Shown piece by piece: positions 1 to 64,000 of a stretch of DNA of 64,000 nucleotides. Location of the stretch: assembly GCA_016222805.1 (NCBI GenBank), contig JACRQG010000027.1, forward strand, positions 248,001-312,000, in the 5' to 3' direction. A program made the position numbers and the translations under genes. The notes under the pieces are model-generated. The model worked only from the letters and a program-made list of their open reading frames with translations. It was not told where the DNA came from and made no database searches. This DNA is from Verrucomicrobiota bacterium. GTDB taxonomy: Bacteria; Verrucomicrobiota; Verrucomicrobiia; Opitutales; Opitutaceae. Position 1 is the first letter of the stretch. Each line of letters starts with the position of its first letter.

Positions 1-1026
1 GATGTCGCCCCAGCCGCTGATGCGCCCCCGGCGATCGAACGTCCAGCCCGTGCTCTCATCGGCGAAATGCGACGCCAGGTTGGCGAGCGACTGCTGGCGG
101 CCCAGCAGTCGCGCCTCCGGGGTGCCCCACGGCAGGCGCAGGGCCTCGGCGTAGGTGAGCCGGAAGTGGCTGCCGGCCCCTCCGGTCACGGCGACCCTGG
201 GGTAGGCGGTGGTGAGTTCGCCGGCATCGAGGATCACGTCGACGGTGGAGTGTGGCGGCACAACGACCTCGTCCCGACCGGCCAGCAGGTCGTCCCATCC
301 GGCGGGAGCGGCTCCTCCTCCGGGGGCAAATGCCTCCGCAAACGGCTCCGCCTCGCCTTCGGTCAGCAGCGGGATCATCCGCGGCACGAGTCCGTACGGG
401 CTCGTGGGATCGCGGCGGTTTTCCCGGAGCTCGGCCTTGAACAGGAGGGTCGCCGGCGCCCATGCCGAGTCGTCGAAGTCCACGCGGTTCCAGTCCGCCG
501 GGAGGTGGCGGGAGACGCGGTGTTCGAAGTAGCCCTGGTAGCCCTCGAAGGTCGTGTTTTCGTTTTGGAACCGATGGGCGGTGTCGACCGCGACCCGCCA
601 GCGCTCGTCGGTGCTCAGCTCGCCCCCGTCGAGGACGAAGCCGCCCGCGTAGGTCATGACCGAGCAGGGGGCACCGAGCTGGGTGGGCCGGTGCGCCACG
701 CGGGACATGTCGAGGACGAGGGCGGCGAGGACGTTGCGGCCGGGCCGCAGGTGCGGCGCCAGATCGTACGTTTCGAAGAAGTGGTGGTGGATGTCGCCCT
801 TGGCGGGACCGCGACCGAGGAGTTTGCCGTTGCAGTAAAACAGATAGCGGCTGTCGGCGGAAACGTGGACCAGGAGCGGCACCGACCCGGCTCCGGCGGC
901 TTCGAAGACCCGGCGGAAGAGCCGCACCTGGTAGTGGGAGGGGGAGGCGGCGGCCGGAGATGGGGCGGCGTGGGTGCCTTCCGCGGACCAAATCCAAGAG
1001 GCCGATTGGGTGAAAGGAGGGGGCAT
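1..1026 (-). CDS. GH78-type alpha-L-rhamnosidase, N-terminal part (cut by window edge)
   Basis: The open frame runs from an ATG at 1026 to the window edge without a stop, giving 342 residues of a longer protein. Near the start it carries a beta-sandwich segment typical of GH78 rhamnosidases, with the motifs SADSRYLFYCNGKLLGRGP and ETYDLAPHLRPGRNVLAALV (carbohydrate-binding N domain). Later residues resemble the second beta domain. The catalytic (alpha/alpha)6 domain would lie outside the window, so activity cannot be judged. The family removes terminal L-rhamnose from plant or microbial glycans. No signal peptide is evident at this start. It is divergent from the isomerase-like gene at 1138 and shares a 111 bp intergenic region with it. 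The family call is from remembered motifs; another glycosidase with the same N-terminal fold is possible. Confidence 0.72.
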   Translation of the reverse strand, partial: MPPPFTQSASWIWSAEGTHAAPSPAAASPSHYQVRLFRRVFEAAGAGSVPLLVHVSADSRYLFYCNGKLLGRGPAKGDIHHHFFETYDLAPHLRPGRNVLAALVLDMSRVAHRPTQLGAPCSVMTYAGGFVLDGGELSTDERWRVAVDTAHRFQNENTTFEGYQGYFEHRVSRHLPADWNRVDFDDSAWAPATLLFKAELRENRRDPTSPYGLVPRMIPLLTEGEAEPFAEAFAPGGGAAPAGWDDLLAGRDEVVVPPHSTVDVILDAGELTTAYPRVAVTGGAGSHFRLTYAEALRLPWGTPEARLLGRQQSLANLASHFADESTGWTFDRRGRISGWGDI

Positions 1027-1137
1027 GCGGCAGGGCGAAACACTCTTTCGCGGCGCCCGCACGGGACGCACCCGGTGGGAATAAGCTCGCGCCGATTTGA
1101 AACTCAACAACCGTTTTCATGTTTTTTCACCGACCCC

Positions 1138-2034
1138 ATGAAAAACCCACCGTCTTCCCCTCGTTTGGTGCAGTGTGCGGCCACCTGGTCGATGATTGGC
1201 TATCCGTCTCCGCGACGCGAGTGGTCGCTGGCGCGGCAACTCGCGGAGATCCGTGCGGCGGGTTTCGATGGCGTGTGTGCCTACGTCACTCCCGAACTCC
1301 AGGCGGGTGCGGCGCGCCTGGGCCTGCGGCTGATGAGCGGGTTTGATGCGCGGACGGTCGCGGGTGGCGTGGCCCGACTGCGGGAGCAGGCCGCGTGCGG
1401 GGTTCGGCTCGTGAACGTGCAGTTGCTGCGCCACGACAGTGCGCCGGCGGAGGCCGCCCGGGCGGCGGCGCGGTTGGTGGCGGCAGGCCGACGGCTCGGG
1501 CTCGCGGTGCACCTTGAAACGCATCGTGACACCGCCACCGAGACCCCGGAGAAGTTTACCGAGGTGGCGCGCCGGTATCGCCGCGACACGGGTGAACTCC
1601 TGCCCGTCACCTGGGACCACTCGCACTTCGCCGTGATGAAACACATCCTGCCGGCCGAGTATGCGAGCCGCCTCCTGGCCTGGCCGGAACTGATCCAGCA
1701 TTCGCAGATGTTCCACCTCCGGCCGTTCAACGGCCAGCACTGCCAGGTACCGGTGACCGACGGCCGGGGGCGGCTGACGCCGGAATTCCGCGATTATCTC
1801 GGGTTCGTGGAGAGCTTGTTCGCCTGCTGGCTCGCCGGGTCGCAGCCGGGAGGCGAACTGTGGGTCTGCCCGGAACTCGGGATGAGCCACGGGTATCACC
1901 TCAGCACCCATCCCCATCCCTGGCCGGAAGCGGTGCGCGCGCGGATTGAGCTGGCCGGCGCGTGGAGCCGGGCGCTGCGGCGGCACCATTCCACGCGGCG
2001 CCCGGCCCCGAGACCCAGCCGCAATAGCGCTTGA
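1138..2034 (+). CDS. Sugar phosphate isomerase/epimerase-like TIM-barrel protein
   Basis: This 298-residue protein has the xylose-isomerase-like TIM-barrel pattern: a strand/helix start (LARQLAEIRAAGFDGVCAY), a mid-protein acidic/histidine strand (LAVHLETHRDTATETP), and WDHSHFAVMKH followed by a late glutamate (WVCPELG). These fit the divalent-metal ligands of the family, which isomerises or epimerises sugars, or cleaves keto-sugar intermediates. The ATG at 1138 is chosen because the homologous part begins just after it; the long upstream extension of the frame overlaps the divergent gene. A LacI regulator follows after 62 bp. The context (rhamnosidase, LacI, TonB receptor) suggests catabolism of a deoxy- or plant sugar. 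The exact substrate is unknown. Confidence 0.72.
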   Translation: MKNPPSSPRLVQCAATWSMIGYPSPRREWSLARQLAEIRAAGFDGVCAYVTPELQAGAARLGLRLMSGFDARTVAGGVARLREQAACGVRLVNVQLLRHDSAPAEAARAAARLVAAGRRLGLAVHLETHRDTATETPEKFTEVARRYRRDTGELLPVTWDHSHFAVMKHILPAEYASRLLAWPELIQHSQMFHLRPFNGQHCQVPVTDGRGRLTPEFRDYLGFVESLFACWLAGSQPGGELWVCPELGMSHGYHLSTHPHPWPEAVRARIELAGAWSRALRRHHSTRRPAPRPSRNSA

Positions 2035-2060
2035 CCCACGGGGGTTTGTTTCATTCGGTT

Positions 2061-2081
2061 TGCTGAAATTTTCATTCAGCA
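2061..2081. promoter_or_regulatory. 21-bp inverted repeat, candidate operator before the LacI gene
   Basis: Perfect 7-bp arms TGCTGAA and TTCAGCA are separated by ATTTTCA, 15 bp upstream of the LacI-family start at 2097. The surrounding bases are clearly more AT-rich than the flanking genes, as expected of a promoter/operator. It could be the autoregulatory site of that LacI protein, or simply a hairpin. Confidence 0.4.
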
Positions 2082-2096
2082 CCTCACCCCGACCCC

Positions 2097-3149
2097 ATGC
2101 TGATAACGGAGATCGCGAAGAAGGCGAAGGTGTCACCCGCGACGGTTTCGCGGGCGATCAACCAGCCGCAGATTGTCGCTCCCGACAGCCTGGCGCGGAT
2201 TCGTTCGGTGATGGAGCAGCACAATTACGTGCCCACGCCCCTGAACCGGCGGCGGGGACCGAAGCCCCGGGCCTCGGATCAGCGGCGCATCGGGGTGTGG
2301 TTTGTCGGCGCGCGGGCGAACAACCCGAGCCTGAACTGGTTTCAGGACCAGCTCCTGCACGTGCAGACCAGCGAGACGCGCCACCGGGTGGACCTGCGTG
2401 TGCTCTTTTCGAATACCCCGGACGAGCTTCCGGCGAACCTGGCCACGGAGAAGCTCGACGGCCTGATCATCCAGGGCATGGAGCCGGCGCCGGCCTGCCT
2501 GGCCAAGCTGCGGGACCTGCCGCACGTCTGGTTCATGACGCGGCGATCGCTCTCGTACCCGGGCGACTACGTGGAGCCGAACAACGAGGAAAATGGGCGG
2601 ATGGCCGCGGACTACCTGGCGCAGCAGGGGCATCGGGCGGTGGCGGTGATCAGCTCGGACCCGGACTACAGTGCCGTGGCGCGGCGGGTGAGGGCATTCC
2701 AGGAGCGGGCGGCGGAGCTCAAGCTCCCGGTGCACACGATCCTGGGCCAGCCCAACCCCGGGGTGAGCTACCTCGAGATCCTGCCGGTGCACAGTGAAAG
2801 TGAAACGCTGGTGCGCAGCCTGCTGGCGGCGACCCCCCGGGCCACCGGCCTCTACATCCCGGTGGACCATTTTTGCGGCGCCTTCTTCCGGGCGTTGCGC
2901 GAGGCGGGGCGGAAGCCCGGTCGGGACTTCGACGCGATCCTCGGCAACTACAATCCCGTCATCTACCACAACCTCGACCACGGGCCGGCGGCGATCGACA
3001 TCAACCTTCCGACCCTGGTCCGCAAGGTGGTGGAGCATTTGTTCTGGCGCATCGACCACCGCGCGGCGGCCGGCCGCATCGGCGTCTCGGTGTCGCCCAC
3101 CCTCCGCACCCATCCGACGCCGGCCGAAACCGGCGCCGTACCGGCCTGA
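2097..3149 (+). CDS. LacI-family transcriptional regulator
   Basis: A 350-residue regulator. Residues 2-45 form the LacI helix-turn-helix with the signature ITEIAKKAKVSPATVSRAIN and a hinge-helix region ending near VPTPLNRR. The rest is a periplasmic-binding-protein-like sugar-sensing domain: IGVWFVG start, LDGLIIQGMEPAP, GHRAVAVIS, and a late segment with DFDAILGNYNP. It should bind a palindromic operator and respond to a sugar. It sits directly before the TonB receptor at 3215 and after the isomerase-like gene, so it probably controls this sugar-use block. An inverted repeat at 2061-2081 immediately upstream is a candidate operator. Confidence 0.92.
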   Translation: MLITEIAKKAKVSPATVSRAINQPQIVAPDSLARIRSVMEQHNYVPTPLNRRRGPKPRASDQRRIGVWFVGARANNPSLNWFQDQLLHVQTSETRHRVDLRVLFSNTPDELPANLATEKLDGLIIQGMEPAPACLAKLRDLPHVWFMTRRSLSYPGDYVEPNNEENGRMAADYLAQQGHRAVAVISSDPDYSAVARRVRAFQERAAELKLPVHTILGQPNPGVSYLEILPVHSESETLVRSLLAATPRATGLYIPVDHFCGAFFRALREAGRKPGRDFDAILGNYNPVIYHNLDHGPAAIDINLPTLVRKVVEHLFWRIDHRAAAGRIGVSVSPTLRTHPTPAETGAVPA

Positions 3150-3214
3150 GGCGCGATCGCGCCTGCGCTTCACCTCTTTCCGCCAACCACGGAATCCTGC
3201 CAACCCAAACCAAT

Positions 3215-6200
3215 ATGATCCCAGCCATGACCAGACCAGCAAACCCCGTCAGGCGTACCCTGACGACGTCGCTGGCGGTGCTGAGCGCCCTGCCGATTGC
3301 GTTCGCGCAGTCCGGTGACGCCGCCGCCCTCCGACGACTCCAGGAAGAAAACGCGGCGCTGCGCAAGCAGTTGGCCGAAATCCAGGCGAAGTCCACCCCG
3401 GCCGCGGCTCCCGCCGCCCGTCCGGCGGCGGCCCCGGCTGCGACCGCGGCTCCCGCCAGCACCGGCGCCGCCGCGGTCTCCCGCCTGCGCACCGACGAAG
3501 GCGTCGAGGTGCTTTCCCCCTTCGAGGTGAAGACCGACAAGGACTACGGCTACCTTAAGACCAACGCCGCCACGGCGACGAAGATCAACATGGAGATCCA
3601 GAACATCCCCCTGCATCTCCAGGTGGTCTCGCGCGAATTCCTCGACGACACCAACGCGCGGACGCTGACGGATCTCTTCCGTTACTCGGCGTCCGCCTCG
3701 GGTGACACGCGATTTGCCATGCGCGTGCCGGCCAACTCGGCCACGCCGCAGGGCACATTCACGATGCGTGGCTTCGTGGTGAACAGCCTGATGCGGAACG
3801 GCATCTTCCGCTACACGTCCTACAACACCGAGACCATCGATCGGGTCGAGGTGGTGAAGGGACCGGCGGCGGTCTTCTTTGGCCAGGGTTACCCGGGCGG
3901 CGTGATCAACTACATCACCAAGCAGCCGGACTTCACCGGGAACAAGACCGACATCGACTACATTGTGAACAGCAACTCCGGCCAGCGGGTGATGATCGAC
4001 CAGAACACCGCCCTCTCGAAAAAGGCGGCGATGCGCATCATCGGCGGCTGGGAGGACACCCAGGGCGAGCGGCGCTTCGAGTTCCGGCGCGCCAACACGG
4101 TGACGCCGTCGATCTCGCTCATTCCGTTCGACAGCGGCAAGGTGAAGATCACCGCCGAGGCCGAGTTCCTCCGCGAGAAGTTCAGCTGGAATGACTATGA
4201 CTGGATTTACAGCGACTTCGCGGGCTGGCGCGATGCCGCTGCCACGGGCCGCTACAACTCCTCCACCGCCACGCTGGCCAACACCATTGTCGCCAACGCC
4301 GGCAACGGCCTGACCGCCAATGTCGTCCAGAACACCAACACGCCGACGCTCGCCTACGCCACCTACATCAACAACAAGCGCATCGCGACCAACGACTGGT
4401 CGCTGCCGGCGTACACCAGCGTCACCCGCGGCGCCTATTACACGACGGCGTCGGGCCAGTGGGTGCATGACGAGGCGTTCAACTACACGAGCCGCGGCGC
4501 GCACTTCCGCAACACGATCGACAACCTCTCCGTGACCGTGGACGTTTCGCCCTTCAAGTGGCTCGACGTGCGCTACAACTACCTGAACGAGAAGGCGGAG
4601 AACTACTCCGTCGGCCAGGGTGGCGCGCTCACGACGCCGTACGCCAACGGGATCAACTGGAACGTCGGCACCGGCAACCTCTCCGGGTACTACCGGTACG
4701 CCCAGACGCACAACCTCGATGCGGTCGGCAAGTTCGAGCTCTTCGGCGTGAAGAACAAGCTGCTCGCGGGCTTCCAGCGCATCAATCCGTACCAGCAGTT
4801 CCTCGGCGGCCAGTCCTTCTCCGAGGCCCAGTGGGCCTTCCTCCCCGGCGCCCGCAACACCACGTCCAACCCGGACTACCGCGGCACCAACGTCGGCATC
4901 TACAATCACGGCAACGTGCCGGTGAACCAGGTGATCCGCGATCGGACCGGGGCGATCAAGCCCGTGCGCCAGATCTTCTCCAACTTCGATCCGGGCTTCG
5001 AAATCTATCCCGACATCAACGTCTATCACCAGGATGACCGCAACGCGCTGGACGGCTACAAGGTCAAGAACGAGTCGCTCTACCTGAACTGGCAGGCGAC
5101 CACCCTGAAGGACCGCCTCACCCTCCTGGCCGGCTACCGCGAGGAGCGCCGGTGGGAGCGCGGCCAGTATCAGCCGAACAACTACCCGTGGTTCATCTAC
5201 TTCCCGAACATGCACCTCGATCCGGTCGCCTATCCCGAGGATGTCTGGGGCCACTCGATCAGTTACCAGCGCGGCCTCTACTCCGACCAGAAGGGCAACT
5301 CCTGGATGGGCGGCCTCTCGTTCGCGGTCACCAAGGAGCTCAGCGTCTATGCGTCGAACTCCAAGACGTTCAAGTTCAACGCCGGTCGCGTCTCCGGCAT
5401 CTTCGCGGGTGACGAGGCCCTCTGGTTCGAGGAGGCCCGCCGCACCGGCTTCGGTGGCACGCCCGGCCAGTCGTTCCGCTACCTGGGGCAGACCATCACG
5501 TCGCTCCAGCAGTTCCGCGACATCCTCACCAGCCGCGGGGTGTTCGATCTGCTGAAGAACGAGCAGGGCATGAACTGGGAAGTGGGCGCGAAGCTCTCGC
5601 AGCTCAACGGCAAGCTGGTCGGCACGCTCTCCTTCTTCCGCGGCGAGCGTGAGAACCAGATGCTCGATGACGGGGCCAAGCAGTCCAACCTGGAAGAGCC
5701 GCTCAACTTCAGCACCGATCTGTTCGCGGTGGGTTCGCCCTATCGCAACACCCGCCTCCTCCGCTGGCGCACGACCGACCTGAAGAACCGCATCGAAGGC
5801 GGCGAAGCCGAGGTCATCTGGACCCCGCGCCGCAACTTCCAGGCGGTCGTCAATGGCTCCTGGCTGTGGACCGCCAAGACGGTGTATGACAAGACTCGCG
5901 CGGCGCCCGGCACGGCGGCCTACAACGCCCTGGCCCCGGCTGGCAAGGTGGCGTCGGACATCTACTACAACGCCCGCATCGAGAACGTGCCCGAATACCG
6001 CTTCAACTTCTTCGGGAAGTACACGTTCACCGACGGCATCGGCGGCGTGGCCCGCGGTCTGAACCTCGGCCTGGGCATGCGGTACTCCTCGGAGACGGTC
6101 GTTTCCCGCGCCGTCGACTGGAACCCGCTCGCTGGCGGCTATCAGGCCGGCGATTACGTCGTGTGGGACCTGACGGTGTCCTATCCCTGGAACGTCCTGG

Positions 6201-6319
6201 GCTATCGGATTAACTCCAACTTCGGTCTCTACAACGTGACCGACGAGAAGTACTCCGAAGGCTCCTTCGCGCTGTCGCCCGCCCGTAACTGGGTCTTCCG
6301 CAACACACTCAAGTTCTGA
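3215..6319 (+). CDS. TonB-dependent outer-membrane receptor
   Basis: A 1034-residue receptor. The first 30 residues are a signal peptide. Residues about 33-55 form a short coiled coil (LRRLQEENAALRKQLAEIQ), followed by an Ala/Pro-rich linker and a TonB-box-like region near VEVLSPFEVKTDKDYGYL. The plug has IQNIPLHLQVVSREFLDDT, then ETIDRVEVVKGPAAVFFGQG and the PGGVINYITKQP motif. A 22-strand barrel region ends with the C-terminal aromatic signature WVFRNTLKF. Such receptors import oligosaccharides, siderophores or other large ligands using TonB energy. Two start codons are possible (3215 or 3227); both give a signal peptide. Its position behind a LacI regulator and sugar enzymes points to a glycan ligand. 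Confidence 0.93.
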   Translation: MIPAMTRPANPVRRTLTTSLAVLSALPIAFAQSGDAAALRRLQEENAALRKQLAEIQAKSTPAAAPAARPAAAPAATAAPASTGAAAVSRLRTDEGVEVLSPFEVKTDKDYGYLKTNAATATKINMEIQNIPLHLQVVSREFLDDTNARTLTDLFRYSASASGDTRFAMRVPANSATPQGTFTMRGFVVNSLMRNGIFRYTSYNTETIDRVEVVKGPAAVFFGQGYPGGVINYITKQPDFTGNKTDIDYIVNSNSGQRVMIDQNTALSKKAAMRIIGGWEDTQGERRFEFRRANTVTPSISLIPFDSGKVKITAEAEFLREKFSWNDYDWIYSDFAGWRDAAATGRYNSSTATLANTIVANAGNGLTANVVQNTNTPTLAYATYINNKRIATNDWSLPAYTSVTRGAYYTTASGQWVHDEAFNYTSRGAHFRNTIDNLSVTVDVSPFKWLDVRYNYLNEKAENYSVGQGGALTTPYANGINWNVGTGNLSGYYRYAQTHNLDAVGKFELFGVKNKLLAGFQRINPYQQFLGGQSFSEAQWAFLPGARNTTSNPDYRGTNVGIYNHGNVPVNQVIRDRTGAIKPVRQIFSNFDPGFEIYPDINVYHQDDRNALDGYKVKNESLYLNWQATTLKDRLTLLAGYREERRWERGQYQPNNYPWFIYFPNMHLDPVAYPEDVWGHSISYQRGLYSDQKGNSWMGGLSFAVTKELSVYASNSKTFKFNAGRVSGIFAGDEALWFEEARRTGFGGTPGQSFRYLGQTITSLQQFRDILTSRGVFDLLKNEQGMNWEVGAKLSQLNGKLVGTLSFFRGERENQMLDDGAKQSNLEEPLNFSTDLFAVGSPYRNTRLLRWRTTDLKNRIEGGEAEVIWTPRRNFQAVVNGSWLWTAKTVYDKTRAAPGTAAYNALAPAGKVASDIYYNARIENVPEYRFNFFGKYTFTDGIGGVARGLNLGLGMRYSSETVVSRAVDWNPLAGGYQAGDYVVWDLTVSYPWNVLGYRINSNFGLYNVTDEKYSEGSFALSPARNWVFRNTLKF

Positions 6320-6346
6320 CGCACCGGCTTATCCGGTTGCGTTTTT
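6319..6346 (+). terminator. First of two tandem terminators after the TonB receptor
   Basis: A hairpin with arms ACGCACCGG and CCGGTTGCGT (one bulged base) is followed by six T residues. It begins at the last base of the stop codon of the receptor gene. Confidence 0.6.
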
Positions 6347-6351
6347 TCACG

Positions 6352-6384
6352 GCGGCCCCCTGTCCCAGGGGGCCGCTTTTTTTT
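6352..6384 (+). terminator. Strong rho-independent terminator
   Basis: A perfect 11-bp stem (6352-6362 pairing with 6366-6376) with a three-base loop is followed by eight T residues. It insulates the plus-strand receptor gene from the convergent gene ending at 6458. Confidence 0.93.
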
Positions 6385-6457
6385 CGAGGGCGAACGGGGC
6401 TTGGTTCGGGCCAGACGCGGCCGTCGAGCACCCGGGCCGGGGGTGGCCGGCGTGCCG

Positions 6458-7156
6458 TCAGCGGAAGTTCAGGGTCACGCCGTAGGAAAGCGCGTGGATC
6501 TCCCGGTTCGGCCGGCCGACGCGATTGCTCCACTGGTGCAGGTAGCCGAGTTCCTGGCGGATGATCTCCGACGAGTTCCAGCCCACGCCCGCAAAGACGC
6601 GGTTCTGGTCCAGGCCGCGGCCGGCACCGTAGTCCGGATGGTTGAGGTGGTGAAACACCTCGTCCCAGAGAATCCACGACACGCGCGGGGTCGCGGGCAG
6701 CGGGTGCGAAACCCGGAACTGGTGGCGCAGGCGCAGGCCCATCCGGGAGCCGGTTTCCGGGTGGCGCTGCTCCAGCCGCAGGCGATAGGCGAAGGTGCAG
6801 CCGTTCGCCTGATCACTCCAGGACAGCTGCTGGAACCAGCGGGTCTCGCTGTAGGGCACCCGGGCATAGGGCGGAAAGTTGCGGACCACGCTGCCGCCGG
6901 CCCACAGAGTGCATTTGGGGCTGAGCACGTACCCGAGGCCGGCGCGCCAGGTGCCTTGCGCGTATTCGTCGGTGTCGACCGACCAGCGGTGGGGCGTGTC
7001 GAAGGTGTAACGCCACGGACAGGGGGCGGCCGTCGACGCGGCCAATGGCCCCGTGAGCGTGAGTTGCGTCCAGAAGTTGCGCTCGGTGGTGACGGCGCGC
7101 GAGGAAACGGCCGTGAGCAGCAACGCCACCGCGGTGGCGGAGCGAACGACGTTCAC
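6458..7156 (-). CDS. DUF2490-family outer-membrane barrel protein
   Basis: A 232-residue protein with an N-terminal signal peptide (hydrophobic AVALLLTAVSSRA). The beta-rich pattern is typical of DUF2490: FWTQLTLTGPL, WFQQLSWS, YRLRLEQR, LRHQFRVSHPL, WILWDEVFHHLN, DQNRVFAGVGWN and ELGYLHQW. Alternating hydrophobic strands and a C-terminal phenylalanine-containing strand fit a small outer-membrane barrel. The start is the GTG at 7156, which overlaps the TGA stop of the upstream enolase-superfamily gene by four bases (GTGA), so the two are probably translationally coupled. DUF2490 proteins have no established function. Confidence 0.78.
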   Translation of the reverse strand: MNVVRSATAVALLLTAVSSRAVTTERNFWTQLTLTGPLAASTAAPCPWRYTFDTPHRWSVDTDEYAQGTWRAGLGYVLSPKCTLWAGGSVVRNFPPYARVPYSETRWFQQLSWSDQANGCTFAYRLRLEQRHPETGSRMGLRLRHQFRVSHPLPATPRVSWILWDEVFHHLNHPDYGAGRGLDQNRVFAGVGWNSSEIIRQELGYLHQWSNRVGRPNREIHALSYGVTLNFR

Positions 7157-8412
7157 GCCTGGGCGACGGGTTGGGCGCCACGGACAAAGTCCGGGTCGAT
7201 CTGCACGCCAAATCCCGGGCCGGACGGGCAACGCACCTTGCCGTCCACGCACTGGAGCTTCGAGGTGGCACACGAGACCGGCAGGTCGGTGTTGCCCTTG
7301 AACTCCATGTGCGGGCCGATGTTCGGGGTGAACGACGCGAAGTACACGACATCGAGGTAGCCGAGGCCGCCGCCCGACATGTGCGGCACGATGGTCATCC
7401 CGGCCGCCGCCGCCATGCGGGCCACTTTGGTCGCCCGGATGTAGCCGCCGCCGTAGTGCAGGTCGGGCTGCACGATGTCGACCGCCCGGTTTTCGATCAT
7501 CCACTGCCAGTTGCGGAGGCTGAATTCCTGTTCGCCGCCCGCCACGGGAATCTTGAGGGCATCGGCGACCTCCTTGGTCTCCCAGAGCCAGTCGAACGGG
7601 CAGGGCTCTTCGTAGAAGCCGTAGCGCTGCTCCTCCATCAGGCGCCCGATGCGGACGGCGTGGGCGACGTCGTAGGAACTGTTCGCGTCGGCGTAGAGCG
7701 TGAAGTCGTCCCCGAAGGTCCGTCGCACGAGGGGAATCAAGGTCTCGGTTCGCCCGGGCAGCGAATCGGCGTTGCGGCTCATCCGCCCGCCAAGGCGGAA
7801 TTTCAACGCCCGTACGCCGGAGCCGGCGACGAGCTTCTGGAGGTAGGCGATCTCCTGCTCCGGGGTGTTGCCGCGGTTCCCGCTGGCGTAGTACACGGCG
7901 ACGTCCTGTCGCTTGGTGCCGCCGAAGAGGTCCGCCACCGGGCGCCGGGCGGTCTGCCCGAGAAGTTCGAGCAGAGCCATCTCGACTGCGGCGACGCCGG
8001 ACCAGAGGGCGATGCCCTGGAGCTTGTAGTTGCTCCCGTGGCGATAGACGTCCCAGAGCAGCGACTCCAGGGTGCGGGCGTCCTTCTTGAGAAAGACGGG
8101 GACGATGTTCTTCAAGAAGATCGGATACGCCTCCGCCATGCGCGCCGGGTTGGGCACGGTGATGGCTTCCACGCCGTCGGTGGAGCGCGTGCGCAGGAGG
8201 TAGTTCTTGCCGCGCTTGAGCAGTTCGATGGAAGCGACCACGACCGGGCTGGTGATCCCGGCGGTCTCGAGGACCGGGGTGGCGAGGATCTGGTCGAGCT
8301 CCGCCTTGGTCGGGCCGGGCCGACTGGCGGCGCGGCCGGCCCGCGACGTGGCGGCCAGGGTCGCACCCGAGAGCGCGGCGGCGCGGAGGAACGAGCGGCG
8401 TGAAGAGGCCAT
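7153..8412 (-). CDS. Tat-exported mandelate racemase/muconate lactonizing enzyme-family protein
   Basis: A 419-residue enolase-superfamily enzyme. It begins with a twin-arginine signal (SSRRSFLRAA, then a hydrophobic stretch), so it should be exported folded. The N-terminal capping domain is followed by a TIM barrel with the usual functional positions: ALKFRLGG (the KxK strand, here K-x-R), YADANSSYD (Asp ligand), YEEPCPFD (Glu ligand), GGEQEF (second Glu ligand) and a late HMSGGGLGY (histidine). The family abstracts an alpha proton from carboxylates, typically dehydrating sugar acids. The ATG at 8412 is chosen because it places the Tat motif at the N-terminus. The K-x-R variation and the export signal are the unusual points. 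Substrate unknown; a sugar acid is likely. Confidence 0.86.
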   Translation of the reverse strand: MASSRRSFLRAAALSGATLAATSRAGRAASRPGPTKAELDQILATPVLETAGITSPVVVASIELLKRGKNYLLRTRSTDGVEAITVPNPARMAEAYPIFLKNIVPVFLKKDARTLESLLWDVYRHGSNYKLQGIALWSGVAAVEMALLELLGQTARRPVADLFGGTKRQDVAVYYASGNRGNTPEQEIAYLQKLVAGSGVRALKFRLGGRMSRNADSLPGRTETLIPLVRRTFGDDFTLYADANSSYDVAHAVRIGRLMEEQRYGFYEEPCPFDWLWETKEVADALKIPVAGGEQEFSLRNWQWMIENRAVDIVQPDLHYGGGYIRATKVARMAAAAGMTIVPHMSGGGLGYLDVVYFASFTPNIGPHMEFKGNTDLPVSCATSKLQCVDGKVRCPSGPGFGVQIDPDFVRGAQPVAQA

Positions 8413-8663
8413 GGAGGAAGCGGCACTTTGCCGGGCACCGCGGGGGGAGGCAACGCGGGAGTGGGAGCGGGGGAACGGAGCGAAGGCGTATCTGCCGGCC
8501 ACCGGTGGTCGATTCAGGATTGGAGGGCGTGACGACGCCGGTCCGGACTCACCGCGGCCGGCCACCGCCGCCAGGTCGGGGGAGCTTCCCTTCGCCGGCC
8601 AGTCGGCGCCGCGTCCTTTCCCGGGGCTTTACTTTGGCCGGAATTGCGGAACGGTGTCGCGCC

Positions 8664-9467
8664 ATGTCCGGAGAGAATCCGCCCGCTCCCGCCGATGCCG
8701 GCTTCGAGGTGCGCACGTCGTTTGTGCGGTCGCGCAACGTCCTGCTGGCCCGCGCCGACTTCGGGGAGCTGTACGTGGACTACTATCTGCACCTCGGTGC
8801 GAATGGCCTCAAGGTGGCGCCCGAACTCGATGCGCTCTTCAAGCGCGCCCTGGCCGCCTTCGGGCTGCACTGCGCCACCCGGCCGTGGAACGAGATGATC
8901 GCCTGGACCTTCAACTTCCAGGAGCCCCGCGTGAATCTCTTTCTCACCGGCGACAATTCGACCGGAGGGGTGACCGGCCGGGTGTTCACGGAAAACGTCC
9001 GCGAGGGAGCGGAGAACCTCTTCTATGCCGACGTCGTCCGCGGTTCCCAGCCGAAGCGGCGAAGCGCCATCACCTTCACCGGCGCCGATCCGCTGGTCGC
9101 GGTGGAGCAGTTCTACGCGCAGAGCGAACAGCGCGGCGCGCGTTTCTTCCAACTGGCCGAGGAGGAGTTCGCCCTCGTCACCGAGCACCCGGACTGCGAC
9201 TTGACCTGGTATCGGGGCCTCGATGTCGCGCAGATCCTGGCCCTCGCGCAGACGGAGACGGTCGTGCCGCTGGAGCGGCGGGTGCAGCGGTGGCATTGCG
9301 GCTGCAACCAGCCGCGGCTCATGCAGGTGCTCCTTCCGGCGATGAAGGAGGACCCGGCGGGTTTGTTTGGAGACGCCGAGAAGATCGAGGTGCGTTGTCC
9401 GCGCTGCGGGGCCCGCCATGTGATCACGCGGGAGGCGCTCGAGGCCTTTGCGGCGGGCAGGAAATGA
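8664..9467 (+). CDS. hslO: Hsp33-family redox-regulated chaperone
   Basis: A 267-residue protein. The N-terminal two thirds match the substrate-binding core of Hsp33 in layout. The C-terminal part contains the redox zinc switch: HCGCN and CPRCG, that is CxC-X30-CxxC, inside the usual X27-32 spacing for Hsp33. In the family the four cysteines hold zinc under reducing conditions and form disulfides under oxidative stress, which activates holdase function in the cytosol. The ATG at 8664 fits the family start; the longer upstream frame is not conserved in character. It is the first gene of an apparent operon, with pnuC starting only 6 bp after its stop. The core is divergent, so the call rests mainly on the cysteine motif. 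Confidence 0.83.
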   Translation: MSGENPPAPADAGFEVRTSFVRSRNVLLARADFGELYVDYYLHLGANGLKVAPELDALFKRALAAFGLHCATRPWNEMIAWTFNFQEPRVNLFLTGDNSTGGVTGRVFTENVREGAENLFYADVVRGSQPKRRSAITFTGADPLVAVEQFYAQSEQRGARFFQLAEEEFALVTEHPDCDLTWYRGLDVAQILALAQTETVVPLERRVQRWHCGCNQPRLMQVLLPAMKEDPAGLFGDAEKIEVRCPRCGARHVITREALEAFAAGRK

Positions 9468-9473
9468 CCGGGC

Positions 9474-10046
9474 ATGAGCCTCCCGGAAATCTTCGGCACG
9501 ATCCTGGGCGTGATCGGGGTCGGCCTGATCATCCGCCAAAGCATCTGGGGCTGGCCGGTTGGACTGGTGCAGGTCTCGCTCTCGGCCTGGGTGTTCTTCC
9601 GCGCGCAGCTCTATTCGGATGTGATCCTGCAGGGGTTCTTCTTCGTGGTGCAGGCGTACGGGTGGTGGCACTGGTGGAGGGGCGGCGTCGCCGCCGCCGC
9701 CGGCCTGCCGGTCACGCGCCTGAGCGGCCGGGCCATCGGGGGATGGGTGATCACGGGATTGGCGGTGAGCGTGGTCTGGGGTGAGTTCATGCGCCGGCAG
9801 ACGGACGCGGCCCTGCCGCATTGGGACGCCTTCATTCTGGTGTTCAGCATCCTCGCGCAGTGGCTGCAGGCCCGGAAACGGCTGGAGAACTGGGTGACCT
9901 GGATGGTCGTCAACGTGGTGGCGGTGGGCGTGTACTGGGCGAAGGATCTTTGGCTCTTTTCCGGTCTGTACCTGCTGTTCCTCGGGATGGCGGTGGCGGG
10001 GCACGTGGCCTGGCGAAAGAGCCTGGTGGAGGGGCGGTCGGCGTGA
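9474..10046 (+). CDS. pnuC: Nicotinamide riboside transporter PnuC
   Basis: A 190-residue inner-membrane protein with about seven hydrophobic segments. It shows PnuC hallmarks: WGWPVGLVQVSLSAWVFF, then LYSDVILQGFFFVVQAYGWWHW, and late RLENWVTWMVVNVVAVGVYWAKDLWLFSGLYLLFL. PnuC facilitates diffusion of nicotinamide riboside, which is trapped inside by phosphorylation. Its stop overlaps the GTG start of the following NadR-like ATPase by four bases (GTGA). That places transporter and probable riboside kinase in one coupled unit for NAD salvage. The upstream neighbour is the Hsp33 gene. Confidence 0.93.
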   Translation: MSLPEIFGTILGVIGVGLIIRQSIWGWPVGLVQVSLSAWVFFRAQLYSDVILQGFFFVVQAYGWWHWWRGGVAAAAGLPVTRLSGRAIGGWVITGLAVSVVWGEFMRRQTDAALPHWDAFILVFSILAQWLQARKRLENWVTWMVVNVVAVGVYWAKDLWLFSGLYLLFLGMAVAGHVAWRKSLVEGRSA

Positions 10047-10591
10047 ACGACGTCGCGCGCATCGCGGTGTTCGGCACCGAATCGACCGGCAAGACGCGGC
10101 TGGCGATGCGGCTGGCGGAGGTATTCGGGGAGCCGTGGTCGCCGGAATACGTTCGCGAATTCTGGGAGGTACGGCAGGGGCGGATCACGGCCGGCGATCT
10201 GGAGGCAATCGCCCGGGGGCAGATCACCGCCGAGGAGGCGGCGGTCGGGCGCGCCCGGCGGGTGGTGTTCTGCGACACCGAACTGCTGACCTGCACGCTG
10301 TGGGACGACCTGCTGTTTCCCGGAGCCTGTCCGGAGTGGGTGCGCGCGGAGGCCGAGCGGCGGGCGCGGTCCTTTGCGCTCTACCTCCTGTGCGACGCGG
10401 ATGTGCCGTATGTCCCGGATCCGCAGCGTTGTTTTCCGGAGACGACAGCGCGGGAGCGCGCGGGGCGAATCTGGCGCGAGGCCCTGGTGTCGCGCGGCCT
10501 GCCGCGTTTTGAGGTCCGCGGGGACTGGGCGGAGCGGGAGCGCACGGCGATCGCCGCGGTGGAGTCGGTCCTGCGAAACCGGGGAGCCTGA
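10043..10591 (+). CDS. NadR-like nicotinamide riboside kinase (AAA_28-type ATPase)
   Basis: A 182-residue P-loop protein. Residues 7-20 (AVFGTESTGKTRLA) are the Walker A motif, followed by EVFGEPWSPEYVREFWE. VVFCDTELLTC is the Walker B/substrate segment, and LLCDADVPYVPDPQRCFPE resembles the C-terminal kinase domain of NadR. There is no N-terminal nucleotidylyltransferase or HTH domain, so it would be a stand-alone kinase making nicotinamide mononucleotide from the riboside. The GTG at 10043 is chosen because it couples to the end of pnuC and directly precedes the P-loop domain. Its stop codon lies in one arm of the hairpin at 10589-10608. Kinase activity is inferred from family and neighbour. 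Confidence 0.85.
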   Translation: MNDVARIAVFGTESTGKTRLAMRLAEVFGEPWSPEYVREFWEVRQGRITAGDLEAIARGQITAEEAAVGRARRVVFCDTELLTCTLWDDLLFPGACPEWVRAEAERRARSFALYLLCDADVPYVPDPQRCFPETTARERAGRIWREALVSRGLPRFEVRGDWAERERTAIAAVESVLRNRGA

Positions 10592-10608
10592 CCCGCGCCG
10601 CCGGGTCA
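10589..10608. terminator. Symmetric hairpin between convergent genes
   Basis: TGACCCG and CGGGTCA form a perfect 7-bp stem around a 6-base loop. The left arm begins with the TGA stop of the plus-strand kinase, and the right arm ends with the TGA stop of the minus-strand alcohol dehydrogenase. There is no T-tract, so it may be a weak bidirectional terminator or an mRNA-end protector. Confidence 0.45.
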
Positions 10609-11760
10609 AAGGGCCTCGCGGAGGATGTGCTCGAGTTCGTCCGCCGTGAGGGGCAGGGGATTGGCCTTCATGCTGCTCGCCCGGGCGGCGGCGGAAACGA
10701 CGGCGGAAACGTCCGCGACCTTGATGCCGAGGTTGGCCAGGCGGGGAAGGTGGAGGTGGGCGGTGAGATCAGCCACCCAGCGGACGCCATCGTCGGCGAC
10801 GGCTTGCGGCGAACCGGTGAGCAGGCGCGCCACGTCGTCGTAGCGCACCAGGGCCGCGTGACCGGGGGCGCGGGTCCGGAGCGCGGCGAGGTTGGCGGAC
10901 ATCACGTGGGGAAGGAGCGCGGCGCAGATCGCGCCGTGCGGCGCCGGGAACATCCCGCCGATCGGGCCGGCAAAACCGTGCACGGCGCCGAGCCCGGCAT
11001 TGGCGAGCGCGAGTCCGCCGCAGAGGCTGGCGAAGGCCAGGTCGGTGCGGGCGTCCAGATCCTGGCCCGCGTCGACCGCGCGACGCAGGGAGCGGGCGGC
11101 GCGGCGCAGGCCTTCGACACAGAGGGCATCCGTCAGCGGTTGCGCCCGGCAGGAGGTGTACGGCTCGATCAGCTGGGTCAGGGCATCCAGCCCGGTCGTG
11201 GCCGTGATCGCGGGGGGAAGTCCCAGGGTGAGAGTCGGATCGACAACGGCAATCCGCGGCAGCAGGTGGGGACTGCGCAGGCTGACCTTCACCCGATTCG
11301 CGGGCGAGAACAGCACGGCGTTGCGGGTGACTTCGGCACCGGTGCCGGCGGTCGTGGGAATGGCCAGGCAGGGGGCCGCGGGCCGCGCGAGCGGCTGCGC
11401 CTTCCCCACGACCTCCAGATAGTCGTGCAGGTCGCTTCCGTTGGTCAGAAGTCCGGCGATGGCCTTGGCGGTGTCGAGGGCGCTTCCGCCCCCAAAGCCA
11501 ATCACGCAGTCGCAGCCAGCCTCCCGGGCCTCTGTCACACCGCGCTCGACATCGTCGATGGCCGGTTCGCCGGCGACGGTGTGGGTCGTCTCGGCGACCC
11601 CGGCTTCGCGCAGGACCTGCCGCAGCGGTTCGGCGCGTTCGGCCTTTCGACCCGTGACAATCAGGGCGTGGCGCCCGCAGTCGCGGGTGAGCTTTCCGGC
11701 CTGGGCCAGCGTGCCCGGGCCGAAGAGAATGCGGGCGGCGGTGGCGAATTCGAAGGTCAT
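10606..11760 (-). CDS. Iron-containing alcohol dehydrogenase family protein
   Basis: A 384-residue type III alcohol dehydrogenase. The NAD-binding half has VIGFGGGSALDTAKA and IPTTAGTGAEVTRNAVL. The metal half has GLDALTQLIEPYTS, GAVHGFAGPIGG and PHGAICAALLPHV. In many relatives the first stretch reads DALTHAIE, so one usual histidine ligand appears as glutamine here, while the later histidines are kept. The family reduces aldehydes or oxidises alcohols (for example lactaldehyde/propanediol, or maleylacetate). It follows the LsrG-like gene by 21 bp and is probably cotranscribed with it. A role in short-chain products of deoxysugar breakdown is possible but unproven. Confidence 0.9.
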   Translation of the reverse strand: MTFEFATAARILFGPGTLAQAGKLTRDCGRHALIVTGRKAERAEPLRQVLREAGVAETTHTVAGEPAIDDVERGVTEAREAGCDCVIGFGGGSALDTAKAIAGLLTNGSDLHDYLEVVGKAQPLARPAAPCLAIPTTAGTGAEVTRNAVLFSPANRVKVSLRSPHLLPRIAVVDPTLTLGLPPAITATTGLDALTQLIEPYTSCRAQPLTDALCVEGLRRAARSLRRAVDAGQDLDARTDLAFASLCGGLALANAGLGAVHGFAGPIGGMFPAPHGAICAALLPHVMSANLAALRTRAPGHAALVRYDDVARLLTGSPQAVADDGVRWVADLTAHLHLPRLANLGIKVADVSAVVSAAARASSMKANPLPLTADELEHILREAL

Positions 11761-11781
11761 GCCGTCAGCGTCCGTCAGACG

Positions 11782-12087
11782 TCACCAGCCAGCGTCGTCC
11801 GGAAAGACGTTGGCGAACTTCACACTGGAGCGGGGCGAGGCCATCATCGGGGCGACGGTGTCGCGCCAGGTTGCGTAGTGGGCGGTCTCCTTGTGGGCCG
11901 CCGGGGCGGCGGCCGTGCGGTAGACCTCGACGAGCACGAAGCGGCAGGGATCATCGGCCTGCTGGACGACATCAAACCGCGCGATGCCGGGCTCCTGGAG
12001 GCTGGCACGGGCGTTGGCGAGGGTGGCAGCCTTGAAGGCGTCGACGCACTCCGGGCGGACGTGGACATGGACGTGAACGACGAGCAT
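11782..12087 (-). CDS. Antibiotic-biosynthesis-monooxygenase-fold protein, LsrG-like
   Basis: A 101-residue protein with the dimeric alpha/beta ABM ferredoxin-like fold. [19 protein letters not shown] is followed by [23 protein letters not shown], then [12 protein letters not shown], and it ends with KFANVFPDD. These segments resemble LsrG, which converts phosphorylated autoinducer-2, and related quinol monooxygenase-like proteins. No lsr transporter or kinase is present, so an AI-2 role is not supported by context. It starts 21 bp before the Fe-dependent dehydrogenase gene, and the pair probably acts on one small carbonyl compound. Confidence 0.78.
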
Positions 12088-12204
12088 GGTGAGGGGAGGA
12101 TGGCGCGAAGCGGCGGGCGGCGGAACCTCTTTTTCGCTGGGAGGCCGGACCGGGATCCCCGCCGCGGCTACCTCGGGACAAAAGGCCGGCCAGCCGTCGG
12201 TGCC

Positions 12205-13941
12205 TCAGCGGCGCGAGACCGGTTTCAGGGGAGCGGACACCGTGAGGTCGTCCCACGTGACGGTCAGGCGGCCGGCGGAAAGGGAGGCCGAGGCTTGGGG
12301 CGTCTGTTGAGCACCGAGGGCAAAGCCGACGATGGCCTCCTCCAGGGAGGCGAGGGAGAACTCGCGGTCATCGCCCTCATGGAGGACGACATCGAGCCAG
12401 CGCAGCTTGTCGTTTCCGCCGCGTTGCAGGACCCCGTCACGGGTGCCGAGCCGGGCGCGGAGGACTTGGAGGTGGAGCGGGAGTCCCGCGGCATCGATGG
12501 CCGCCCGGTCCCCGGCAGGGGGAGCGACGGTGACAGTGGATGCCGCCGGTCCCCCGAACTCGAAGCGAAGGCGGAGGTCGCGAGCGCGAATGGTGGCGTT
12601 CTTCACCTTGTCGAGGGAGATATGGGTGTCGCCGCCGTAGGTGATGAGATGGACGGTGGCGACGACGAGTCCTTCGCGCTGGGCGCTCGTGAAGATCCCG
12701 GAGGAAAAGTCGTAGCCGTTCTTCAAGAGGCGCAGGTGCAGGTACCCTGGCGCGGCCGCCGTGCCGAAATGCAGGAGGAGGGCGCGGCGCTGGTTCCAAA
12801 GGTCACCCTGGTTGACGGTGCCCAGCGCGTAGCGCGGGTGCAGGTAAGTCGTGCCGATCGTCCGGGAGCGTTGCACGAAGGTCTGCGTGACCGTCCGCGG
12901 AGAGGGGAGATCCCGAAAAAGCGGTTCCAGGTCCGGCGGGCACACGAGAGGCAGGCGCAGATCTTCGCGACTGGGTTCGTCGACGCCGAAGTCGACGCGG
13001 CCTCCGGTGCCGCGCTGGATCTGGGCGAGCGTGGCGGCCGAGAGCAGGGAACTGTAGGCGCGGCTGTGCGGGCCGGCCCACTGCCGGGTCGGCGCGTGAA
13101 AATGCCGGGCGAGCAGTTCCCAGGCGTGGCGTACGAGCGGGGCCACCAGCCGCTGGGCCTCGGGGGACAACGCATGCGCCTGGAGCCGCGACAATTCGTG
13201 GAGGGCGACGATGGTGTAGGTCGGGCTGTTGTACTCCTCGAAGGTGCCGTTCTCGAGCGTATGGTCGTGAAACCGCTTCAGGCGTGCGATCCCGTAGTCA
13301 CGGAATTCCGGGCGGCCGAGGGTTTCGCCGGTAACCAGTGTCACATAGGCGCCCATGATGGCGATGTTGGTGTAGCCCGGGCCGACGTTGCGCTTGATGA
13401 TCGCGCGGCAGGCGTGGTCGAGCGAGGTCTCCACCTTTCGCGCGAGATCGGCGGGGAGGCGGGCCCGGTGGTCCCGCGCCACCTGGAGCAGCGAGACGCC
13501 GTTGAAGTCGGCCCAGTTGAAGTCGGGCGGGCTCATTTTCGGCAGTGGTTCCTCGAGGAACCACGACCAGATGCCGTGGGTGCGGCTCGCGGGATCCTGA
13601 TCCTGCAGATCGATCACCCGGTGCAGGATCGCGGTGGCGCGCTCGAGGTCGGCGGGCCGGCCGGTGTCGAGCAACCCGACCGCGTAGGCCAGCGAGTCCC
13701 GGGTGGGGTGCACGAAGCCGCCGGTGAGCGTGGTGTGGTAGCCGGGCGAGGAGAACGGCCGGCGGACCATCCGTTCTCCGGGGTCGTAGTTGGCATTCCA
13801 CGACGCCAGGGCGCGGTCGAGCCGCGCGAGTTGCGCCGCCTCCGGGGGCGCCCACGCGGCGTGGAGGAGGGGAACCGCGGTGGTGACGGCCAGCCAGGTT
13901 CCGGAGCAGCGGAGGAGCGCGAGGCGACGCAACAGTTTCAT
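12205..13941 (-). CDS. Secreted helical-toroid protein of unknown activity
   Basis: A 578-residue protein with an N-terminal signal peptide (MKLLRRLALLRC, then a hydrophobic run ending near LLHAAW). Residues about 40-330 are helical with aromatic-rich repeats (THGIWSWFLEEPL, GYTNIAIMGAYVTLVTGETL, ENGTFEEYNSPTYTIVALHEL). This is reminiscent of the (alpha/alpha) toroid of heparinase- or alginate-lyase-like proteins. The C-terminal part is beta-rich (YLHLRLLKNGYDFSSGIFTS, AIRARDLRLRFEF). The ATG at 13941 begins the signal peptide; the frame upstream is not gene-like. It is first in a probable minus-strand operon with the LsrG-like gene and the dehydrogenase. Polysaccharide lyase activity is only a guess from fold impression. 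Confidence 0.7.
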   Translation of the reverse strand: MKLLRRLALLRCSGTWLAVTTAVPLLHAAWAPPEAAQLARLDRALASWNANYDPGERMVRRPFSSPGYHTTLTGGFVHPTRDSLAYAVGLLDTGRPADLERATAILHRVIDLQDQDPASRTHGIWSWFLEEPLPKMSPPDFNWADFNGVSLLQVARDHRARLPADLARKVETSLDHACRAIIKRNVGPGYTNIAIMGAYVTLVTGETLGRPEFRDYGIARLKRFHDHTLENGTFEEYNSPTYTIVALHELSRLQAHALSPEAQRLVAPLVRHAWELLARHFHAPTRQWAGPHSRAYSSLLSAATLAQIQRGTGGRVDFGVDEPSREDLRLPLVCPPDLEPLFRDLPSPRTVTQTFVQRSRTIGTTYLHPRYALGTVNQGDLWNQRRALLLHFGTAAAPGYLHLRLLKNGYDFSSGIFTSAQREGLVVATVHLITYGGDTHISLDKVKNATIRARDLRLRFEFGGPAASTVTVAPPAGDRAAIDAAGLPLHLQVLRARLGTRDGVLQRGGNDKLRWLDVVLHEGDDREFSLASLEEAIVGFALGAQQTPQASASLSAGRLTVTWDDLTVSAPLKPVSRR

Positions 13942-14099
13942 GGCGAAAGCGGAAGATTGGGACGAACGCGGGTCCGCGGCAACGGTTGTCCCCAGCGGTC
14001 TGCCGGTTACCGGTTCGTCAATCTCCCCGGGGCGCTCCGGCAAAACGCGGTCGCCGTGACCCAGGAGGCGGACCTCGTTGAGTCTCCGCCGGGCGAGGG

Positions 14100-15554
14100 T
14101 CAACCACCCAGCCGTGAAAGCTCGTCGCGGACCCGACACAACACGCTGTCCCAGTCGCGGGCCTCGCGCTGCCGGAAGAGCCGCGCCCCCGGATACCAAG
14201 GGCTGTCTTCCCGCTCCAGCAACCACCTCCAGTCGGGCACCTGCGGCAGGAGGATCCAGACGGGTTTCCCCATTGCACCCGCGAGGTGGGCGACCGACGT
14301 GTCTACGGCAATGACCAGATCGAGGTGCTCGATCAGCGCGGCCGTATCGGAAAAATCGGCGATTCTGTCCGTGAGGTTCACGAGCTTGGGATGACCGGCG
14401 ACCGCTGCATCCTCGCGGCTCAGGGTGCCCTTTTGCAGGGAAAACAGAGTGCACGGGCAATGTGCGACAAAGCGGGCAATGGCGGCGGCTGGAATCGACC
14501 GGTTGCGGTCATTCTTGTGCTGGCGATTGCCAAACCAGACCAGCCCAACCCGTGGACCTGGCGCCGCGGGCACCAGCTCGCTCCACTTCTTTCGCGCTGC
14601 GACGGGTGGCACGACGTAGGGTACCTCGCGCGGAATCGCTTCGACGGTGGTGCCACAGGCCCGCGGCAGGCTGAGCAGCGGGCAGTGCCAGGCGAATTCC
14701 GGGAGCCGCTCGCCCCGGACAAACACCCTGGCTCCGCCCCATTCGCGACCCAGCAACGGCAGGAGCGCCGGCTGCACTTCGAGCATGACCTCGGCGCCGC
14801 GCTGGCGCAGCAGCGGGACGTAACGGATGAACTGCAACGTATCCCCCAGGCCCTGCTCGGCGTGCAGCAGGATCGTCCGACCTTCGAGCGACGTCTCGCC
14901 GCACCAGAGCGGTGCGGAAAAATCACGCCCTGCCCCCCGTTGCTCGGTCACCCATCGGTATTCGTGCTTTTCCCACCCGCGCCGGTAGTCGCCTTGCAGC
15001 AGCAACAGCAGACTCTCGTTGAAATGGGCCTCGGCCAAATCCGGCTTCAGCGCGAGCGCCTGTTGCAGGGCACCGACGGCATCGGCGAATCGGCCCTGTT
15101 CGCGCAAGGCCACCCCGAGATTACACCACACTTCGGCGAAATCCGGCCGCAGGGCGAGGGCGCGCCGGTAGAGCGATTCGGCCTCCGCCAGATCGCCTTC
15201 GCCTCGGCGGAGGGCTCCGAGATTGGAGAAGGCCTCGGCACTCGGTTCCGCGCAGGCGATCGCCTGGCGGAAACTCGCTTCGGCCCGCCGAACCTCCCGG
15301 ACAGCCAGCCATGCGCAACCGAGCGAGTTGTGCGCCGCCGATTGTCCCGGTTGCAGCCGCACGCAACGCTCAAACGCGGCAATCGCCAGCGCCGGGCGAC
15401 GTTCCGCCGCGTGCAGGTTGCCGAGGAGGAACCATGCGCGGCTGTTGTCCGGTTCGCGCGCCAGCACCCGCTCGTAACGCGCCCGCGCCGCGGCCATCTG
15501 CCCGGCAGTGTGTGCGGCCAGGCCGGCTTCTAGGTCGGAAGGGGTGTGCGCCAT
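14100..15554 (-). CDS. TPR-repeat protein with glycosyltransferase-9-like domain
   Basis: A 484-residue cytosolic protein. Residues about 5-200 are five or six tetratricopeptide repeats (for example AHNSLGCAWLAVREVRRAEA, AEVWCNLGVALREQGRFADA). The C-terminal half resembles the heptosyltransferase/GT9-like fold: ILLHAEQGLGDTLQFIRYV, VGLVWFGNRQHKNDRNRSIP, then LDLVIAVDTSVAHLAGAMGKPVWILLP, a strong GT9 signature. Such fusions are common in environmental Gram-negatives and may glycosylate proteins or lipids. No sugar substrate can be read from the sequence. It is separated from its neighbours by non-coding stretches on both sides and is likely monocistronic. Confidence 0.85.
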   Translation of the reverse strand: MAHTPSDLEAGLAAHTAGQMAAARARYERVLAREPDNSRAWFLLGNLHAAERRPALAIAAFERCVRLQPGQSAAHNSLGCAWLAVREVRRAEASFRQAIACAEPSAEAFSNLGALRRGEGDLAEAESLYRRALALRPDFAEVWCNLGVALREQGRFADAVGALQQALALKPDLAEAHFNESLLLLLQGDYRRGWEKHEYRWVTEQRGAGRDFSAPLWCGETSLEGRTILLHAEQGLGDTLQFIRYVPLLRQRGAEVMLEVQPALLPLLGREWGGARVFVRGERLPEFAWHCPLLSLPRACGTTVEAIPREVPYVVPPVAARKKWSELVPAAPGPRVGLVWFGNRQHKNDRNRSIPAAAIARFVAHCPCTLFSLQKGTLSREDAAVAGHPKLVNLTDRIADFSDTAALIEHLDLVIAVDTSVAHLAGAMGKPVWILLPQVPDWRWLLEREDSPWYPGARLFRQREARDWDSVLCRVRDELSRLGG

Positions 15555-16050
15555 CGCTTTCCCCTATCGGCACGTCTCCGCCGATCCGAAGGCAGCCTCC
15601 CGGCCGGAACAACCACCGTTCCCCTGTCTGCGGCCTGTTTGTTTCCCCTCCCGCAGCGGCGTTAGTCTGCGGAGGTTCTTTGGCGGTGAGGATCGCGGAA
15701 GTATCACAAGGAGTCGGACCGGTGGCATCTAGCCTGTCTGGTTTGATCTCCGGCCGACGAATGTCGAGAGCTCCGGAGTATCTTGGGCAGCGACGCCAAC
15801 TCACACTCCCTCGCCCGACCCATTCCGCTCACTTCCGCCAGACCCGTCCCCAAAGCGTCCTTTGCTGCTCCCATGGTAACTCGGCTTCCTTGGGCGCGCC
15901 TTCTTCGCGCACCCCGAGCGAGTGATGCGGGAGCAACATCGGCCAACGGCCAAGCGCCGTCCCGGCACATGGGCCGAACGGCTACCGTCAGTTCGGCGTT
16001 TCTGCCATTGCTCCCGCTGGCTTTGCCGCTACGAGGGTCCCCCTTTGCCC
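15555..16050. other. 496-bp intergenic region without a recognisable gene
   Basis: The stretch lies between divergent genes (TPR-glycosyltransferase and acid phosphatase). Open frames here have no family resemblance, signal peptide or plausible start. It is less GC-rich than the genes in its first half and probably carries both promoters, but I could not pick convincing -35/-10 pairs. Confidence 0.5.
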
Positions 16051-16833
16051 ATGAAATGGAATCTCCCAGTTCGTTCGTCGTGGTTGCTTCTGCTCGCCTT
16101 GCTGGCGCTTGTCGCCGGGGGAAGCCGGGCCGCCGAAGGCTCGATGTTGGATGCGGCGACGGCGGCCGCCAAGAAGCCCTATCCGACGCATTTCGCGAAG
16201 CCGACCTCGGTCGATTGCGCGAAGGTGCTGCCGCCCCCACCGGCTCCGGACACGCTGGCGGGCCGGGCCGACCTCGAGGCGGTCCTGGAATCGCAGACCT
16301 GGCGCACCGCCGAGCAAGTGGCGTGGGCCAAGCGCGTGGACAAGAACGACGCCTTCATGTCCGCCGATATTCTCGGGGCCTGGTTCAACCGGAAGGACCT
16401 GCCGCTGACGGCCGCGTTGCTGAAGGACGTGGACGAGGACCGGCATGAGATCACGGAAGTCGCGAAGAAGCTCTTTTCGCGCGCCCGACCGTATGTGGTC
16501 GATCCGCGCGTCCAACCTTGTGTCGGGCGGCCCTCGAACGATTCCTATCCGAGCGGTCACACCTCGTCCATCTTCACGCGGGCGGGAGTTCTGGCGGAGA
16601 TCTTCCCCGAAAGGCGCGCGGAGCTTTTCGCGTTCGCCCATCGCGCCGCCTGGGGCCGGGTGCTGGCCGGGGTACACTTTCCCAGCGACCTTGTCGGAGG
16701 CTGGCTCCTGGCGGAGGCGACCGTGGCGGCGATCCAGCAGAGCCCGGCCTTCCAGGAGAGGCTGCAACAGGTGCGAGCGGAAGTCGCCGCTGCCGTCCGC
16801 CTGGCGGAACAACCGGTCTTGAACGCGAAGTGA
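16051..16833 (+). CDS. Secreted class A acid phosphatase (PAP2 superfamily)
   Basis: A 260-residue protein with a signal peptide (residues 1-28, hydrophobic LLLLALLALVAGG). It carries the PAP2 signature: K-x6-RP at 139-147 (KKLFSRARP), PSGH at 167-170 (SYPSGHTS) and R-x5-H-x3-D at 203-213 (GRVLAGVHFPSD). In PhoN-type enzymes the last motif usually starts SR; here it is GR. These periplasmic enzymes remove phosphate from many organic esters. The ATG at 16051 is chosen because it starts a clean signal peptide; the frame upstream has no such character. It is followed after 48 bp by the beta-lactamase-fold gene, and the two may be cotranscribed. Confidence 0.92.
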   Translation: MKWNLPVRSSWLLLLALLALVAGGSRAAEGSMLDAATAAAKKPYPTHFAKPTSVDCAKVLPPPPAPDTLAGRADLEAVLESQTWRTAEQVAWAKRVDKNDAFMSADILGAWFNRKDLPLTAALLKDVDEDRHEITEVAKKLFSRARPYVVDPRVQPCVGRPSNDSYPSGHTSSIFTRAGVLAEIFPERRAELFAFAHRAAWGRVLAGVHFPSDLVGGWLLAEATVAAIQQSPAFQERLQQVRAEVAAAVRLAEQPVLNAK

Positions 16834-16881
16834 GCTGAAGGCCCAGGCAGGCGGGACGTCTTTTCTCCCAGGTATCCTCCA

Positions 16882-18066
16882 ATGCGACCGGCGCTCCTGC
16901 TGCTTGGCGTTCGGCTGGTCCGATGGGCGACGGTGCCCGTGCTCATGGCGGCCTGGTTTCCGGCGGGCCAGACGCGGGCCGCAGCCGAGTATTTTCCTCC
17001 GCCGGAATCGCGTGGCGGCTGGCGCGCGATCGAGAACGACGAGGCGATCGAGTCCGTCGCCGCCATGGACCGGCAGCACCTCGCCGAGTTGCGCGCTTGG
17101 CTGCTGCACTCGGACACCCGGCCCTTTGCCGCGGTGGTGATTCGCGGTGGCACCATCGTGTTGCAGGTGGAACGCGGCAACAGTGCGGCCACCGATGCGC
17201 GCCGCGTGGCCTCGGTCTCCAAGGCCATTTGCGCCACGGTGCTGGCGATTGCGTCGGAGCAGAGTCGGCAGGGGAAGACGCCGCGGCGGATGAACTTCAG
17301 CGATCGGGCGTTCGACTTCATCCCGTGGGCGCAGCCCCTCAGCGACCCGCGCAAGGCCCGGATTACGGTGCAGCAGCTGCTCAACCACACGTCCGGCATT
17401 TGCCCCGAGGCCAGCGGTGCCCCCAACGATGGCACCTGGGACTACCTCCTCGGGCACAGCGGCGATCCGCGAACCGCCCGGCTCGCTTTCGATCCCGGCA
17501 CCGCCTGCGGCTACTCGACCCACGCGCTGGTGCACGCGGCGCTCGTGTGCGAGGCCGTGACCGGCCAGTCCTACGACGACTATGCCATCGCCGCGCTGTT
17601 CCGGCCGCTCGGCATCGAGCGGTGGTGGTTTCAGTACTATGACGGCGGCAAGGTTGGGCGGAAGCCTTCGCATGGGGTGGGCCTGCCGGCGCGGGAGTTG
17701 GCCCGCATCGGCTACTGCATGCTCCGGGGCGGGCGTTGGGGCGAGGCCCAGGTCATCCCGCGGTGGTTCGTCGACCAAACCGCGGCACCGACGCATGCCG
17801 TCACCGCACCCGAAATGCGCTGGAAACTGAATCCCGCCGTGTTCTCGCATGGCTGGGAGCTGCCCGCCCGCCACTTTCCGGCGAGCGGCAAGGCGATCGC
17901 TGGCATCCCGGCGGACGCCCGCTACAAACCCGGCAGCGGTGGCCAGCTCCTGGCCTTCGTGCCGAGTTTGGATCTGGTCATCGCCCGCCAGACCGGTGGC
18001 AGCGGCGCGTGGGACTACGAGGAGTTCCTCCGGCGCGCGTGTGCCGCGGTCCGGACCTCGCGCTGA
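16882..18066 (+). CDS. Beta-lactamase-fold (class C type) serine hydrolase, exported
   Basis: A 394-residue protein with an N-terminal hydrophobic signal (residues about 10-34). The SxxK nucleophile motif is SVSK at 111-114, and the tyrosine motif reads GYSTHAL, that is Y-S-T where class C enzymes have Y-x-N. The region around VQQLLNHTSGI is typical of the family. Members are esterases, D-aminopeptidases or penicillin-binding-protein-like proteins, and true antibiotic resistance cannot be assumed. A hairpin (arms GGATCT/AGATCC, 18067-18089) follows the stop and may help termination. Confidence 0.85.
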   Translation: MRPALLLLGVRLVRWATVPVLMAAWFPAGQTRAAAEYFPPPESRGGWRAIENDEAIESVAAMDRQHLAELRAWLLHSDTRPFAAVVIRGGTIVLQVERGNSAATDARRVASVSKAICATVLAIASEQSRQGKTPRRMNFSDRAFDFIPWAQPLSDPRKARITVQQLLNHTSGICPEASGAPNDGTWDYLLGHSGDPRTARLAFDPGTACGYSTHALVHAALVCEAVTGQSYDDYAIAALFRPLGIERWWFQYYDGGKVGRKPSHGVGLPARELARIGYCMLRGGRWGEAQVIPRWFVDQTAAPTHAVTAPEMRWKLNPAVFSHGWELPARHFPASGKAIAGIPADARYKPGSGGQLLAFVPSLDLVIARQTGGSGAWDYEEFLRRACAAVRTSR

Positions 18067-18207
18067 GGATCTCGCCGCGCGGCAGATCCCGCCACGAACC
18101 AGGTTTGTTCCGGCTCCGACCTTCGAGGGACTGCCTCAGCCGGTGGAGCGAGGGAACGGTAGCCGCGGCAGCGTGGTCCGGTTTCAAGGGAACTTCCGGA
18201 ATCCTGC

Positions 18208-18984
18208 TCAGGGGCGGGACTCACCGACGCTCCCGCTGGTGATCGCGGCGATGAGATGGTGCAGTTCGGCATCGACGTCGGCGGGAGTGGCCACCGTTTC
18301 CGCCACTCGGGCGCGCAGGCGATCCCCCAGCCGGCGGCGCAGGCGTTGCAGCGCGGCGGCGAAGGCGTGGGTCTTCATGCCCAGGTGCTGCGCCGCGGGT
18401 TCCTGCGATTCGGCCGGTCCGGGACTCCAGACCAGTGGTGCCAGGGCGGCGAACAACTCGCCGCGCCCACTGCTTTCGTATTCCTCCCGCAGTTCGGCCA
18501 CGGTCCGGAGGATCAGCTCGGCCGCCCAGGTTCGGTCAAACGCCTGTTCCGGCGTCAGGCCCGGATCCGCCGGTTCGCGACTGAAGCGTTCGCCCGCCGC
18601 AGCGAAGTCGAGCGGGAGCACCGTCTGGCCGCCGCCGCGCTTTTCCGCCTGGTTCTTTTCCCATTGCTTGGTGAGGTCATTCCGCAGCGCGGTGAGCAGG
18701 AAACCGCGAAAATGCCCCCGCTCGGGTCGGGCGCGGCCCACCCGGTCCGCTGCCAGCAGCCGCGCCAGGAAGTCCTGCGTGCAATCCTCGGCCTCGTGGT
18801 GCGATCGTCCGTGCCGGCGCACAAAGTGATACAGTGGATACCAGTACTGCCGGCAGAGCGTTTCCAGCGCGGCACGGGCCTGGGATTCCGAGCCGGTGCC
18901 GGCATTGATCACGACCGACCAGTGGGTGGTGGGAAACAAACTGGGTCCCGGCGGCGGCGTGCCGGCCTGTTCCAGGGCTTTCAT
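18208..18984 (-). CDS. ECF-like RNA polymerase sigma factor linked to a Ser/Thr kinase
   Basis: A 258-residue sigma factor. Region 2 is seen as ALETLCRQYWYPLYHFVRRHG, then AEDCTQDFLARLL and GHFRGFLLTALRNDL. Region 4 lies near PAAQHLGMKTHAFAAALQRLRRRLGDRL. The protein is longer than usual for ECF factors, with about 50 residues between regions 2 and 4. The ATG at 18984 overlaps the stop of the kinase gene by four bases (ATGA), so the kinase and sigma factor are coupled. Sigma factors of this type in Planctomycetes and Verrucomicrobia often sit beside Hanks kinases and are thought to be controlled by phosphorylation instead of by an anti-sigma factor. No anti-sigma gene is present here. Confidence 0.87.
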   Translation of the reverse strand: MKALEQAGTPPPGPSLFPTTHWSVVINAGTGSESQARAALETLCRQYWYPLYHFVRRHGRSHHEAEDCTQDFLARLLAADRVGRARPERGHFRGFLLTALRNDLTKQWEKNQAEKRGGGQTVLPLDFAAAGERFSREPADPGLTPEQAFDRTWAAELILRTVAELREEYESSGRGELFAALAPLVWSPGPAESQEPAAQHLGMKTHAFAAALQRLRRRLGDRLRARVAETVATPADVDAELHHLIAAITSGSVGESRP

Positions 18985-21900
18985 GGCCGGCCCTTGGTCT
19001 GGTCGGAAAACCGTTCCGCTTCCGCGGCGGAAATCTTCAGGCCCGGGCCGGCGGCCCGGGTGGATCGATCGGCCAGGAACCAGCGCCCCCATTCCGCGTA
19101 GGCATCATCCTTCGGCAACTGGGAGAGTTCGCTGCGCACCCTTTCAATGGCGGCCAGATCGAGCCGCCCTTCACGAAACACGGCATTGGCGTCGACCTCC
19201 CCGCCCGCCAGCCCGCCCGCCAGCGTCAGCAGCCATTCCGGCACCGGTTGCTGCCGCTCCGGCGGCGGCAGGGGCCAGACAAAGAGAGTCCGGCTCACGG
19301 TCGCGATCGTGAGAAACCGACCGCCGGCGATGAAGCCCAGGGGTCCCATGACGTCGCCCAGCCTTTCCGCCCCGCCGATTGGGCCGGCAATCATCTGCCC
19401 CGAGCGGCTGTCCCACAGGCGAATGTCGGTCGCGGAACGCGCCCAGGTGGCCACGCGGGTTTCATCCGTGCTGAAGATGGCCAGGTTGATATCGTTGCCG
19501 CCCACCATCGGTTCGCTGAGCGGAGTGCCGGTGGGCACGTCCCAGAGATGGACGTCCAGAGGATCCCAGGTGAGTAACCGTTGGCCGTCGCCGCTGAACG
19601 CAGCCCCGCGGACAAAACCATGATGACTGAGTGGCGGCCCAACCGGGCGGCGCGTCCGGACGTCCCACAGTTGCGCCACCCCATCATGCGAACCACAGAC
19701 CAGGAACTTTCCATCTGGACTGAACCGCACCGCCTGAATCGGTGCGCGGTGGCACAGCGGTTCTCCGACCCGGCTCCCGGAGGCGATGTCCCAAAGGGTG
19801 ACTGTCCCGTTCAGCATGGGCGCGGCGAGGAGGCGGTGGTCCGGGGAGAAGGTGAAGAACCGGCCGGAACCTTCGATGGGACCAACGACCCTGGTGCCGC
19901 GGCGCGTCTCCCACACCCGCAGATTGCGCGGGGCGTCGATCGCGGCGAGAAAGGATGCGTCGCCGCTGAAGACCAAAGACCGCAATTCGCGGTAATGCCC
20001 CAGCGGATGGCGCGCAACCTCGGCGCCGCGCAGATCCCAGAGTTCCCATTCACCCCCGCCCAAATCCACGCAGGCGTGGGTGGCGCCGCTCGCGAGCACT
20101 CCTCCGAAAACGGCCGCGGGCCAGGGTCGCAGCGCGCCGGTCTTCCGGCCGGTGAGGAGGTCGATTCGTTGGAGACCGTGGCGATACAATCCCCAGCCCA
20201 TTCCCTCGGAATCCGCATCGGCCAGAATCCGCCACCGATCCGGCTCCGCCGGAATGAAAAGCGGCCGGATTGCGCCCGATCCCGCCTGCCAGCGGCTCGC
20301 CGTGCGGTCCCGGTTGTAGGTCAGAAACTCGTTCCGCTCCGGGGCCACACTGATGCCCCGCACCTGCCCCGCGCCAATTGGTTCCTGGGCCAGCTGCCCG
20401 GTGGTCAGGTTCCAGACTCTGACCATGCCGTCGAGGCTCCGAGTGACCAGATGTCGTCCGGTGGCGGAAAAGTGCACCTCTCTGGCCAAACCACCGTGCG
20501 GGAATGGTGGAAAGTGCAGCTGGCCGGACGGCATCTCCCAGACTTTGGCCGTGGCATCGTCGGAAGTCGTGGCCAGCAACGTGCCGTCGCGCGAGAACTC
20601 GGCGGCGTAGCAGGGGCCGTCATGATCCAGTTTCTGCACCAAGGCGAAACCAGCCTCCGAATCCGCCATCAGCGCCCCGGCGCCATCCGTGATGACCAGG
20701 AGCTTCCCGTCCGGGCTGAACAGCGCCTGGTTGGCCTGGGTTCGCGCCGTGTAGGAGGGCGTGAGCGCAACGCCGTCGGGAACCGACCATACGCGCCACT
20801 GAGCCGAACTGGCGGTCGTGACGAGCCGGCGGCTGTCGGGACTGAACGTGACGGTGCCGAGAGGAGTCGTATGCGGCAGCGTCGCGCGGAGCTGGCCCGT
20901 GCCGGCATCCCAGATCTTCGCGCTGAGGTTGGAAACGGCCGTCGCCAGCCAGCGTCCATCCGGCGAAAACCTGACCTCGAGAACCCGGCCTCCTTGCGGC
21001 AACGGTCCGAGTCCGGTCCGCCCGGTGGCGATGTCCAGAACCACCACGCGGTCGTCAATGCCGGCAATGGCCCAGCGCCGGCCGTCGGCGCTTTCATCCG
21101 CGGCCGCCACGTCCGGAAGCACAAACGACTGCGCCGGGTTTCCGGTCGCCAGATCCCGGAAGCGCACGGTGTTGTCAGTGTGATAGGTCCAGAGCTGCCG
21201 GCCGTCGCGGGTGTAGCCGCCGCGCTGGGCGTCAAGGATCGGAGCGCCGATGGGCAGTGCGAAGCTGCGATAGCCAAGAACCGCGAGGAGGCGCGGCCCC
21301 AGGGCATGGTTTTCCGGATCGGATCGGGCGGCGCGCACGAAATGGGCGAGGCTTTCGCCGGTGCGGCCCTCCCGCAGCAACTGTTCGGCCAGGGCCTGGG
21401 ACGTGCGGCTGGCGCGCTTGGCTTCTGCCAGTCGCGCGGCGTCGGCCTGCTGGCGCAACCGACTTTCCGACTGTTCGGCGACCACCGCGCGCTGGCGGGC
21501 CGCCCGTTCGCGCACGAAGAGCGTCGAGGCCACAATCAGTCCCGCCACCAGCGAGACGGCCACTGCGCTGGCCGCCGCCACCCCCACCCGGTGCCGGCGG
21601 ACAAACTTCCCGATGCGGTAGGCGGAACTGGGCGGACGCGCCGCCACCGGCTCGTGTTGCAGGTGGCGTTCGATGTCCAGGGCCAGGGCGGCCGCAGTCT
21701 CATAGCGGCGGGTGCGGTCCTTCTCCAGGCAGCGCATCACGATCCAGTCGACATCCCCGCGCAGCAGCAGGGCGAGTTTGGTGGCATCGGTGCCGCGCTG
21801 TTGCGCGACCGACGTGCGGTCGGCTTCCGGCAGGGTTCCCAGGCGATTCGACGGGCGCGGCGGATCCACCTCGCGAATGGTGCGGCGCATGGCCTCGAGG

Positions 21901-22823
21901 CCGGCCTTGAGCAACGCGGCCGCGTCAAAAGGTGGCCGGCCCGCCAGCAGTTCGTAGAGGAGAACGCCGAGACTGTAGATGTCGCTGCGGGTGTCGACAT
22001 CGAGCCCGCTCATCTCCATCTGTTCCGGGCTGGTATAGACCGGGGTCCCGACGAAGGCGTGAAACTGCGTGACGAGAGTCTTTTCGCTGAGTTTGCGGTC
22101 CGTGGCCTTGGCGATGCCGAAGTCGATGATCTTGGGCACCGGCGTGCCGTCGTGGAGAGTGACGAGGATGTTGGACGGCTTGATGTCGCGGTGAATGACA
22201 CCCTTCTGGTGGGCGTGCTGCACCGCCTGGCAGACGGCGACGAACAGGTTGAGGCGCGCCGCCGCGGTCAGTCGATGCTGGTCGCAGTAGTGGGTGATCG
22301 GCACGCCGCGGACGAGTTCCATCACAAAGTACGGTCGCCCGCTGACGGTGGCGCCGGCGTCGAACACCCGGGCGATGTTGGGGTGATCCATCAGCGCCAG
22401 CGCCTGCCGTTCCACCTCGAAGCGGGCGATCACCTCTTCGGTGTCCATGCCGACCTTGAGGATCTTGAGTGCGACGTGCCGCCGCAGTGGTTCCTGTTGA
22501 TCGGCCATCCAGACCGTGCCGAATCCCCCTTCGCCGATCCGCTGGAGCAGTTTGTACGGGCCAATTCGCAGGCCAACGGTCTCGCGATCTCCCGGATCGA
22601 GGGCGAATCGGAGTGCGTTCGCCATCGCGTCGGCGGAAAGCGGGAGGGCGGTGCCCGGGACCGGTGCAGGAGGGGCGGTCGCCAGGAGACGACTCACTTC
22701 GGGCGAGCGGGCCCGCAGGCCCGGATCGTCGCTGCACCAGCGTTCACAGAACGCCGGCCGTTCCGCCGGCGGCAGATCCATCAGGCGCGCGAGCAGCGGA
22801 TCATCGGAGCCTGGTCGATTCAT
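18981..22823 (-). CDS. Hanks-type Ser/Thr protein kinase with TM segment and WD40 propellers
   Basis: A 1280-residue membrane protein. The kinase domain spans about residues 88-370: glycine loop GEGGFGTVW (97-105), VALKILK with Lys120, HRDIKPSNIL, IIDFGIAKA and VGTPVYTSPEQ. All catalytic residues are present, so it should be active. A single TM helix follows (GVAAASAVAVSLVAGLIVAS). A short coiled, Ala/Arg-rich segment precedes about 700 residues of WD40-like repeats (for example VRFSPDGRWLATAVSNLSAKIWD, VRFSPDGKFLVCGSHDGVAQLWD). The kinase is cytosolic and the propellers would be periplasmic, as a sensor or protein platform. It is the upstream gene of an ATGA-coupled pair with the sigma factor, which is its likely target. 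Confidence 0.93.
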   Translation of the reverse strand: MNRPGSDDPLLARLMDLPPAERPAFCERWCSDDPGLRARSPEVSRLLATAPPAPVPGTALPLSADAMANALRFALDPGDRETVGLRIGPYKLLQRIGEGGFGTVWMADQQEPLRRHVALKILKVGMDTEEVIARFEVERQALALMDHPNIARVFDAGATVSGRPYFVMELVRGVPITHYCDQHRLTAAARLNLFVAVCQAVQHAHQKGVIHRDIKPSNILVTLHDGTPVPKIIDFGIAKATDRKLSEKTLVTQFHAFVGTPVYTSPEQMEMSGLDVDTRSDIYSLGVLLYELLAGRPPFDAAALLKAGLEAMRRTIREVDPPRPSNRLGTLPEADRTSVAQQRGTDATKLALLLRGDVDWIVMRCLEKDRTRRYETAAALALDIERHLQHEPVAARPPSSAYRIGKFVRRHRVGVAAASAVAVSLVAGLIVASTLFVRERAARQRAVVAEQSESRLRQQADAARLAEAKRASRTSQALAEQLLREGRTGESLAHFVRAARSDPENHALGPRLLAVLGYRSFALPIGAPILDAQRGGYTRDGRQLWTYHTDNTVRFRDLATGNPAQSFVLPDVAAADESADGRRWAIAGIDDRVVVLDIATGRTGLGPLPQGGRVLEVRFSPDGRWLATAVSNLSAKIWDAGTGQLRATLPHTTPLGTVTFSPDSRRLVTTASSAQWRVWSVPDGVALTPSYTARTQANQALFSPDGKLLVITDGAGALMADSEAGFALVQKLDHDGPCYAAEFSRDGTLLATTSDDATAKVWEMPSGQLHFPPFPHGGLAREVHFSATGRHLVTRSLDGMVRVWNLTTGQLAQEPIGAGQVRGISVAPERNEFLTYNRDRTASRWQAGSGAIRPLFIPAEPDRWRILADADSEGMGWGLYRHGLQRIDLLTGRKTGALRPWPAAVFGGVLASGATHACVDLGGGEWELWDLRGAEVARHPLGHYRELRSLVFSGDASFLAAIDAPRNLRVWETRRGTRVVGPIEGSGRFFTFSPDHRLLAAPMLNGTVTLWDIASGSRVGEPLCHRAPIQAVRFSPDGKFLVCGSHDGVAQLWDVRTRRPVGPPLSHHGFVRGAAFSGDGQRLLTWDPLDVHLWDVPTGTPLSEPMVGGNDINLAIFSTDETRVATWARSATDIRLWDSRSGQMIAGPIGGAERLGDVMGPLGFIAGGRFLTIATVSRTLFVWPLPPPERQQPVPEWLLTLAGGLAGGEVDANAVFREGRLDLAAIERVRSELSQLPKDDAYAEWGRWFLADRSTRAAGPGLKISAAEAERFSDQTKGRP

Positions 22824-22986
22824 GACGCGGCGGAAACAGATCCGAGGCTAACTCGTGGGACGGTGGAGCAACAAGGGACATTTTGCCGGCGAGCGACGGG
22901 TGAGACCAGAGGCGACGAAGTGATCGGACGGTTGCTCGCCGATTCCGGGGTGGGGCGAGGTCGGCTCCAGTCGTCGGCGAAGAGGA

Positions 22987-23388
22987 TTACTTGCCGGCCA
23001 CCGCCAGCAGGTCGGGGTTCTTCTTCGGATCCATCCGCTGGGCCAGGATCACCAGGGCGCGATTGTTGACCAGCCGGAGGTCGCTGACCCGGCCGTCCAC
23101 GAACGTCACCATCAGGGTGTCGCAGTTGTCGTGGCGGGATTGCTCGGCGCCGCCGTGGAAGCCGCGGTAGACCCAGACATCGTTGTCCAGTTTCACGGCG
23201 GGCTCGCCCAGCGCACGGGAGACATCGACCAAGGGAGTGCCGCGGACAATGGTGACGCTGCTGGAACGCTCGACGGCACCGACGGGATGGGAAAGGGCGG
23301 AGCCGGTGGCCACCGCAGCGCCCACCGGATTGCGGGAGGCCGCAAGGGCGGCGGCCAGGATGAGACCGAGGGAGAAGAGGGATTTCAT
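22987..23388 (-). CDS. Small secreted protein of unknown function
   Basis: A 133-residue protein with a signal peptide (MKSLFSLGLILAAALAAS). The mature part has a short alpha/beta pattern (VTIVRGTPLVDVSRALGEPAVKL, then VWVYRGFHG, then TLMVTFVDGRVSDLRLV). It recalls the small BamE/SmpA-like fold, in which a helix-turn segment with GxP is followed by three strands. The similarity is too weak for a function. It lies between the kinase gene and a degenerate DUF2961 fragment and has no obvious operon partner. Confidence 0.65.
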   Translation of the reverse strand: MKSLFSLGLILAAALAASRNPVGAAVATGSALSHPVGAVERSSSVTIVRGTPLVDVSRALGEPAVKLDNDVWVYRGFHGGAEQSRHDNCDTLMVTFVDGRVSDLRLVNNRALVILAQRMDPKKNPDLLAVAGK

Positions 23389-23542
23389 GATTGGACTTCA
23401 CCGGGTGTTACCGAATCCGAAGTCCGAAATCACAGGGGCGACCTACTTTTTCCCAAATCAGCGATGGAACCGGCGGCCTGGCGAGACCTGGCGCTCGCTC
23501 CGCCAGCCGCGGCAGGCGTCATAGCGGCTCTGCGAAACCGCT

Positions 23543-23980
23543 TTGGTCACGCGCCGCCTGGGCAAGGCGGAAGATGGATCCCACGACGCGTTGCGCACGC
23601 GGCAGTCAATCGATTTCGCCACGGACGGCGCACCGGCCGGCCTCTTTCGGGGGAAGTTCTGCTTTTCCCCGGGAGACCGGGCAGTCCCGCTTGTGCGGCT
23701 CGGCCGCACGCCCGTCTGCCGGTTCCACCTCCACGACCCGGTCTACTTCGACCAGTCGCTCCGGTTCACCATCGAGCACGGCCATGCCAACGGCCTCGCG
23801 CTCGAACTCGCGAGCGTCACCTGCTGGTACCAGGACCAGTCCGCCGCGGTGGAACCGACCGTCGCCCGCGCCGCACGTCAGCCAAGGGAGATCGTCTCGG
23901 CCCGGGATATCTTCCGCCGGGGCGACGAATGGCGCAAAGCCCGGGGCAACTCGCCCACACTCTGGGGCTCGGAAGAGTAA
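23543..23980 (+). pseudogene. DUF2961 C-terminal remnant
   Basis: About 60 residues in the middle of this frame (VCRFHLHDPVYFDQSLRFTI, then EHGHANGL, then SVTCWYQDQ) match the C-terminal end of DUF2961 proteins, whose usual pattern is YRFHL-DPI-F--S-RV-IEHGHAN followed by VAYWYQ. DUF2961 proteins are normally longer than 350 residues. Here a stop at 23522 lies just upstream and no N-terminal part is found, while the tail after the motif is unrelated. The first possible start is TTG. I therefore read it as the decayed remnant of a secreted DUF2961 protein. It could still be a short expressed domain. Confidence 0.6.
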
Positions 23981-24209
23981 CACCACTGGAATGCCCGACG
24001 GGATCGGGCCACGGCTTTCGACCCGGCCACGCTCCCGCCCGGCGCGGAGGGGCCAGGGCTGAACCGTGACCGGTGAAGCCAGGACCTCCGGTGAACGCAC
24101 GATTCACGTTTTTGCCCCGCAGGGGCACGGATCGCGGAGATCGCCGGCCGAACTTCGCACGGCAATCCGGGGTCACCTCTCCCCGCGCAGCCGCGGCGCC
24201 GGGGCGAGA

Positions 24210-25400
24210 TCAACCGCCACCAGCGCCGATTTCGGCCACGTACAGCTGCGTCCACTCACCGGCATTGACGTTGAAGTAGATCCGCCGGCCGTCGGCACTG
24301 AAGATGGGATGGGGGTGGTTGCGTCGCCAGGATCGCGCGCCGCCGCTGTTGTCGAACCGGTGCAGGATTTGAAAACTCCGGCCGCGGATGTCGCAGACCA
24401 TCACGCCCCATTCGCCGGGTGCCCCGCCGGCCAGGAGGAGCGCGCCATCCTTTACGAAGAGCTTCCCGTCGGGACTGACGGCCGGGTGGTCGCCCGGCAG
24501 GTGTGGCAAGTCCGGGATCTTGGCGGCCGGCCCGCCAGTGTCCGTGTTCAGCGTGGTGTTGCTCGCTTCGATCAGCCGGCGGGAGTCGGGGAACCAGCCG
24601 GGATGGCCCCACTGTTCCCGCATGAAAACCGGCTGGCGGCGGACGAGATCAAACACCACGGTGCCCTGCCGGTGGCTCGCGTTCTTGGAGCGAAAGTTGT
24701 TCGCTGCGCCGTCGGGACCGGGAGCGGACATCTTGAAGAACACGCGTTGCCCATCCGGCGAGAGGTGGGGAAAGAAGATCGAGGTGGGCCGCCCGCCGAA
24801 TTCCCGGGCGAGCCACGCGCCATAACGCTGTTCGACGTCGGCAATCGTCATCACCGTGCGGATTTCGCCGGTGGCGGCGTTCAGGAACTGCAGATCGCGA
24901 TGAGGTCCCGGGTTCCAGTGGCACCCATAGATGGGCAGTTCGTCGTCCACCGCACGCCCGAAGCAGAGCTGGCGATCCTCGGCCAGGACGCGGTTCTCGC
25001 CGGTCGCGAGCACGACCACGTGCACCCGCCAGCGGCCGTCCTTCACATCATGATACGCCACGCGCCGCCCGTTGCTGATCCACTGCTGGCAGGCCGCCCG
25101 ATGCGCGTCCTCGGTGTCGAGGTGGCGGGCGAGGACGGTTTCCCGGCCGCTGGCCCGGTCGCGCACGATCAGATCGCCGCGGTGCCCGTCGGCGGTGGTC
25201 GAGACGTAATACAGCACCCGTGTGCCATCGGGGCTTTCGGGGTTGGTCAGGTAATAGCTATGGATCGTGTGCCGCCCCGCCAGCGGCGCGACCGGCCGGA
25301 CGTTCACGCCGTGCCGCCAGGGGATGACGGGATCGTCCGCCGCGCGGACCGGGGCGAAGACCGCCACGACCAGGGCCAGGAGGAGGGGGGAAGCCTTCAT
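24210..25400 (-). CDS. Secreted TolB-like beta-propeller protein
   Basis: A 396-residue protein with a signal peptide (MKASPLLLALVVAVFAPVRAA). It consists of WD40/TolB-type propeller blades: SPDGTRVLYYVSTTADGHRG, GRRVAYHDVKDGRW, HLSPDGQRVFFKMSAPGP, HPAVSPDGKLFVKDG and IFSADGRRIYFNVN. The layout resembles oligogalacturonate lyase-like and related periplasmic proteins, but I see no decisive catalytic motif. It starts 11 bp after the stop of the STN/TonB receptor gene on the same strand, so the two are very likely one transcript. A role in binding or cutting the receptor's ligand is plausible. Confidence 0.75.
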   Translation of the reverse strand: MKASPLLLALVVAVFAPVRAADDPVIPWRHGVNVRPVAPLAGRHTIHSYYLTNPESPDGTRVLYYVSTTADGHRGDLIVRDRASGRETVLARHLDTEDAHRAACQQWISNGRRVAYHDVKDGRWRVHVVVLATGENRVLAEDRQLCFGRAVDDELPIYGCHWNPGPHRDLQFLNAATGEIRTVMTIADVEQRYGAWLAREFGGRPTSIFFPHLSPDGQRVFFKMSAPGPDGAANNFRSKNASHRQGTVVFDLVRRQPVFMREQWGHPGWFPDSRRLIEASNTTLNTDTGGPAAKIPDLPHLPGDHPAVSPDGKLFVKDGALLLAGGAPGEWGVMVCDIRGRSFQILHRFDNSGGARSWRRNHPHPIFSADGRRIYFNVNAGEWTQLYVAEIGAGGG

Positions 25401-25411
25401 GGGAGCGGGCC

Positions 25412-28400
25412 TCAAAATGTCCCTTTCACGCCGAACGTCCAGGAGGAGCCGAAGTCCTGTCGCTCGCGGAACTGGGCGTGGGCGGGGGTGCTGGGGCCGG
25501 TGCGCTCGAAGTCCTCGGTCGCCACGCCCACGTTGCGGAGATTGGCGAACACCGTGAAGCGCCGGCTGAGGCTGTACTCGCCCTGGAGGTCGAGGTTCAG
25601 GCGCTTCTGGCGCCACTGGAAGGTGCCCGCTTCGAGGCTACGGCCGGTGATGGCCTCGAGCCGGCGGCGGCCCTGGTAGTTCCAGTTCGCGCGGAGGAGG
25701 AACCGGGGGCGGCTGAGGCTGAGGCCCCAGTTGTAGGTGCGCGGAATGTAGCCGCGAAATTCGGCCGCGGATTCCCCGGTGGCGCGGAGCGCGGTGAGGT
25801 TGGCAAACACCTGCACGCCGCGCGCCCACGGGGGCAGGAAGGTGAGCGCCTGCTTGTACTCCGCCTCGAAGCCGCCCATCCGGACCGTGGAGTCGAGGTT
25901 GCGCTGGGTCGACACGTCGAAGCGGCCGTAGAGGTCGGGATCCAGATTGTACAGCGCGAGAAACTCCGGGCTCGCCGGCACGATCGTCGCGGCAAAGAAG
26001 TTCTCGAAATCCCGGCGAAACGCTCCGACGGCAATTTGGCCGACGCCTTCGAAATAGTATTCGAGGCGAACCTTGGCGGTCCGCGCGGTCCACGGTTTGA
26101 TCGCGACGTTGTTGACCGTGATGCGCTGGCCGGTGGCTGCCGGATCGTCGATGTCCGGTAGGGTGAGCCCGCCGGCGTACTGATTGTAGTCCGGCCGGCC
26201 GATCGAGGTGTACCACGAGGCGCGGGCGATGAGGTTGTCGCGCACGTTGAAGCTCGCATTCAGGTTCGGGAACACGCGGAAGTATTCCTTTTCCGCCTGC
26301 ATGCCGCGGTCGAGGTACGTGAGCTGGGAAATGCCGAGGGCATCGGTGCGGATCCGCAGCGGCGCGCCCGTGGGGCCGAGGATCACCCTCCCGGCCGCGT
26401 CGCGCTGGTAGTTCCGCGTGACGTCGGTCAGGGGGCCCTCCGCCGCAAGGTTGGTCTGCTCGAACCGCACGCCGCCCACCAGCTTCAGCCGCCGGTTGAG
26501 CAACGACGCATCCCCGCGGAGATAGCCGGAGGATATGGTCTCCTGGACCCGCTTGGAGAGGCTGACCGCGCTCCGGTACTCGTCATTGAGGTTCGAGGCG
26601 AAGAGGGGCAGGTTGGCGCGGTAGTAGTCGAGCCCGGCCTCGGGTTCGAGCCATTCGAGCCGGCCGAGGCCGTAGGGGAGGGCACGCGGCGACATCTCGG
26701 GATCGCGAAAGCCGGCCGCGGAAAGACTGGGTCCGCTGTAAGTGAACGTGGCCGAGGACCCGCGCATGTCCCGGATGGCCTGCCGCACCTCGACGCCACC
26801 TTTCACCGCGAGGGGAATCCCCAGGGCGGTGAACTCCCGCCGGGCGTTGGCATAGGCGCTGCGCTTCACATCGATCGAGTCGCGCGGGTTGGGGCTGCCG
26901 ACGCTCACCAGGTTGTAGGTCGCCAGGCTGTAGGGGTCGACCGCGGCGCCCGAGGTGCCGTCGGTCACCGAGATCGTGCGCGGACGCAGATAGAAGACAT
27001 CGTCAAACCCGAGCGTCAGATTGGTGCGCCGCACCGTCATCGCCCCGAAATAGCCGGCGCTGAGGTCCCGCAGGAAGTTCGTCGAGTGCGAGTAGCCGGC
27101 CCCGGCCTCGGCCTGCCAGACTGGACGGCGATGGCGATAGACGAGCGTGGGCATGTGCGTCTCGCCCTCGCGCCAGCGCGAGCCGCTGGCGAGGGTGAGC
27201 TGGCCGCGACCGGCGGTGCCACGCGTCGCCGTCGGGGTGAAGTTCCCCGGCTGCACGTGGTTCACGGCGAACGTGAGCGTGCTGCCGTTGTTCTCGGAGC
27301 TGAAGGCGCCGTATTGATACGAGAAGGACAGGGTGTCCGACGAAGAGATCTTGAAGTCCAGCGTCGTGCCCAGGGACGAGCGCTGGTTGAACTTCAGGTT
27401 GTCGATGATGACGATGTCGGTGAGGTAGGGCCGGTCCGGGGTGGTGTCGGGGTACTGCGTGGCGGCGGTGGCGGCGGCGAGTCCGGTGGTGGCGGCGCCA
27501 GCGCCGCGCCAGGTATTGGTGATGCGGTCCTCGGGGATGAACTGGTTGCTGTAGCTCCCGGAGAGGGTGAACCCGAACCGCCGGTTCACGGGCACGATGA
27601 ACGAGAAGTCGAATCCCGGCTGGGCCTTGTAGGAACCCCCGCGGCGGGGTCCCGGGGTCTCTTCCAGCGTGCGGTAGTTGTCCCGCATCATCAGATACAC
27701 GCTGCCGACCAACAGCGGCCGGGCGCGTTCGAAGGCGCTTCGCGGGACGATGTTCACGCCCCCGGCGAGGGCGGCCGCGGGCGATTCCGGCGTGGGCGAG
27801 TGCGTGACCTCCAGTCGGGCGGCGTTGTGGATCGAGATCTGCAGCAACTCGGTCGAGCGCGAGGTGCTGGCGCTCGAGGTGCTCGCGAGATCGAATCCGC
27901 CGACCGTCACCGGCACGTTGTTCGACGGCACGCCGTCCATGGAGATCGTGTTCGCGGTGCCGCCGACATAGTCGACGCTGATTCCCGGCATGAACTTGAG
28001 AAACTCACCGACGCTCCCATCGGCGCTGATGCCAAACTCGCCGGCGGAAACAACGTGCGTGATGTTGGGCGCGAAGCGCTGTTCGTTGATGGCGATCGCG
28101 GCGCCGTCCATTTCGCGCGAGGCGCCGACGACGAACTCGGACAACCGCACGACCTCGGGTCCGCTTGGTCCACCGAAGGTGAAGTTGCGCTGGGCCGTCG
28201 CGCCGGCGGCGACGGGCACGGTTTCGACCAGCGGCTCGAATCCGGTGAAGAACACGCGGATCCGCACATTGCCCGGGGCCAGCGGACCGAGGCGGTACGC
28301 GCCGCTGGCATCGGTGAGAGCTTCGATGCCGGTGCCTTCGGCGGTGACGCGCGCCTTCTCGAGATACTCGCCACTGCGGGCGTTGAAGACCTGGCCTTCG

Positions 28401-28930
28401 ATGGTGCCGGTGTTCTGGGCGTTGGCGACGGGGGTGCCGGCGAGGAGCCAGCCGGCGAGGAGGGCGAAGAGGGTGCGGTGGGTCACAGGAGGAGAAGCGG
28501 TGTGGTTGCGCGGGGCGGCATTCGGTGGGGCCGGTGGTACCGCCGCCGACGGTGCCTGGCTTTTTACAGTCTTCGCCGGCGCCGGTGTCGCTGGCACGGG
28601 GCGGCGGTTGACGAGGAAGCCGCCCGACTTGGGGTCGTGCACGGCGACGAGGCCGGTGCCAGCGAGCAGGCGGTCCAGCGCTTCGCGCGGGGTGAAGGTC
28701 CCGGCCAGGGCGTTGGTCTGCTCGCCGCGCACGGCCTCCATCAGGAAGAGGATCGGCCGGCCGGATTCCGTGGCGAATTGCGCCAGGACGGCCGCCGCCT
28801 CGCCGCGGGGGAGGCGGTAGTTCCGTTTCGGTTCGTCCGCGGTGGCCCGCGCGGCCACCGCGGTCGCGGCCAGCGCGCAGCACAGGGTGCCGGCGACAAC
28901 GCGGGACGGTGGGGGGAGGGCGAGGACCAT
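25412..28930 (-). CDS. STN-domain TonB-dependent transducer/receptor
   Basis: A 1172-residue receptor. After a signal peptide, residues about 35-110 form an STN signalling domain (YRLPRGEAAAVLAQFATESG, then GTFTPREALDRLLAGTGLV), which talks to FecR-type anti-sigma proteins. A Pro/Ala linker is followed at about residue 149 by a second signal-peptide-like segment (LFALLAGWLLAGTPVANAQ). Then come a CarboxypepD_reg domain (TIEGQVFNARSGEYLEKARV), plug (SPTPESPAAALAGGVNIVPR) and barrel ending SSWTFGVKGTF. The start at 29002 is an alternative; 28930 gives a cleaner signal. FecR (29103-30161) and the sigma factor (30158-30715) are immediately upstream, completing a trans-envelope cascade. The homologue at 59377-62514 lacks the STN part. 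Confidence 0.92.
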   Translation of the reverse strand: MVLALPPPSRVVAGTLCCALAATAVAARATADEPKRNYRLPRGEAAAVLAQFATESGRPILFLMEAVRGEQTNALAGTFTPREALDRLLAGTGLVAVHDPKSGGFLVNRRPVPATPAPAKTVKSQAPSAAVPPAPPNAAPRNHTASPPVTHRTLFALLAGWLLAGTPVANAQNTGTIEGQVFNARSGEYLEKARVTAEGTGIEALTDASGAYRLGPLAPGNVRIRVFFTGFEPLVETVPVAAGATAQRNFTFGGPSGPEVVRLSEFVVGASREMDGAAIAINEQRFAPNITHVVSAGEFGISADGSVGEFLKFMPGISVDYVGGTANTISMDGVPSNNVPVTVGGFDLASTSSASTSRSTELLQISIHNAARLEVTHSPTPESPAAALAGGVNIVPRSAFERARPLLVGSVYLMMRDNYRTLEETPGPRRGGSYKAQPGFDFSFIVPVNRRFGFTLSGSYSNQFIPEDRITNTWRGAGAATTGLAAATAATQYPDTTPDRPYLTDIVIIDNLKFNQRSSLGTTLDFKISSSDTLSFSYQYGAFSSENNGSTLTFAVNHVQPGNFTPTATRGTAGRGQLTLASGSRWREGETHMPTLVYRHRRPVWQAEAGAGYSHSTNFLRDLSAGYFGAMTVRRTNLTLGFDDVFYLRPRTISVTDGTSGAAVDPYSLATYNLVSVGSPNPRDSIDVKRSAYANARREFTALGIPLAVKGGVEVRQAIRDMRGSSATFTYSGPSLSAAGFRDPEMSPRALPYGLGRLEWLEPEAGLDYYRANLPLFASNLNDEYRSAVSLSKRVQETISSGYLRGDASLLNRRLKLVGGVRFEQTNLAAEGPLTDVTRNYQRDAAGRVILGPTGAPLRIRTDALGISQLTYLDRGMQAEKEYFRVFPNLNASFNVRDNLIARASWYTSIGRPDYNQYAGGLTLPDIDDPAATGQRITVNNVAIKPWTARTAKVRLEYYFEGVGQIAVGAFRRDFENFFAATIVPASPEFLALYNLDPDLYGRFDVSTQRNLDSTVRMGGFEAEYKQALTFLPPWARGVQVFANLTALRATGESAAEFRGYIPRTYNWGLSLSRPRFLLRANWNYQGRRRLEAITGRSLEAGTFQWRQKRLNLDLQGEYSLSRRFTVFANLRNVGVATEDFERTGPSTPAHAQFRERQDFGSSWTFGVKGTF

Positions 28931-29102
28931 GCGCACGAGGAGGGGCACACTTGAAACGCACGCCGCGCCGAAACGGACTAGTGCCGCCACGAGAATCGCC
29001 ATCGAGCGGTGGCTGACTGCACCCAGGGAAAACACGGAAGGCAGGGGTCGGGGTTTCCGCGTCTTCGGTGGGTTCCGTGGGGAGGTCGTCCCGACCCCGG
29101 GT

Positions 29103-30161
29103 TCAGCGCGCGCGGCGAAGGACGATTTCCTCCGGCCCGCGGCGCTCGGCCGCAATATCGCCGCCGCGCTCCAGCAGCGCCACGAAGGCCTCCACCTGAT
29201 CGAGCACCAGCACGCCTCCGAGGCGGCGCTCGCGCAATTCGTCATCGGCCAGCGTCAGCTGAATCGCGTTGCGCCGGTTGAACCGCGCGATCAGTTCCGC
29301 GAGCGGCACGTCGCTTAGCACCACGGTACGGCGGTGCCACGCCAGCGCCCCGCGCAACTCCGGCGGAGCCACCTTCTCGATCTCTGGCCGGGCGGTCGCA
29401 TCGGCCCGCGCCACCCGGGCCCGCTCGCCCGCCCCAAGCTGGGGCAAGGGAGCAGCGGGCGCGGACGCTGGCGGTGGCGTTTCCGGCGCCACCTCCACCC
29501 GCCCTTCCTCCACCAGCACTTCCACGGCGGTCGGTGCCAGCCGGACGGTGAAGGCCGTGCCGATCGCCCGCACCGCCACCCCCGCAGCCGTGGCGATGAA
29601 CGGGTGCACCGCATCGTGCGCCACCTCGAAATGGGCCTGGCCGGCCTCGAGGCGCACCCGGCGGTTCCGGCCGGAGAAGTCGACGCGCACCGCGCTGCGG
29701 GCATCGAGGTGGACGGTCGAGCCATCGCGCAGCGCGATCTGCTGCGACACCTCGGTATCGTTCACGAAGTGGTCCCGGCCGGCCATCTGCGCCGTGTAAT
29801 ACCACCAGCCGCACAAGCCGAGCACGACGGCGGCGGCGAGGGCAAGCGGCGCCGCGCGCCGCGGACTGGGAGACCGGAGGGCGGACGGCGGAGGACGGTG
29901 GGCGAAAGTCGCGGCCGGAGCCGCTGTGGTGGCCGGGGTGGAATCCAGCGGGCCGAAACGGGCCTCGAGCGGGCGACGCACGGTGGGCATCATTTCCAGC
30001 ACGGCCATCGTGCGCTCGATCTGGCGCACGGCGGCGGCGTGCCGCGGGTCGGCGGCGCACCAGGCCGCGAAGGCTTCCGCCCGCCCGGGGGCGAAGCCCT
30101 CATCGCGCTCGCACAGCCAGATGGCGGCCTGCTCGTCGAGGGGTGTCGGTGGCCCGCTCAT
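29103..30161 (-). CDS. FecR-type anti-sigma sensor protein
   Basis: A 352-residue inner-membrane regulator. The N-terminal cytosolic DUF4880-like part (EQAAIWLCERDEGF, AFAAWCAADPRHAAAVRQIE) should hold the sigma factor. A TM helix (PLALAAAVVLGLCGWWYY) leads to the periplasmic FecR domain (LRDGSTVHLDARSAVRVDF, RNRRVRLEAGQAHFEVAHD, GVAVRAIGTAFTVRL). The C-terminal tail (ALAWHRRTVVLSDVPLAELI) matches the part that contacts the STN domain of the receptor. Its start overlaps the sigma gene stop by four bases (ATGA). The receptor gene lies 172 bp downstream. Known systems signal ligand binding at the outer membrane to the sigma factor through this protein. Confidence 0.93.
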   Translation of the reverse strand: MSGPPTPLDEQAAIWLCERDEGFAPGRAEAFAAWCAADPRHAAAVRQIERTMAVLEMMPTVRRPLEARFGPLDSTPATTAAPAATFAHRPPPSALRSPSPRRAAPLALAAAVVLGLCGWWYYTAQMAGRDHFVNDTEVSQQIALRDGSTVHLDARSAVRVDFSGRNRRVRLEAGQAHFEVAHDAVHPFIATAAGVAVRAIGTAFTVRLAPTAVEVLVEEGRVEVAPETPPPASAPAAPLPQLGAGERARVARADATARPEIEKVAPPELRGALAWHRRTVVLSDVPLAELIARFNRRNAIQLTLADDELRERRLGGVLVLDQVEAFVALLERGGDIAAERRGPEEIVLRRAR

Positions 30162-30715
30162 GCCGTCTCCTCCTGCGCCCCTGGCGCCAGTTCCTGCAGC
30201 AGGCCCTCGCGGGCGAAAAACCGTGCGCAGTCGCGCACACCCTTGACCAGGTGGATTTTCACGGTCGGCACCGCGAGGCCGAGACGGGCGGCGATGTCCC
30301 GGCCGCTCAGCCCTTCCACATAGCGCAGCATCATCACCTCGCGGCAGCGCGGCGGCAGGGCGGACACGGCTTCAAACAGCGTCTGCTGCTGGTGGCTGGA
30401 GTCGAGGAGGGCAGCCGCATCCGGTGTGTCGGCGGCGGTGGGCAGCGCCTCGAGGTCCGTACCTTCAACGCAGGGCGAGGCGCGACGGCGGCGGAAGAGG
30501 TCGATCGCGGCGTTGCGGGCCACGGCGAAGAGATAGGCCTTGGCGCAATCGTCGCGCACCTGGTCGCGCATCCGCAGCATCCGCAGGTAGGCCTCCTGAA
30601 TCACGTCGTCGTGATCGGGCAACGTGGGAAAGCGCTTCAACAGGTACGCTCGCAGGGCCGGCTCGTGCGGCTGCACGGTCTCGTAGAACCAGCGGGCCTG
30701 TTCGGGAGGGGGCAT
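30158..30715 (-). CDS. FecI-type ECF sigma factor
   Basis: A 185-residue sigma factor. Region 2 appears as LRAYLLKRFPTLPDHDDVIQ, EAYLRMLRMRDQ and AYLFAVARNAAIDLFRRRR. Region 4 appears as VSALPPRCREVMMLRYVEGL followed by SGRDIAARLGLAVPTVKIHL. It lies first in the minus-strand order sigma, FecR, STN receptor, propeller protein, with translational overlap to FecR. It should direct transcription of the receptor operon when the ligand is bound. I could not identify its target promoter with confidence in the 172 bp before the receptor. Confidence 0.93.
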   Translation of the reverse strand: MPPPEQARWFYETVQPHEPALRAYLLKRFPTLPDHDDVIQEAYLRMLRMRDQVRDDCAKAYLFAVARNAAIDLFRRRRASPCVEGTDLEALPTAADTPDAAALLDSSHQQQTLFEAVSALPPRCREVMMLRYVEGLSGRDIAARLGLAVPTVKIHLVKGVRDCARFFAREGLLQELAPGAQEETA

Positions 30716-31275
30716 CGGCGCGGATTGGGGCCTCCGCCATGCCGGCGAAGGGCAGCTCTGATTCGCGGCGATTCGGCCAGGGAGTCAAGCGGCCCGGCAC
30801 CCGCTGCAACTATTCCCGTTTTTGACTAATCCGATTTGCGGGCTTGTTCGTTCGGTCTGCGACGGCGCGATTTGCCACGGTCTCCGGCCCCTTCGCCACC
30901 CTCAGCCAGCCCGCGCCGGCTCCCGGCCTGAACTGGGACTCGTTGGCGGTGATGGCTGCGGCGGTCGCGAGCGAGGTTTCGACTCGCTGGGCGGCCCTGC
31001 GCTCTTCCCCATGAACATGGGGCTACCGGGCGGGTCCGGGCTAGCATATGCTCAGGACAGTCGCGCGCCCTGATGTCCTTTGCCACGATCGATCCGCCGT
31101 CGGTCCGACCTGTCCTGCAGGTCGTCACGCTTGCCTCGCGGTTTCGGGCCCACGGCCCGCGCCGAACCGAGCAAAGGAGGCGCACGTTGCGGGCGGGCGA
31201 AGGAGAGGGCCGGGCCCGAATGGGAGAGTGGGGCGGGGGCCGCGGCGTGATCATCCCCGACGGCCCGCTCGCGCC
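30716..31275. other. 560-bp intergenic region between divergent operons
   Basis: No gene is recognisable. The first part, next to the sigma factor gene, is relatively AT-rich (a TTTTTGACTAATCCG stretch near 30820) and may hold its promoter. The right half holds the CCCCAT-N4-ATGGGG promoter element listed separately and a leader of over 200 bases before the amidohydrolase start. Confidence 0.5.
31007..31052 (+). promoter_or_regulatory. Palindromic activator site plus -10, before the amidohydrolase operon
   Basis: The perfect 16-bp palindrome CCCCATGAACATGGGG (31007-31022) is followed after exactly 24 bp by the -10-like hexamer TATGCT (31047-31052). No -35 consensus is seen between them, which fits an activator-dependent promoter. 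The 14 bases ATGGGGCTACCGGG after the centre recur exactly at the site at 39978-39993. The most likely binder is the NarL-type response regulator at 39274-39966. Confidence 0.62.
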
Positions 31276-32067
31276 ATGAACTTCGAGATTTGGGATGCCC
31301 ACACCCACCTGAGCGGCGTGCCGGGTGCGACGCCCGAGGCGCGGATGGCGGCGCTGCTGGCCGCCGCGGATCGTCTCGGCATCTCGCGGCTCTGCGTCTT
31401 CATGGGGATGACCTGGCACTACGATCCCACCCCCGAACTCCTGCGCCAGGCCAACGACGAGGTGCTGCGGGCGGTGCGGGCTTTTCCCGATCGCGTCTTC
31501 GGCTTTGTCTATCTGAATCCGAAGCACCCGCAGGCCAGTCTCGACGAACTGAACCGCTGCGTGCGCGATGGTCCGATGGTCGGGGTGAAACTCTGGGTGG
31601 CGCTGCGCTGTGATGATGCGCGCCTCGATCCGCTGGTGGCGCGCGCGACGGAGCTGCAGGCGCCCATCCTGCAACACTGCTGGCTCAAGATCACCGGCAA
31701 CCTGCCCGGCGAATCCACGCCGATGGATCTCGCCGCCCTGGCGAAGCGCCATCCCCGCGCCAGCTTCATCTGCTCCCACACGGGCGGCGAGTGGGCGCGC
31801 GGCATCCGCGCGATCCGACCCCATCCGCACATCCTGGCCGAGATCTGCGGCGGCGATCCGACCGCGGGAATCACCGAGATGGCGGTGCGCGAACTCGGCG
31901 CCGAGCGGGTGCTGTTTGGCAGCGATGCCGGCGGCCGCAGTTTTGCCTCGCAGCTCGCCAAGGTTCTTGGCGCGGAGATTCCCGCGGCGGCCCGGCAGCT
32001 CATCCTCGCGGGGAATCTGCAGCGTCTGCTCCGGCCCTTTCTGCAGGCCAGGGGGGTGCGGCCGTGA
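31276..32067 (+). CDS. Amidohydrolase-2-family metal-dependent hydrolase
   Basis: A 263-residue TIM-barrel hydrolase with a full metal site: HTH at the N-terminus (WDAHTHLSG), PILQHCW, FICSHTGGEW and FGSDAGGRSF. The family hydrolyses or decarboxylates ring compounds and lactones. There is no signal peptide, so it is cytosolic. The ATG at 31276 starts directly before the first metal motif. Its stop overlaps the GTG start of the next gene by four bases (GTGA). It lies behind the palindromic promoter element at 31007-31052, so it is probably part of the island controlled by the two-component system at 36-40 kb. Substrate unknown. Confidence 0.85.
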   Translation: MNFEIWDAHTHLSGVPGATPEARMAALLAAADRLGISRLCVFMGMTWHYDPTPELLRQANDEVLRAVRAFPDRVFGFVYLNPKHPQASLDELNRCVRDGPMVGVKLWVALRCDDARLDPLVARATELQAPILQHCWLKITGNLPGESTPMDLAALAKRHPRASFICSHTGGEWARGIRAIRPHPHILAEICGGDPTAGITEMAVRELGAERVLFGSDAGGRSFASQLAKVLGAEIPAAARQLILAGNLQRLLRPFLQARGVRP

Positions 32068-32975
32068 CTGCCAGATTGGCCGCGCCGCGCGTTGACCGGC
32101 GCGATTTCCTGAAAGCCACGGCCGTGGCCGCGGGAGTCGCGACCCTGGGACGCGCCGGGGAGGGTGCCGCCGCGGCGGCCACCGTGGGGTCGAGCGAGCT
32201 CGTCGACACCAACGTCTACCTTTCCCGATGGCCGCTGAGCCGGTTGCCGCATGACGACACCGCCGCGCTGGCGGCCAAACTCCGCTCTGCCGGGGTGACC
32301 CAGGCCTGGGCGGGCAGTTTCGATGGCTTGCTGCACCGCGATCTCGCTTCAGTGAATGCGCGGCTGGCGGAGGAGTGCCGTCGCCACGGCGCCGGGCTCC
32401 TGGTGCCGTTCGGTTCGATCAACCCGCAGCTGCCGGATTGGGAGGAGGACCTGCGCCGGTGCGCGGAGGGGGAGCGCATGCCCGGCATCCGGTTGCATCC
32501 GAATTATCACGGCTACACGCTCGATCACCCCGCGGTCGCCCGCCTCCTGCGCCTCGCCGCCGAGCGCGGTCTGCTCGTCCAACTCGTCCTGGTGATGGAA
32601 GACGAACGGATGATGCACCCCATGCTGCGGGCGGCGCCGACGGACCCCAAGCCACTCGCCGGGCTGGTGCGGCAAACCCCCGGACTGCGGCTCATGCTTC
32701 TGAATGCGCAGCGGACGTTGCGCGGTCCGGCGCTGACTTCAATCCTCGGGGCGGGCGAGGTGGGTGTCGATCTTGCGATGCTCGAAGGGGTGGGAGGCGT
32801 CGCCGCCCTGCTGGCGGGCGGTGTGCCGCTGGAGCGCGTGCTGTTCGGCTCCTTCGCGCCGATGTTCTACTTCGAGTCCGCCGTGTTGAAGTTGCAGGAG
32901 TCGGTGTTGAGCGAACCGCAATTGGCGGCGATCCGCGGCCGGAACGCCCGGCGGCTGCTGGCCGCTGGGCGCTGA
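32064..32975 (+). CDS. Tat-exported amidohydrolase-like protein lacking metal ligands
   Basis: A 303-residue protein with a twin-arginine signal (VDRRDFLKATAVAAGVATL). The body follows the amidohydrolase-2 layout of its upstream neighbour, but the metal motifs are replaced. The HxH position reads DTNVYLSRWP, the lysine/histidine strand reads LLVQLVLVMED, the next reads RLMLLNAQR, and the last reads LFGSFAPMF where the neighbour has LFGSDAGG. It therefore cannot bind metal as its neighbour does, and may be a binding protein or use different chemistry. The start is the GTG at 32064, coupled to the upstream stop. A hairpin (arms ACCCGGC/GCCGGGT, 33003-33025) lies between this gene and the convergent gene. 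Confidence 0.82.
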   Translation: MTARLAAPRVDRRDFLKATAVAAGVATLGRAGEGAAAAATVGSSELVDTNVYLSRWPLSRLPHDDTAALAAKLRSAGVTQAWAGSFDGLLHRDLASVNARLAEECRRHGAGLLVPFGSINPQLPDWEEDLRRCAEGERMPGIRLHPNYHGYTLDHPAVARLLRLAAERGLLVQLVLVMEDERMMHPMLRAAPTDPKPLAGLVRQTPGLRLMLLNAQRTLRGPALTSILGAGEVGVDLAMLEGVGGVAALLAGGVPLERVLFGSFAPMFYFESAVLKLQESVLSEPQLAAIRGRNARRLLAAGR

Positions 32976-33002
32976 GCCGCCGCCGGAGTTGTCCTCCAGT
33001 CC

Positions 33003-33025
33003 ACCCGGCTCCCGCACCGCCGGGT
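33003..33025. terminator. Hairpin between convergent genes
   Basis: Arms ACCCGGC and GCCGGGT (perfect 7 bp) enclose a 9-base loop between the stops at 32975 and 33048. No T-tract is present, so terminator strength is uncertain. Confidence 0.35.
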
Positions 33026-33047
33026 CGGCGGCGCCGGGCCCGCGCGC

Positions 33048-34433
33048 TCAGGCGTTCTTAATCCTCTCGGCGTGCTTCTGGATCTTCCAGACCGCGTCGA
33101 CGATGTCGGCCATGTCCTGCCGGCTGCCCAGGAACATGCCGGTGCTGTTGAGCCAGACCGAGGTCTGAAAAGTCTCGAGCAGCTTGGGGCAGTGATTCCG
33201 CTCCTTGTACTTCGCGAAGTCGAGTTCCGCAGCCGGGTAGAGTTTCCGATACGTGCGCGAGGCCAGGGTCTCGCGCAGCAGGCCCTGCGTGTAGAGCGGA
33301 TCGTTGGGATATCCGCCGGTCACGCTGACGCCCTCCGCCCCCAGGGCCTTGACGAACTTGTCGCGCGGGAGGCCCTGGAACGCCTGGGCGTCGTAGATGA
33401 AGGGGCACATGTAATAGGAGAGACTGTCGACGCCGTCGTACAAACGGATCGGCTTGATGCCTGGAATCTCGGCCAGCTTGGCCCGGAGCCAGTTGCCGTT
33501 CTCGTTGCGCGTGCGGTGCTGGGCTTCGAAGCGCTGCAACTGGATGAGCCCGATGGCGGCCTGGTACTCCGCCATGCGGATCTTGTTGCCGAGACGGTAC
33601 GAGTGAATGGTGCTGGCGTAGGTGCCGGGCGCGATGCTGGAGGCGTAACCGTAGTTGTGGTACGAGTAGAGCCGGTCCTTGAAGTTGCCGTCGTCGGTGG
33701 TGATCGCTCCGCCTTCGCCGATCGGCATGATCTTGCTCGTCTGGAAGCTGAAACAGCCCGCGTGACCGAACGAGCCCATCTTGCGGCCCCGGATGGAGGA
33801 CAGATGCGCCTGGCAGGCGTCCTCGACCACGAACAGGTTATGCTCCCGCGCGATCTTCATGATCGTCTCCATGTCGGACGGGAAGCCGCAGATGTGGACG
33901 GGCAGAATCGCCTTGGTGCGGGGCGTGATCTTCGCGCGGATCTTCTCCGGGTCGATCTGGTAGGTCGTCGGATCAATGTCCGCGAAGACCGGAATCGCCT
34001 TCTGATAGAGGATGCCGAAGATCGACGCGCTGAAGGTGTAGGGCGACATGATGACCTCGTCGCCGGGCCCCACGTCGAGCTCCATGAACGCGGCGCTCAG
34101 GGCGTTGGTGCCGTTGACGACGGCGAGGGCGTGCTTGTTGCCGATCAGTTTCGCCCACTTTTCCTCAAATTCCGTGACCAGCTTGGCCCGGGACCAGACG
34201 CCGCGCTTCATGACCTCCGCGAGCTGCGGGTCGTCCGCGGCTTCCCACTGGGGCCATTTCGGCCAGCCGCCCTGGTGGACGGGCGCGCCGCCGAGGATGG
34301 CGGGCGCAGCGACATCGGATTTCTTGGCGCCGGGGCCGGAGGCGGCGGTGACGCTCGCCATCGCGAAGGCTCCGCCGATGGCGCCGGCCGATCCCGTCTT
34401 GAGAAAACTGCGGCGGCTCAGGTTCGTAGGCAT
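33048..34433 (-). CDS. Tat-exported DegT/DnrJ/EryC1-family PLP aminotransferase
   Basis: A 461-residue protein. A twin-arginine signal (NLSRRSFLKTGSAGAIGGAF) precedes a complete fold-type I PLP domain: VVNGTNALSAAFM, GDEVIMSPYTFSAS, VHICGFPSDM, FVVEDACQAHLSS (Asp for the pyridine nitrogen) and CFSFQTSKIMPIGEGGAI with the Schiff-base lysine. DegT-family enzymes aminate keto-sugars or keto-cyclitols using glutamate or glutamine. Export through Tat would place it, folded with cofactor, in the periplasm. It is divergent from a second Tat-exported DegT-family gene at 34780, with a symmetric palindromic promoter element between them. It could also act as a dehydratase or as a non-catalytic PLP binder. 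Confidence 0.88.
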   Translation of the reverse strand: MPTNLSRRSFLKTGSAGAIGGAFAMASVTAASGPGAKKSDVAAPAILGGAPVHQGGWPKWPQWEAADDPQLAEVMKRGVWSRAKLVTEFEEKWAKLIGNKHALAVVNGTNALSAAFMELDVGPGDEVIMSPYTFSASIFGILYQKAIPVFADIDPTTYQIDPEKIRAKITPRTKAILPVHICGFPSDMETIMKIAREHNLFVVEDACQAHLSSIRGRKMGSFGHAGCFSFQTSKIMPIGEGGAITTDDGNFKDRLYSYHNYGYASSIAPGTYASTIHSYRLGNKIRMAEYQAAIGLIQLQRFEAQHRTRNENGNWLRAKLAEIPGIKPIRLYDGVDSLSYYMCPFIYDAQAFQGLPRDKFVKALGAEGVSVTGGYPNDPLYTQGLLRETLASRTYRKLYPAAELDFAKYKERNHCPKLLETFQTSVWLNSTGMFLGSRQDMADIVDAVWKIQKHAERIKNA

Positions 34434-34504
34434 GATGATGATCCTCGTTGGGTGGGAGAAGGAGGTACCGCGTTCCGGGGCGGAGACCGTTCCACTTCCT
34501 GCTC

Positions 34505-34580
34505 AAGTTACCTGAAATCAGCCCCACCCGATATCCCCATCTTCATGGGGATTTCAGGGAACCGGACTTCCCGCTAGGTT
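34505..34580. promoter_or_regulatory. Symmetric bidirectional promoter with central palindrome
   Basis: The palindrome CCCCATCTTCATGGGG (34535-34550) is flanked on both sides, at exactly 24 bp, by -10-like hexamers: TAGGTT on the plus strand (34575-34580) and TAACTT on the minus strand (34505-34510). An outer inverted repeat (CCTGAAAT 34511-34518, ATTTCAGG 34551-34558) is also present. It lies between two divergent Tat-exported DegT genes and would let one bound regulator dimer drive both. The same palindrome and spacing occur at 31007 and 39978. Confidence 0.65.
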
Positions 34581-34779
34581 CGCGCCGCGTCGGTGTCCGT
34601 CCAGCGCCGTCTTGTCTTTCCCTTATGCCCGCTTCCTTCGTCGATCCGGCGGCTCGCGCCACTCACCCGTGGCCGATGGGGGCCGACGGGAGCCGCATGG
34701 GCATCAAGAACGGCAGCGTCCCTCCCGCTGTCCGAGGATCGGGGGAGGCCACGCCCGCTAATTTTTCCAGGAAATCCCC

Positions 34780-36096
34780 ATGAAAGACCAACCGTCCGCC
34801 GTCTCCCGCCGCGATTTTCTCGCGACCACCTCCGCCGCCCTCCTTGTGAGCCAGGCCCCGGCTGCCGCCGCGGCCACGCCGAAACTTGCCCTGCAGGGCG
34901 GGGAAAAGGCGGTCAAGACCCCGGTCAAACGCGCCCGCCGCTGGGGCGACCTGGAGCGCGAACGGCTCAACGCGATGCTCGAGCAGGACTCGCTTCTCTA
35001 CTGGAAGGGGCCGCAGACGGCGCTCGCGTTGGAGCGATTCAGGAAGATCCATCCCTTCAAGTGGGCCCATACGTGCTCTTCCGGCACCGCCGCGCTCCAT
35101 ATCGCGGTGCTCGCCGCGGGAATCGGGCCGGGCGACGAGGTCATCACCTCGCCCATCACCGACATCGGCACCGTCATCGGCGTGATTTACCAGCATGGGG
35201 TGCCGGTGTTCGCCGATCTGGGTGCGAGCACCTACAACCTGGATCCGGCCGACGTGGAACGGCGCATCACCCCGCGCACGAAGGCGATCATCGCGGTGCA
35301 CCTGTGCGGCAATCCCTGCGACCTGCGCGCGCTCAAGGCGATCGCGGACAAACACCAGCTGATCCTGATCGAGGACTGCTGCCAGGCGTGGGGCGCGAAA
35401 TACCGGGGCCAGCCCATCGGCTCCGTCGGCCACATCGCCTGCTGGTCGCTGCAGGACACCAAGCACATCACCTGCGGCGATGGCGGCGTGGTGGCCTCGA
35501 GCGACGAACGCTTCGGGCCGTTGCTCCAGAAATGCGGCGACAAGGGGGCCGACCGCGGCAAGGGCGGCGGCTTCCAGATGTTCGCCACCAACTACCGCAT
35601 GAGCGAACCTCAGGCCGCCGTGCTGGCCGCCCAGTTGGAGCGGCTCGAGGGCTTCGCCGGCGCGCGCGCGCGACTCGGGCGCCTGCTCACCGAGAAGATC
35701 TCCGGCATTCCCGGTATCCTGCCGCACCAGGTGCATCCCGAGGACCGGTGCGTGTATTGGTTCTATTTCATGCGGTTCAAGGAGGCGGCGTTCCGCTGCA
35801 ACCGCGCGGACTTCGTCAAGGCGCTCGCGGCCGAGGGCGTCGTCTGTTCCGCCGGCTACATCGCCGTGCCGCTGCATCGCGAACCGGTTTTTCAAAAGCA
35901 CGGTTTCTTTGCCGGACGCTGGCCGGTAAAGGAGATGGGTCTCACGGCGATGGACTTCACCAAGCACCACACCCCCGAGGTCGAGGCCATCCTGCAAAAC
36001 GGGATCAGGTTCGTGATTCACGAGGGCATGACCGAGGCCTACATCGACGGGGTTGCCGAGGCGGTGCGCAAGGTGGCCGCGCATTACGCCGTGTGA
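34780..36096 (+). CDS. Second Tat-exported DegT/DnrJ/EryC1-family PLP protein
   Basis: A 438-residue protein with a twin-arginine signal (AVSRRDFLATTSAALLV). The PLP fold is complete: CSSGTAALHIAVL, GDEVITSPITDIGTV, VHLCGNPCDLRAL, LILIEDCCQAWGA and CWSLQDTKHITCGDGGVV with the conserved lysine. It is a distant paralogue of the divergent gene at 33048 (same Tat design, same domain). An AGGA element about 12 bases before the ATG supports this start. A leader of nearly 200 bases separates it from the predicted -10 at 34575. The propeller histidine kinase gene follows on the same strand after about 130 bp. Substrate unknown; an amino-keto sugar or cyclitol is the family expectation. Confidence 0.87.
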   Translation: MKDQPSAVSRRDFLATTSAALLVSQAPAAAAATPKLALQGGEKAVKTPVKRARRWGDLERERLNAMLEQDSLLYWKGPQTALALERFRKIHPFKWAHTCSSGTAALHIAVLAAGIGPGDEVITSPITDIGTVIGVIYQHGVPVFADLGASTYNLDPADVERRITPRTKAIIAVHLCGNPCDLRALKAIADKHQLILIEDCCQAWGAKYRGQPIGSVGHIACWSLQDTKHITCGDGGVVASSDERFGPLLQKCGDKGADRGKGGGFQMFATNYRMSEPQAAVLAAQLERLEGFAGARARLGRLLTEKISGIPGILPHQVHPEDRCVYWFYFMRFKEAAFRCNRADFVKALAAEGVVCSAGYIAVPLHREPVFQKHGFFAGRWPVKEMGLTAMDFTKHHTPEVEAILQNGIRFVIHEGMTEAYIDGVAEAVRKVAAHYAV

Positions 36097-36223
36097 TCCT
36101 GGCGGCGACGGAGGCTGCCGCTGCGGCCCGATCGGCGCCCAACGGACCCTCCCGCGCGGCGGTCCGCCGGGGGCGGTCGGATTGTCCCTTGTCGTGCCGG
36201 GCTTCCGCTTCAAATGTCCCGTT

Positions 36224-39200
36224 GTGCTGCCCTCGCCTTGCCTCCGGCTGAGTCTCCTCGCCCTGCGCTGGATCCTGGCGGGCGGCGTGTCGGGTGCGGC
36301 CCTGCGCGGGCAGGAGTCCGCCGCCGCGTGGGCGCCCCCGCCAACGTTTGTGGCGCGCACGTGGCGCCTGGCGGACGGCTTGCCCCACAACACCGTCATG
36401 GCGCTCATCCAGTCGCGCGACGGGTACCTTTGGATCGGGACGATCAATGGCCTCGTCCGTTTCGATGGCGTGCAGTTTCGCCGCTTCAGCCTGGCGGACG
36501 GCCTGCCCAGTCTTTCCGTACGGGTGTTGTTCGAGGACCGCGCGGGTGCGTTGTGGATCGGCACTGACAACGGACTGAGCCGCTACCACGCCGGCCGCTT
36601 CACGAGTTGGACCGTGCGCGAGGGTCTGGCCGGCGATTTCATCACGGCGCTGGCGGAGCGGGACGACGGGGTGATCTGGATCGCCACCCGGACCGGAGTC
36701 AACCGGTGGCGGCAGGGCCGGTTGGAACGGGATGCCACCGTTGGCGACCACACGGTGGGGGGGCTCGTGGTCGATGCAGGTGGCAGCGTGGTCGCGTCCG
36801 TCGGCGAACTCGGTCTGTTGCGGTGGAACGGCCGCGATTTCATCCGGGTGCCCGACCCTCCGGGAGCCGCGCCGGTCCACCCGGTCTCCTTGTTTCGGGA
36901 TCGCGGGGGCCGCATCTGGGCCGGCACCAACGCCGGACTGCGTTGCCTCGAATCAGGCACTTGGAAGGCCTTCGGTGCCGAATCCGGCCTGCCCGTGGTC
37001 GGGATCACCAGTATCACGGAAGGCGGCGACGGTCGCTTGTGGGTTGGAACCCGCGACGAAGGCCTGTTCTACCTCCGTGACGGCCGATTCCACCGCATTA
37101 CTCCGGAGGACGGGCTGGGCGACACGGCCATCCTCGCGACGCATGAAGATGGCGAAGGGAACCTCTGGGTGGGCACGCGCGCCGGCGGTTTGTGCCGCCT
37201 GCGTCCCCGACAGATGTTTGTCTGGCGGCACCTCGACGGCGGCGTGGAGGTGGCCCCGCGTTCCCTGGCCGAGGCGGCCGACGGCACCGTTTGGATCGCC
37301 GCGTACGGACGCGGGTTGTATCGCATCGAACCGGACACCGCCGGCCGCTTCGTTCGGCAAGCGCTGCCCGCGCTCCCCGCGGTCCTGTGGAGCGATCCGA
37401 TCGCGGCCGATCGCGAAGGAAACCTCTGGTTTGCGACGGGCGGCGTCTTGAAGCAGTGGCGGCGGGGGGCGCTGGTGGCGGAACACACGCTCCCGGCGGA
37501 ACTGCTGGGCGATCCCGTGCGTTGCCTGCGGGAGGATCGCGAGCGCGGGCTGTGGATCGGCACGTGGGGCGGCCGCCTGCTGCGACTGCGCGATGGCACT
37601 TTCGCCGTTTTCAGTGACGGCCTGCCCCGGGCCATGGCCTCCGCGCTCACCCAGACGCCCGACGGTGCGGTCTGGGTCGGCACCTATGGCGCCGGGCTCG
37701 GCCGGCTGCTGAACGGCGTTTGCACGACCTTCACGCAGAAGGACGGCCTCTCGAGCGATCTCGTGCGCGCGCTCCAGGTGGACTCGCGCGGCAACCTGTG
37801 GGTTGGCACGGAGGGTGGGGGATTGAACTGTTTGCGCGACGGAAACGTGCGGGTCCTCGGACCATCCCAGGGACTCGAGACCGACACGGTGGTGCAGATC
37901 CTGGAGGATCAGGCCGGTGACCTGTGGCTGGGCACCTATCAAGGAGTGCTGCGTGTCGCGCGGTCAGACCTCGAGGAACTACTCGCCGACCGCCGCTCCC
38001 GCTTGCATCCCCGCCGGTTCGACCACGCCGACGGATTGTTGTCGGCCCAGTGCAACACCGGGCCGTCCGGCGCCCTGCGCGCACGCGATGGCGGTTTGTT
38101 TTTCTGCACCTACCAGGGCCTGCTGCACATTCAGCCGCGCCTGGTGGCCGACACCCCGGCCCCGCCGGTCGTGCGGCAGGAGGATTTCATCGTGGCGGGA
38201 AAGGTGTGGGATCGTTCCGGCGTCGCGGCTCATGCCACGCAGATTACCCCGGGACAGCAGCGGTTCGAGTTTCGCTATACCGCGCTGCGGACCGTGGCGG
38301 CCGAGCGCGTGCGTTTCCGCTATCGGTTGTCCGGACTGGAAACCGAATGGAACGAGGCCGGATCCCGTCGCAGCGCCTACTATAGTTACCTGCCGCCCGG
38401 TCGCTATCGCTTCGAGGTGACGGCCCATGAGGGCGACGGAGTCTGGAATCCGGCCGCGGCCACGCTCGAGTTTGTCGTGCTCCCGCACTTCTGGGAGACC
38501 CTGTGGTTCCGGATCGCCAGTTGGCTGGGCGGCGTGCTGGTGGCGGTCGGCATCGTCGTGGCGCTGCTCCGGCAGCGGCATCGGCGGCAGGTGCGGGCGC
38601 TGGAGCACCAGCGGGCGGTCGAGCGCGAACGCGCGCGCATCGCGCGCGACCTGCACGACGAGCTCGGCAGCCGGCTGACCAAGGCCGGCATGGTCGCCGA
38701 GATGGCCGCCCGCGATCTCGCCGCCCAGCCCGGGGCCCGCCAGCGGGTGCTCGCCCTGCGCGCGACGCTCGACGAGGTCACGGCCACCATGGACGAACTC
38801 GTCTGGGCCGTGAACCCAAAGCACGACACCCTCGATGGGCTCGCCAACTACCTGATTCGCTTCACGCAGGAGTTCTTTCGCGACTCCCCCATTCGCTGTG
38901 AACTCAACATCCCGCCCGACCTCCCGGCGGCGCCCTTGGTCGCCTCGTTGCGGCACGACCTCTTTCTCGCCTACAAGGAGGCCGTGGCCAACGCCGCCAA
39001 GCACGCGCGCGCCACGGTGATCACGGTGCGCGCGGAGTTCGACGGCCACCGGCTCACCCTCGAGGTTTGCGATGACGGGGTCGGCTTTGATCCCGCCGCC
39101 CCGCGGAGTCGGGGCCGCGGCCTGGAGAACATGGGCGAACGCCTCCAGTCGGTCGGCGGCCAGGCGACGATTGTCTCGGCGCCGGGTTGCGGGACCAGCG

Positions 39201-39277
39201 TCCGCTTCGCCGTTCCGCTCGCCGGACTCCCCCACGTTCATGGGAATTCCCCTTCCGCTCCCAAAGTGCTTCCATGA
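36224..39277 (+). CDS. Propeller-type hybrid sensor histidine kinase (HPK7/NarL class)
   Basis: A protein of about 1017 residues. Two seven-bladed propellers of Reg_prop repeats (for example GYLWIGTINGLVRFDG, GALWIGTDNGLSRYH, GNLWVGTEGGGLNCLRDG) form a periplasmic sensor. A Y_Y_Y domain (FEFRYTALRTVAAERVRFRY) and one TM helix (LGGVLVAVGIVVALL) follow. The cytosolic part has the HisKA_3 box RARIARDLHDELGSRL with the phospho-histidine at about residue 811, and an HATPase (EAVANAAKHA, GVGFDPAAP, GRGLENMGERL). The start is uncertain: GTG 36224 gives a signal-like N-terminus, and GTG 36194 is also in frame. Its stop overlaps the response regulator ATG by four bases. It probably senses an oligosaccharide taken up by the neighbouring TonB systems. 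Confidence 0.9.
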   Translation: MLPSPCLRLSLLALRWILAGGVSGAALRGQESAAAWAPPPTFVARTWRLADGLPHNTVMALIQSRDGYLWIGTINGLVRFDGVQFRRFSLADGLPSLSVRVLFEDRAGALWIGTDNGLSRYHAGRFTSWTVREGLAGDFITALAERDDGVIWIATRTGVNRWRQGRLERDATVGDHTVGGLVVDAGGSVVASVGELGLLRWNGRDFIRVPDPPGAAPVHPVSLFRDRGGRIWAGTNAGLRCLESGTWKAFGAESGLPVVGITSITEGGDGRLWVGTRDEGLFYLRDGRFHRITPEDGLGDTAILATHEDGEGNLWVGTRAGGLCRLRPRQMFVWRHLDGGVEVAPRSLAEAADGTVWIAAYGRGLYRIEPDTAGRFVRQALPALPAVLWSDPIAADREGNLWFATGGVLKQWRRGALVAEHTLPAELLGDPVRCLREDRERGLWIGTWGGRLLRLRDGTFAVFSDGLPRAMASALTQTPDGAVWVGTYGAGLGRLLNGVCTTFTQKDGLSSDLVRALQVDSRGNLWVGTEGGGLNCLRDGNVRVLGPSQGLETDTVVQILEDQAGDLWLGTYQGVLRVARSDLEELLADRRSRLHPRRFDHADGLLSAQCNTGPSGALRARDGGLFFCTYQGLLHIQPRLVADTPAPPVVRQEDFIVAGKVWDRSGVAAHATQITPGQQRFEFRYTALRTVAAERVRFRYRLSGLETEWNEAGSRRSAYYSYLPPGRYRFEVTAHEGDGVWNPAAATLEFVVLPHFWETLWFRIASWLGGVLVAVGIVVALLRQRHRRQVRALEHQRAVERERARIARDLHDELGSRLTKAGMVAEMAARDLAAQPGARQRVLALRATLDEVTATMDELVWAVNPKHDTLDGLANYLIRFTQEFFRDSPIRCELNIPPDLPAAPLVASLRHDLFLAYKEAVANAAKHARATVITVRAEFDGHRLTLEVCDDGVGFDPAAPRSRGRGLENMGERLQSVGGQATIVSAPGCGTSVRFAVPLAGLPHVHGNSPSAPKVLP

Positions 39278-39966
39278 CCCCGAAGCCACTCTCCATGCGG
39301 ACCCCTGCCAACACCTCCGCTGCTCCGCGCCCCGATGCCGCCACCATCCGGGTCTCCATCGTGGAGGACGATGACTGGATCCGCGACAATCTCGCCGCCG
39401 GCCTGGACGACACCCCCGGCCTGCGCTGCCTCAGTCGTTTTCGCTCTGCCGAGGAGGCGCTCGCCGCCCTGCCCGCCGCACCACCCGAGGTCGTGCTGAT
39501 GGACATCGGCCTGCCGAAGATGACGGGCATCGAATGTGTGCGGCAGTTGAAGGCCGTCGCGCCCTCCATCCAGGTGCTCATGCTCACCGTCTATGGTGAC
39601 AGTGAGCGTGTCTTTTCCGCCCTGCTGGCCGGCGCGGATGGCTACCTGCTGAAGCGCGCGAGTCGCGAGGAACTGCTCGATGCCATCCGCCAGGTGCATC
39701 GGGGGGAATCGCCGATGGACGGGCACATCGCCCGCCAGGTCGTCCAGTTCTTCAATCGCCGGGGAGCCGCTCCCGCCGAGGTCGATCAACTCTCCCGTCG
39801 CGAGCGGGAGGTATTGGAACAGCTGGCGCGGGGCGCGGCGTACAAGCAAATCGCGGACACGCTTGGCATCAGCATCGAGACGCTTCGAGGTTACATCAAG
39901 GTGGTCTACCGGAAGCTGCACGTCCACTCCCGCGGGGAGGCCGTGGCCAAGTACGGTCCGCGCTGA
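39274..39966 (+). CDS. NarL/LuxR-type response regulator
   Basis: A 230-residue regulator. The receiver domain has the acidic pocket IVEDDDWIRD, the phosphoacceptor Asp77 in VVLMDIGLPKMTG, and the lysine in DGYLLKRAS. The C-terminal LuxR-type HTH reads SRREREVLEQLARGAAYKQI, DTLGISIETLRGYIKVVYRK. It is translationally coupled to the propeller kinase (ATGA overlap). Regulators of this class bind short inverted repeats as dimers. Palindromes of CCCCAT-N4-ATGGGG type with fixed -10 spacing lie at 31007, 34535 and 39978 and are its proposed targets; the last is 12 bp after its own stop. Confidence 0.94.
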   Translation: MTPKPLSMRTPANTSAAPRPDAATIRVSIVEDDDWIRDNLAAGLDDTPGLRCLSRFRSAEEALAALPAAPPEVVLMDIGLPKMTGIECVRQLKAVAPSIQVLMLTVYGDSERVFSALLAGADGYLLKRASREELLDAIRQVHRGESPMDGHIARQVVQFFNRRGAAPAEVDQLSRREREVLEQLARGAAYKQIADTLGISIETLRGYIKVVYRKLHVHSRGEAVAKYGPR

Positions 39967-39977
39967 GCGCCCGGCCC

Positions 39978-40022
39978 TCCCATGAATATGGGGCTACCGG
40001 GTGGCCGGCCACACGATATAGT
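39978..40022 (+). promoter_or_regulatory. Palindromic activator site plus -10, before the receptor operon
   Basis: TCCCATGAATATGGGG (39978-39993, one mismatch from the perfect palindrome) is followed after 23 bp by the -10-like hexamer TATAGT (40017-40022). The bases ATGGGGCTACCGGG are identical to those at the 31007 site. It lies immediately after the response regulator gene and upstream of the receptor remnant, the secreted propeller protein and the following TonB/oxidoreductase genes. Confidence 0.62.
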
Positions 40023-40149
40023 TGCCCGGCAGTAGACTCCGGTTGCGCCGCAGTTCCTTCCCGGCCGGGTGGCCGAGCCGGGTGTCCTGCGCTCGCGACC
40101 ATCCCGGCGCCGCGGAAACGGTGCCGAAAAGCTCCTGCCTCATCCTCCC

Positions 40150-40362
40150 ATGACGTTTCCCCGGTCCTCTCGCCCGCTCGGGCTTGTGCTTGGCGCGCTG
40201 GCGATTTTCTCCGGGGGACTTTCCGTCGTCCGCCTTCCCGTCACGGTGCCAGGCGGGCAGGTCGCGCGCGCCGATGTCGCGCTCACTTCCGACCTCTACC
40301 GACCCGAGCCCGTGACCGTGGCAGGCATCCGAAGAGGCTCGGCCGCGGCCATTCTTCCTTGA
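40150..40362 (+). pseudogene. Short remnant of a TonB receptor N-terminus
   Basis: A 70-residue frame with a signal-peptide-like start (RPLGLVLGALAIFSGG). It then runs directly into RLPVTVPGG, ADVALTSDLYRPEPVTVAGI and RRGSAAAI. This matches, position by position, the end of the CarboxypepD_reg domain and the TonB-box region of the receptor at 46582 (ARVPVTIEAERTTVADIALT, SEVYVLDPVAVKGIREGNAL). The middle of the domain is missing and a stop follows just where the plug would begin. It is four bases upstream of the secreted propeller gene. It could be decayed coding sequence kept as a leader, or a very short exported peptide. Confidence 0.62.
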
Positions 40363-40366
40363 AACC

Positions 40367-41713
40367 ATGAAACACCACACCCCCCAACTCGCCGGGCTGC
40401 TCTTCGCGACGGCGACCATTGCCCTGGCTGCTGGCGATCCCTTCCAGCCGCGGACCAAGCTCACCGCGCGCACCTACAATTCGGGGTTCGCCGATGCCCA
40501 CGACACGTACAACGGCATGGGCTGCGGCAGTGATGGGAAGATCTACTATGTGCTGAGCTCGGAAAAGTACGATGTGGGCGCGTTGATGTACGCGTTTGAT
40601 CCGGCGACGAAGAGCATCAAGCAGGTCGGCGATCTGACCGAGGCCTGCGGCGAGAAGGGCAAGAAGACCATCGTGCAGGGCAAGAGCCACGTGAACTTCG
40701 TGGAGATGGGCGGGAAGCTCTACTTCTCCACGCACATCGGGTTCTACAGCATGGTCGACGGGATGGAGAAGCCGGGCATCCCGCCCGCGGGCTGGAAGCC
40801 CTATCCCGGTGGGCACTTCCTCTCGTACGATCTCAAGACGGGCAAGTTCGAGGACTTCGGCATCGGCCCGGGCGGCGAGGGCATCCTGACGACGAGCATG
40901 GATACCCGGCGCGGCCGGCTGTACGGCATCAGCTGGCCCAAGGGCTACTTCTTCCGCTACGACCTGAAGAAGAAGGAGTGGAAAAACTACGGGCTCTTCG
41001 CCGCCCAGGGTGAGGACGGCAAGGGGGCCGACTATCGGACGCTCTGCCGGTCCATCGCGGTGAACCTCGACGATGGTTCCGCCTACTTCAGCAACGCCAA
41101 CGGCGACATCTTTCGCTGCGACTACGCCGAGGATCGCGTGGTGCCGGTGAAGGGCGAGGACCTGCGGAAGGACTACTTCGGACAATACGATCCCACGTCG
41201 CCGGGGCACATGGGGTACAACTGGCGGCAGACGTTCTACCGGCCCGCCGACAAGATGATCTACGGCGTGCACGGCAATTCGGGCTACCTCTTCCGCTACG
41301 AACCGGCCCGCAACCGCATCGAGGTGCTCGAACGCATCACCTCCGATGTGTCGAAGGCCAGCGGCATGTTTGATCAGTTCAGCTACGGCTACCTCGGCTT
41401 CGCGGCCAGCGCGGACGGCAAGACGATCTATTATCTGACGGGCGGTCCGATCTACCAGGATGGCCGGCGCGTGGCCGGCAAGACCAGCACGGCGATGGGG
41501 GAGGCCAAGGGGCTGGAGAACCTCCATCTGATCACCTGCGACCTCCCCACGATGAAGTACCGCGACCACGGGGCGATCTTCTACGAGAACGGCCAGCGGC
41601 CGCTGTACGTGAACTCCATCGCCATCGGTCTCGACGGCACGGTGTACTTCCTGGCCCGCATCACCGAAGGCGGCAAGACCCGCACCGATCTCGTCAGCGT
41701 CAAACCCCGCTAG
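40367..41713 (+). CDS. Secreted beta-propeller protein of unknown function
   Basis: A 448-residue protein with a signal peptide (QLAGLLFATATIALAAG). The repeats fit a propeller: GMGCGSDGKIYYVLSSEKYD, VGALMYAFDPATKSIKQVGD, HFLSYDLKTGKFEDFGIG, YFFRYDLKKKEWKNYG, YLFRYEPARNRIEVLERI and YLGFAASADGKTIYYLTGG. The pattern of a data value followed by D-x-x-T-x-K-x-x-x-G resembles virginiamycin-lyase-like or SMP-30-like propellers. No catalytic call is justified. It is the first intact gene after the palindromic promoter at 39978, and the TonB receptor gene follows 185 bp later, so a role in handling the ligand of that receptor is likely. Confidence 0.72.
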   Translation: MKHHTPQLAGLLFATATIALAAGDPFQPRTKLTARTYNSGFADAHDTYNGMGCGSDGKIYYVLSSEKYDVGALMYAFDPATKSIKQVGDLTEACGEKGKKTIVQGKSHVNFVEMGGKLYFSTHIGFYSMVDGMEKPGIPPAGWKPYPGGHFLSYDLKTGKFEDFGIGPGGEGILTTSMDTRRGRLYGISWPKGYFFRYDLKKKEWKNYGLFAAQGEDGKGADYRTLCRSIAVNLDDGSAYFSNANGDIFRCDYAEDRVVPVKGEDLRKDYFGQYDPTSPGHMGYNWRQTFYRPADKMIYGVHGNSGYLFRYEPARNRIEVLERITSDVSKASGMFDQFSYGYLGFAASADGKTIYYLTGGPIYQDGRRVAGKTSTAMGEAKGLENLHLITCDLPTMKYRDHGAIFYENGQRPLYVNSIAIGLDGTVYFLARITEGGKTRTDLVSVKPR

Positions 41714-41898
41714 CCTGCACCAGGGCGCCCGGCCTCGCATGAACGCTCCCTTCGCGCACTGGCGCGTGACCGCGCCCGACCGGAGCGCGCGCCAATGAGG
41801 TTCATTCGGAGCCGCGGCGGCGGGTGCCGGCCCAGAACGACAACTCTGCCCCCGCCGCCGCCCGGCGGGGCGCCTTCGCCATTGTACGCACCTTCACC

Positions 41899-44800
41899 AT
41901 GAACTCACCGTCGTCCCGGTCCCTGTGTTGTTACTCCTTGCTCGTCTGGCTTGGATTCGTTCTGGGAGCCGCCGAGGCGGCCGTCGCGACCGGGACGGTG
42001 GCGGGTCGCGTTTCCCACGCCGACACCGGTTCGTTCCTGGCCGGAGCCATCATTTCCGCCGGCCGCGCGGAATGGCAGACGACGGCGGATCGTTCGGGGG
42101 AGTTCTCACTTACGCTGCCGGCGGGACGGCATGTCGTCGCCGTGACCTTCACGGGATTGAACGCCGCGCAGGAGACGATCGACGTGCCGCCCGGCGCCGT
42201 GGTCACGCGGGACTTCACGCTCACGGCGGAGATCTACCGGTTGGATAAGTTCGTCGTCGCAGGCATGCGCGAGGGCCAGGCCGCGGCGATTCAATCGCAG
42301 CGCGAAGCGATGAACGCGAAAACCAGCGCGGCGCTCGACGCCCACGGCAATCCGGGTGCCGCCGTTGGCGAACTGCTGCAGCGCCTCCCCGGCATCGCGG
42401 TGGATATCGGCAGCGGCGGCGAGCCGGGGGCGGTCTACATCCGCGGCATGGCGCAGAATTTCAGTTCGATGCTGCTCGATGGCGCACCGCTCGCCGTCAC
42501 CGACGGGCAGACCGTGGCCGGTTCCTACATCTACCTCGGCCAGGTGAGCTCGAGCACGTTGGAATCGCTGGAGGTCATCAAGGCGCCGTTGCCCGAGATG
42601 GATGGCAACGCGATTTCCGGCTACATCAATCTGCGCACGAAGCGCGCCTTCGACCGCGCGCCCGGCCGACGAATCACCGCGGCGGTCGGGACGAAATGGG
42701 CCCGGCTCAACCAGGACGCGAGCGTGCCCGGGCGCGATCGGCCGAAGCTCGATTTGCTGAGCCTCGACTACTCGGAGGTCTTCAGCGTGCTGGGCGGCAA
42801 GAACAATCTCGGGATTGCGGCTTCGGTGAACTTCAATGCCAGCGGCAATTACGTCCACGAGGCGGGCCCCTCGCTGCAACTCGCGGCCAACAACGCGTTG
42901 TTCGTCGCGCCCCCGGCCGCCGGGGCCAACCCCGAGCCGCTGATCCGCGGTTGGAGTTCCGGCAACTGGAGCGCGAATGCCGCGAACAACTATGCGAAGA
43001 ACTTCAGTTTCAACGCCGACTACCGGCTCAGCGCCAACACCACCTTTTCCTGGAAGACCACGGCCGCCAACACCCGCACCGATCGCGGCGCCTACCCCTC
43101 CTATTTCCGCTGGCGCCTCGACGTGCCCCAAGCCGCGGCGAGCTTCGCGCCCGGCAGCACGTATGACGTGGTGACCACCAACCCGGTCGGCACCGCGAGT
43201 CTCGAGTCGACGCTCTATATCCGGGAGAGCGAAACCTACACGTTTGCGGCCGGGCTGGAGCAGCGCTTGCTCAGTCGCTCGGCCAAGCTGACGATTGATG
43301 GGAGCTACAATCGGAACCGCACGACCTATCCGGCCATCAACGAGGTGAAGGCCCAGGTCACCGGTGTCGGTTTCCGCCTCGATCGTCGTGGGCAGGAGCC
43401 ATGGTTGCCGCAGATCAGCCAGATCGCGGGCCGGGACTGGAGTGATCCGGCGAGCTATGCGATTGTGCCTTCGCAGACGACCGGCTCGCGGGTGATCGCG
43501 TTCAACACCCCGGCGGTGCGCTCCAGCCTGCAGGCCGATCTGCAGAAGGATTGGGCGGGGCGCTTCCCGGCCAGCTTCAAGATCGGAGGCAAGCGTGCGA
43601 CCAACAGCGTCAAATCGGATCGCAGCTACCGTTATTACACCTATGTCGGGCCGACCGCCGGGGGCATCGCCTCCGCCGTGGGCTACCACATCAAGATGGG
43701 CGAGGGCCATTATGGTCCCTTCCCCTTCCTGCAAGTGCCGACCACGGGCCTGCCGAACGATCTCTGGAACAACCCCGCCAACTTCACGCAGACGCCGGTC
43801 CAGGTCTGGCAGACCGTGCTCGACAGCAAGGGATCGCGCACGGAAATCAAGGAGGAGATCACCGCCGGCTACCTGCAGGGACAGGTGCGGCTGAGCCGCC
43901 TCCGCGTCCTCGGCGGCGTGCGGATCGAGGAAACGGTGCCCTCCGGCGGCAGCTTCATCCGCCGGGCCATTACCACCGGTCCGGCCGCCAACACCTCCAG
44001 CGCGGCACTCACGGCCGAGCAGAACGCGGCGCGGGCCGAGGCCAACTGGCCCGAATATGCGCGGCAGAGCGCCCGCTACACCAACGTGTTTCCCGGGCTG
44101 CACTTCGTCTACGATCTCGGCCCGGGCTGGCAGGCGCGCGCCAGCTACAACGTCTCCATCACCCGGCCCGGCGGCGGCCAGCTCCTGCCCAACTTCAACA
44201 TCAACGACGTGGCCCGCACCATCAGCAAGGGTAACGTCGACCTCAAGCCGTACACCTCGGACAACTTCGAACTGGCCCTGCAGCGCTACTTCGAGCCGGT
44301 CGGAATGATCTCCGTCGGCGCCTTTCAAAAGCAGATCACGAACTACTTCCGCACCCTCAGCAGCGTGGTGCCCGCCGGGCGGGACAACGGCTTCGACGGC
44401 CAGTACGAAGGCTTCACTCTCAACATGGCCCGCAATGTGGGCGACGCCCGGATCCGCGGGATCGAGCTGAGCTACGCCCAGCAGTACACGTTCCTCCCCG
44501 GCCTGCTCCGGGGTCTCGGCGGCTACGCCAACTTCACCTACCTCGAGACGGTCGGGAATTTCGGCGGTCTCACCACGGTGAAGCAGCTGCAGAACTTCAC
44601 GCCCCGCACCTATAACGCGGGCCTCACCTATCGCTGGCGGGGCTTCGAGCTGCGGCTGCTGGGGAACTTCCGGAGCCAGACCTACGTGCAGACCCTCACG
44701 GCGGGTTCGGCGACCACGAGCGGCACCGGCACCGGCGGCATCATCGGGCCGCAGGTCTTCGACGTCTTCCAGGACGGCAGGATGCTGCTCGACCTGAAGG

Positions 44801-44964
44801 CGCAGTACGCGATCACCCGGACGTATTCAATCTACCTGGATGTCTACAACCTCACCCGCGAGTGGAGCTTCGAGCGCATCTTCGCCGCCTACGGGCGGGA
44901 GCACCAGCTCCAGGCGCAGGGTAACGGCACGGTCTTCCATGCCGGCTTGCGGATGCGGTTCTGA
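41899..44964 (+). CDS. TonB-dependent receptor with CarboxypepD_reg domain
   Basis: A 1021-residue receptor with a signal peptide (SLLVWLGFVLGAAEA). A CarboxypepD_reg domain follows (VAGRVSHADTGSFLAGAIIS), then a TonB-box region (EIYRLDKFVVAGMREGQAAA). The plug has LLQRLPGIAVDIGSGGEPGA, VYIRGMAQNFSSMLLDGAPL and LESLEVIKAPLPEMDGNAIS. The barrel ends VFHAGLRMRF. The plug is of the Caulobacter-type sugar-receptor class. The ATG at 41899 is chosen for its signal peptide. It is paralogous to the receptor at 46582, with the Gfo/Idh/MocA gene between them on the same strand and short gaps, so the three probably form one transcript. Confidence 0.93.
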   Translation: MNSPSSRSLCCYSLLVWLGFVLGAAEAAVATGTVAGRVSHADTGSFLAGAIISAGRAEWQTTADRSGEFSLTLPAGRHVVAVTFTGLNAAQETIDVPPGAVVTRDFTLTAEIYRLDKFVVAGMREGQAAAIQSQREAMNAKTSAALDAHGNPGAAVGELLQRLPGIAVDIGSGGEPGAVYIRGMAQNFSSMLLDGAPLAVTDGQTVAGSYIYLGQVSSSTLESLEVIKAPLPEMDGNAISGYINLRTKRAFDRAPGRRITAAVGTKWARLNQDASVPGRDRPKLDLLSLDYSEVFSVLGGKNNLGIAASVNFNASGNYVHEAGPSLQLAANNALFVAPPAAGANPEPLIRGWSSGNWSANAANNYAKNFSFNADYRLSANTTFSWKTTAANTRTDRGAYPSYFRWRLDVPQAAASFAPGSTYDVVTTNPVGTASLESTLYIRESETYTFAAGLEQRLLSRSAKLTIDGSYNRNRTTYPAINEVKAQVTGVGFRLDRRGQEPWLPQISQIAGRDWSDPASYAIVPSQTTGSRVIAFNTPAVRSSLQADLQKDWAGRFPASFKIGGKRATNSVKSDRSYRYYTYVGPTAGGIASAVGYHIKMGEGHYGPFPFLQVPTTGLPNDLWNNPANFTQTPVQVWQTVLDSKGSRTEIKEEITAGYLQGQVRLSRLRVLGGVRIEETVPSGGSFIRRAITTGPAANTSSAALTAEQNAARAEANWPEYARQSARYTNVFPGLHFVYDLGPGWQARASYNVSITRPGGGQLLPNFNINDVARTISKGNVDLKPYTSDNFELALQRYFEPVGMISVGAFQKQITNYFRTLSSVVPAGRDNGFDGQYEGFTLNMARNVGDARIRGIELSYAQQYTFLPGLLRGLGGYANFTYLETVGNFGGLTTVKQLQNFTPRTYNAGLTYRWRGFELRLLGNFRSQTYVQTLTAGSATTSGTGTGGIIGPQVFDVFQDGRMLLDLKAQYAITRTYSIYLDVYNLTREWSFERIFAAYGREHQLQAQGNGTVFHAGLRMRF

Positions 44965-45020
44965 ACCCTGGTGGGCCCCCCGCACGCGGCCCAATTCCGA
45001 TCTTCCCCCCCCTCCTTACC

Positions 45021-46538
45021 ATGACAAATCGGACCCGCCGTGACTTCCTGCAAACCTCGATCCTCGGCGCCGCCGCCGCTGTCGCCAGTTGCCACCGGAG
45101 CTATGGGCAGGTCGGGGCCGTTCGGGGCAGCGCCAATGGCGACATCCGCGTCGCGGTGGTCGGGCTCCGCACCAAGGGACTCGAGCACATGCTCGAGTAT
45201 GCCGGTCGGCTGAAGGGAGCGCGGCTCGTGGCGCTCTGCGACTGCGACCGCGAAATCCTGGCGGCGCGCCAAGCTGAATGCGGGAAGCTCGGTGTCACCC
45301 CGGCCGTCTTCCGCGACTACCGGAAGCTCCTCGAAAGCCGTGACGTCGACGCCGTGGTGCTGGCTCCGCCGAACCATCATCACTCGCTTATGACCATCTG
45401 GGCCCTAAAGGCGGGCAAGGATGTGTATGTCGAGAAACCGCTCTCGCACAACATCTGGGAAGGACGGCAGGCCGTGGCCGCGGCGCGCAAGTACCCGAAA
45501 AACGTCGTGCAGGCCGGCATGCAGAACCGCTCCTCCGACGACATCAAGGAGGCGATCGCGTACGTTCGCTCCGGCCAGCTCGGGCGGATCCAGTGGGTGC
45601 GCGGTCTGTGCTACAAACAACGCGACAGCATCGGCCGCACCACCGGCCCGCAGCCCGTTCCCGCGGCGATCGACTATGACCTCTGGACCGGTCCCGCCGA
45701 TCTCACCCCGCCCCGGCGCAATTCGCCCAAGAACGGGACCGTGCACTACGACTGGCACTGGTTCTGGAACTACGGTGGGGGCGACATCTGCAACCAGGGA
45801 GTGCACCAACTGGACATCGCCCGCTGGTTTCTCGACGAACCCGGGCTGCCGCCGTCCGTGATCAGCTTTGGCGGCCGTTTCGGCTATCGCGACGACGCCG
45901 AAACGCCCAACACGCTCGTCACCGCCTTTGACTACCCGCGGGCGCCGCTGATCTTCGAGGTGCGCGGGCTGCCGGCCAAGGCGGGCATGCAGGCGATGGA
46001 CGCCTATCGGGGCACGCGGATTGGCGTCATCGTGCAGTGCGAGGGCGGGTATGTGGCCGTGAGCGAGACCGGTACCGCCGTCATCTACGACCGCCAGCAC
46101 AAGATTCTGCGGAAGCTCGCGGAGAGCACCCTGGTCACGCACTACGCCAATTTCGTGCGGGGGATGCAGACGCGCCAGGTGTTCACCGGCCTGATCGAGG
46201 ACTGCCATCTCTCCACGTCGCTCTGCCACCTCGCGAATATCTCCTATCTGCTCGGCGCCGGCACTTCGCCGGGGGCGTTGGCAGAGGCCATCCGCGCGGA
46301 CGCTTCCTCCCGCGAGGCCTGTGAACGGATGTTGGATCACCTGCGGGCCAACGGGATTCCAGCCGGCGAGCCCACGGTGCTCGGTCCGCGCCTGCCGATC
46401 GATGCCGCCAGCGGTCGGGTCGTCGGTCCGGACCCGACCATCCGCGCGGCGGCGAACGCCTGCCCGATCATGCGGCGTACGGGCCGGGGGGCCTTCGCCA
46501 TTCCCGTCATTGATGATCGGCCGGTCGCGGCGGGCTAG
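45021..46538 (+). CDS. Tat-exported Gfo/Idh/MocA-family oxidoreductase
   Basis: A 505-residue NAD(P)-dependent oxidoreductase with a twin-arginine signal (NRTRRDFLQTSILGAAAAVA). A cysteine follows (VASCHRS), suggesting a possible Tat lipoprotein. The Rossmann part has IRVAVVGLRTKGLEHM, ALCDCDREI and DAVVLAPPNHHHSLM, then KDVYVEKPLSHN with the catalytic EKP. Later NQGVHQLDIARWFLDE fits the substrate-side histidine. Exported relatives oxidise or exchange hydride between sugars with a tightly held cofactor. It sits between two TonB receptors, suggesting periplasmic oxidation of the imported sugar. A link to the DegT-type proteins (keto-sugar to amino-sugar) is a hypothesis. Confidence 0.9.
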   Translation: MTNRTRRDFLQTSILGAAAAVASCHRSYGQVGAVRGSANGDIRVAVVGLRTKGLEHMLEYAGRLKGARLVALCDCDREILAARQAECGKLGVTPAVFRDYRKLLESRDVDAVVLAPPNHHHSLMTIWALKAGKDVYVEKPLSHNIWEGRQAVAAARKYPKNVVQAGMQNRSSDDIKEAIAYVRSGQLGRIQWVRGLCYKQRDSIGRTTGPQPVPAAIDYDLWTGPADLTPPRRNSPKNGTVHYDWHWFWNYGGGDICNQGVHQLDIARWFLDEPGLPPSVISFGGRFGYRDDAETPNTLVTAFDYPRAPLIFEVRGLPAKAGMQAMDAYRGTRIGVIVQCEGGYVAVSETGTAVIYDRQHKILRKLAESTLVTHYANFVRGMQTRQVFTGLIEDCHLSTSLCHLANISYLLGAGTSPGALAEAIRADASSREACERMLDHLRANGIPAGEPTVLGPRLPIDAASGRVVGPDPTIRAAANACPIMRRTGRGAFAIPVIDDRPVAAG

Positions 46539-46581
46539 CCGCCCGGATCAACGGGGTCACCTCCTTCCTCCTCCCGACACC

Positions 46582-49500
46582 ATGAAACCAAGACCGCTTC
46601 GCAATCCCCTCAGCGCCCGCCGGTGGCGGGCTCTCGGCCTCACCCTGGCCCTCAGTCTCGGGCTGCTCCCGTTGGCCGCCGCGCCGGTTTCCGGCCGGGT
46701 CACCGGCGTCGTCACCAATCGGGCGACCGGCGACCTCCTGGCCGATGCCGTCGTCACGGTCGAGGGTGGCGCCGCCACGACGACAAGCGAGCGCGCGGGC
46801 AACTACAGTCTCAGCCTGCCGCCCGGGAAATACACGCTCGTCGTGCATTACGTCGGCTTGGACTCCGCGCGGGTGCCCGTGACCATCGAGGCGGAGCGCA
46901 CGACGGTGGCCGACATCGCGCTTACCTCCGAGGTCTACGTGCTCGACCCGGTCGCGGTGAAGGGCATCCGCGAGGGCAATGCGCTGGCGATTCAGCAACA
47001 GCGGCAGTCGATGAACGTGAAGACGACCGTGGCGACCGATGTCTTCGGCAACCCCGCGGCCAACCCCGGCGAACTCGCGCAACGCCTGCCGGGCGTCGCG
47101 GTCGACATCATCGGCAGCGAGGTACGCAGCGTCTATGTGCGCGGCATGGCGCCGGGATTCGCGCAGCTCACCATCGACGGGGATCGGATGGCGAGCTCGG
47201 CCGGCACCAGTGGCGGCCGCGATGTGCAGATCGAGCAGCTCGGCACGGGCAACATCCAGCAGGTGGAGCTGATCAAGGCCCCCACGCCGGAGATGGACGC
47301 CAACGCGATCGGCGGCTATCTCAACCTCGTGGCGCGGCGTTCCTTCGACAGCCCGCGCCGGCAGATTGGCCTCACCACCGGTGTGCTCTGGCGCAAGCGC
47401 GGGTTCTCCGGCAGCCCGTTCCAGGATCGCGCCGACGGCCTCGACCTGCTCGCCCTCACCTTCAGCGACGCCTACGGGGTGTGGGGCGGGAAACGGAACC
47501 TGGGGATCGCCTTCAACTTCAACTTCCGCCGCTCCGCCACGACCCAGGACGAGATGGGTCCGGGCGCCCTGACCGGCCCGGCGGCCGCCTGGCTCAATCC
47601 GCTCGGCGCGCAGCCCCTGCAGCGGGTGTTTGGCACGGGTGACTTCGGCTACAAGGCCGATTCGCGCAACTCCGGCCTGGCGGTCGACTACAAGGTCAGC
47701 GACACGTCGATCGTCTACGCCAAGCTGCAGATCAATTCGAACTACCAGTACCAGCAGTATTTCCGTCCCACGGTCGGTAACAGTGCGGCCACCGCGGCGA
47801 GCTTCACGCCGGACAGCACCTTTCTCCGCACGGTGATGCTGCCCGCGACCGCCGTCACCGCCGACGTCGAGTCTTCGGATTTCACGAAGAAGGCGCTGAA
47901 CTGGTTTCTCAGCGGTGGGAGCGAACACAAGATCTTCCAGGGGGCCGGCCTCCTGAGCCTGCGCGGCAGCTATTCCCACGCGAACATCAACTACCCGGCG
48001 TGGATCCGCCTGCACTCGATCGCCCGGGGCATCGGTTTCCAGCTCGATCGCAGCCGCGCCGAACAGTGGTTTCCGGAATTCACGCAGACGGCGGGGCCCG
48101 CGTTGACCGAGCCCGCCAGCTACAACCTCACGAGCTACACCCGCCAGTCGTACAAGGCGCCAAATGATCTCTACGGCGGCCGCGTCGACTACAAACACGT
48201 GTTCCGGACCGCGCGACCGTTGTTCGTGAAACTCGGCCTGAAATACGACAGCGACGAACGGGCGCCGAACCAGCAGTACTCGCAGCGCACGTGGGTGGGC
48301 GCCGATGGCGCGCCCAACACCTCCGATGACTCGATGGCTCCGTACGCCGTCGTGAGTTACCGGCAGAGCGACGGCCGGTATGGACCCTTCCCCTTTGCCA
48401 ACATTCCCGGCTCGGGTGGCAAGGGTGACACGCTCGCGGTCCCGTCCAGTTACTGGGGCCGCACCGCGGCGGACGCCTACACCGATTACGTCAACTCGCA
48501 GCTCAACGATGTGAAGCTGCGGGAGCGCATCGGGGCGGCCTACGTCCAGGCCAACCTCCAGCTTGGCCGGCTGCGGGTGCTGGGCGGGATCCGAATGGAG
48601 GAAACGAAGACGCGGGGCACCGCCTGGGTGCGCAACACCTCGGCCTCCTGGGGGGGGAACTCCGTGGGCGGCGCCAATCTCGATCCCGCGGTGGTCGCGG
48701 CCAACGAGGCGCGCGCGGCGCGGTCCTTCGTGCGGCGTGAGACGGCCGAGGGCAAGTACCGCAACGTGTTTCCCGGGCTCCACTTCGTCTACGAGCCCTT
48801 TGAAAGCCTGCTGCTGCGGGCGAGCTACAACAAATCGATCACGCGTCCGCCGACCGCGAACCTGCTGCCGTCGATCACCGAAAATCCCGATTCCACGCCG
48901 CCCACCATCACCCTCGGCAATCCCAACCTGCGACCCTACACCGCCGACAACTTCGAGTTGGGAATCGAGAAGTACTTCGAGCCGGTGGGCGTCGTCAGTG
49001 TGAATGTGTTCCGGAAGAACATCTCGAACTACTTCCGCAGCTTCGTGCGCGATCTCGGGGCCGGCGGCCTCGACGGCCAGGGGGCCTACGCGAATTACCG
49101 TCTCAGCCAGGCGCTCAACATTGGCCAGGCGCGGATCCAGGGCGTCGAACTCCGCTACGACCAGCAGTTCAGTTTCCTGCCCGGCTTTTGGCGCGGCTTC
49201 GGACTCAACTCCAACTTCACCTATCTTGAAACCGAGGGCGACTTCGGCGGGGTGACCACGACGCGCCTCCTCGCCGGTTTTCGGCCGCGCAGCGGCAACG
49301 CCGGTCTCAGCTACCGTGGCAAGGGCCTGCTGGCCACGTTGCTCGTCAATTGGAGCGACCGCTTCTTCTTCAACGAGCCCGCCACCGGTTTCCGCATCTT
49401 TAACCAGCGCCGGACCTTCCTCGACCTGAAGCTCCAGTATCGCCTCAACCCCCGCTACGAGCTGTTCTGGGATACTTTCAACCTCGCCGATGAGGCCGCG

Positions 49501-49590
49501 CGCGAGGAGGTGAGCGAAGACGGCCGGCTCTACACCTTCCGGACCCGGCAGGGCATCAGCTTCGTCGCCGGTATCCGCGCGCGCTTCTGA
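46582..49590 (+). CDS. TonB-dependent receptor with CarboxypepD_reg domain (second of pair)
   Basis: A 1002-residue receptor with a signal peptide (LTLALSLGLLPLAAA). It has a CarboxypepD_reg domain (VTGVVTNRATGDLLADAVVT), TonB-box region (VYVLDPVAVKGIREGNALAI), plug (LAQRLPGVAVDIIGSEVRSV, then YVRGMAPGFAQLTIDGDRMA) and barrel ending VAGIRARF. It is paralogous to the receptor at 41899 along the whole length. It begins 43 bp after the oxidoreductase stop. Its N-terminal region is the closest match to the remnant at 40150-40362. A hairpin with a G-U-containing 9-bp stem (49611-49634) follows the gene. Confidence 0.93.
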   Translation: MKPRPLRNPLSARRWRALGLTLALSLGLLPLAAAPVSGRVTGVVTNRATGDLLADAVVTVEGGAATTTSERAGNYSLSLPPGKYTLVVHYVGLDSARVPVTIEAERTTVADIALTSEVYVLDPVAVKGIREGNALAIQQQRQSMNVKTTVATDVFGNPAANPGELAQRLPGVAVDIIGSEVRSVYVRGMAPGFAQLTIDGDRMASSAGTSGGRDVQIEQLGTGNIQQVELIKAPTPEMDANAIGGYLNLVARRSFDSPRRQIGLTTGVLWRKRGFSGSPFQDRADGLDLLALTFSDAYGVWGGKRNLGIAFNFNFRRSATTQDEMGPGALTGPAAAWLNPLGAQPLQRVFGTGDFGYKADSRNSGLAVDYKVSDTSIVYAKLQINSNYQYQQYFRPTVGNSAATAASFTPDSTFLRTVMLPATAVTADVESSDFTKKALNWFLSGGSEHKIFQGAGLLSLRGSYSHANINYPAWIRLHSIARGIGFQLDRSRAEQWFPEFTQTAGPALTEPASYNLTSYTRQSYKAPNDLYGGRVDYKHVFRTARPLFVKLGLKYDSDERAPNQQYSQRTWVGADGAPNTSDDSMAPYAVVSYRQSDGRYGPFPFANIPGSGGKGDTLAVPSSYWGRTAADAYTDYVNSQLNDVKLRERIGAAYVQANLQLGRLRVLGGIRMEETKTRGTAWVRNTSASWGGNSVGGANLDPAVVAANEARAARSFVRRETAEGKYRNVFPGLHFVYEPFESLLLRASYNKSITRPPTANLLPSITENPDSTPPTITLGNPNLRPYTADNFELGIEKYFEPVGVVSVNVFRKNISNYFRSFVRDLGAGGLDGQGAYANYRLSQALNIGQARIQGVELRYDQQFSFLPGFWRGFGLNSNFTYLETEGDFGGVTTTRLLAGFRPRSGNAGLSYRGKGLLATLLVNWSDRFFFNEPATGFRIFNQRRTFLDLKLQYRLNPRYELFWDTFNLADEAAREEVSEDGRLYTFRTRQGISFVAGIRARF

Positions 49591-50149
49591 CGTCCAGGGC
49601 ACCACGAGGTGCGGGGGCTTGCCGGAGCCCCTGCGCCCACTTCCCGGCTGGATTGGCGCTGCGGGAATCGGGGGCTTGCTCCACGAAGGAGGAGTCCCTT
49701 TTGCAGCTGAGTTAGGTCGGGGAGCCGCCGTTTCACCAGGTGCACCCGAAGGGCGTCCGGCACCGGCTTGAGGAGCGGAAACACCTGGGCGCGGACGGTG
49801 CCCCACCGGCGCACCGCTTCCTGGCTCGCGATCGAGCCATCCGATGATGTCAGCGTTCCGTGGCAATCTGACGCCTTCCGAATCTGACCGAATTGCGATC
49901 GGTGCGGGAGTTCAGGCGGTGGGAGACCGCGAGTTCGCCTTCGGAGAGCCCCTTTTTGGCACCGCCGGATATCGCGGCTGGTGGCTCCGGATCGTGTCAC
50001 TGGGAAGAAAAGAGTCGGCCACCACGCTTTCGCTCGAGGGCAGAACCGAGTGCGCGTGCGAGCACGCGGAACACGACTGGAGGTGGGCAGGCTGGAATGT
50101 CCACTGCCCGGGTTGCCGCTTCGCCTCCGGGCAGGTGGGAAAGCCCGGA
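49591..50149. other. 559-bp intergenic region without a recognisable gene
   Basis: It lies between the convergent receptor and sulfatase genes. A hairpin at 49611-49634 (stem of 9 pairs, loop TGCCGG) is probably part of the receptor operon end. Open frames on both strands in the remainder have no family resemblance. I saw no repeat, IS or RNA signal. Confidence 0.5.
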
Positions 50150-51712
50150 TTACGTCTTCTTCTTGGCCGCTTTCGTCGCGGCGGGGAGCGGCTTGCGCAG
50201 CACCACGGGCACGGCGTTGGCCTGGCGCGCGCCGGGCGTGCTGCGGCCGTCGTCGACGAGTTTCTGCAGCAGGGCAGTCAGGCGGGCGACCTCCCCGGGA
50301 TGATCCTTCGCCACGTTTTTCGCTTCGGCGATGTCGCCGTCGGCGATGCGGTAGAGCTGGGTGTCGGGCAAGCCTTGCTTGACGGCTTCCGGATCCCGGG
50401 GGGCGGACCAACCGCCGCTGCCCGGGCAGAGCGCGAGTTTCCACGGGCCCTTCCGGATCGCGAAGGCGCCGGAGATCGTGTGATGCACAATCGACGCGCG
50501 GGCCGAGGGACCGCGGCCGAGCAGCACCGGCAGGAAACTGAAGCTGTCCTCCGCCATCGTATCGGCCAGCGGCACGCCGATGGCCTCGGCGCAGGTGGCG
50601 AACACGTCGGTCAGGCACACGAGCTGATCGCTCACTGCGGGGCGCACCCGGGCCGGCCAGCGGACGAAGAACGGCACGCGGTGGCCACCATCGAAGACAT
50701 CGGCCTTGTTGCCGCGCAAGGGGCCGGAGACAGCGTGTCCCTTTCCGGCCAGTTCCTCGATCTGGGCCTGCGGGGAGCAGCCGTTGTCGCTGGTGAAGAC
50801 GAGCAGGGTGTTGCGGGCGGCGCCCGTGCGGTCGAGCGCTTCGAGCACCTGGCCGACGGCCCAGTCGGTCTCCATGACGAAGTCGGCGTAGAGGTTCAAA
50901 CCGCTGCGACCAATCCACTCCTTGGTCGGGGCGATCGGGGTGTGGGGGGAATTGAGCGGCAGGTAGAGGAAGAAGGGCTGGCCGGACGCGGCGCGCTCCT
51001 GGATGTAGGCGACGGCGCGGCGCGTGAACTCGGGCAGCACCTCAGCCACTTCGAAATCCGGGGCCGCGGGCCCGGGCCGCACCGTGCCGCCGTGACCGGG
51101 ATGCATGGGCCACGACTTGTCGACCGTGGGCAGGGCGGTCACGCGGTCATTGGCGATGTAGGTGTACGGCACCATGTCGAGGGAGGCGCTGATGCCGAAG
51201 TAGGTGTCGAAGCCTACCGACGTCGGGCCATTCCGGATCGGCTGCGCGAAATCAACATTGCGCACCTGCGCGGGCGTCTCGACGGCGAGGGTGGTGACGT
51301 CCTTGCCGGGCAGTTTCGCCCAGTCCATGCCGAGGTGCCATTTGCCGATCACGGCGGTGTGGTAGCCCTGCTTTTTCAGGACGGAGGCGAGGGTTTCGCG
51401 TCCGGGCTCGATCAGGCGGGGTGACAGGCCGCCGAGCACCCCGCTCTGCAACCGCGAGCGCCAGTTGTAGCGGCCGGTGAGCAGCCCGTAGCGGGTCGGC
51501 GTGCAGACGGAAGACGGGGTGTGGGCGTCGGTGAAGCGCACGCCCTCGCGGGCGATGCGATCCATGTGCGGCGTGGCGATCTTGCCGGCGGGGTGGTTGG
51601 CCTTCACGTCGCCGTAGCCGAGGTCGTCGCAAAGGATGACGACGACGTTGGGTTTCTCGGCGGCCAGGGCGGGGGCGACGGTCAGGATGGCAAGCAGGGG
51701 CAGGAGCTTCAT
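50150..51712 (-). CDS. Secreted sulfatase (S1 family)
   Basis: A 520-residue enzyme with a signal peptide (MKLLPLLAILTVAPALAAE). The metal-binding start NVVVILCDDLGYGD is followed by SSVCTPTRYGLLTGR. Cys70 in CTPTR is the residue converted to formylglycine by an anaerobic or FGE-type maturase, which is not in this window. Further family elements are YHTAVIGKWHLG, FTSDNGCS and a C-terminal Lys/Ala-rich tail. It should remove sulfate esters from polysaccharides in the periplasm or outside. The ATG at 51712 is chosen for the signal peptide. It is probably transcribed alone, with a repeat element behind its start. Confidence 0.93.
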   Translation of the reverse strand: MKLLPLLAILTVAPALAAEKPNVVVILCDDLGYGDVKANHPAGKIATPHMDRIAREGVRFTDAHTPSSVCTPTRYGLLTGRYNWRSRLQSGVLGGLSPRLIEPGRETLASVLKKQGYHTAVIGKWHLGMDWAKLPGKDVTTLAVETPAQVRNVDFAQPIRNGPTSVGFDTYFGISASLDMVPYTYIANDRVTALPTVDKSWPMHPGHGGTVRPGPAAPDFEVAEVLPEFTRRAVAYIQERAASGQPFFLYLPLNSPHTPIAPTKEWIGRSGLNLYADFVMETDWAVGQVLEALDRTGAARNTLLVFTSDNGCSPQAQIEELAGKGHAVSGPLRGNKADVFDGGHRVPFFVRWPARVRPAVSDQLVCLTDVFATCAEAIGVPLADTMAEDSFSFLPVLLGRGPSARASIVHHTISGAFAIRKGPWKLALCPGSGGWSAPRDPEAVKQGLPDTQLYRIADGDIAEAKNVAKDHPGEVARLTALLQKLVDDGRSTPGARQANAVPVVLRKPLPAATKAAKKKT

Positions 51713-51780
51713 GGCGGTGCCTTCAGGAAGACGTGTCGGCGCGCTCCGGGAAACCCAAAAGAGTCGGTGAGCCGCGGGGG

Positions 51781-51886
51781 GGCGCATCTGTCGGTTGGCG
51801 GTTGTAGTCGGCCGCGGTGAGGCCGGCCGCCGGGGTCACCGCCCCCGGCTACACCAGACAAATGACCGCCAACCGGCAGATGCGCC
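51781..51886. repeat. 106-bp inverted-repeat element
   Basis: Two 22-base arms (51781-51802 and 51865-51886) are complementary with one mismatch. They enclose a GC-rich core whose own ends (GTAG and CTAC) pair. The core shares the phrases GTGAGGCCGG or CTGAGGCCGG, GCCGGGGTC and CCCCGGCTACA with the element at 62572-62644. It looks like a dispersed intergenic palindrome of the REP/MITE kind. It carries no gene and lies in the 325-bp gap between the sulfatase and a TonB receptor. Confidence 0.62.
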
Positions 51887-52037
51887 CGCCGCGGAGGAAA
51901 GGCCGAAGCTCAAGGTGAACCGGTAGAGGCGGCCAAACCCGGGAACCACGGAGAGACACCGATGCACACGGAGGAAGGCCGGCCCATGGGTGCCCAGGCG
52001 TGTTCATCCGTGGTTGTGAGGCGCGGAAGCGCCCTCG
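51887..52037. other. Non-coding tail region with degenerate CACGGA-type repeats
   Basis: Between the repeat element and the receptor stop, the phrase ACCACGGAGAGACACCGATG and a nearby CACACGGAGG resemble short intergenic repeats. Similar phrases occur near 29030-29090 and 62735-62755. No gene is evident. Confidence 0.4.
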
Positions 52038-55000
52038 CTAGAAGGAGAATGTGTTTGTCAGGATGAACTGCCGCGGATCCTGGTAGCGGTAAGTCAGCGG
52101 GGCGAGCGTACGCGGGTGGACGTTGTTCACGATCAGTTCGCGCTGATCGAGGACGTTGTTGACGTTGAGCTGCACGCTCCAGCGCACCCGGCGTTTCAGG
52201 ATCGCCAGGGAGTAGCTGATCTGCAGGTCGTAGACGTTTTGGTCCTTGGCGCTGACCAGGGTGACGCGGTCGATGGTGCGGCCGTTCCAGGCGTCGGTGT
52301 AGTCGGAGCCCGGGGAAATCGTGTAGTCGGTGCGGGCGCCGGCGATGCGGCCGAGGCGGAAGCGGGTACCGGCGCCGACCGAGAGGCCGCGCAGCCAACC
52401 CTCCCGAAAGTCATAGCGGGTCCGGAGATTGAGGTTGTGCAGCGGGTCGCCGACAAAGCGGCGCCCCTCGAAGACCTTGGGGTTGTCGAAGAACAACTGC
52501 TCGGCGTCGGCGAGCGCCTCGTTGATCGAATCGGTGTTGATCGTGAAATCGCCGGTGGCGAGGATGTCGGCCGGGGTGCGCCAGTCGGTGGCGCTGGGGG
52601 CGAGATCGACGCCGGGAGTGGCGGGATTCTGGGTAAGGGAGTAGTTGGCGTACTTCTTCCAGTACGCCTTGTGGTGGTCGACGTACGCGCGGTACTCGGC
52701 GGCGATGTTGGTACGGGTCGTCCGGTTCTTCGCGTAGTTCACCGACAGGGACCAGGCCTCGGTGAGACGGCCGACCAGTTCGAGTTCGAGACCGCGGCTT
52801 TCGGAATCCTGGGTGTAGCCCTGGACCATGTTCATCACCTCGGCCTGGCGGCGGGCGAAGGCGGTCTCCTCGGCGCTGAGGCCGTTGGAGTTCGCGAGGG
52901 CGGTCCAGATGTTGACGATGTTGCTCTTGTTGAAACCGGAGAAGCCGAACTCCCGCTGGGAGACGGTGTGGAACTTCGTGGCGGTGAGGAAGAGGCGGCT
53001 GCGCAAGAGGGAGAGTTTCACGCCGTAGTCGGTGGTCCGGCCGGCCGGCGAGGGCACGAGGTCGGCCAGTGTGGTCTGGCGGGGATCGGCCGGGGTGAGG
53101 TAGTTGGTGCCCGGGGTACTGAGGCTGTTGGCGGTGTTGAAGAAGATCGAGGCCCAGGGGGTGACGTGCGCCACGCCGCCGAGGGTCCGGGTCTGGCCGC
53201 GAAAGACGTTGGGCCGCGCGGTGCTGGGATCGACGGGGATCCACACGCCGGTGTTGGGGGCGATGGCCTCGCCGGCGGGATCGCGGACGGCGACGCCGAC
53301 CCAGTTCTTCAGCCGATCCTGCCGGTAACCGAAGGTGCCGACGAGCCGGTTGCGGAGGAAGAAGGCCTGGGCGACTCCCATCCACGCTCCGGTGGAGCGA
53401 TCCGCGTAGCCGATGTTGCCCTGGGCGCGGTTGAACTCGTGGAGATAGACATCGGAGATCGCGCCGGTGCGCGGATCCTGGTACTTGACCGGGCCGCTGA
53501 GGTTGAGGGGCCCCGGAATCCGAAAATTGGGATCGTCCAGGACCGAGAGATCCTTGAGGTAGAAGCGCTGCAATGCCTGGTTGGCGCTGTTTTCGGGCGT
53601 GGCCACGAAGGCGCCGCCGCTGGCAAGCGAGGGCCCTTTCAACCAGTATTGCTGGAGGGTTTCGCTGCGGGTCTTGAGGCGGGCCATCTCCCCGAGCCCG
53701 GCGAGGCGCAGGCGCACCCAGTCGCGGTGGGCGCGTTCGTAGGAGACCGTGGCGCGGCCCTGGGTCACCTGCGAACTGGAGGGGCGGTGATCCGGCGAGA
53801 GGTCGAAGTAGTAGAGCTGGTCCGCGGGCTTGAGCTGGCCGGTGGGGAGGAAGCGGTTGGTGTCGACCGCGACGCCATAGTAATTCCACGTCGCGAGATT
53901 GTGGGTGTCGCCGCGGGAGAGTTGGCGGTTGAAGCCCAGCTCAAGGTTGAGATCGCGGGCGAGTTCGCGGGTGAGGAAGGCGGAGGCGTTTTGCACGCGA
54001 AAAAGGCCGCGGACCCAGTTGGCCTCGAGCACGGCCTCCGGATTGCGCCGGCCCATTTCGAAGTCGTTGGCGAGGTTGCCGCCGGTGCCGGCCTCGCTGT
54101 AGGTGAACTGCCGGTAGTTCTGGGCGTAGGGGAAACTCGGACTCACCACGACCCAGTCGCCGCCGGAGCGCTCCAGGACGCCGGTGACGGCCGTCGTGCC
54201 GGTGTCGCGCAGGGGCGTGCCCGGGGTGCCGGAAGCGCCGGTGCCGGGAGTGCCGGGAACGTAGGTGGCGGAGAAATTGTTGAAGATCGGGCGGCCGCTG
54301 GCCTCCCAGACGGACCTGAGATCGTTGGCGAAGAACGGCCGCGGCACGAAGCGGTTGATTTCCCCGTGTTCGAATTCGGCGCGCAGGGGGGTGCGGCGAT
54401 CGATCTGCCACTTGGCGGCGAGGAAGGCGCGATCCTGGTCGTTGTGGCCGGCCGCGCGCCATGAGGAGTCGCGGCCGCGGAGCACGACGGCGCGCAGGCC
54501 CAGGGTGTGGCGGAGGGGGGCGACGTTGGCATCGGCGATCCAGCGCTCGCCGCCCCACGAGTCGACCCGGCTGGTGACGGAGTAGGCGGCGCGGTCGGTG
54601 CGGGCCTGCTTGCTGGAGACGTTGATCTTCCCGGCAGGCGAGCCGAAGCCGAAGAGGATGGAGTTCGGGCCGCGGGAGACCTCGAGGCTCTCGGTCATGT
54701 ACAGGTCGACCTCGCCGGGCGCGGAGAAGAAATTGATGCTGCGTCCGCCGCCGGGGAGGCCGCGGATGCGGATGGAGCGGATGCCGTCGTTGTAACCATC
54801 GGCGACCGGGCCGGCGGCGCGGGCGTCGTCGGTCTCGATGCGGGTACCCACGCCGTATTCAATCGCCTCCTCGAGGTTGGTGGCGGCGATGTCGCGCAGA
54901 AACTCGGCCGTCATCGGACTGATGGCCGCGGCGACATCGCGCAGGTTCGTGCGCAGGCGGGACCCGGCCAGGGTGTCCTGGCCAACATAACCAGCGTCCG

Positions 55001-55139
55001 GGGCGGCGCTGACTTCAAACGGGGACAGCGTGACGACGGTCCCGCCGCCCGGTGCAATGGCCGGCGTGGTTTGGCCCCCGAGGAAGCAGGGGGTCGTCGG
55101 GAGGACGACGGCAAGGGCAAGGCGGCGGGCGAGGCGCAT
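52038..55139 (-). CDS. TonB-dependent receptor (divergent from LacI gene)
   Basis: A 1033-residue receptor with a signal peptide (LARRLALAVVLPTTPCFLGG). The TonB-box-like region is TVVTLSPFEVSAAPDAGYVG. The plug has RDVAAAISPMTAEFLRDIAA, then IRSIRIRGLPGGGRSINFFS and MTESLEVSRGPNSILFGFGS. The barrel ends QFILTNTFSF. It lacks a CarboxypepD_reg domain and is of the same general class as the receptor at 3215. The ATG at 55139 is chosen for the signal peptide. The 107-bp gap to the divergent LacI-family gene contains a likely LacI operator at 55230-55243, so it is probably controlled by that regulator. Confidence 0.93.
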   Translation of the reverse strand: MRLARRLALAVVLPTTPCFLGGQTTPAIAPGGGTVVTLSPFEVSAAPDAGYVGQDTLAGSRLRTNLRDVAAAISPMTAEFLRDIAATNLEEAIEYGVGTRIETDDARAAGPVADGYNDGIRSIRIRGLPGGGRSINFFSAPGEVDLYMTESLEVSRGPNSILFGFGSPAGKINVSSKQARTDRAAYSVTSRVDSWGGERWIADANVAPLRHTLGLRAVVLRGRDSSWRAAGHNDQDRAFLAAKWQIDRRTPLRAEFEHGEINRFVPRPFFANDLRSVWEASGRPIFNNFSATYVPGTPGTGASGTPGTPLRDTGTTAVTGVLERSGGDWVVVSPSFPYAQNYRQFTYSEAGTGGNLANDFEMGRRNPEAVLEANWVRGLFRVQNASAFLTRELARDLNLELGFNRQLSRGDTHNLATWNYYGVAVDTNRFLPTGQLKPADQLYYFDLSPDHRPSSSQVTQGRATVSYERAHRDWVRLRLAGLGEMARLKTRSETLQQYWLKGPSLASGGAFVATPENSANQALQRFYLKDLSVLDDPNFRIPGPLNLSGPVKYQDPRTGAISDVYLHEFNRAQGNIGYADRSTGAWMGVAQAFFLRNRLVGTFGYRQDRLKNWVGVAVRDPAGEAIAPNTGVWIPVDPSTARPNVFRGQTRTLGGVAHVTPWASIFFNTANSLSTPGTNYLTPADPRQTTLADLVPSPAGRTTDYGVKLSLLRSRLFLTATKFHTVSQREFGFSGFNKSNIVNIWTALANSNGLSAEETAFARRQAEVMNMVQGYTQDSESRGLELELVGRLTEAWSLSVNYAKNRTTRTNIAAEYRAYVDHHKAYWKKYANYSLTQNPATPGVDLAPSATDWRTPADILATGDFTINTDSINEALADAEQLFFDNPKVFEGRRFVGDPLHNLNLRTRYDFREGWLRGLSVGAGTRFRLGRIAGARTDYTISPGSDYTDAWNGRTIDRVTLVSAKDQNVYDLQISYSLAILKRRVRWSVQLNVNNVLDQRELIVNNVHPRTLAPLTYRYQDPRQFILTNTFSF

Positions 55140-55229
55140 GGGAAAAGGGGTGATGGGCGGGCGGCCGCGGGGCGGCGGCCTCCGGGAGAGCAAGATTGGC
55201 GGTTGCCGGGGTCGGGCAAACGCTGATTT

Positions 55230-55243
55230 GGTTGACGTAAACC
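55230..55243. promoter_or_regulatory. Candidate LacI-family operator
   Basis: GGTTGACGTAAACC is a 14-bp palindrome with one mismatched pair and a central ACGT, the classic shape of LacI-family operators with a central CG. It lies 3 bp before the LacI start and 91 bp before the divergent receptor start, so one bound dimer could control both genes. Confidence 0.58.
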
Positions 55244-55246
55244 CCG

Positions 55247-56302
55247 ATGAGCGTTCGCGCCCTTGCCCGCCAACTTGATCTCTCGCCGACCGCGGTGTCG
55301 CTGGCCCTGCGCGGCAGTCCGCGCATCTCCGCCGCGGTGCGCGCGAAGGTCCGGCGGGCCGCCCGGGCGGCGGGGCATGTCCCGAATGCCCGCCTGAGCG
55401 AGCTGATGCGGGAGGTGCGCGAGTCGGGGCGGCCCGGATATCGCGGCACGCTGGGGCTGATGTCGCTGTTTCCCGAGGAGGAGCCGTGGTGGCAGCGCCC
55501 CGGCTACGGCCACTTGGCCGAAATCCTGGCCGGGGCGCAGGCGCGGGCGGCCGAACACGGCTACAAGTTCGAAAATCTCTGGTTGAAGGGGCCCGGCATG
55601 ACCGCGCGGCGGCTGGCCGGCATCATGGAGGCGCGAGGGATTCGCGGCGTGCTCTGCCTGGGCAGTCTGGATCCGGAAGAGCCGTTCCCGGCGGCGCTGC
55701 GCCGGTTTGCGGTGGTGACGCAGGGCGCGAGCATTCCCGAGCCGATGCACCGGGTGGTGAGCCATTTCGTGGCGGACTCGCGCCGGTTGCTGACGGAGCT
55801 CGTGCGGCGGGGTTATCAGCGCCCGGGGCTCGTCATCCTGATCTCGGGGGATCGGCGCACGGACTATCTCTATACCGCGACCTTGTTGAGCTACTACGAA
55901 CGGATGCCGGGCCTGGCGCCGGTGCCGGTGCTCCGGGCGGAGCACTGGGACGAGGCGGAGTTTGCGGGCTGGCTGGCGGCGCACCGGCCGGACGCGGTGG
56001 TCCTGCACCAGAGCGACACCTATGTGGCCGAGGTCGAGCGCTACCTCGCGAGGCGCCGGGTGCGCATCCCCCGCGATCTCGGCCTCGCCTTGCTGGACAA
56101 GAATCCGAACCCGGAACGCTTTGCCGGCGTGTGCCAGGATCCCCGGCGCATCGGGGCGTCCGCGGCGGAACTGCTGCTGAGCCGGATCGCGATGGGGGAC
56201 TTCGCGTGGCCGACCCATCCCATCACAGAGTTGGTGCTCGGACGCTGGAACGAGGCGCGATCGTTGCGGGCGGCGGCGCGAACGACCCTGGCGCCCGCGT
56301 GA
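55247..56302 (+). CDS. LacI-family transcriptional regulator
   Basis: A 351-residue regulator. Residues 1-45 are the LacI HTH (SVRALARQLDLSPTAVSLAL, RGSPRISAAVRAKVRRAARA) and hinge. The sensor domain starts YRGTLGLMSLFPEEEPWW and has ILAGAQARAAEHGYKFENLW, IRGVLCLGSLDPEEPFP and YQRPGLVILISGDRR. It is divergent from the TonB receptor at 52038-55139, and the palindrome at 55230-55243 just before its start is its likely operator. No ribosome binding site is visible, because the operator occupies that place; a leaderless or weakly initiated transcript is possible. Confidence 0.92.
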   Translation: MSVRALARQLDLSPTAVSLALRGSPRISAAVRAKVRRAARAAGHVPNARLSELMREVRESGRPGYRGTLGLMSLFPEEEPWWQRPGYGHLAEILAGAQARAAEHGYKFENLWLKGPGMTARRLAGIMEARGIRGVLCLGSLDPEEPFPAALRRFAVVTQGASIPEPMHRVVSHFVADSRRLLTELVRRGYQRPGLVILISGDRRTDYLYTATLLSYYERMPGLAPVPVLRAEHWDEAEFAGWLAAHRPDAVVLHQSDTYVAEVERYLARRRVRIPRDLGLALLDKNPNPERFAGVCQDPRRIGASAAELLLSRIAMGDFAWPTHPITELVLGRWNEARSLRAAARTTLAPA

Positions 56303-56397
56303 GCGGGCGACCGGCCAAGGGTCCCGGGCAGGCACAAAGGGCTCGCCAGCCGGAGGACGGACGCCGACGATGACGGGTGCCGATTCGCGCCCGCCGC

Positions 56398-58101
56398 ATG
56401 TTGCCTTTTGCCCCTTTTTTCGCCCGTCGGACCCTTGGTGGTTTGGGTGCGTCGCGTCATGACGGATCGGCGTGGTTCGCCGGTGTGGTTCGGGCGCTGT
56501 GTCTTTCCGTCGGGCTCCTCGCGGTCGGCGCGCGGGCGGCGGATCCGGCGGTGACCTTCGTCGGGGTGGCGCTGGACGCGGAGACGGCGCGGGCCGACGA
56601 GAAGCTGCGCGAGTACCTCCGCGCCAAGGAGGGGTTGAAGTTCGAGCCGCGCGACATGGAGTACGGGGCGGCGATCGAGACCCTGGTCAGCTGGAACGTG
56701 GCGGAGCGCGGCCCGCTGATTGCGCGCGTGACTCCCTATGTCTACATGGTGGCGGAGATGCTGGGGGCCAATCTCGACATCCTCGGCACCTACGTCGGCC
56801 AGCGGACCCAGGAGACGACCTACGCGAGCTACTTCGTGATGCACCGCAGCTTCGGTCCGCGCGCGGATGACCTCGACGGCCTGGTCAAGTTTCTGCGGGC
56901 GCGGGCGAAGCCGGCGAGTTTTGCGTATCACAACAAGTTCAGCACCTCGAGCTACCTCCTGCCGTCGCTGTATTTCCGGCGCATGGGGATCTTCTCCGCC
57001 AACCAGGCCAACTCCCCGGAGCAGAAGCACGTCTTCATCCGCGCGGAGAAACCGCCCCAGGCCGAGGGCAGCAGCGATCTGGTGACGCTCGTGCGGCAGC
57101 GCCGGTACGATTTTGCCGCGATCTGGGAGGGCACCCAGCGCAAGTTTGCCGAGGACCCGGATCTGCGCTTCCTGAAATTGCCGAACATCCTGCCGAACGA
57201 CCTGCTGGTTTTCACCGCGATGCCGGACCGGACCCTGCGGGAGCGGATCGTCGCCAGCCTGCGGGCGATGCAGGACTCCGACATCAACGTGGGGGACTTC
57301 CTGAAGTGGCAGGATTTCAACGCCGCGCCGGAAGCGCGCCGCGCCCTCGCGTCGCTGCGGCGGCTGACGAAGTCGGCGCCGACGCCCGTGCCGATCAAGA
57401 TTCGCGGCGAGAACCGCGCCGGCGCGGAGGTTGATCCGCGGGTCTTCGAGGCGGCGCGCCAGGCGGTGCAGCTCTCCGGGACGGAGTTCGTGCTGTTCGA
57501 CGAGGACTTCCACAAGCAGTTCGATGTGCTCTGGACGCTGCGCAAGTCCCACGACGACTCGGTGGTGATCACCAGCGAGTATCCGGATTTCAAGCTTCCC
57601 CCGCAGCAGTTCCACATCAGCTACAAGAAAGGGGATCAGGAGAGCCTGGTGGCGCGGATTGAGGAGCAGATCTCGAACGGCATGCACCGGGTGCGCGACA
57701 TCTGGCCCTACGACGACGAGGTGCCCACGGTGCTGCGCGACGTGCGCTTCGGCCTGCCGGTGGGCAGCGATGTGCGGGCGGTGAAGATCACCTGGAACGA
57801 TTTCACCAACAACGACCGGGTGGTGGGCACGCCGTTCGACGTCGTGGTGGCGGAAAGCGATTTTCACGCCTTCAGGTTCAAGGTCGACGGCTTCCCGAAA
57901 CGCGCCGACGGCATCCACCTCGACTTCGATCCACTGAGCAACACCGTGCACCGGGTGATCCTCGTCCGGCCGGCGCCGGACACCCGGCTCTTCCGCGTCG
58001 GCACCTACCTGCTGGTGGCGCTGGCGCTGCTGGCGGCCGTTCTGGCGCTGCGCAGCGCGGGCCAGGGGGCCGGTCCCGTCCGCGCCTCCGGGGAGCGATG
58101 A
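56398..58101 (+). CDS. PhnD-like periplasmic binding protein with C-terminal membrane anchor
   Basis: A 567-residue protein. A signal peptide or TM segment (CLSVGLLAVGARA, residues about 34-48) leads to a PhnD/SsuA-type type II binding domain: VTFVGVALDAETARADEKLR, YASYFVMHRSFGPRADDLDG, SFAYHNKFSTSSYLLPSLYF and DFAAIWEGTQRKF. A second unassigned domain (about 330-530) is followed by one TM helix (LFRVGTYLLVALALLAAVLA) and a short cytosolic tail. Phosphonate-binding proteins normally serve an ABC transporter, but none is present. Instead the gene overlaps the PAP2-TIR gene by four bases (ATGA). The anchoring suggests a sensor. A GTG at 56377 is an alternative start. Confidence 0.8.
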   Translation: MLPFAPFFARRTLGGLGASRHDGSAWFAGVVRALCLSVGLLAVGARAADPAVTFVGVALDAETARADEKLREYLRAKEGLKFEPRDMEYGAAIETLVSWNVAERGPLIARVTPYVYMVAEMLGANLDILGTYVGQRTQETTYASYFVMHRSFGPRADDLDGLVKFLRARAKPASFAYHNKFSTSSYLLPSLYFRRMGIFSANQANSPEQKHVFIRAEKPPQAEGSSDLVTLVRQRRYDFAAIWEGTQRKFAEDPDLRFLKLPNILPNDLLVFTAMPDRTLRERIVASLRAMQDSDINVGDFLKWQDFNAAPEARRALASLRRLTKSAPTPVPIKIRGENRAGAEVDPRVFEAARQAVQLSGTEFVLFDEDFHKQFDVLWTLRKSHDDSVVITSEYPDFKLPPQQFHISYKKGDQESLVARIEEQISNGMHRVRDIWPYDDEVPTVLRDVRFGLPVGSDVRAVKITWNDFTNNDRVVGTPFDVVVAESDFHAFRFKVDGFPKRADGIHLDFDPLSNTVHRVILVRPAPDTRLFRVGTYLLVALALLAAVLALRSAGQGAGPVRASGER

Positions 58102-59327
58102 ACCCGGCGCGTCCATGGCTCCAGAGCCGGCTGCAGCTTGCCGTGCTGCTGGCGGCGGTGTTCGTGGCGAACTTCGTCGAGACCCAGCTCGAGGAGGCGT
58201 TCAAGCCGAGCGGCACCTATGCGCTGGGCTACCGGGTGGCCCAGGCTTTTCACGAAATTGAGGGCGGCTGGAATTTCACGGGGGCGGCCCGGGCCGACCG
58301 GGCGATGGTGGCGGGATACGCCCTGGCGTACTTTGCGCTGTTTCCGGTGCTGCTGGTGGGGACGGCGGTGGCGGCGTGGCGCCGGCCGACCGCCGGACCG
58401 CTCCGGGTCTTCTCCCTCGCGATCGCGCTGAACTACCTCCTGGCGTTGCCGTTTTTCCTGCTCCTGCCGGTCCCCGAGCGGTGGGCCTTCCCCGGGGCGA
58501 AGGCGACGCTGATGTCCGACCTGCTGAGCACGAAACTGATCGAACTCGTCCGGCCGATCAGCGGACTCGACAACTGCTTTCCCAGCATGCACGTCGCGCT
58601 CTCCTGCCAGGTCGTGCTGCTGGCGTACTGGAGCCGATCGCGATGGCGCCACAGCCTCGCGTGCCTCGGCGGCCTGGTGATGCTCTCGACCTTCTTCCTC
58701 GGCATCCACTGGATGCCGGACATGGTGATGGGGGTGGCCACGGCCGGCCTGAGTTTTGGCCTGGCGGTCCAGTGGAACCTCCGCTGGTACGGCGAGGGGC
58801 GGCCCGGGCGCAGCGGCCACGTCGGGCCTGCACCCCGGCCGCGGCCGGGCAGCCGCTCGCCGTGGCGCACCGCCATCCCGTTTGCCTTTCCGCGCCCGGC
58901 GGCGGGCAAACTCGTCTTCATCAGCTACCGCCGCGAGGGGGGATCCCGGCTGGCGCGGGTGGTGCAGATGGAATTGGAGCGGCGGGGGTATCCGTGTTTC
59001 CTCGACGTCGACGATCTCGGGGCGGAGCACTTCGATGAGCGGCTGCTGCAGGAGATCGAACGGGCACCCAACCTGGTGCTGGTCCTGGCGCCGGGTTCGC
59101 TCGACCGGTGCCGGCAGCCGGATGACTGGCTGCGGCGCGAGATCAGCCATGCGCTCCGGCACGGCCGAAACATCGTGCCGCTCCTCGCCGAGGGATTCCA
59201 CTATCCCCCGCTGGAGGAACTGCCCGCGGAACTGCACAGCCTGCCGCGACTGAACGGCGTGGTGTACTCCCACGAGTACTTCGGCGCGGCGTTCGACAAA
59301 CTCGAGGGCTTTCTCCGCCGGGAGTGA
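58098..59327 (+). CDS. PAP2-family membrane phosphatase fused to a TIR domain
   Basis: A 409-residue protein. Six hydrophobic segments (about 12-28, 70-93, 102-124, 164-178, 187-203, 208-226) form a membrane domain. It carries PAP2_3-type motifs NCFPSMHV (159-166, with PSMH at 162-165) and H204-x3-D208 (GIHWMPDMV), the pattern of inositolphosphoceramide-synthase-like or lipid phosphatases. A Pro/Arg linker leads to a TIR_2 domain at about 271-385: KLVFISYRREGGSRL, PCFLDVDDLGAEHFDERL, NLVLVLAPGSLDRC and DDWLRREISHAL. Glu348, in the W-x3-E motif, is at the position of the catalytic glutamate of NAD-cleaving TIR domains. Even TM number puts the TIR in the cytosol. It is coupled to the upstream PhnD-like gene. 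Confidence 0.85.
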   Translation: MNPARPWLQSRLQLAVLLAAVFVANFVETQLEEAFKPSGTYALGYRVAQAFHEIEGGWNFTGAARADRAMVAGYALAYFALFPVLLVGTAVAAWRRPTAGPLRVFSLAIALNYLLALPFFLLLPVPERWAFPGAKATLMSDLLSTKLIELVRPISGLDNCFPSMHVALSCQVVLLAYWSRSRWRHSLACLGGLVMLSTFFLGIHWMPDMVMGVATAGLSFGLAVQWNLRWYGEGRPGRSGHVGPAPRPRPGSRSPWRTAIPFAFPRPAAGKLVFISYRREGGSRLARVVQMELERRGYPCFLDVDDLGAEHFDERLLQEIERAPNLVLVLAPGSLDRCRQPDDWLRREISHALRHGRNIVPLLAEGFHYPPLEELPAELHSLPRLNGVVYSHEYFGAAFDKLEGFLRRE

Positions 59328-59376
59328 TTTCCTCCCGCGGCCCGGGAACCGCCCGCCTCGCCCCCTGAATCTCGCC

Positions 59377-62300
59377 ATGAACTCGCAATCCTTGTCTGGA
59401 ATCCTCCGCCGCCTGCTTGGGGTGGCGCTGGCCGTGGGCCTGTGGGCCCGCACCGAGGCGCAGCCGGCGACCGCCGGCATGATTGAAGGCCGCGTGTCCA
59501 ACTCCCGGACCGGCGACTTTGTCGAACGGGCGCGGGTGACCATCGCCGGTACGCGGCTCGAGACCTTCACCGATGCGACCGGCGAGTTCCGGCTGGCTGC
59601 GGTGCCGGCGGGGCCCGCCGTGCTGCGCGTGTTTTTCACCGGATTCGAACCGTACACCGCGACGGTGACGGTGGCGCCCGGGGTCACCGTCCGGCGCGAC
59701 GTGGTGCTGGGCGGTGCCGACGGGGCCGTGGTGAAGCTCTCGGAGTACGTGGTGGCCTCCTCGAAGGAAATGGAAGGGGCGGCGATCGCGATTCACGACC
59801 AGCGCTTCGCCCAGAACATCGTCAACGTCGTCTCGGCGGACGAATTTGGCTCGGTGCTGGAGAGCAATCCGGGGGATTTCCTGAAGTACCTCCCGGGGAT
59901 CACGATCGACTTCATCGGCGGCGCGGCGCGGTCGATCTCGATCGGCGGGGCACCGCCGGAGTATGTGCCGATCACCGTGAGCGGCTTCGACATTTCCAGC
60001 GTGGCGGGAGGCGGCACGGCGCGCAGCGTCGACTTCCACACGATCTCGATGAACAACATCTCGCGCCTGGAGGTCGTGCACTCGCCGACGCCGGAGTCGC
60101 CGGGCTCGGCGCTGGCCGGTTCGGTGAACATGATCCCGCGGAGCGCGTTTGATCGGGCGCGGCCGGTCTTCAACTACAGCGTGTTCCTGATGACGCGGGA
60201 CAACGACCGTCACCTGTTCGGCAAGACCCCGGGCCCGCGGTGGGTGAACACCCGCAAGGTGCACCCGGGTTTCGATTTCTCCTACATCAAGCCGGTCAAC
60301 GAGCGGTTCGGCTTCACCCTCACCGGTGGCAACACCAAGCAGTACACGGAGGAGGCGCGCACGGCCAATACCTGGCGCGGGGCCGGCTCGGCGACCAACG
60401 GGCTCACCGCCACGACCGCGGCGACACAGTATCCGGACACGACCCCGGAGCAGCCGTACCTGACCGATTACGTGGTGGAGGACGGCGGCAAGACGACGAT
60501 GCGCACCTCGGCGGCGGCCACGGTGGACTACCGGTTCTCGCGGCACGACCGGGCGTCGCTGTCCTTCGAGGCGACCTTCTACGATTCTCCGCTCAACCAG
60601 CGGAATCTCTCGTTCTTCGTCAACCGGGTCACGCCCGGGGACTTCACGACGACCTCGACCCGCGGCCAGGTGGGGCGCGGCGAGATCCGGCAGACCTCCC
60701 AGTCGCGCCACCATTCGCGCCGGAAGATCATGCCGACGCTGGTGTACCGCCATGACGGCCCGGTGTGGAAGGCGGAGGGTGGGGTGGGCTACGCCAACGA
60801 ACTGCTGACCTTCCGCAGCGGCGACAAGGGCTACCTGAACCAGGTCGTGTCGACGCGCCAAGGGGTGACGGTCGCTTTCGACGACACCTTCTACCTTCGG
60901 CCCGGCCGGATCACCGTCACGGATGGTGCGACCGGGGCGCCGGTGGATCCTTACCGGCTGGACAACTTCGTGCTGAGCACGGCCAACGCCACGTGGCGGC
61001 GGACGACCGACACGCGGCGCAGCGTCTACGGACACCTGCGCCGGGACCTCGAGGCCGGCGGCGTGCCGCTGGCGCTCAAGGGCGGCTTCGATGTGCGCCA
61101 GGCGGTGCGCGACGACTTCCAGCTCACGCCGGCCTACACCTTCGTGGGAGCCGACGGCCGGAGCAGCACGTCGCCGACGGCGGCGGGAAGCGACGACCGG
61201 GCGGACCTCCTTCTCGACGAGGTCTTCTCCCAGCGGGTGGCACCCTACGGCTTTCCGAAGATCCAGTACGTCAGCACGCAGGAGGCGTACAACCACCTGA
61301 AGGCGAACCCGACGTACTTCACCCTCGACCAGAATTCGACCTATCGCTCCGGCGTGACCAATTCCAAGCGCGCCGCGGAGACCGTCAGCTCCGCCTACGC
61401 GAGGGTCGACGCGGCGTTCTTCGATCGTCGCCTGCGGCTGGTGGGAGGGCTCCGGGCGGAACAGACCAATGTCGAGGCCGAGGGTCCGCTGAATGATCCC
61501 ACCCGGAACTACCAGCGGGATGCGAGCGGGCGGGTGATTCGCGATGCCGCCGGCCAGCCGACGCTGATCGTGCCCACGAGCAACGCGCTCGGAGTCTCCC
61601 AACTCACCTATCTCGAGCGCGGAATGCACGCCGAGAAGGAGTACCTGCGGCTCTTCCCGAGCGTGAATGCCAGCTACAGCGTGCGCGAAAACCTGATCGC
61701 GCGGGCTGCCTGGTATACTTCGGTCGGCCGGCCCAACTTTAACCAGTACGCGGGCGGGATCACCCTGCCTGATCCGGATCTGCCGCCGGCGAACAACAAC
61801 CGCATCACCGTGAACAACGCCGCAATCAAGGCCTGGAGCGCGCAGACGACGAAGGTGCGGCTCGAGTACTACTTCGAGGGCGTCGGGCAGATCTCGGTCG
61901 GTGCGTTCCGCCGGGAATTCGAGAATTTCTTCGGCTCGGTCATCTTCCCCGCCGCGCCGGAGTTCCTGGCCCTCTATGGTCTCGAGGCCGGCACCTACGG
62001 GGCGTTCGACGTCTCGACCCAGCACAACGTGTCGGGGACGGTGCGGATGACCGGGTGCGAGTTCGACTACAAGCAGGCGCTGACCTTCCTGCCGCGCTGG
62101 GCGCGCGGCGTGCAGGTGTTTGCGAACGCGAGTGCCCTGCGGGCGACCGGGGATGATTCGGCCGAGTTCGCGGGCTATGTGCCGCGATCCTTCAACTGGG
62201 GGATCAGCCTGTCGCGACCGACCTTCAACCTGCGGGCCAACTGGAACTATCGCGGCCGCAACCGGCAGTCGCCGCTGACCGGTCGCAGCATCCAGCCCGG

Positions 62301-62514
62301 GACGTTCACCTGGGGGGCGAAGCAGTTGTTCCTCGACCTGCAGGGCGAGTACGTCGTGCGGAAGGGGCTCACGCTGTTCGCCAACCTGCGCAACGTGGGG
62401 GATGCCACCAACGACACCGGGATCTACGGGCCCCTGACGCCGGCGGTCGCGCGGTTCCGTCAGCGCACCACCTACGGTTCGCTGTGGTCCTTCGGCGTGC
62501 GCGGAACGTTCTAG
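59377..62514 (+). CDS. TonB-dependent receptor with CarboxypepD_reg domain
   Basis: A 1045-residue receptor with a signal peptide (LLGVALAVGLWARTEAQ). The CarboxypepD_reg domain (MIEGRVSNSRTGDFVERARV) is followed by VKLSEYVVASSKEMEGAAIA. The plug has SADEFGSVLESNPGDFLKYL and RLEVVHSPTPESPGSALAGS. The barrel ends LWSFGVRGTF. It is clearly paralogous over its full length to the receptor at 25412-28930, but has no STN domain, so it is a transporter without signalling. The start is 49 bp after the PAP2-TIR gene, so readthrough from that unit is possible. A perfect hairpin follows the stop. Confidence 0.93.
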   Translation: MNSQSLSGILRRLLGVALAVGLWARTEAQPATAGMIEGRVSNSRTGDFVERARVTIAGTRLETFTDATGEFRLAAVPAGPAVLRVFFTGFEPYTATVTVAPGVTVRRDVVLGGADGAVVKLSEYVVASSKEMEGAAIAIHDQRFAQNIVNVVSADEFGSVLESNPGDFLKYLPGITIDFIGGAARSISIGGAPPEYVPITVSGFDISSVAGGGTARSVDFHTISMNNISRLEVVHSPTPESPGSALAGSVNMIPRSAFDRARPVFNYSVFLMTRDNDRHLFGKTPGPRWVNTRKVHPGFDFSYIKPVNERFGFTLTGGNTKQYTEEARTANTWRGAGSATNGLTATTAATQYPDTTPEQPYLTDYVVEDGGKTTMRTSAAATVDYRFSRHDRASLSFEATFYDSPLNQRNLSFFVNRVTPGDFTTTSTRGQVGRGEIRQTSQSRHHSRRKIMPTLVYRHDGPVWKAEGGVGYANELLTFRSGDKGYLNQVVSTRQGVTVAFDDTFYLRPGRITVTDGATGAPVDPYRLDNFVLSTANATWRRTTDTRRSVYGHLRRDLEAGGVPLALKGGFDVRQAVRDDFQLTPAYTFVGADGRSSTSPTAAGSDDRADLLLDEVFSQRVAPYGFPKIQYVSTQEAYNHLKANPTYFTLDQNSTYRSGVTNSKRAAETVSSAYARVDAAFFDRRLRLVGGLRAEQTNVEAEGPLNDPTRNYQRDASGRVIRDAAGQPTLIVPTSNALGVSQLTYLERGMHAEKEYLRLFPSVNASYSVRENLIARAAWYTSVGRPNFNQYAGGITLPDPDLPPANNNRITVNNAAIKAWSAQTTKVRLEYYFEGVGQISVGAFRREFENFFGSVIFPAAPEFLALYGLEAGTYGAFDVSTQHNVSGTVRMTGCEFDYKQALTFLPRWARGVQVFANASALRATGDDSAEFAGYVPRSFNWGISLSRPTFNLRANWNYRGRNRQSPLTGRSIQPGTFTWGAKQLFLDLQGEYVVRKGLTLFANLRNVGDATNDTGIYGPLTPAVARFRQRTTYGSLWSFGVRGTF

Positions 62515-62540
62515 CCCGGCCGCGTTTCACCGCGGCCGGG
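62515..62540 (+). terminator. Perfect GC-rich hairpin after the receptor gene
   Basis: CCCGGCCGCG and CGCGGCCGGG pair perfectly around the loop TTTCAC, starting at the base after the stop codon. No T-tract follows, so termination efficiency is uncertain. Confidence 0.45.
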
Positions 62541-62571
62541 GGCCGGACCCAGGTGCGAGACACTGCCCGAG

Positions 62572-62644
62572 GTAGCCGGCCTCGCTGAGGCCGGTCTCGA
62601 ACTGGAGATCGAACGTGTCGGCCGGGGTCGGCGTCCCCGGCTAC
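62572..62644. repeat. Intergenic palindromic repeat related to the 51.8-kb element
   Basis: The ends GTAGCCGG and CCGGCTAC are complementary. Internal phrases CTGAGGCCGG and GCCGGGGTCGGCG are shared with the element at 51781-51886. It sits in the 303-bp gap between the receptor and a YdjM-type gene, and the remainder of that gap shows no gene. Confidence 0.55.
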
Positions 62645-62817
62645 AAGGGGATCGTCGCAGGTTTCAGAATGGTCCTTTCCCACCAAGCCCAAACCACTGG
62701 GCCCGCGGCATTCGCCGACCAGGCGGAAGAAGCCCGTCCTGCGTGTCCGTGTGTTCCGAGGGAAACCCTGCCTCGGCTATTGGTTGCGGCCTCCGGCCGC
62801 TGGGTGATGTGCGCCGG

Positions 62818-63471
62818 CTATCCCGCGCGGCGCCGGCGATGGGCGTCGATCCAATAGCCGGCGAGCACGAGCAGCCATTGGGCCTGGCCGACCCAGGCGA
62901 CCGCCGCGATGTCCGGCGGCGGCGGGCCGAAGACGTTGCCCAGGTGGATCGTGAGCAGGAAGAGGACGAGGGCCCACGTGCCGATGGATCCGAGGCGATC
63001 GACGGCCTCGGTGGCGCGGAGATAGAGCCAGGTGCCGGCGGCAAAGAGGGCCAGTTCGAGCACGAGGGACCCGGTCAGCGAACTCCAGAGGCCGAAGCCA
63101 ACCTTGGGACCGGAGCCGGGGAGCAGCGGCAGGTCCGGATGGTGCACGAGGAGGTCGAGGGCCCAGTGGCTGAGCACCGCGACGCCGCAGATGATCGCGC
63201 CGACCCGTTCGCGGCGCAGCAGGAAGTAGCCGCCGCCGAACAGCACCGCCCAGACCGCGACCATCGCGAGACTGTGGGAGATGGGATAGTCGGTGAAGTG
63301 GATCGGGGGCTGCGATCCGGCCGGGGCAATCTGGGCGTGTTCGATCTTGAGCAGCAGCAGGGTCGGCCAGAGCAGGTCGATGAACTGGGCGGCGAGGAAC
63401 AACGTGCCGAGGGAAACGACGGGCGCGGTGCGTTTCAGGGCGAAGCCCACGCCGAAGTGACCGAGGAACAT
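62818..63471 (-). CDS. YdjM/DUF457-type integral membrane protein (predicted metal-dependent hydrolase)
   Basis: A 217-residue membrane protein. It starts with the typical FLGHFGVGFALKR, followed by LGTLFLAAQFIDLLWPTLLL, HFTDYPISHSLAMVAVWA and VAVLSHWALDLLVHHPD. The conserved His/Asp residues (GH near the start, ID in the second helix, SHS, and SHWALD) are those thought to bind metal in the family. About six TM segments are visible. The ATG at 63471 fits the family start better than the upstream in-frame start at 63525. Function in the cell is not established. It is on the opposite strand to the receptor and next to the truncated gene at the edge. Confidence 0.82.
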   Translation of the reverse strand: MFLGHFGVGFALKRTAPVVSLGTLFLAAQFIDLLWPTLLLLKIEHAQIAPAGSQPPIHFTDYPISHSLAMVAVWAVLFGGGYFLLRRERVGAIICGVAVLSHWALDLLVHHPDLPLLPGSGPKVGFGLWSSLTGSLVLELALFAAGTWLYLRATEAVDRLGSIGTWALVLFLLTIHLGNVFGPPPPDIAAVAWVGQAQWLLVLAGYWIDAHRRRRAG

Positions 63472-63598
63472 GGGAACAACGATCGCCCTCTGGCCGGACG
63501 TGTCGAGGCGCCCCGGAAGCGCCAACCGCGGTCAGAAGCCATCCTGAATCCGGGCGCACCGGGCAGAAGCCCGGACACTCGGCGGCCAGGAGGTGGAC

Positions 63599-64000
63599 TC
63601 AGGTCGAGCGTTTGGCCGGGGCGGCGACCACTTCGAACGGAATGGCGGGCGCGGTGCCCAGGGCGCTGCGCTGCCCCTGCTTTTGCTTGCTCCCTTTGGT
63701 GGGTCCGCGCTCGGCAAACACGTTCAGGACGAGGTTGCCCTGCAGGCCCGGCTTGGCCTTGGCGGCGTCGCAGGCAAACACGACCTCGAAGCCATCGCGG
63801 TTTACCCGCGTCCGCTTGACCGTGATGCCTTCGGGGGGATCGATGATCTCCACGCGGATGTCGTTCACGTTGCGAGCGACGGCCGACGCGACCTGGATCC
63901 GGGCCTCGCCGCCCGCGTTGAGGCGCAGCGGCAGGTTGCCGAGGATCCGGCTGGGAGAGCCGCGGCCCACGGTGCAGACCTTCAGCTCCTTCGCGATCAC
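63599..64000 (-). CDS. C-terminal part of a beta-rich secreted-type protein (cut by window edge)
   Basis: The frame enters from the right edge and stops at 63599; 133 residues are visible. It has a beta-sandwich pattern (LGNLPLRLNAGGEARIQVAS, VNDIRVEIIDPPEGITVKRT, GFEVVFACDAAKAKPGLQGN, LVLNVFAERGP) and a basic region before the end (KGSKQKQGQR). Such terminal modules occur at the end of large exported proteins in Planctomycetes and Verrucomicrobia, for example PPC-domain proteins. The identity of the full protein cannot be told from this part. Confidence 0.6.
   Translation of the reverse strand: MIAKELKVCTVGRGSPSRILGNLPLRLNAGGEARIQVASAVARNVNDIRVEIIDPPEGITVKRTRVNRDGFEVVFACDAAKAKPGLQGNLVLNVFAERGPTKGSKQKQGQRSALGTAPAIPFEVVAAPAKRST

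Follow-up and report, generated by a model that had tools for sequence, protein, structure and literature searches.

A PhnD-like protein and a PAP2–TIR membrane protein as a candidate bipartite transmembrane receptor in Verrucomicrobiota

The window analysed here, a stretch of 64,000 nucleotides from a Verrucomicrobiota bacterium, contains two overlapping genes, both on the + strand, as are all features described below. The upstream gene (56398..58101; ATG 56398, stop 58099-58101) encodes a 567 amino acid PhnD-like, predicted periplasmic protein with an N-terminal signal or TM segment and a C-terminal TM anchor, as judged from the ORF, Pfam, hydropathy and an AF2 model. Alternative starts are found at GTG 56377 and 15 codons downstream of the ATG, the latter suggested by a database entry 552 amino acids long (P0121). 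The downstream gene (58098..59327, ATG 58098) encodes a PAP2–TIR membrane protein of 409 amino acids (ORF and Pfam), and the stop of the first gene and the start of the second share the sequence ATGA (58098..58101), just as the preliminary description of this DNA had it. The possibility that the reading frames are antisense artefacts of a GC-rich window was rejected, as Pfam matches, homologues and residue conservation favour the + strand genes.

The PhnD-like protein matches the Pfam Phosphonate-bd family (36 bits against a cut-off of 27) and thus has the fold of the binding proteins of phosphonate ABC transporters, whilst scoring well below the cut-offs of the PhnD equivalog models (TIGR03431, 12.3 bits against 261.1; TIGR01098, 24.4 against 112.05). 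Its AF2 model (pLDDT 88.7) places helices at aa 24-43 and aa 530-555, and a hydropathy scan finds hydrophobic segments at aa 27-45 and aa 531-549. The first of these (aa 24-43, 56467..56526) may be a signal peptide or an anchor, whilst the second (57985..58062) is the C-terminal TM helix, in agreement with the earlier proposal that the protein carries its own anchor. Between them lie a bilobed binding domain of the PhnD/PtxB/AioX type (aa 48-327, 56539..57378) and a second periplasmic part that is predicted by the model to be alpha/beta and then beta-rich (aa 330-525, 57385..57972); most structure matches stop at aa 326-330 but some extend to 438-480. The best fold matches include ArrX, AioX and XAC2383, all PhnD-type sensors, despite which PDB sequence searches with the protein and its 45-row profile gave no match at E 0.1 and 0.01. 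The tripeptide S182-T183-S184 (56941..56949) is likely to bind an oxyanion, being equated by motif likeness only with the S-T/N-S tripeptide described for PhnD and AioX (PMC5908839). STS is found in 104 of 126 relatives (3/126 unreadable) and Ser182 is kept in all 123 readable ones.

Proteins of the PF12974 family are usually parts of transporters. The five window neighbours scanned with Pfam encode a LacI-type regulator, two TonB receptors, a sulfatase and a YdjM-like protein, with no ATPase or permease gene amongst them, bearing out the earlier remark that no ABC transporter is present. A transporter reading was rejected for want of these partner genes among the neighbours scanned.

The PAP2–TIR protein matches PAP2_3 (37.8 bits against 27), PAP2 (33 against 27.2) and TIR_2 (45.8 against 28). 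Its N-terminal membrane module (aa 1-235, 58098..58802) is defined by Pfam and by being common to all output classes of the family (see below). Re-reading the residues gave the same numbering as the preliminary description for the PAP2 motifs PSMH (aa 162-165, 58581..58592) and H204-x3-D208 (58707..58721) and for E348 of the TIR domain, and the PAP2 catalytic set (R152, P162, S163, H165, H204, D208) is complete. The six TM helices claimed earlier are likely, given that roughly six helices, of low to middling confidence, are visible in the PAP2 part of a relative's model, but a crude hydropathy scan finds only three segments in the window protein (five in each of two relatives).

The C-terminal domain (aa 272-406, 58911..59315) is by sequence a TIR domain of the SARM1 type. 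It is 44% identical to the TIR of human SARM1 over 133 positions, and this is the closest match among solved structures (E = 4e-31; the next kind scores 0.0022). SARM1 residues R569, R570, D594, F603, L607, W638, E642 and H685 are identical in the window protein, where W344 aligns with the NAD-site tryptophan W638 and E348 (59139..59141) with the catalytic glutamate E642, upholding the earlier reading of a W-x3-E catalytic glutamate in a TIR_2 domain. E348 is invariant (36 of 36), and the position is Glu in 117 of 120 proteins of the C-terminal TIR (C-TIR) class, the remaining three being unread by the script. The domain at the predicted inner end of the protein closely resembles an animal NAD hydrolase, the human nerve-death enzyme, with its catalytic residues kept. 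SARM1 itself is a cytosolic sensor of NMN/NAD regulated by ARM and SAM domains, whereas the window TIR is attached to a membrane PAP2 module.

The pairing of the two genes extends well beyond the window. PhnD lies directly upstream of PAP2 in 22 of 22 family loci (L009-L030), comprising, in one genome scan, 18 of 18 C-TIR loci and four of five loci with other outputs; the fifth (L031) is truncated by a contig end, and on another contig of the same genome (L039) a PAP2 end and PhnD share one frame. Eight outgroup PAP2 loci have no PhnD in the surrounding DNA examined, which for L081 covers only ~100 bases upstream. The overlap is ATGA in 17 and GTGA in two of 23 family loci. PhnD and PAP2 form a single chain in six of 120 other-output proteins, among the matches listed, and in the one fusion examined (P0277) a hydrophobic segment (aa 422-440) precedes PhnD, as the topology proposed below would demand; modelling of a fusion protein gave no usable PhnD–PAP2 contacts. 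In L027, the TIR sits on the PhnD subunit. No third gene is common to every locus: beyond the universal pair, the gene clusters are clade-specific or antisense shadows. Since overlap, pair and domains recur across phyla, the pairing is not a matter of chance. The evidence supports a unit that is conserved and in some cases fused, and no transporter gene was found next to it; this is in keeping with a sensor in the periplasm that is coupled to a membrane protein whose output lies in the cytosol.

The constant core is PhnD+PAP2, on which at least five interchangeable outputs occur, TIR being one of them. The 120 other-output proteins, among the matches listed, carry a Ser/Thr kinase (87), CHAT (17), an N-terminal TIR (7), BTAD (7), a caspase (1) or no output domain (1). 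Parsimony gives three fusions of TIR to PAP2, with C-TIR proteins forming one clade (100) and N-terminal TIRs arising at two places. A purely TIR-specific unit was rejected, as the other outputs occur on the same PhnD+PAP2. The preliminary description was therefore right to see a two-gene unit with PhnD linked to PAP2, and the C-terminal TIR fusion is no isolated event, its clade being present in several groups; what has to be given up is PAP2–TIR as the partner as such. Its suggestion that the periplasmic protein controls the membrane protein would fit the linkage, the fusions and the lack of a transporter gene among the neighbours scanned, again with PAP2 in place of PAP2–TIR.

Several known systems share features with this unit. 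As in bipartite receptors of the XAC2383/AioX kind, a PhnD-type protein is co-encoded with a membrane protein whose domains suggest signalling, but the partner here is neither a histidine kinase nor a diguanylate cyclase: it is PAP2 with TIR, Ser/Thr kinase, CHAT, caspase or BTAD. The partner of XAC2383 is a diguanylate cyclase, and XAC2383 is not known to have an anchor or a second domain or to work with a PAP2 module or exchangeable outputs. Of the arsenic-oxyanion sensor systems AioX/AioS and ArrX, the binding proteins are matched here in fold, and PMC5908839 presents a PhnD-fold oxyanion binder thought to signal via a membrane protein; their partner, however, is a histidine kinase, and the likeness seen in the ligand pocket is the S-x-S motif. 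Thoeris (ThsB TIR plus ThsA) shares the TIR output, but the window protein scores only 32 bits against the NCBIfam ThcB4 cut-off of 220, and no ThsA (SLOG plus effector) lies beside the pair among five neighbours scanned with Pfam and six with PADLOC. The EACC1-caspase conflict system (Kaur et al. 2020, PMC7159879) is likewise a membrane system of two genes whose effector domains are many and exchangeable, but its constant parts are single-TM EACC1 and caspase, not PhnD and PAP2. A term search of the main text of two comparative conflict-system papers, PMC7159879 being one, found no mention of PAP2. The preliminary description knew of no account of the combination, and none of PhnD with PAP2 and TIR, kinase or CHAT was found in the literature searched, outside which lay most subscription papers and bioRxiv.

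We consider it fairly probable that the two genes form one bipartite transmembrane receptor in which PhnD and PAP2 are constant and the output exchangeable. On the periplasmic side, the anchored PhnD-type protein would bind a small molecule, most probably one that bears an oxyanion group (phosphate, phosphonate, or the phosphate of a lipid or nucleotide). Once loaded, it would use its second domain and its TM helix to act on the inner-membrane PAP2 module, which would pass a conformational signal to the cytosolic domain fused to it. In the window this would be the SARM1-type TIR, which, once on, would cleave or cyclise NAD; in other lineages the same signal could be read by another TIR, a Ser/Thr kinase, a CHAT protease, a caspase or a BTAD transcription-factor domain. 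In Nitrospinota, the signal derived from NAD may in turn be passed to a TPR-S/nucleotide-cyclase protein encoded in the operon.

Bacterial immunity offers another account, in which PhnD/PAP2 detects a breach of the envelope as a phage enters or leaves, whereupon the TIR depletes NAD and kills the cell. TIR, CHAT, caspase and kinase domains are typical outputs in bacterial conflict, and carriers are patchily distributed (1/288 genomes in the sample around the window, 12/77 around a Nitrospinaceae genome, and 1/147 and 2/199 around two Acidobacteria genomes). The output domains match PADLOC models, the matches on the pair being confined to the TIR region (<=38 bits), with none for the PhnD-like protein and no whole-protein model matched. 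Of the three neighbours scanned in Nitrospinota genome G633, one gave a strong match to the PADLOC dGTPase model (E 2e-106); dGTPase-type enzymes are also common as housekeeping genes. The defence-island setting raised earlier is not seen, however, for none of six window neighbours matches PADLOC at E 0.01, nor does the one Methylococcaceae neighbour scanned. Plasmids and phages gave no relative at E 1e-10 (one PAP2 query), none of 26 pattern matches in viral contigs was confirmed, and the presence of kinase and BTAD outputs points to ordinary signalling. We regard abortive infection as unlikely.

Only slightly less doubtful is that PAP2 works as a periplasm-facing lipid phosphatase or transferase, with PhnD capturing the freed phosphate or head group so that the pair measures lipid-phosphate turnover and the output reports it. 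All 120 other-output proteins retain the full PAP2 set, and Ser182 is universal among the readable relatives. In the window's own C-TIR class, in contrast, the set is intact in 65 of 120 proteins (the window's included), 49 having lost H165 and five H204 (one unreadable) whilst the pair and the TIR glutamate are retained, so turnover would be unneeded in those proteins; the residues that the earlier view of PAP2 as an enzyme would require are present in the window protein but lost in part of its class. That the genes are merely co-transcribed and act apart, as a phosphorus scavenger and a TIR toxin, appears highly improbable. The operon overlap by itself would give such co-transcription, and the transporter associations of PF12974, given in its Pfam description, would suit it, but the six single-chain fusions, the TIR on the PhnD subunit of L027, the lack of a transporter gene among the neighbours scanned beside the window pair and linkage kept across phyla all speak against it.

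If the receptor reading is correct, bacteria would possess a modular receptor that carries signals from outside to inside and serves effectors of the death and immune types, including a membrane-gated relative of the SARM1 TIR; most bacterial TIR systems are known to sense their triggers in the cytosol. Anchored, transporter-less PhnD-like proteins and PAP2 domains without the catalytic histidine would gain a role. A kinase, a protease, an NAD enzyme or a transcription factor could each report on the same sensor, whose ligand could then be sought with whichever output is most easily assayed.

A broader proposal, which we offer tentatively and as possible rather than probable, is that this is a new receptor class in which a lipid-phosphatase fold, its catalytic residues lost in some lineages, transduces a signal to TIR, CHAT, caspase, kinase or transcription-factor domains, with a two-messenger cascade in Nitrospinota running from a SARM1-like NAD product to a cyclase. 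The TPR-S/nucleotide-cyclase protein could, by analogy with Thoeris, be a receiver of the NAD-derived signal. The middle part of this protein may, from its motifs, be SLOG-like; a search of solved structures gave seven cyclase-domain matches and one TPR-region match only, with no SLOG relative among them. The cyclase gene is part of the operon in 11 of 12 Nitrospinota carriers.

Both open reading frames were found on the forward strand where the preliminary description had placed them, overlapping by ATGA (58098–58101). The first (56398–58101, starting with ATG) encodes a Phosphonate-bd domain protein with an N-terminal signal/TM and a C-terminal TM segment (PhnD), whilst in the product of the second (58098–59327) both PAP2_3/PAP2 and TIR_2 exceed the Pfam cut-offs and the residues named earlier are present. 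The pairing of PhnD with this PAP2 family is real. A single scan of GTDB contigs yielded 23 family loci, and PhnD lies directly upstream in all 18 of those encoding a TIR domain C-terminal to PAP2 (in L011, only the end of PhnD is on the contig); judged by their titles, these loci come from Verrucomicrobia/Opitutae, Nitrospina-type organisms, two named Nitrospirae or Nitrospirota, and Methylococcaceae. PhnD is also directly upstream in four of the five loci without a C-terminal TIR. In the fifth (L031), the contig ends inside PAP2, and another contig of the same genome (L039) begins with the end of PAP2 and continues in one frame into PhnD, suggesting a fusion split by assembly. Of 23 loci compared at the stop/start junction, the window among them, 17 have ATGA and two have GTGA, where the true start may be slightly further downstream; the remaining four PAP2 genes start closely after PhnD. 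The pair recurs in a further genome (G068, locus L074) and in all ten loci from a 77-genome phylum sample, several of which are contigs already counted. No PhnD was found in the flanking DNA examined at eight Acidobacteriota-group control loci carrying the nearest outgroup PAP2 (124–142 bits versus >280 in the family), upstream DNA amounting to only ~100 bases at L081 and ~1.2 kb at L078. No third gene common to all loci was found.

Whilst the proposed linkage to PhnD stands, the TIR is not the only output, as kinase, CHAT, BTAD and caspase domains are found on the same PAP2. Five loci (L027–L031) have this PAP2 without a C-terminal TIR: in L027 Pfam places a TIR on the N-terminus of the PhnD subunit (5631–8048) rather than on PAP2, in L028 a CHAT domain is N-terminal to PAP2 (Pfam), in L029 (by eye) and L031 (Pfam) a Ser/Thr kinase occupies that position, and in L030 PAP2 is bare but its PhnD has a ~270-aa C-terminal extension (9122–9943) that lacks any Pfam match and may be another output domain. 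When the PAP2 portion of L028 was used to search a database, 271 matches were obtained, of which 120 were listed and their outputs tallied from a precomputed Pfam column. Among those listed, 87 proteins bear a Ser/Thr kinase, with an HRDxKPxN-type motif present in 86 of them. CHAT is found in 17, an N-terminal TIR in seven, BTAD in seven and a caspase in one, and one has PhnD only. Six of the 120 combine PhnD and PAP2 in a single chain: four carry a kinase, one a TIR (P0277, 966 aa) and one no output, the last probably being cut at its start. In a PAP2 tree of 91 rows picked from these sets (built by a fast method without bootstrapping; 32 of its 88 inner branches are weak), the C-terminal TIR class forms one clade of 23 rows (SH-aLRT 100), N-terminal TIRs appear at two places and the output labels require 11 changes, compared with 51.7 in shuffles. 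The proteins in which BTAD, a SARP-type regulator, is fused to PAP2 (P0318, P0322, P0324, P0335, P0344, P0345 and P0350) are candidate membrane-bound transcription factors; domain coordinates were obtained for P0318.

Judged by its sequence, the window TIR is of SARM1 type. Its top matches among all PDB sequences are SARM1 TIRs (E = 4e-31), with the next kind of match at E 0.0022, and local alignment with human SARM1 gives 44% identity over 133 positions. At positions with functional roles in SARM1, its residues R569, R570, D594, F603, L607, W638, E642 and H685 correspond to window R278, R279, D303, F312, L316, W344, E348 and H392, with Gly601 replaced by E310. E348 is invariant in all 36 aligned relatives, and among 120 listed proteins Glu was read at this position in 117; the remaining three are short and could not be scored there. 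In contrast, the N-terminal TIRs of other relatives (three checked) are only 19–27% identical to SARM1.

The economical reading of the pair is a bipartite receptor, in which the periplasmic PhnD-type part would capture a ligand, PAP2 would act as membrane transducer or enzyme and the cytosolic domain attached to PAP2 would provide the output. This topology is coherent: with six helices in PAP2, effectors at either its N- or its C-terminus would lie in the cytosol, and P0277 has an extra hydrophobic segment before PhnD. Ser182 of the PhnD S-T-S tripeptide is kept in all 123 readable relatives, as in the window and all 23 loci examined, and the tripeptide itself in 104 of 126 (three unreadable). 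According to PMC5908839, Ser161 and Ser163 (AioX numbering) contact ligand in AioX and PhnD, as does Thr128 of PhnD, between the two serines. Read as a motif, the window S-T-S would represent these ligand-contacting positions.

Alternatively, PAP2 may generate phosphate that PhnD then captures, and the catalytic set (R152, P162, S163, H165, H204, D208) is indeed complete in all 120 listed proteins with other outputs. Against this, only 65 of 120 listed C-terminal TIR proteins retain the full set: H165 is lost in 49 and H204 in five, four of which also lack D208 (one protein was unreadable). Such loss is confined to this class and is seen in Nitrospinota (L017, L018, L020–L025) and an Opitutae group (L012, L013, L015, L019), as H204T with D208G or as H165 replaced by S, P or F. 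At least two sublineages have thus lost PAP2 residues whilst retaining sensor and TIR, which argues for PAP2 as transducer there; outside them, residue conservation argues for PAP2 activity being kept. A defence role for the pair is possible, although its surroundings here lend this little support: six window neighbours gave no PADLOC match at E 0.01. In the complete Nitrospinota genome G633, one of three neighbours scanned matches the PADLOC dGTPase model. Five window neighbours are, by Pfam, a LacI-type regulator, two TonB-dependent receptors, a sulfatase and a YdjM-like protein.

The PAP2 family was found in six of 57 close relatives, all of the window's genus (two further matches, weak and partial, were left out), and in one of 288 genomes sampled from its phylum, the window's own. 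Another four samples, which overlap in part and of which three centre on Acidobacteria-named loci and one on L031, gave 2/297, 1/147, 2/199 and 1/150 genomes at >280 bits, the centre genome counted; for most genomes, scoring was confined to the top candidates from an initial screen. Searches of plasmids, phages and viral contigs gave no match to the family. This patchy spread, together with the neighbour data, fits accessory signalling and perhaps horizontal transfer. No description of a PhnD–PAP2 receptor with exchangeable outputs was found in the literature searched and, whilst the individual parts and binding-protein receptors as a kind are already known, there is a fair chance that the pair represents a new class of receptor.

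All 11 Nitrospinota loci of the scan (L010, L016–L018 and L020–L026; two partial at a contig end) have a gene directly upstream of PhnD (for example, L021:6503–8290) encoding TPR-S (PF20308), a middle part that may be SLOG-like, judged by motif resemblance, and a class III nucleotide cyclase (PF00211). In the phylum of the L020 genome, where 12 of 77 genomes carry the PAP2 family, a strong match to this protein is present in 11 of the 12 carriers (the twelfth, G643, is cut by a contig end) versus one of 65 other genomes (G632, 313 bits; Fisher p 2e-11, relatedness not corrected for). Among the window's relatives, a distant relative of the protein is encoded elsewhere in the genome in four of six carriers versus eight of 51 non-carriers (p 0.015, again uncorrected for relatedness), that of the window's own genome lying at 291444–293261 of contig C34 (L109, 264 bits); none was found in the Methylococcaceae carrier or in five carriers with other outputs. 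On this distribution, the TIR signal could plausibly be relayed to the cyclase in Nitrospinota, though not in general. Finally, TonB-dependent receptor genes adjoin the pair in the window (52038–62514), and genes resembling TonB/ExbBD by eye lie near it in G633 (L101), which may be coincidence.
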